Position numbers and translations under genes: made by a program. Shown one piece after another: positions 1 to 20,297 of a stretch of DNA of 20,297 nucleotides. Within the stretch, counting starts at the first letter, position 1. Each line of letters starts with the position of its first letter. The stretch covers positions 1 to 20,297 of the IMG/VR virus record IMGVR_UViG_3300035145_000821; one strand, 5' to 3'. The DNA is from a virus. Under the pieces are notes generated by a model. It was not told where the DNA came from. It was given only the letters and a program-made list of their open reading frames with translations, and made no database searches.

Positions 1-3000
1 CATAAGGATCCAACCACATTCTGTCACCATTAACATGCAAAGTCTGTTCGACTTGCTGAGAAGTCATTGTAGATCCTTCAATTTGCATGGTGCCATTTAC
101 ATGAAGGGTATACTGAGGATCTGCTCTGTTAATACCAACGTTAGACAATCTATAGATGTCATTGCCGTTAGATGCTTCAGTCCATCTTGAGGTAACAAAC
201 TCTTGGTTGTTCTGGAAGAACTGACCATTCAAGTTCATGTCACCCTGAACATTCAGGAAGTAATTACGAGCAGTGTTGTTGGTTGGGTCAGTTCCAGAAG
301 TAGAATTAGTATTAATTGAAACTCTGTTATCACCCTTAACTAATAATCCAGGAGTTCCGTTCCAAGATGTTCCACCATTGTTGGTAGATGCGGTAATCTC
401 AAATGCGTTGCTATGTCCGATCTGGTTACCAATTCTGAAGTTTCTCTGACTAGAGGCACCACGGAAGTAAATTGGAGCACCAGAGTTGTCATTGTCACTA
501 TCGATGGTTAGTGAAGTCTGGAAGAAACCAGTACCATTAACTTCAAGAGTATAATTTGGTTCGCGGTTAATACCAACACCCATCTTTCTGGATGCAAGAA
601 TGTCACCAACAACACGGAGATACAGTTCTGATTCTGTTCCTAGGAAAGTAAATCCTTCACCATAGTTGGAACTTGGTGATTGACTATCTAGATGACTATA
701 TCTAAGTGTTCCGTTTTGGGAAGTATCATTTGGTCTAGTAGTAAATCTAATTCTTGCACCATCGGTGCCACTAGCTCCACCAGATGTATTTGTTCTGACG
801 TAGATACCATCATCACCTTTAACATCTAAATTAGCAATTGGGTTAGTGCTAGCGTTAATACCAACACGATCAGTAGATACATCGACGAACAATGTGTCAC
901 TATCAACTGCGAAGTCATTAGTAACAGATAAAGTATTCTGGAATGTCGAAGCATTAGAAACTGTTAGGGAACCACCACTGATAGTGAGGTTACCAGTCAT
1001 GGTATCGCCTGCCTTCAGAACGTTTTCTGAAGCAGCACCAGTTAGAGATCCTGTGATTGTTCCAGCACTGAAGTTACCAGAACCGTCTCTCTTGACAGCA
1101 GTATTTGCAATGTTTGAAGACTGGAACTGAATGTTACCATTGTTCCAGATGGTGTTACCATTAATGGTAAATCCATTAGCGTTGATTACCTGAGCATTCA
1201 GAGTACCAGAACCATCTGTTGCATTACCACCAGTTGCTACGAGAGCAACGTTGTAGTTTGCTGCTTGTACAGAAGAGTTGAGGTAGATGCCAGGAGAAGA
1301 AGCAACGCCGTCTTTTCTGCCAAGTCTAAGGTTACCTGTACCACCATCACTTTCTAGTGTTGCAACCTGAATAGTATTGGCATCATTGATGTAATACTCA
1401 TCAAACAGTTCGTTGATTGCTGCAGTACCAATCTTAATAGCGCCACCTTGAGCAGTGAAACTACCGCTGGTCAATCTACCAGTGATGACAGTAAAATCTT
1501 CAGTTGCGTCTGCTACGTTATTTGTAGTGATATTGTCAATTGCAATCTCACCAGTGGACTGATCCTGAGCGTTGTATAGGAATACATTTGTGCCAGGAAC
1601 GAATGGTGTAGTGGTTAAGATCTTACCAGCAATATAGATGTTGTAGGAAGGATCACCATTGTAACTCTTGATTGCAATGTCATCTCTAAAGATAGAGGAA
1701 GACATGAAACCAGGAATTCTGTTATCAGAGAGTTGTCCGTAGTTGATATTACGAGCACTCTGATACCAAGTACCTTGTCTACCATCCAATCTATCAGCGT
1801 CGAGACCAGATCCAACACCGTCATTAAGAGAAGACCAGATCTTCGCCCAAGAACCGAATGCAGTAACACCTGTACCTGATCCACGGAGATACATGTTATC
1901 ATTGTCGGTGAATGCAAGTTGTCTTACACCACCCTCAGCAGTTAGACCCTGACCTTTATTTCTAATGGTCAATACAAGGTGCTGAGTTCCACCATCAAAC
2001 AGACTATCAGCGTTGTTGTTAATTGTGTTAGCAACAATACCTTCAGAGAAATTGTTTGGAGTTGGTGAGGATGTTGGGTTGTTAGTACCAGTGATTAGTT
2101 TAATGGTATCAGTAGATCTACCACTAATATCAATACTGTATGTACCACTTAGTCTATCTGGGTTGAGTGTACCAGCGTTTATGTTAGTAGCATTTCTGTA
2201 GAAAGATCCTTGTGCGCCATCGAGAAGGTCAGCGTCAAGACCTGAACCTTGACCTGTCTTCAGGGTAACAGAACCATTACCAGATACACCAATATCAAAT
2301 TGAGACTTTTTAAGTCTTACGACACCAATTGTACCAAAGAGGTCACTAGAAACAGTTAGGTCAGAAACTCTCTGAACGTCTAGAGCTACGTTTGCATACT
2401 GTCTATTAACAGTAGAAATCTTAACTGCAAGAACCAGATTAGAGCCAGGTCCAAGTGCTGCAGGAGCAGCAGTTACAGAGAAGTCTCCACCAGAGTATCC
2501 AGTACCACTATCTGTAACAGCGATAGCAGTTACTGCTCCACCAGAAACTGTAAAGTTTGCTCTCAGTCCTGTTCCGTTTACACCTGTAGGAGAATTGATA
2601 TCAACATCAAAGTATTGACCATCTGTAAATCCATTACCACCAGCTACGATAATAATGCTATCAACAAAATTACCTTGGGTGTAACTAGATTCAAATACCA
2701 TTGGAGAACCGCCACGTTCAAATTCAATGATCGTGCCAGCAGCAATGTTTTGTGTAATTGGATTGTTGAGTGAAATAGTTGTACCACCCAACTGTGCGTC
2801 AGTGATAACACCTGTGATGTTAGTATTCGCTTGGATACCAACTACAGTGTTCTTGACTTCATGACCGACAAGAACGTCAGAGTTAGTAGCAAATTCTAGT
2901 TGAGAACTACCAGAGTTTGCTTGGGATAGTAGTTTTGCAAAGTACCTTGTCTCAGATCCCTTAATAGACTGAACTGCAAGTGCAAAGTTCTGGTCACCAC

Positions 3001-6000
3001 GTAGGAATGTGAAGGAGTTTGCAGCACCACCAGATGCCAATCTATCCGTTTCAATAACACCAGAAGTAATATCTGTAGCAGCAATCTGGTTAGAAGATAG
3101 AGATACCCAGTTATTATTATTGTTAGAAGATGTGTTGACAACTCTAGTAATATCAATAGTTACTGGTGGAATATCACTACTATCAAATGTATCAGTATCT
3201 GCAATAAGAATTCTGTTTACAACATCACCATACAGTCTGCTTTCAATGAATGCAGTTGCTGTTGCTCCTGTACCAGCTCCTGAAGGACCAGCAATATTGA
3301 CAGTAGGAGCAGATGTATAACCCTTACCACCCTTGAGACCGTTGAACTCAACGATCGTAATAGTAACAACTTCTCCATTAGCGATTGTAGTTGTTGCAGC
3401 ACAAGAGATAGCACCAAGACCAGGATTACCACCAGCAAATGTAACTGCAGGTGGTGAGGTATATCCAGATCCACCATCGGTGATATTGATACGATGTACT
3501 ACACCAGTTCTATATTCAGTTGCTTGAATTCTACCACCAGAGACGCTACCAGTGAAGATGTCACCAAGAGTAAACTGAACTGTTGGATCAACATCAAATG
3601 CTAGGAACTGACTGTCTAGATCATTGTTTAGAATGAATGATGTTGATGTATCCTGTTGGATTGCAATGTCACCAGCAAGTGCGCCTTCAATAGCAAGTCT
3701 TTCTGTTTGGTTTGCAACAGTGTAGACTTCAAATGGTCTGAGTGCTGGGATTTGGTCGATAGAAATCTTACCACTATCAGTAAGTTCAACCAGTGCTCTA
3801 GGAACAGCGTTCGTGGAGTATGGTTTGTTGATGTATGGACCGAGGTTGTTAGTGATGTAATCTCTAACTGCCTTCTGAGTAGGTAGGACAGAGTTGCTAG
3901 AGTTAGCACCACCAAGTGTATTGTCAGCAGAGAAACCAGTAACAACAACGTCGCCACCTTTCAGTTTCAAGAATTCAACTTCAGAGATGGTAACCGTACC
4001 AGTAAAGGTAATCGAACCAGTTCTGTTTTCGATCTTAGCGAATGTACCAACTTTAAAGTCACCAAGTTCGTCAGTACCAGAGACATAAACACGACCGTAG
4101 TTCTCAGATACCTGCTCTCTTGATTCGTCTTTAGTACCACCGTTTTCTGGTAGTGCATTGTAAGTAGTACCAGAACCTGCAAATTCCCAAGTGTGGGAAG
4201 AAGAGTTAACAATAGATGGTCTGTGTAGTTTGATCGTAGCACCAACGATGTTTCCGATTGGAACTGGATTACCAGTAGACAGATCAGTCAGATCCATTGG
4301 TTGACCTAGACCACTATCAATGGTTAGGTCTGCACTATTGTCAACAGCAACAGGTCCAATACTATCGATAAAGTATTCAATATTTTCATCAGTATTTCTA
4401 AAACCGTCAATCTTAACGATATAGTGTTCTAGTGGTTCTCTACCAAGACCAGAGATACTAATGATTGTTCTACCAGCAGGTGTGGAAGATACATTGGCAA
4501 CAGTTCCTTGGTCAAACTCATAACACTCTCTTCTGAAACCTGTTGCTCTTAGAGCATCTAGACCAAAGTTTGTAGCAGAGTTTGTGATAGATGCATAACC
4601 ACCAGTTTCACAAAGGACACCATCAGCACAGAAAATAACGAAGACAGAAACCAACTGAGTATAACCATCTTCAATAACCTTATAACCAGTACCACCTTCA
4701 GAAACAATCGTGAAGGCAGATGCAACCATCGACTTACCCTGATTAGGGAAGGTAGCAGAACCATCAAGTTCTAGACCAGGGAAAGGACAGTTAGGTTGCT
4801 TAACTTTAGAACCATCAATCAGAGCACCACTACCACCTTTCTTGGAGATAACAGAAGAGTTCTGAGTGTATGGAGATGCTTCAATGATTGGATAGTCATC
4901 GTAGTCAGAACGAACTGCCATCCTTGTGCCAAGTTCATCCGTGATGTAACTATCAGGATAATTGATAATTGAAGCGTAATCAAATAGAGTTCCAGAATTT
5001 TTAGCTGTTGCGCCAGGAACAACTGTTCCATCTAGAATATCTTCTAGAAGTGCAAATAAAGTAGTAAGAGTTGCTTCTACATTTGCACAAGATGGATTTG
5101 CACTATCCTCAAGAATACTCCAGTCAGTAAACTGAGGGATTGGGGAAGTTGTTGCTACTGGTGCATAGATTAGTTTTGTTCCATCTGCTAGAGCAGATAC
5201 AAACGTATGTGCATCTGTATTAGATCCAGCAGCACCAACATTACAACTGATAGTAGTGCTACCACCAGAGGAAGATACATTAGTGATTAAGAAACTTTGT
5301 CCAAAGTTTGCGTCTCTTCTGTATGGACTTTCGTCATTACCACCACCAGAATGAGCACAACTGTAAGTAATTGCACCTTCAGCAAAAGCAACTCTGTCAG
5401 AGTTTGCAACAGGAGCAGTTGCAGGATCAGCAAAAGTTACTGTCAATGCTCCAGTGCTAGGATTGTAAGTAGATCCTGTTGGTGTTACAGTTCCGACGTT
5501 ACCATCAGACCAGTTACGCATTGCTGCAATTGCAAGATCTCTTACTTGCTCATATGCATAAATTGTTTGTGCTAGATAAGCAGCATCAATTCCTGTTAGT
5601 GCCGCACCTGTGAAATATGCTTCAGCAGATGTTACAGTTCCTTTGTTGCCTCCAAGGCATAGGTCTCTAACTACAGAGTTTAGAATGATACCAATATCTC
5701 TACGACATTTTCTCTCATCTACATTGGAAAGACCTAGTGCTGGATATTGTACAAGTGTATTTAAATACGCTTGATCAGCAATAAGATCTTTGTTCTTAGA
5801 AATTAGATATGCAGCATCTAGATATGTTCCAGATGTGTTGTTAGAGATGACATCTACCCAAAGATATGCTAGAGTATCAATAGCAGATCTTACATCGTCG
5901 CAAGCAGCTCCACTAGCGTTTGCAGAACCATCTGCATTTAGGAGTGCTGTAGTGTTGATAACACTAGGATCGAAGTATCTATCTAGTGTAGAATATCTTG

Positions 6001-8971
6001 GTACATATAGAGGATCAGCAGTTGTTCTGTTCTTAATCCTCCAGTTACACATAGCATAGATTGCTAGTTCTCTAGCATATTCAAATGCACGGACATTCTG
6101 TGCAATTTCATCTTCAATATATGCTACTTCACCACCAACAATATATTTTGTTGCAGCAGTTAGAACGTTAGAGTTAGTACCAAATTCTAAGTCTCTTACA
6201 ATTGCATTCAGGAAGTGAACAACGTCCTCACGGCATTGATCATCACTGGTTGGAATGGAGAAACTAGGATAGATTTTTTGACCACCATCACATTGGAGAA
6301 GCATGTTCTCAATTTTGATTGTGTCATCTTCTGCTAGTGCTGGACCAGCAAAAGCACTATCTAGGGTTACAGTTGCAACGCCAGTAACTACGTTGTCCCA
6401 AGTAAATCCAGTTACATTTCTAGTAGCACTACCAAACGTTACAGTACCACCACTAACCCATGTGTGAGTGCCACCTACGTTAGGATTAGCACCTAGGTAG
6501 ATGTCGAATGATGTGCCAGAGATGTTGTATGCAGAGTAATAGTATTTTGCAAACTCTGCATTGATGATACCTACAACTTCATCTGCAATAAAGTCTCTGT
6601 TATTACGGATGAGTTGACATGCGTCTTGGAATCTTCTCTCTACTGGTGTGGCGAGAGGGAATTTGTTTGGAGAGTTAAGTAGGGATAGAGTTACAGACTT
6701 GGAGTAACTTCTAACAACAGCATTTTGACCTGGATCAAAATTAGCATCTGTCATTCCTGCAATTTTCTTAGGAATAACAAAACGTCTAGCACGACCGTCA
6801 GCATCTTCCAGAACTTTATAAATTCTTTGCTTACCATTCAGGTAAGAAATATCTGGAGTATTTGCTGTAGGAAGACCAGAGATTTCAATCTCCTGACCTT
6901 CTTTTAAATCGTGAGTGTTTGTTCTACCAACTAGTTCACTGGTATAGAATACGACACCACCAAGGTCTTCTGCATTACCAAACTGTGCATCTTGGAAACC
7001 ACCAGTTGCAATGCTTGGATCTCCTTGTAAAGAGAAGTCAAGTCTTACAATAGGAATAGTTGAAGTAATATCTTCATCAATAGATACAACCTCACCCTCA
7101 GCTCTAATTGATTTTAGAGTAGTGGTATCAAAGGTAAAGAACGTTGCTGTAGCAGCATTAATATTGATTGTTTCTCCAGTTGCAACAGATGTCCAACCAA
7201 CAGATCCAAAAACAGGAATGACAGTAACATCCCAATATGTTGGAGATCCACCTGTCTCTGGTTGAATACCGAAGATTTGATAATAACCTTGAGTAAAGGA
7301 AGAATCATCAGTGTCATCTAGGTAGACATAATCACCACCATTGATGATACCAGTTGGATCATTTGTAGTTCTGAATGCATTAACACCACTTAATTCTGTG
7401 ATGCTTAGAGATAAAGCAGCATCAGTAGTAATGTTAGTAATATATCTAAATTGTTCACCCTCAACGAAAGAACCTTCTTTTAGTTGAACGTCAACAGTAC
7501 CCGATAGATATGCATCTGCACCTGTTGTGCTAGCAAAAACAACATTGATAACGTCAGCAGTACCACCAGCAGTACCGATAATTTCAGTTCCTGTTTGTAG
7601 TGCTGATAGACCACCATTCTGTTGGAAACCAATTCTAAATTGTTGTGGTCCAAAAATTTGGTGACCGATGTTAAACTGTACACCTTCATCACCATTTGTG
7701 TCCTGATCGATGCAAATTCTTTGCTTATCGTCAAAGACCATTGCGAAGTCCCAAGTTGCAACGGAATCACCGTTAGCATCAACTTGGTCTCTATATGTTA
7801 CACCGATGACATAGTTCTTGTCACCGAATTTGACCATGTGCTTTTGTGGGTTCCTTGGTCTGATAATTACCAGACGAAGGTTGTCACCAACGATAGAAGC
7901 ATCAGGTGGTAGTGAGATTGGGTTATCTTCTAGATAATCACCACCAGAAACGATAATCGATTCTTTAACGCCAGGTGTTGCCCACGCTAATTGCGCTGCT
8001 TTCTTAATTGTACGAACAGGATTAACTGCAGAACGACCATCGTTCAAGTCAGAACCAATCTGTTCAGAAACATAGATACGACCACCAACGTCATTTGTTG
8101 CTAGGTTAAGAACGTATTCTGTGGTAGCAATTTTATCAGATCTGTCACCAAGTAGAGGTGTGATAGAGCGAGGGAATTCTCCTGCTTCTCCAGTCTGTTG
8201 ATACTTATATGCTAGTTGGTCAACAACACGGAAACCAATATGACGAACAGTAACCTCACCAATGGTTACATCACCATCAGTATGAGTTGGGAATACACCT
8301 GCTTCGGTTTCACCAGTGTTGAGGATTTGATAAACGTTTTGACCGTTGTATCTGTAAGTATCTTTGAATAATTTTTGTTGTTCAGAAGGCCACTGTGTAC
8401 CAGTATCATTCTGATATGTCTTAAGTTGAGGACCTCTGAGTTCTAGGTCAGGAGTAACAAAGTTATCAACATCTAGGTTTAGAACTCTCGCCGTATCAGA
8501 AATGATAGATGTGGATGTTCTAATAGCACCGTTGATGTCAAGTTCAAAATCAACCGTATCTAGTTCTGCAGTAGCGGAAGCACCAACACCGTTACCACCA
8601 GTAATTGTGACAGTAGGAGCACTGGTATAACCACTACCAGGATTGTTGATAGCGATGTTAACAACAGAACCTGCCGATCTAAAAGCAGATGCAAGTGCTT
8701 GTACACCACCAGCAGTTTGTGGAGGAGAAATTGTGACAGTAGGATCCTGCGTGTATCCAGAACCACCAGATACAACTGTAATCGTGTTAACTCTTTCTCC
8801 CGTTCTGTTAATACCGATACGGGGTAATGAAGTATTAGCGTCTAGCTGTGCTCTAAAAACCTCTTTCTCAAGAGATCCACTACCAGACCTAATGGTAAGT
8901 TCATCATTACCGATAAGTTTGGGTTTTGAACCTCTAATGCTTTCCTTATCGGAATTAATGTTAAAACTCAT
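1..8971 (-). CDS. Giant modular tail-fibre-like virion protein, C-terminus beyond window
   Basis: I translated this frame by reading it and found no stop from the ATG at 8971 down to base 1, giving 2990 codons. An in-frame TAA at 8995-8993 rules out a longer N-terminus. A weak AGGG at 8985-8982 lies 10 nt before the ATG. Modules in order: N-terminal GSGYT repeats (about residues 60-130); start of a right-handed beta-helix (about 296-405, 'RIYVSEQIGSDLNDG', 'TIKKAAQLA'); beta modules; a Cys-containing helical tandem duplication (about 778-1155); more beta-helix turns (about 1325-1486); GDFKVG and PTQKAV fibre motifs (about 1637 and 1696); more GxGY repeats; two DAD.LDG motifs (about 2243 and 2388); three VGIN motifs (about 2702, 2796, 2941). 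Such proteins form trimeric fibres or baseplate-attached spikes in marine T4-like phages, and many end in a self-cleaving peptidase S74 chaperone, which would lie outside the window. Its target or receptor cannot be told. Confidence 0.93.
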   Translation of the reverse strand, partial: MSFNINSDKESIRGSKPKLIGNDELTIRSGSGSLEKEVFRAQLDANTSLPRIGINRTGERVNTITVVSGGSGYTQDPTVTISPPQTAGGVQALASAFRSAGSVVNIAINNPGSGYTSAPTVTITGGNGVGASATAELDTVDFELDINGAIRTSTSIISDTARVLNLDVDNFVTPDLELRGPQLKTYQNDTGTQWPSEQQKLFKDTYRYNGQNVYQILNTGETEAGVFPTHTDGDVTIGEVTVRHIGFRVVDQLAYKYQQTGEAGEFPRSITPLLGDRSDKIATTEYVLNLATNDVGGRIYVSEQIGSDLNDGRSAVNPVRTIKKAAQLAWATPGVKESIIVSGGDYLEDNPISLPPDASIVGDNLRLVIIRPRNPQKHMVKFGDKNYVIGVTYRDQVDANGDSVATWDFAMVFDDKQRICIDQDTNGDEGVQFNIGHQIFGPQQFRIGFQQNGGLSALQTGTEIIGTAGGTADVINVVFASTTGADAYLSGTVDVQLKEGSFVEGEQFRYITNITTDAALSLSITELSGVNAFRTTNDPTGIINGGDYVYLDDTDDSSFTQGYYQIFGIQPETGGSPTYWDVTVIPVFGSVGWTSVATGETININAATATFFTFDTTTLKSIRAEGEVVSIDEDITSTIPIVRLDFSLQGDPSIATGGFQDAQFGNAEDLGGVVFYTSELVGRTNTHDLKEGQEIEISGLPTANTPDISYLNGKQRIYKVLEDADGRARRFVIPKKIAGMTDANFDPGQNAVVRSYSKSVTLSLLNSPNKFPLATPVERRFQDACQLIRNNRDFIADEVVGIINAEFAKYYYSAYNISGTSFDIYLGANPNVGGTHTWVSGGTVTFGSATRNVTGFTWDNVVTGVATVTLDSAFAGPALAEDDTIKIENMLLQCDGGQKIYPSFSIPTSDDQCREDVVHFLNAIVRDLEFGTNSNVLTAATKYIVGGEVAYIEDEIAQNVRAFEYARELAIYAMCNWRIKNRTTADPLYVPRYSTLDRYFDPSVINTTALLNADGSANASGAACDDVRSAIDTLAYLWVDVISNNTSGTYLDAAYLISKNKDLIADQAYLNTLVQYPALGLSNVDERKCRRDIGIILNSVVRDLCLGGNKGTVTSAEAYFTGAALTGIDAAYLAQTIYAYEQVRDLAIAAMRNWSDGNVGTVTPTGSTYNPSTGALTVTFADPATAPVANSDRVAFAEGAITYSCAHSGGGNDESPYRRDANFGQSFLITNVSSSGGSTTISCNVGAAGSNTDAHTFVSALADGTKLIYAPVATTSPIPQFTDWSILEDSANPSCANVEATLTTLFALLEDILDGTVVPGATAKNSGTLFDYASIINYPDSYITDELGTRMAVRSDYDDYPIIEASPYTQNSSVISKKGGSGALIDGSKVKQPNCPFPGLELDGSATFPNQGKSMVASAFTIVSEGGTGYKVIEDGYTQLVSVFVIFCADGVLCETGGYASITNSATNFGLDALRATGFRRECYEFDQGTVANVSSTPAGRTIISISGLGREPLEHYIVKIDGFRNTDENIEYFIDSIGPVAVDNSADLTIDSGLGQPMDLTDLSTGNPVPIGNIVGATIKLHRPSIVNSSSHTWEFAGSGTTYNALPENGGTKDESREQVSENYGRVYVSGTDELGDFKVGTFAKIENRTGSITFTGTVTISEVEFLKLKGGDVVVTGFSADNTLGGANSSNSVLPTQKAVRDYITNNLGPYINKPYSTNAVPRALVELTDSGKISIDQIPALRPFEVYTVANQTERLAIEGALAGDIAIQQDTSTSFILNNDLDSQFLAFDVDPTVQFTLGDIFTGSVSGGRIQATEYRTGVVHRINITDGGSGYTSPPAVTFAGGNPGLGAISCAATTTIANGEVVTITIVEFNGLKGGKGYTSAPTVNIAGPSGAGTGATATAFIESRLYGDVVNRILIADTDTFDSSDIPPVTIDITRVVNTSSNNNNNWVSLSSNQIAATDITSGVIETDRLASGGAANSFTFLRGDQNFALAVQSIKGSETRYFAKLLSQANSGSSQLEFATNSDVLVGHEVKNTVVGIQANTNITGVITDAQLGGTTISLNNPITQNIAAGTIIEFERGGSPMVFESSYTQGNFVDSIIIVAGGNGFTDGQYFDVDINSPTGVNGTGLRANFTVSGGAVTAIAVTDSGTGYSGGDFSVTAAPAALGPGSNLVLAVKISTVNRQYANVALDVQRVSDLTVSSDLFGTIGVVRLKKSQFDIGVSGNGSVTLKTGQGSGLDADLLDGAQGSFYRNATNINAGTLNPDRLSGTYSIDISGRSTDTIKLITGTNNPTSSPTPNNFSEGIVANTINNNADSLFDGGTQHLVLTIRNKGQGLTAEGGVRQLAFTDNDNMYLRGSGTGVTAFGSWAKIWSSLNDGVGSGLDADRLDGRQGTWYQSARNINYGQLSDNRIPGFMSSSIFRDDIAIKSYNGDPSYNIYIAGKILTTTPFVPGTNVFLYNAQDQSTGEIAIDNITTNNVADATEDFTVITGRLTSGSFTAQGGAIKIGTAAINELFDEYYINDANTIQVATLESDGGTGNLRLGRKDGVASSPGIYLNSSVQAANYNVALVATGGNATDGSGTLNAQVINANGFTINGNTIWNNGNIQFQSSNIANTAVKRDGSGNFSAGTITGSLTGAASENVLKAGDTMTGNLTISGGSLTVSNASTFQNTLSVTNDFAVDSDTLFVDVSTDRVGINASTNPIANLDVKGDDGIYVRTNTSGGASGTDGARIRFTTRPNDTSQNGTLRYSHLDSQSPSSNYGEGFTFLGTESELYLRVVGDILASRKMGVGINREPNYTLEVNGTGFFQTSLTIDSDNDNSGAPIYFRGASSQRNFRIGNQIGHSNAFEITASTNNGGTSWNGTPGLLVKGDNRVSINTNSTSGTDPTNNTARNYFLNVQGDMNLNGQFFQNNQEFVTSRWTEASNGNDIYRLSNVGINRADPQYTLHVNGTMQIEGSTMTSQQVEQTLHVNGDRMWLDPY
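1735..2255 (-). repeat. Two DAD.LDG..G..Y fibre modules
   Basis: 'GLDADLLDGAQGSFYRNATN' (about residue 2243) and 'GLDADRLDGRQGTWYQSARN' (about 2388), each followed by IN.G.L...R. This motif is common in phage tail fibres just before the terminal shaft. The spacing of about 145 residues suggests one shaft repeat unit. Confidence 0.65.
3240..3490 (-). repeat. GSGYTSPP/GKGYTSAP repeat pair
   Basis: Two adjacent units in the giant fibre-like protein read 'ITDGGSGYTSPPAVTFAGG' and 'LKGGKGYTSAPTVNIAGP'. They match the pair near its N-terminus (8575-8790) and units in both other giant proteins. Confidence 0.65.
4515..5000 (-). other. Second block of beta-helix turns
   Basis: Residues about 1325-1486 of the giant fibre-like protein include 'SPYTQNSSVISKKGGSGALI', 'GKSMVASAFTIVSEGGTGYK', 'YTQLVSVFVIFCADGVLCE' and 'GGYASITNSATNFGLDALRA'. 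The spacing of stacked hydrophobic and Asn residues fits beta-helix rungs, and matches what I recall following directly after the first helix turns in smaller marine phage homologues. Confidence 0.55.
5508..6640 (-). repeat. Tandem Cys-containing helical modules in the giant fibre-like protein
   Basis: Two helical units lie at residues about 778-980 and 1053-1155. Unit 1 has 'DACQLIRNNRDFIADEVV' (C785), then 'CREDVVHFLNAIVRDLEFG' (C913), then 'AFEYARELAIYAMCNW'. Unit 2 has 'AAYLISKNKDLIADQAY', 'CRRDIGIILNSVVRDLCLGG' (C1089) and 'YEQVRDLAIAAMRNW'. A short helix with C1024 lies between them. A beta insert with 'HTWVSGGTVTF' splits unit 1. Strongly helical segments are unlike the beta-rich rest of the protein. 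Confidence 0.65.
7760..8085 (-). other. First turns of a right-handed beta-helix (pectin-lyase-like)
   Basis: Residues about 296-405 of the giant fibre-like protein read 'RIYVSEQIGSDLNDGRSAVN', 'TIKKAAQLA', 'SIIVSGGDYLEDNPISLP', 'ASIVGDN' and 'MVKFGDKNYVIGVTYRDQ'. This is the usual opening of a parallel beta-helix with a DG...TI..A cap. In phage fibres such helices often bind or cleave surface glycans; no catalytic residues can be assigned here. Confidence 0.65.
8575..8790 (-). repeat. N-terminal GSGYT repeat pair
   Basis: The units 'VVSGGSGYTQDPTVTISPP' and 'INNPGSGYTSAPTVTITGG' are followed by 'NGVGASATAEL'. This is the same beta module as elsewhere in the window, at the head of the giant fibre-like protein. 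Confidence 0.65.
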
Positions 8972-9015
8972 GGTGCTACTGCCCTGACCCGTTTATCCTC
9001 AGTTATTATTTAGCA
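8972..9015 (-). promoter_or_regulatory. 44-nt intergenic gap with candidate late promoter
   Basis: This is the largest gap between genes in the window. On the minus strand it starts with TGCTAAATAATAACT; the TAAATAA core (9012-9006) resembles the ATAAATA-type late promoter of T4-like phages and would start transcription about 25-30 nt before the ATG at 8971. Downstream is AGGG (8985-8982), 10 nt from the ATG, the only plausible ribosome-binding site. No hairpin terminator is visible. The match is imperfect and AT-rich strings arise by chance, so confidence is low. Confidence 0.3.
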
Positions 9016-9516
9016 TCACTGCCACGCGATACTGACAACCTCTGTTGATGCTGCCCATTTAATTACGTTTGTTGTTCCTGCTCTTACAGTGGTATAACTA
9101 AATTTATTCAATGCTCCCAATGGAGTGATATCCCAAGTTTGTCCATCAGGAATATCATCTTTAATTACAGTTGTCATACTTGATAAAACACTGACATTAC
9201 CACTAGCATCGGCATAAGCAACGCTTTCTATTTTCGCGGAGTATACAACACCTGTTGGGTTAACACCAATAACATGTCCAGTGATAAAACTCATCGTACT
9301 AGATGCAATAGCAATTTGAGTTCCTTGAGGATCAAGTGCTAATACAGCAGTGTTTTGTCCACGCAAAATAAAACGTCTAGTATTACTGTCAGTATATTCT
9401 GAATTTTTAATTTCTAGACTGTTAAAATCTAATCCATTCCTTAGTTCATCTACAACTACGGTCTTTCCGATAGAAAAACCACCAGTAGAATCAAACTTTT
9501 CTAATTGTGTTGCCAT
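9016..9516 (-). CDS. 166-aa beta-rich virion protein, probable structural accessory
   Basis: This is a complete ORF ending in TGA, with a second in-frame TAA two codons later. The ATG lies one base after the TAA of the 1700-aa gene, so translation is probably coupled; the only ribosome-binding candidate is a purine stretch (AAGAAG) in the last codons of that gene. The protein opens 'MATQLEKFDSTGGFSIGK' and carries 'LEIKNSEY', 'RFILRGQNTAVLALD', 'IKDDIPDGQTWDI' and a C-terminal 'TVRAGTTNVIKWA'. It is predicted to be nearly all beta strand with no signal peptide, membrane segment or Cys. I recall proteins of this pattern and length as unnamed structural genes of T4-like cyanophages. Its place between two giant fibre-like genes suggests a small connector, cap or chaperone for one of them; this is inference. 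No enzymatic motif is visible. Confidence 0.88.
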   Translation of the reverse strand: MATQLEKFDSTGGFSIGKTVVVDELRNGLDFNSLEIKNSEYTDSNTRRFILRGQNTAVLALDPQGTQIAIASSTMSFITGHVIGVNPTGVVYSAKIESVAYADASGNVSVLSSMTTVIKDDIPDGQTWDITPLGALNKFSYTTVRAGTTNVIKWAASTEVVSIAWQ

Positions 9517-9517
9517 T

Positions 9518-12500
9518 TTACTTCTTAGTGATGGTGGACGTTACAGTAATATTTACCGAATTGCTGGTGGCAACACTAGCACCAACCTCTAGGTTGAGAA
9601 TAACTGTGTTAGCACCAGAGTAGGTGAATGTAGGAATAATGAGTTGTGCTCCAGTTCTGTTGTTACCATATTCTGTATGATAAACATCAGAACCATTGTC
9701 AATGACACCAAATTCAATGAACTCTTTATCACCCGATGTTGGGTTTTCTGCAATAACAATGGTTTTACAACCTGCTTCAAGCGCAGTAGAGTACAAAGTA
9801 GAACTTACATTATCAACAGTGTCTTTGATAAGAGTTAGTTTCTCTGTTAGAATTCTAACATCAGAAAGTTCAAACTCTTTGAGATCTCCATCAAAAATCT
9901 TGACACCTTGGAAATTACCATTACCAAAGTTTGTATTGAAATACACATCACCTTGGTTGTCAAGTCTTAGGACAGGATCAACATTCAATCCACCAGATAG
10001 ACCTAGATCAAAATACTGCTTACTTGTATGTAAGAAAGTTCTATCTGCTGCAGTGTTATCTAGTGTTGTTGCTGCCTGATCAATAGTTAACAATGATGCA
10101 GTAATTTCAAATTCATCTGTTGTCACAGATCTCAGTGTATCTACACTGTAGAAATCAAGTGCTGTAGTCGTTAACTGTAATGTATTGTTGTTGTCATTGT
10201 AGAAATACAGAATATTTTCATTCTGACCAGGAGCAGTTTCTGGAACAATATATGTGTTGCCATCAACGTCTCTGACACCACCAAGACTTGTCCAGTCAGC
10301 ACCGTTATAACCTTCAAATTGTGTATCAGTTGTATTATATCTGACAGCACCAATTTGTGCGGTTCCTCTATCAGTAGTTCCACCAGAAGGAATAACGATA
10401 GATGTTAGAGCATCAACAATAAGTCTCTTACCTAGATTAGGTCTTAAGACTAGATCACTAATGTCAGTTCCAACAACGTTGTCTTTTAGTCTGAGATCAG
10501 AGTTAATAACAAGATCTGTTGGACTTGAAGGACCAATTCTTAGTTCGTCAATATCTTCAAACGTTAGTGGTCCAACAGCAGATCCCCAGAAAGTTAGTTC
10601 TGCGCTACCATTGTTTACTGCACCAGACGTATGAATTGGTTCGTTACCAGAGGTTCCTGTAGTACCTGCTGCAGTTACTTCATACAGATAGTTCTTCCAC
10701 TTGAGATATGCACCAACTAGTACAGGTGTATTAGAAGTCCAATCTACAAAGTTTGGAGCAGTAGTGTTTGCAGATCTAATTTTCTTAACTGATCTAAACT
10801 CCTGATATGCAGGAGTAAATTTGATGGTATTGATGCCATCATTGATAAACCATAAGGTGTTATCATTAGCACCAACAGTTTCTTCTGCTAGAATATAAGT
10901 GTTGCCATCTAGGTCACGAACACCACCAAGAGAAGACCACGTAGTTGTGGTGTTTGAATAACCCTCATATTGGTTAGTTGTTGTATTAAATCTGATAGTA
11001 CCATCAGTAACTACACCTGCAATTGGTCTGTCTGTTGTAGGACCAGAAGGAATTGTCAAACCACAAACACCATTGATCTTAGCAACTCTAGTTGCTGCTG
11101 GTGTAAGTTCTAGGTCCGTTGAAGTTGCAGAACTAATAACATTGTTCTGAACAAACAACAGATCATTAGAGTTAAATTGATTTGTAGTCTTGATATTTCC
11201 GCTAGTAGTAATATCACCAGCAGCGTTATCAATTTGAATGGTGGTTCCAATGTTTACATTCGCGTTGACAGCAAATGTGGTTGCTGCCAAAGTAATATTA
11301 TTATCTCCTGCAGAAGAAGTAATGCTTGATAATGCAGCACTTGTGGTTTCTATAGCAGTAGCAGTTAATTGATTTCCTACAGTAACATCGGTGATGTTTG
11401 CGCTAGTTCCTGTTAGACTGAGAGCGTTTAGAATTCCATCAGCAATAGATCCTGAAACAACATCAGTAGTATCAAGAACAGCAACTCTTGCCGAGAAACC
11501 ACTACCAAAAACTTTAGGATTATTTTGATTAATAGTAATAGTTGCTTCTACACTATCTTCTCCACCAAGATCTTCTGTACCTAGAGAATCGTAATAGTAT
11601 AGAGTTGGTGTATTGTCAGCAGGTTTGATAGTAACACTACCAACACCAAAAGTAACACCATCAACATAAGATGTTCCTTGGAATGTTAGTACAATAGCAC
11701 CAGCAGCAAGAGGAACTTTAGATAGAGTTAATGTAGTAGCATTATCTACACTTAGAACAGTAGTTCCTGGAATTAACTGACCGCCAGTATTTGATACTTC
11801 AATGATTGTCATTCCAGCGAGAATACCCGCTGTGCTTGCAACTGTAATCTGAGCAGTGCCAGTGCTTAATGTAGTAGCAATATTTGGTACTAGACTTGGT
11901 TCATTTGTACCATCTCTGAATGCAGAGAATGCAAAAGCGTGTGGTGCAAGAGAAGTATCACTGGTATCAAAAGTATATGTTGATCCGCTGTATAGTGTAA
12001 GATTTGGTGTTAGTTGAGCGCCAGAACCAGTATCAATAAAGTAACGTGACAATACAGCACTTGCAACATCTACAGTGTATGGTGTAGGAGTTCCTGTTGC
12101 TGGAACAATGACGGCATTAGTTAGAATACCACCAGAATCTACTAAAATCGATACCGTGTATCCACCTGCCTCAACTACCTCTGCAATTTCAAGATCTGTA
12201 GAACCAGTTACACTATCAACATTGACTGTTAAGTTATCTGTTGGTGCAGCACCACCAACTGCGGTTCCAAGAATAGTTAATTGGTCTGCATCCTGATAAT
12301 TAAATCCACCACCATTATTTGTAATAGTAATAGAAATTACATCACCATTCGCATCTCTAACAACATCAAAAGTTGCACCACTACCATTTCCACCAGAGTG
12401 AGAAACGTTGTTGTATGTTTGACTTGCTTGACCTGCTAGTGTGGTTCCCGAGACAAGAGATGCAGCAGTGATAGATCCTGCTCTTTCTTTTACAGATGCA

Positions 12501-14620
12501 CCTACAGTGAAAATACCATCGTTATATGTTGAGGATGCAAAAGTAAGACGTTGTAAAGTTTTTGCAGTTACAGTATATGTAATTGGTTGTACTAAATCTG
12601 TTGGATCAACAGATAGAACATCTTCTAGTGTATAACCAATACCACCATCTGATAGACTGAAACTATCAACAACACCAAGATTACCAACTGTGTAGACTAG
12701 ATCTGTGGTTGGTGTGCCATATGGAGGAGTAAAACTTAATGTAGCACTACCTGCTGTTGTCGGTTGACCTGATAGTAAAAGGGTAGTAGCATCAATAACA
12801 GAAGATACAGTAACGTCCGTTCCTAGTACACCTGTACCAGCAGTTTGAGTAACAACAGATCCAGGCGAAATACCTGTGGTGCTAGAAACAGTGATCTCGT
12901 CAACTGCGCCAACTGATCTAAACTCAAGAGTAGCAGCACCATCTCCAACAGGATTATCGGATAGAACAATAGTTGTAGCGTTGGTTACAGAGGCAACCGT
13001 AGTATTTGGGAATAGAGCACCAACATCATTGACATCTTGGTAAACTTCCATTCCAGCAACAATACCTGCGCTGCTAGCAACAGTAATTGTTGCAGTTGCT
13101 GTGCTAAGAGTAGTAGAAATATTCTGTACAATACTCTTAAGAGTTGTAGTAACACCTGTTACTGGGAATGGTAGTCCAATTTCATCTCCTGTTGCATATC
13201 CACTTCCTTTTGATTGGAACAAGAAGTTGATAGGAATACCAGGATCATTATCAATGGTGAATGCAAAGTTGGATCCACCGCCATTTCCTAAATCAGAATC
13301 ATTAGCACCGAGAACTTCACCATTTCCATAACCAGATCCATTATCAGTAATAACAACACTATCAATCGTACTGTTGTATGATAGTGAAGATAGATTGAAT
13401 ACAAATCCAGATCCACCACCAGTGGTAGAAGGATCAGCAGTTACATTATCACCAGTTTTGTATCCAACACCTGCTGCAGAAAAAGCAAATGCTGTTACTA
13501 CGCCTCCAGCGTCCACTGTGACATCAGCGAGAGCAAATCTACCAAATGTACCACCAGCACCTGTTCCTACGTTCAGTACCGCTTCCATGCCCGTATGGGA
13601 GACGCAGTAGTATTCGTAAGCACCAGATCCTGCAACATCAGTAATGATAAGATCTACAAAACCACCAGCAGATCCATAGTTGCCACTTTGAAGGGTAATA
13701 AATTCTGCACCAATAAATCCACCACCAGTTAATTGGAAACCAAGCTGATGGGATGCCATCGTAGAATCAGAAACATCAAATCTATATGTGTTTCCTTTTA
13801 CTAAGTTTAGAGTTGCATCAGCAACACCATCCATCAAGAAGTTAGTTGTACCATTTGCGGTAACAACAAACGTTTGTGTTGGAACGTTAAAAACAGCAAC
13901 GTTACTATAAACACCTGTGGTATAACCAGTACCAGCGTTACTAATACTACCAGTAATAACAGTGTCACCACTAATTGTGATGTCTGCTTCTGCTCCTGTA
14001 CCATTTCCGCCAGTAAGAGGAACAGAAGTATATGCTCCTGGTTTGTATCCTGTACCAGCATTTGTAATAGAACCAGTAATTCCTGGCACTTCAAAGTCTA
14101 CAGTAGCACCTGATCCAGTTCCACTAATAGTTCTAGTAACAATACCAGTGAATACGCCAGCGGAATATCCAGCACCAGCGGATAGTGTACCGTCAAATTC
14201 TGTAACAATAAAATCACCAACAGCAGCAGATCCAGATCCTCCTGTTAGGAGAACACCAGTGTAAGATCCAGCGTCATAATTTGATCCAAAATTTAAGAAC
14301 GTAATGCCATTAGCAGCAACTTTCTCTTGTCTTACAGCAAAGTTCTTATAGAAAAGTAAATTCTCACTGGTAATGTCGAGTAGTTTTTTACTAGACGCGA
14401 CATATCCAATAGTAGATGCACGTGGTTTGTAGAAACCGAGCGTATTGTCAGTATCAAATGCTAGAGATGGTGCCCCCTGAGTGCCATCTCCTAACTTGAT
14501 ATTACCTGCTGCGAGGTCACTACCACCTGATGTGACGTTAAATATTTGAGTACCGATCTGATTAATTTTCTGCCTTTGAGTTTCAAAGGTATCGGTTCTT
14601 GCTACATTAATTGCTGGCAT
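9518..14620 (-). CDS. 1700-aa modular virion structural/fibre protein with cupredoxin-like domains
   Basis: This is a complete ORF whose ATG overlaps the end of the 68-aa gene by 14 nt, with a GAGAG about 10 nt upstream. The N-terminus ('ETQRQKINQIGTQIFNV', 'NIKLGDGTQGAPSLAFDTDN', to about residue 105) resembles the head of cyanophage virion proteins. Next come Gly-rich GxGY repeats (about 112-243), a cupredoxin-like domain with H291/C339/H342/M345, more GxGY repeats (about 360-485), two ITVAS modules (about 499-632), further GxGY units (about 645-800), and a degenerate cupredoxin-like copy split by a third ITVAS module (about 849-1040). A diverged tandem pair of 'SLGGVRD.DGNTYI' units follows (about 1149-1505), then a beta-rich C-terminal domain (about 1575-1700; 'CKTIVIAENPTSGDKEFIEF'). 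No peptidase or S74 signature is visible. It is probably an elongated tail appendage or capsid/baseplate decoration; exact location unknown. Confidence 0.93.
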   Translation of the reverse strand: MPAINVARTDTFETQRQKINQIGTQIFNVTSGGSDLAAGNIKLGDGTQGAPSLAFDTDNTLGFYKPRASTIGYVASSKKLLDITSENLLFYKNFAVRQEKVAANGITFLNFGSNYDAGSYTGVLLTGGSGSAAVGDFIVTEFDGTLSAGAGYSAGVFTGIVTRTISGTGSGATVDFEVPGITGSITNAGTGYKPGAYTSVPLTGGNGTGAEADITISGDTVITGSISNAGTGYTTGVYSNVAVFNVPTQTFVVTANGTTNFLMDGVADATLNLVKGNTYRFDVSDSTMASHQLGFQLTGGGFIGAEFITLQSGNYGSAGGFVDLIITDVAGSGAYEYYCVSHTGMEAVLNVGTGAGGTFGRFALADVTVDAGGVVTAFAFSAAGVGYKTGDNVTADPSTTGGGSGFVFNLSSLSYNSTIDSVVITDNGSGYGNGEVLGANDSDLGNGGGSNFAFTIDNDPGIPINFLFQSKGSGYATGDEIGLPFPVTGVTTTLKSIVQNISTTLSTATATITVASSAGIVAGMEVYQDVNDVGALFPNTTVASVTNATTIVLSDNPVGDGAATLEFRSVGAVDEITVSSTTGISPGSVVTQTAGTGVLGTDVTVSSVIDATTLLLSGQPTTAGSATLSFTPPYGTPTTDLVYTVGNLGVVDSFSLSDGGIGYTLEDVLSVDPTDLVQPITYTVTAKTLQRLTFASSTYNDGIFTVGASVKERAGSITAASLVSGTTLAGQASQTYNNVSHSGGNGSGATFDVVRDANGDVISITITNNGGGFNYQDADQLTILGTAVGGAAPTDNLTVNVDSVTGSTDLEIAEVVEAGGYTVSILVDSGGILTNAVIVPATGTPTPYTVDVASAVLSRYFIDTGSGAQLTPNLTLYSGSTYTFDTSDTSLAPHAFAFSAFRDGTNEPSLVPNIATTLSTGTAQITVASTAGILAGMTIIEVSNTGGQLIPGTTVLSVDNATTLTLSKVPLAAGAIVLTFQGTSYVDGVTFGVGSVTIKPADNTPTLYYYDSLGTEDLGGEDSVEATITINQNNPKVFGSGFSARVAVLDTTDVVSGSIADGILNALSLTGTSANITDVTVGNQLTATAIETTSAALSSITSSAGDNNITLAATTFAVNANVNIGTTIQIDNAAGDITTSGNIKTTNQFNSNDLLFVQNNVISSATSTDLELTPAATRVAKINGVCGLTIPSGPTTDRPIAGVVTDGTIRFNTTTNQYEGYSNTTTTWSSLGGVRDLDGNTYILAEETVGANDNTLWFINDGINTIKFTPAYQEFRSVKKIRSANTTAPNFVDWTSNTPVLVGAYLKWKNYLYEVTAAGTTGTSGNEPIHTSGAVNNGSAELTFWGSAVGPLTFEDIDELRIGPSSPTDLVINSDLRLKDNVVGTDISDLVLRPNLGKRLIVDALTSIVIPSGGTTDRGTAQIGAVRYNTTDTQFEGYNGADWTSLGGVRDVDGNTYIVPETAPGQNENILYFYNDNNNTLQLTTTALDFYSVDTLRSVTTDEFEITASLLTIDQAATTLDNTAADRTFLHTSKQYFDLGLSGGLNVDPVLRLDNQGDVYFNTNFGNGNFQGVKIFDGDLKEFELSDVRILTEKLTLIKDTVDNVSSTLYSTALEAGCKTIVIAENPTSGDKEFIEFGVIDNGSDVYHTEYGNNRTGAQLIIPTFTYSGANTVILNLEVGASVATSNSVNITVTSTITKK
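10115..11175 (-). repeat. Diverged tandem duplication, LGGVRD.DGNTYI units
   Basis: Unit 1 covers residues about 1149-1370 and unit 2 about 1371-1505 of the 1700-aa protein. Shared landmarks in order are 'NDLLFVQNNV'/'SDLRLKDNVV', 'IPSG.TTDR', 'R.NTT..Q.EGY', 'W.SLGGVRD.DGNTYI', 'F.ND..NT' and 'SV...RS'. Unit 1 also carries an extra segment (about 1296-1350) with 'LYEVTAAGTTGTSGNEPIHT' that unit 2 lacks. The copies are too diverged to be a recent DNA duplication. Confidence 0.7.
11500..12078 (-). other. Cupredoxin-like domain, copy 2, degenerate and interrupted
   Basis: These are residues about 849-1040 of the 1700-aa protein. 'GSTYTFDTSDTSLAPHAFAFS' parallels copy 1 and keeps the first His (H894). 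About 70 residues of an ITVAS module follow before the domain resumes at 'TFGVGSVTIK' and 'TPTLYYYDSLG'. The position of the ligand Cys is Asp (D1011), and no His or Met follows at the expected spacing. The copper site is therefore lost, though the beta fold may persist. Confidence 0.5.
11684..11885 (-). repeat. Third ITVAS module, nested in another domain
   Basis: Residues about 913-980 of the 1700-aa protein ('ITVASTAGILAGM' ... 'NATTLTLSKVPL') closely match the unit starting near residue 499 ('ITVASSAGIVAGM' ... 'NATTIVLSDNPV'). Both are preceded by 'NI.TTLST.TA'. This copy separates the two halves of the degenerate cupredoxin-like domain. Confidence 0.6.
12725..13127 (-). repeat. Two tandem ITVAS beta modules
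   Basis: Two units of about 65 residues lie at about 499-566 and 572-632 of the 1700-aa protein. Each reads ITV.S..GI..G..V, then a TTV/VTV strand, then an ATT..LS turn and an ATL.F end. They match a third unit at about 913-980 that sits inside the second cupredoxin-like copy. Similarity is clear in protein, while codons have diverged. Confidence 0.6.
13160..14290 (-). repeat. Cluster of GxGY repeats in the 1700-aa protein
   Basis: Repeated units read about I.N.GTGY..G.Y..V.LTGG.G.GA.A...I. Clear copies lie near residues 155, 190, 230, 386, 429 and 474, with the copper-site domain between the third and fourth. Further diverged copies lie near 664 and 772, left of this span. They are Gly/Thr-rich beta hairpins typical of extended virion proteins. 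Confidence 0.65.
13565..13882 (-). other. Cupredoxin-like domain, copy 1, with intact potential copper site
   Basis: These are residues about 247-352 of the 1700-aa protein. The pattern is a beta strand with 'GNTYRFDVSD', then 'SHQLGF' (H291), a variable Gly-rich stretch, and 'YEYYCVSHTGMEAVLNV' (C339, H342, M345). His...Cys-x2-His-x2-Met is the type-1 copper ligand pattern with amicyanin-like loop spacing. I recall related 'HPF.FS ... YYYC..HSGMGG' domains in other marine phage virion proteins. Copper binding itself is not established. Confidence 0.6.
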
Positions 14621-14813
14621 TTTTTACTAACTCTCGTAGTAGGGATTTGATCTCAGAGATTTCATTCTTCAACATATTTATGTCATCTAACGCGGAACTT
14701 AGCTGCTTGGATTTACGCCTAGCAGCTATAGCAGAATCGTCAAGATTAATGATGGCACCTGTGGTCTCATCTCTGACGAGACCATCATGCCCTTCAACTT
14801 TAATATAACCCAT
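14607..14813 (-). CDS. 68-aa coiled-coil structural-operon protein
   Basis: This is a complete small ORF. The N-terminal half ('MGYIKVEGHDGLVRDETTG', 'AIINLDDSAIAARRK') matches a short protein type I recall beside structural genes of T4-like cyanophages, with the pattern IKVEGH..LVRD..T.AIIN. The C-terminal half ('LDDINMLKNEISEIKSLLREL') has hydrophobic heptad spacing typical of a parallel coiled coil, so it probably oligomerises. Its TAA overlaps the start of the 1700-aa gene by 14 nt, and its ATG lies 9 nt after the stop of the upstream giant, in the same reading frame as that giant. I see no good Shine-Dalgarno sequence, so expression probably depends on coupling or reinitiation. A role as assembly factor or small connector is inference; no function is established from sequence. 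Confidence 0.9.
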   Translation of the reverse strand: MGYIKVEGHDGLVRDETTGAIINLDDSAIAARRKSKQLSSALDDINMLKNEISEIKSLLRELVKNASN

Positions 14814-14822
14814 ACGCGGAAA

Positions 14823-17800
14823 TTAGAAGGATGCTACAGCGCGAATATCTTGTACTTTAGGAACGTATGCAGGATCCACTGTCTTCATTACAATTTTGAC
14901 TGCAAATGATGCAAATTCAGGTAGATCTGCTACACTGTACTTAAGTTCTTGATAAGAAGATTGCTTTTCAGTAACACCAGAAATAGTGTTTTCACTAGTA
15001 GCAATCTCTAGACCATCAGGAGATCCATCTTCATTAAAGTATACCCAATCAATATCCTCAAAGTTTTCTTGACTGGATGCTCCCTTAAATCTGTAAAGAA
15101 CTCTTAAGTTAGAGATATCTTTAACATTTGCTGTTAGTCTAACATCAATTGATGTGCCAGGAGAGGCAATACCAACTTCTTTAGTAACGTACTTAGCGAT
15201 AGAAGAACTATTCTTAGAGGTATCTTCTGCAACAAAGTCAATACCGTCAGTATATGTAATAGAACCAATTTCTAGATAAGAAGATTCGAGATCATCTTGA
15301 GTTGGATATTTAACAAAATCACCAACACGGAAGATGTCAGCAGTTTGTTCTGCTGTGACAGCACTTCTTACAAAATTAGCACTATCAACAATTCGTCCTG
15401 TGAAATCATCATCAATTGGTTGACTATCAACTCTTACAGTCAATTCTTGAGTTTTGTTATTCCAGATAACAGACTTACCAGTAATTTTGTTATCATAAGT
15501 TTCTAGGATAACAGCAGGATTACGAGAGGTGATTGTAGCACCATCTGCAATATCAAAGAATAGTTCAACTGGGTTAGAATCTACAGTGACTGCTGTTAGA
15601 GACGCTTGATTTCCTAGAGAAACTGTCTCTCCCTTTTGGAAGAACTGAGATGTCTTAACTCTAACGTATACAACACTACCATTTACACGAGCAATCGTTC
15701 CAGATGCTTTAGTAGTTGCACCTTTAATAGTTTGATTTGCTTGTAGTTGTGTTCCACCATTTCCAGCAAGATTAAATTGATAGACAGGGAAGAACTTAAT
15801 CTTCTGATCTCTTCTACCAAATCTATCTTCTTGACCAGATGCATTTTCAATTCTGCTAGTAGAAGTCTTAACAGTAGCACTGGAAAGATCAATAACAGGA
15901 GACAAGTGTGAAACTGTAGAAGAAAGAACCATCTTATATGTCAACGAACGATTTACACTATTAAGAGTTTCGTTAATATCAGAAGCAATCATCTTCTGGT
16001 TACTAAAGTAAGTAGGTTCGTTCAAGAAAGTTCTTTCATATTCAGACTGAGAATATGATGCGTAGTTAGTGGTTGAACTATCTACAGGAACTACGTTAGT
16101 TGTCTTGACATAGTTTTCTAGTTTTGTACCAGTGAACGACAAATAATTTACTTGTGGATACAGAGTTTCAAACTTTCTATTGTAAGAAGCATAGACAGTT
16201 GTTCCACCACCAAATGCATTGCTAGAAGCGTTTGCTGTAGATGTAATATTATAAGTATCAACACCACTATTTGAAATCTTGAATAGATTTGTGTTTAGGA
16301 TGTCTGCTGTAATACCACCAGTCTCTTGTGCAGTTCTATAGAAGACATAAGATTTTCCACTATCTTCAAAACCATGGTCTCTGTGGTTGACCTTGATAAT
16401 CTTATTGTTATTCTTGAATAGTTTAGAAGTTGCTTGAGTGTTTGCACTTGCACCAGTTTCAAATGGATTGTTCTGAACTTTCTGATATCCAAGAGAAGCG
16501 TTCTTAACAAGAAGTTCTGCTGGTCTTGTAATATCAAATTCAGCACGACGCATAGTGAATTTAAGATCTTCAAAGATATCCTCTGTCCAACTCTCAGTAT
16601 TTTGAGACTTGAATACAGAACCGAGTGCAGGTTGTGTGGTGATAACAGTGCTGGTAGCAATATCAGTCTCACCCAGTCTAGACGCCCAGAGTTTGTAGTC
16701 AGTAGAATCTGTCTCTACAACTAGAGCATACTCAGTATCATTCTGTAGATATACAGGATAGTCAAACTCAAATGGTGTTGGTGTTGTAGAAGCAGTTACT
16801 CCATCTACATCTACCGCAACGCCCATTCTTACTGCTGGTGTGTCGATCTCGATAAAGGTTTGGATTTCACATCCACCTGCACCATTACCAATACCTTTGA
16901 CAACAACAGAAGGTGCTTCTGTATATCCAAAACCAGATAGAGATACTTCAGTGTTATAAACCTTACCACCAGAAACATTTACTGTTGCCGTTGCAGTAGA
17001 ACCGCCAGGAAGTTGTGGACTTTCTAATGTTAGAATAGCACTGTCATAATTTTGACCAGGATTAGTAACTCTGATATCAGATAGTTTACCACTATCTTTT
17101 GCAATAGTAAGTTTTAGATCTGTTCCTCCTGTAGCATTTGCTAGAGTGACAGAAGGAATTACCAAGTCTTCGTTAGGGATAAATGATTTACCGTTATGGT
17201 TACTAAGAACAATAGTGTATACCTGTTCGTTTGTCAGACTATATTTACCAGATGCAGTAGCAACTAGTTCTACATTGTTCTTATCAAATACTGCTAGGAT
17301 AGGACCAGATGCAGCAGAAGAAGCACCAACTACACTTTCATCTTTGTATACAGCAACGTCACCGTTGGTATAACACTTAAGGAATGTATTTGGAGATAGA
17401 ACTTTTTCAGATCCAGGAACAACATTCTTTCCTGGTTTTTCTGCATCTACATTTGTAATATATGTCTTAACTGGAATATTGCTGCTCTTCTTACTGAAGA
17501 AGAGATCAACGCCAGTGATAAAGCATCCACCCTCTAGATTTTCTACCTTGAATGTTTGTGCTAGTGGGTTAGGTCTTACAGGATTGTCAGTGTTGCTTTC
17601 AATCAACTGAACACCTTCATTAGATTTGAATGTAGATGGTTTTGTTGATACAATGCTAGCAGGATTTTCTGGTAGAATACCTGTAGCATAATACTTGACT
17701 TCAGTGTAACTATCTACATCTGCCTTAGGAGCATTAGTAGAACTAGATGTAAATCTGAATGTCAAGGAACCAGATGTAATAGATACCTCTTCAGCATCTG

Positions 17801-20297
17801 TATCGTAAGCAACTGTATCTACATCTCCTGTCCAAGTTGCATTTTCTAGAGGTGGGTTGCCTGCTGGTACAATAATTAGACCAGATGCATTACCATATTC
17901 ATCGGTAGTAATGCCACCATTAAATGCAGATAGAGAGTTACCAGCGATACCTGTAAATCTTAAATCAGGGTTGACCCAACGATCAATGTTTCTACCCTCA
18001 AGGAAGACATACATCTTCGTGTTAGGTTTCATTCTTCTGATAACATATCTAACAGGAATGCTTCTTGCAAAGAATGATAGTGCGTTAGATACGATGTTAC
18101 CTCTTACAGTCTTAGATTGTACACCCTTACCGATGTCATTATTCTGTGGACTGATGTTAGAAGAACTTGCAACAGAAGCAGTCGCTACGGTAGTAGATGC
18201 TTGTTGAGAATTATTCTCACCAAGGGAATTGATTGAACTAAATGATGGTGATGTACCAACCCAGTTAACAACGAAAGAGTTGTGAATACTAGAGAATGCC
18301 TCTTGTGTATCCTCTTTTGCCAAGAAGATATTGAACAAACTTGTATTGGTATCTACAACTAGTGGTTCTTCAGTTTGATCATACCATTGATCGATTGATG
18401 GAGATAGTTCACCATCACCAACATATTGAAGGACAACAAATGGGTTTGGATTGATTTCTTTAGATGCTGAGGAGTTACCAAGTAAATCTAAAGAAGAATA
18501 TGGTAGAGATACGATATCATTGGTTTTCTTATAACCAGATACTGCTCTTTGATCTTCTCTAGTATTAACTTCAACTAGTTTAATGCTATCTTCTTTAGAC
18601 TGTGGACGTAGTACAGACTGCTGAGGATCAACTGCACAAATATAGTCAAGAGAAGTCAAGTTACCAACTGAATGTGCTTCAAAGTTATCAACAAAGAAAC
18701 CAGACTTAAATCTGTCTAGACCTACACTGTCCTTGACTTGCATATTCAGAGCTTGTTGCTCCAGAATGCTGAGTGTGGTATAATATTCAAGACGTTCAAT
18801 GCGTTTCTCCAGTTTACCAATATCACGCATGGTGTAGCGTCTATTGTCAACAGGGGTAATTCTTACATCTTTGCTTGTCTTAGTATATGCAGGAATATAT
18901 GCATAGAAAAGAGCAACAGCATCTTCAATTGGGTCTGGCTTTGTTGGGTTCAAAGAAGAGTTACCCTCTTTGACAATGAATTCACCTTTCTTATTGAGGA
19001 AGATACCATCAATACGATCTAGATACTGAACCTGACTGAATGAGAATGTATATTCTAATGAGGTATCAGGAGCAGGTGTGCTAGAAACAACAGCACCAGC
19101 ACCTGCGAAAGATCCTTCAGTTGTTTCTAGTAGAGACTTATCAAGGTAACCTGGAATAATAGCAGTGCTATCTACCTTAGGACGGAAATCAATTACGTTC
19201 TTGAGTTCTACGTTGCCTAGTACAGGAGAGTTGAAAGAAGGAATTTCATCTTCAGGGACACCTGCTTCATGCAAGTAACTATCAATGGTTACAAAATCAC
19301 CTTGAGATTGCTCAAAGTAATCAAATGCAATTACAAGTTGACCGATAGATGCTTCAAATCCTGGTTTGAGAACAACTCTAGAAACATCATATACAGTATC
19401 TCTTTGACCGTCATCGAATGTGTAGCGTGTAGTAACGTCTGTACCAGACACTAGGTTACCAGCAGTGTCAACTTCAGGTGGTTGAGATGGTGTGCCCTCA
19501 TAGACATACCTTAGTTTGAATACATCAGAGTAAGATAGTGTTTCGATAACTTCACTATCATAGTCATTACCTCTCAAAGGAATAACACGGTCACCAGATG
19601 CTGTGATAACAATTCTCTTATTTCTTACAGCAGTCTTAAGTCTTGGTTTTGCGTTAGATACTTCTAGAGTTGCAGTCAACTTAAGTTTAGGGAACGAACC
19701 ATTAGAAGGAATAGTTCCAAAGTAATCTGATGTTAGTTGTAGACTAATAGATCCAGAAGTAAGACCACTAGCAGTGTCAGTAGCAGATGAAATATCTACA
19801 GCGTCTTCTGGAATATAAACAATGTCACCTGCAGCAATGTCAGGTGCATCACCTGGATCAAGTACAGTAACGATATAATTTTCTTCAGTGAACCTTGCAA
19901 ATCTCTGTGTACCAAATGGCAACTGTGCAGCAAACGTAATCGTACCACCAGAGGTAGATGCTGTAGTTACAAAATCTCTACGGAAGTAATATTTGATCTT
20001 GGTATCGTCACCACCAGCAGAAATCTTTTCTACTTGCTTGCTACCTGTTGGGAACAACAGTGTACCACCGCTAGTATTTTCTGGTCTTGGTCTGAGACGG
20101 ACGATACTGGTGTTTGTTACATTGCCAGGAAGTGCCTGATCTAGATAAATTCTGGTCTTGGCAACACCTGCTGCTTGTGTAGCATATTGTACAGTTGCAC
20201 GAACAAGATTGTTATCTGCATCAGAGAACTGAACAAGGTCACCTTGCTGAACCAAAGCAGAAGCATCAGCACTGAAACTTGTAGATTCTACAAACAT
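14823..20297 (-). CDS. Giant DUF4815-type virion structural protein, N-terminus probably cut
   Basis: The frame is open for 1824 codons from the right edge to a TAA at 14825-14823. The family signatures I recognise from T4-like marine phages occur in order: 'TFDDGQRDTVYDVSRVV' (about 291-307) and 'GDFVTIDSYLH' (to about 342); a helical 'MRDIGKLEKRIERLEYYTT' coiled coil (about 486-516); 'IDQWYDQTEEPLVV' (about 633-646); 'MKPNTKMYVFLEGRNIDRWV' (about 755-774); 'NPLAQTFKVE' then 'ITGVDLFFSKKSSNIPVKT' (about 911-947); 'DTEYALVVETDSTDYKLW' (about 1186); 'FKSQNTESWT' (about 1228); 'SHLSPVIDL' (about 1460); and the C-terminal 'VPKVQDIRAVAS'. Homologues normally begin with a 'RPG.AVQARELTQLQ' region, absent here, so the edge ATG is probably internal. 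An insertion with GxGY repeats occupies about 973-1169. Probably a baseplate-proximal or tail virion component; the DUF4815 assignment is from memory. Confidence 0.92.
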   Translation of the reverse strand: MFVESTSFSADASALVQQGDLVQFSDADNNLVRATVQYATQAAGVAKTRIYLDQALPGNVTNTSIVRLRPRPENTSGGTLLFPTGSKQVEKISAGGDDTKIKYYFRRDFVTTASTSGGTITFAAQLPFGTQRFARFTEENYIVTVLDPGDAPDIAAGDIVYIPEDAVDISSATDTASGLTSGSISLQLTSDYFGTIPSNGSFPKLKLTATLEVSNAKPRLKTAVRNKRIVITASGDRVIPLRGNDYDSEVIETLSYSDVFKLRYVYEGTPSQPPEVDTAGNLVSGTDVTTRYTFDDGQRDTVYDVSRVVLKPGFEASIGQLVIAFDYFEQSQGDFVTIDSYLHEAGVPEDEIPSFNSPVLGNVELKNVIDFRPKVDSTAIIPGYLDKSLLETTEGSFAGAGAVVSSTPAPDTSLEYTFSFSQVQYLDRIDGIFLNKKGEFIVKEGNSSLNPTKPDPIEDAVALFYAYIPAYTKTSKDVRITPVDNRRYTMRDIGKLEKRIERLEYYTTLSILEQQALNMQVKDSVGLDRFKSGFFVDNFEAHSVGNLTSLDYICAVDPQQSVLRPQSKEDSIKLVEVNTREDQRAVSGYKKTNDIVSLPYSSLDLLGNSSASKEINPNPFVVLQYVGDGELSPSIDQWYDQTEEPLVVDTNTSLFNIFLAKEDTQEAFSSIHNSFVVNWVGTSPSFSSINSLGENNSQQASTTVATASVASSSNISPQNNDIGKGVQSKTVRGNIVSNALSFFARSIPVRYVIRRMKPNTKMYVFLEGRNIDRWVNPDLRFTGIAGNSLSAFNGGITTDEYGNASGLIIVPAGNPPLENATWTGDVDTVAYDTDAEEVSITSGSLTFRFTSSSTNAPKADVDSYTEVKYYATGILPENPASIVSTKPSTFKSNEGVQLIESNTDNPVRPNPLAQTFKVENLEGGCFITGVDLFFSKKSSNIPVKTYITNVDAEKPGKNVVPGSEKVLSPNTFLKCYTNGDVAVYKDESVVGASSAASGPILAVFDKNNVELVATASGKYSLTNEQVYTIVLSNHNGKSFIPNEDLVIPSVTLANATGGTDLKLTIAKDSGKLSDIRVTNPGQNYDSAILTLESPQLPGGSTATATVNVSGGKVYNTEVSLSGFGYTEAPSVVVKGIGNGAGGCEIQTFIEIDTPAVRMGVAVDVDGVTASTTPTPFEFDYPVYLQNDTEYALVVETDSTDYKLWASRLGETDIATSTVITTQPALGSVFKSQNTESWTEDIFEDLKFTMRRAEFDITRPAELLVKNASLGYQKVQNNPFETGASANTQATSKLFKNNNKIIKVNHRDHGFEDSGKSYVFYRTAQETGGITADILNTNLFKISNSGVDTYNITSTANASSNAFGGGTTVYASYNRKFETLYPQVNYLSFTGTKLENYVKTTNVVPVDSSTTNYASYSQSEYERTFLNEPTYFSNQKMIASDINETLNSVNRSLTYKMVLSSTVSHLSPVIDLSSATVKTSTSRIENASGQEDRFGRRDQKIKFFPVYQFNLAGNGGTQLQANQTIKGATTKASGTIARVNGSVVYVRVKTSQFFQKGETVSLGNQASLTAVTVDSNPVELFFDIADGATITSRNPAVILETYDNKITGKSVIWNNKTQELTVRVDSQPIDDDFTGRIVDSANFVRSAVTAEQTADIFRVGDFVKYPTQDDLESSYLEIGSITYTDGIDFVAEDTSKNSSSIAKYVTKEVGIASPGTSIDVRLTANVKDISNLRVLYRFKGASSQENFEDIDWVYFNEDGSPDGLEIATSENTISGVTEKQSSYQELKYSVADLPEFASFAVKIVMKTVDPAYVPKVQDIRAVASF
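16790..17380 (-). other. Insertion with GxGY repeats inside the DUF4815-type protein
   Basis: Residues about 973-1169 of the right-most giant lie between 'PGSEKVLSPNTF' and 'FEFDYPVYLQNDTEYALV', segments I would expect to be nearly continuous in this family. The insert contains 'RVTNPGQNYDSAILTLESP' and 'VSLSGFGYTEAPSVVVKGIG', the same module type as in the other two giant proteins. Confidence 0.5.

Follow-up and report, generated by a model that had tools for sequence, protein, structure and literature searches.

In plastocyanin, the cysteine ligand of the type-1 copper site lies at the end of a strand and is followed by a loop that bears histidine and methionine, and 47 residues separate the first histidine from the cysteine. 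Amicyanin is an electron-transfer protein with a ligand loop of the form C-x2-H-x2-M. Cyanophages carry petE, a host-derived plastocyanin gene (PMC3037559), and the tail fibre protein gp37 of T4 binds iron through HxH motifs, for which a Trojan horse idea has been reviewed (PMC11705849). Here we describe a cupredoxin domain (copy 1) of a cyanophage virion structural protein with a putative type-1-like metal site. Like petE, it is a cupredoxin encoded by cyanophages, but petE specifies a free, host-type electron carrier of the infected cell, whereas copy 1 is part of the particle and belongs to a different gene. As in gp37, a virion tail protein is predicted to hold a metal; in gp37 this is an octahedral, histidine-only iron in a fibre trimer, whereas for copy 1 a site for one copper within one folded domain is predicted.

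The window, the whole 20,297-nt stretch of DNA that was analysed, represents part of the genome of a virus related to the T4-like cyanophages. The carrier protein (Table 1) is a member of phrog_6005 by its full-length profile match and gene neighbourhood, and Syn1_099 and S-PM2p086 are orthologues. On the minus strand the genes follow the order 14823-20297 (phrog_358), 14607-14813, 9518-14620, 9016-9516 and 2-8971, which is also that of the Synechococcus phages S-H9-2, Syn1, S-RSM4 and S-PM2. The protein contains three cysteines, seven histidines and six methionines. The sequence-only reading had picked H291, C339, H342 and M345 as a copper ligand set; these residue numbers and coordinates are correct, and the amicyanin-like loop C-x2-H-x2-M and the distance of 48 residues from H291 to C339 are both present in the sequence. 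When the Cys, His and Met of the protein were scattered at random 200,000 times, the pattern H-(35..55)-C-x2-H-x2-M did not occur once. As relatives conserve all four residues, it is not a product of chance.

Table 1: Coordinates of the carrier protein, its two cupredoxin-type domains and the candidate ligands in the window.
Feature	Positions	Strand	Basis
Virion structural protein, 1,700 aa, phrog_6005, cupredoxin carrier	9518-14620	minus	ORF; full-length phrog_6005 profile match, E = 0; synteny
Copy 1, cupredoxin domain, residues 241-353, complete ligand set	13562-13900	minus	AlphaFold2; PDB fold matches; plastocyanin profile matches
H291, first candidate His ligand, directly before model strand 52-56	13748-13750	minus	Sequence, alignment, model
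C339, candidate Cys ligand, end of model strand 92-98	13604-13606	minus	Sequence, alignment, model
H342, second candidate His ligand, loop	13595-13597	minus	Sequence, alignment
M345, candidate axial Met ligand, loop	13586-13588	minus	Sequence, alignment
Copy 2, second cupredoxin-type domain, residues 844-1043, inserted module, decayed ligands	11492-12091	minus	Alignment; model pLDDT 75 (moderate)
Module inserted in copy 2, about residues 909-981, limits approximate	11678-11896	minus	Alignment with copy 1; model strands

The structure of copy 1 was predicted with AlphaFold2 from 42 homologues, giving a model of nine strands with a pLDDT of 93.4. The model is a Greek-key beta sandwich, and its top PDB matches are cupredoxins. 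In the PDB, Foldseek ranks a nitrite reductase cupredoxin domain first (2dv6, E 7e-4); mostly rusticyanin, amicyanin (1sf3), plastocyanin and multicopper oxidases follow, interspersed with other proteins, some immunoglobulin-type sandwiches among them. All matches listed by VIA-align are cupredoxin-fold proteins, with Z scores of 8.1-8.8 that are modest taken alone and an rmsd of 2.5-3.0 over 95-100 residues. In sequence and model together, the putative ligands follow the type-1 order His...Cys-x2-His-x(2-4)-Met with the cysteine ending a strand, and H342 and M345 lie in the loop that precedes model strand 106-111. The assignment to the cupredoxin fold, made at first from the letters alone, is supported by structure prediction and by the PDB fold matches. 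In BFVD, the copy 1 model has fold matches with E of about 1e-5 to 1e-4 among short beta-sandwich proteins from relatives of Pithovirus and Marseillevirus.

When its own sequence was searched directly against Pfam, NCBIfam and the PDB, copy 1 gave nothing significant. It has no match above the cut-off of PF00127 (Copper-bind), and we therefore file it as a divergent cupredoxin relative and not as a PF00127 member. Nor does it reach the cut-off of the amicyanin model TIGR02657, to which it has no match; the best relative gives E 0.03. In profile-profile comparison, the family matches Prochlorococcus plastocyanin, represented by a profile of sequences from marine cyanobacteria and other bacteria, with a probability of 92% and E 5e-7, the His, Cys and His being in register; a secreted Prochlorococcus cupredoxin is matched with 96% and E 3e-9. 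A cellular relative, L298, scores above the Pfam Copper-bind cut-off (24.7 versus 21.2 bits) and matches solved plastocyanins (E 5e-4), and a copy from a P-SSM2 fibre matches Cupredoxin_1 (E 2.8e-4). The predicted link of copy 1 to copper proteins runs through these relatives, the profiles and the fold. Copy 1 resembles plastocyanin and PF00127 in fold, in the order and spacing of His...Cys-x2-His...Met and in the Prochlorococcus profile match. It differs in having His-x2-Met in the loop, shorter than the His-x4-Met of plastocyanin, and in lying inside a 1,700-residue virion protein without signal peptide, whereas plastocyanin is a free electron carrier. With amicyanin it shares the exact C-x2-H-x2-M spacing and a fold match, but the family matches TIGR02657 weakly in sequence (E 0.03-0.11) and the phage domain has no amine dehydrogenase partner.

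The ligands are conserved among the homologues, with the second copies and the first copies of L330 and L335 as exceptions. All four are present in 46 of 55 clusters at 70% identity, the other nine being ligandless or aligned only to the loop. In sets of 42 and 46 diverse copies, picked for ligand completeness, the invariant columns are exactly the four ligands. A model that omits the loop and the His column, and so cannot favour the ligands, recovered 197 copies; C-x2-H-x2-M is present in 177 and absent in 20, with none half-way within the region examined. The expectation that the four residues would vary together holds in the copy 1 family, where ligands are kept or lost as a set, but fails for copy 1 of L335, which keeps Cys and Met and has lost both His, and for the second copies, which decay stepwise. 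A strict all-or-none rule of ligand loss was dropped for these reasons. As neither the predicted fold nor the co-conservation, each of which could have spoken against it, did so, the sequence-only interpretation is supported.

This conservation bears on two explanations that do without a metal. The cysteine could be a labile thiol for a disulphide or thioester contact, with His and Met incidental, and the protein indeed has few cysteines (3 among its 1,700 residues); as the two His and the Met are conserved exactly as the Cys is, and occupy cupredoxin ligand positions, we give this explanation hardly any weight. Alternatively, the ligands may go back to an ancestor that bound copper and today hold no metal, their sole remaining role being to stabilise the fold. 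Copies without ligands do persist with recognisable strands, among them copy 2 of the window and a fibre subfamily of the form SGRDFKLS...YYYDGG (L012-L023, L036), in which the domain has none of the ligands. Since the domain persists in such copies, fold stability alone does not require the ligands, and their being the only invariant residues in the 42 diverse copies also argues against this explanation, which we consider quite unlikely.

Copy 2 of the window has kept H894 alone, with YYYDS in place of YYYC-x2-H-x2-M, and contains an insert of about 70 residues; the insert, ITVASTAGILAGM...TTVLSVDNATTLTLS, resembles stretches around residues 510-640 of the same protein. When nine relatives were compared side by side, copy 1 was complete in all nine and copy 2 in none, the latter having decayed to differing extents (H, C and H remain in L003, H and C in L032, and none in L002). 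Relatives without copy 1 mostly retain a complete copy 2. In S-RSM4, ACG-2014e, ACG-2014j, Sf-FP1, S-RIM44, Sf-FR1, Sf-CH11, L332, L342, L343 and L345, copy 1 is absent and the insert-bearing copy 2 has the complete set; the idea that the insert destroys the copy 2 site was dropped because of these 11 orthologues. Among 27 orthologous proteins, only copy 1 is complete in 12, only copy 2 in 11, both in none and neither in four, S-PM2, S-B43, L330 and L335, where neither set is canonical. Exactly one complete set is thus found in 23 of 27, a pattern that comes down to one independent pair on well-supported branches and seven on the best tree. The tree, built from the shared C-terminal part, has eight state changes in all and weak support. 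A strong statistical claim of one set per protein was dropped, a single independent pair lying on well-supported branches. We infer that constraint is relaxed when a second site is present and that what is needed is the ligand set and not the fold. Because the ligands are conserved family-wide and the orthologues follow the pattern of one complete set, the ligand set itself appears to be under selection. Several second copies (L032, L330, L331, L335, L338, L377, L378) keep the first His and have a loop of C-x6-H, or C-x5-H in S-B43, followed by E; these are perhaps altered metal sites rather than decayed ones.

Homology, predicted fold, ligand conservation and co-loss form the computed basis of our main reading, that copy 1 is a genuine cupredoxin whose predicted metal site, type-1-like and with a short amicyanin-type loop, is intact and under selection; to this reading we assign a probability of roughly 0.7. 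That the domain binds a metal seems to us, from sequence and model, very likely. The metal would be copper, and the virus particles of these marine phages probably carry it. In the proposed mechanism, each domain would coordinate a single copper ion through two His, a Cys and a Met. A counterpoint is that nothing would bring the protein into contact with copper in the host cytoplasm; it would be made there in metal-free form and loaded with copper during lysis or in sea water. Loading after lysis is proposed because the protein has no export signal, and type-1 copper proteins usually acquire their metal outside the cytoplasm.

The domain is widespread. A tblastn search with a consensus-like family member found 749 places in 359 phage records, in line with the earlier expectation that it recurs in marine phage structural proteins, and scans of IMG/VR gave at least about 600 matches. 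By host or name, all 359 records are marine phages (of Synechococcus, Prochlorococcus, Pelagibacter and Methylophilales) or marine or uncultured, and the carrier proteins are annotated as tail fibre, baseplate wedge, gp9 connector or structural protein. The domain also occurs in unrelated podovirus fibres and in structural proteins of very large size. As a module it is mobile and of a surface type, and many tail, fibre and baseplate proteins of marine phages use it. In the T4-like cyanophages S-ShM2 and S-CAM8, gp9, which connects baseplate and tail fibre, has this cupredoxin domain with complete ligands at its C-terminus (L409:1835-2779; L037:2119-3339). In marine bacterial genomes the matches are partly phage genes in single-cell genomes and partly C-termini of lipoprotein-like proteins. 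SAR86 and Woeseiaceae proteins of the latter kind (L298, L303, L302) end in a domain of the same family with complete ligands. These three and the secreted L326, as cupredoxin-like proteins of marine bacteria, share with the phage protein the domain family and the complete ligands, here at the C-terminus of apparent lipoproteins; they differ from it in being cellular and in having a lipoprotein-like N-terminus. Secreted cellular cupredoxins from Prochlorococcus genomes (L319, L325) and from a Bacteroidetes (L326), of the form ILSGTDRNGSV...HPFYIKT...YYYVCSPH, are closely similar to the second P-SSM2 fibre domain (L035) and to an ACG-2014e protein (L395). This likeness suggests that cupredoxin domains have been exchanged between hosts and phages.

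What a bound metal would do is seen differently by two further explanations. The site could be a working redox centre in which the virion copper cycles; it might, for example, trigger tail contraction in a redox-sensitive way or accept electrons at the host surface. Electron transfer is conceivable because the loop spacing equals that of amicyanin; the type-1 set is complete, and the position at the C-terminus of gp9 would suit such a role. To our knowledge, however, the phage domain has no redox partner, and its presence in unrelated podovirus fibres and in very large structural proteins also speaks against this role, which we regard as rather unlikely. By analogy with the Ferrojan horse hypothesis for iron, virion copper could instead act as bait that engages copper-uptake receptors of the host. 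Tail fibres and gp9, in which the module sits, do face receptors, and the HxH-bound iron of T4 gp37 with its Trojan horse idea (PMC11705849) is a precedent; a type-1 site, however, buries its metal and holds it tightly, and copper bait would be a weaker rival and, in our estimate, an improbable one. In our preferred reading of a selected type-1-like site, the metal would mainly lock or rigidify an exposed tail or baseplate module, for stability or for contact with a partner or receptor, and would not chiefly be an electron carrier in a pathway. We put the chances of such a structural or contact role at about even.

A search of the open-access literature, with subscription journals and preprints outside its coverage, found no relevant paper linking cupredoxins to phage tail or virion proteins, and within that coverage the earlier remark that metal binding had gone unreported still stands. 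We tentatively propose, at somewhat less than an even chance, that the tail and baseplate proteins of cyanophage and pelagiphage virions widely bear selected type-1 copper sites, which would aid assembly, triggering or host contact and would add a virus-borne pool of marine copper. If copper is bound, an abundant group of ocean viruses would have a redox-capable metal at their points of contact with the host, a concrete and testable copper counterpart of the iron-in-phage-tails idea, with the ligandless sister copies as ready-made controls. Phage adsorption would then be tied to seawater copper chemistry, and a domain present in hundreds of phage genomes, where it is annotated only as structural protein, would have a function.
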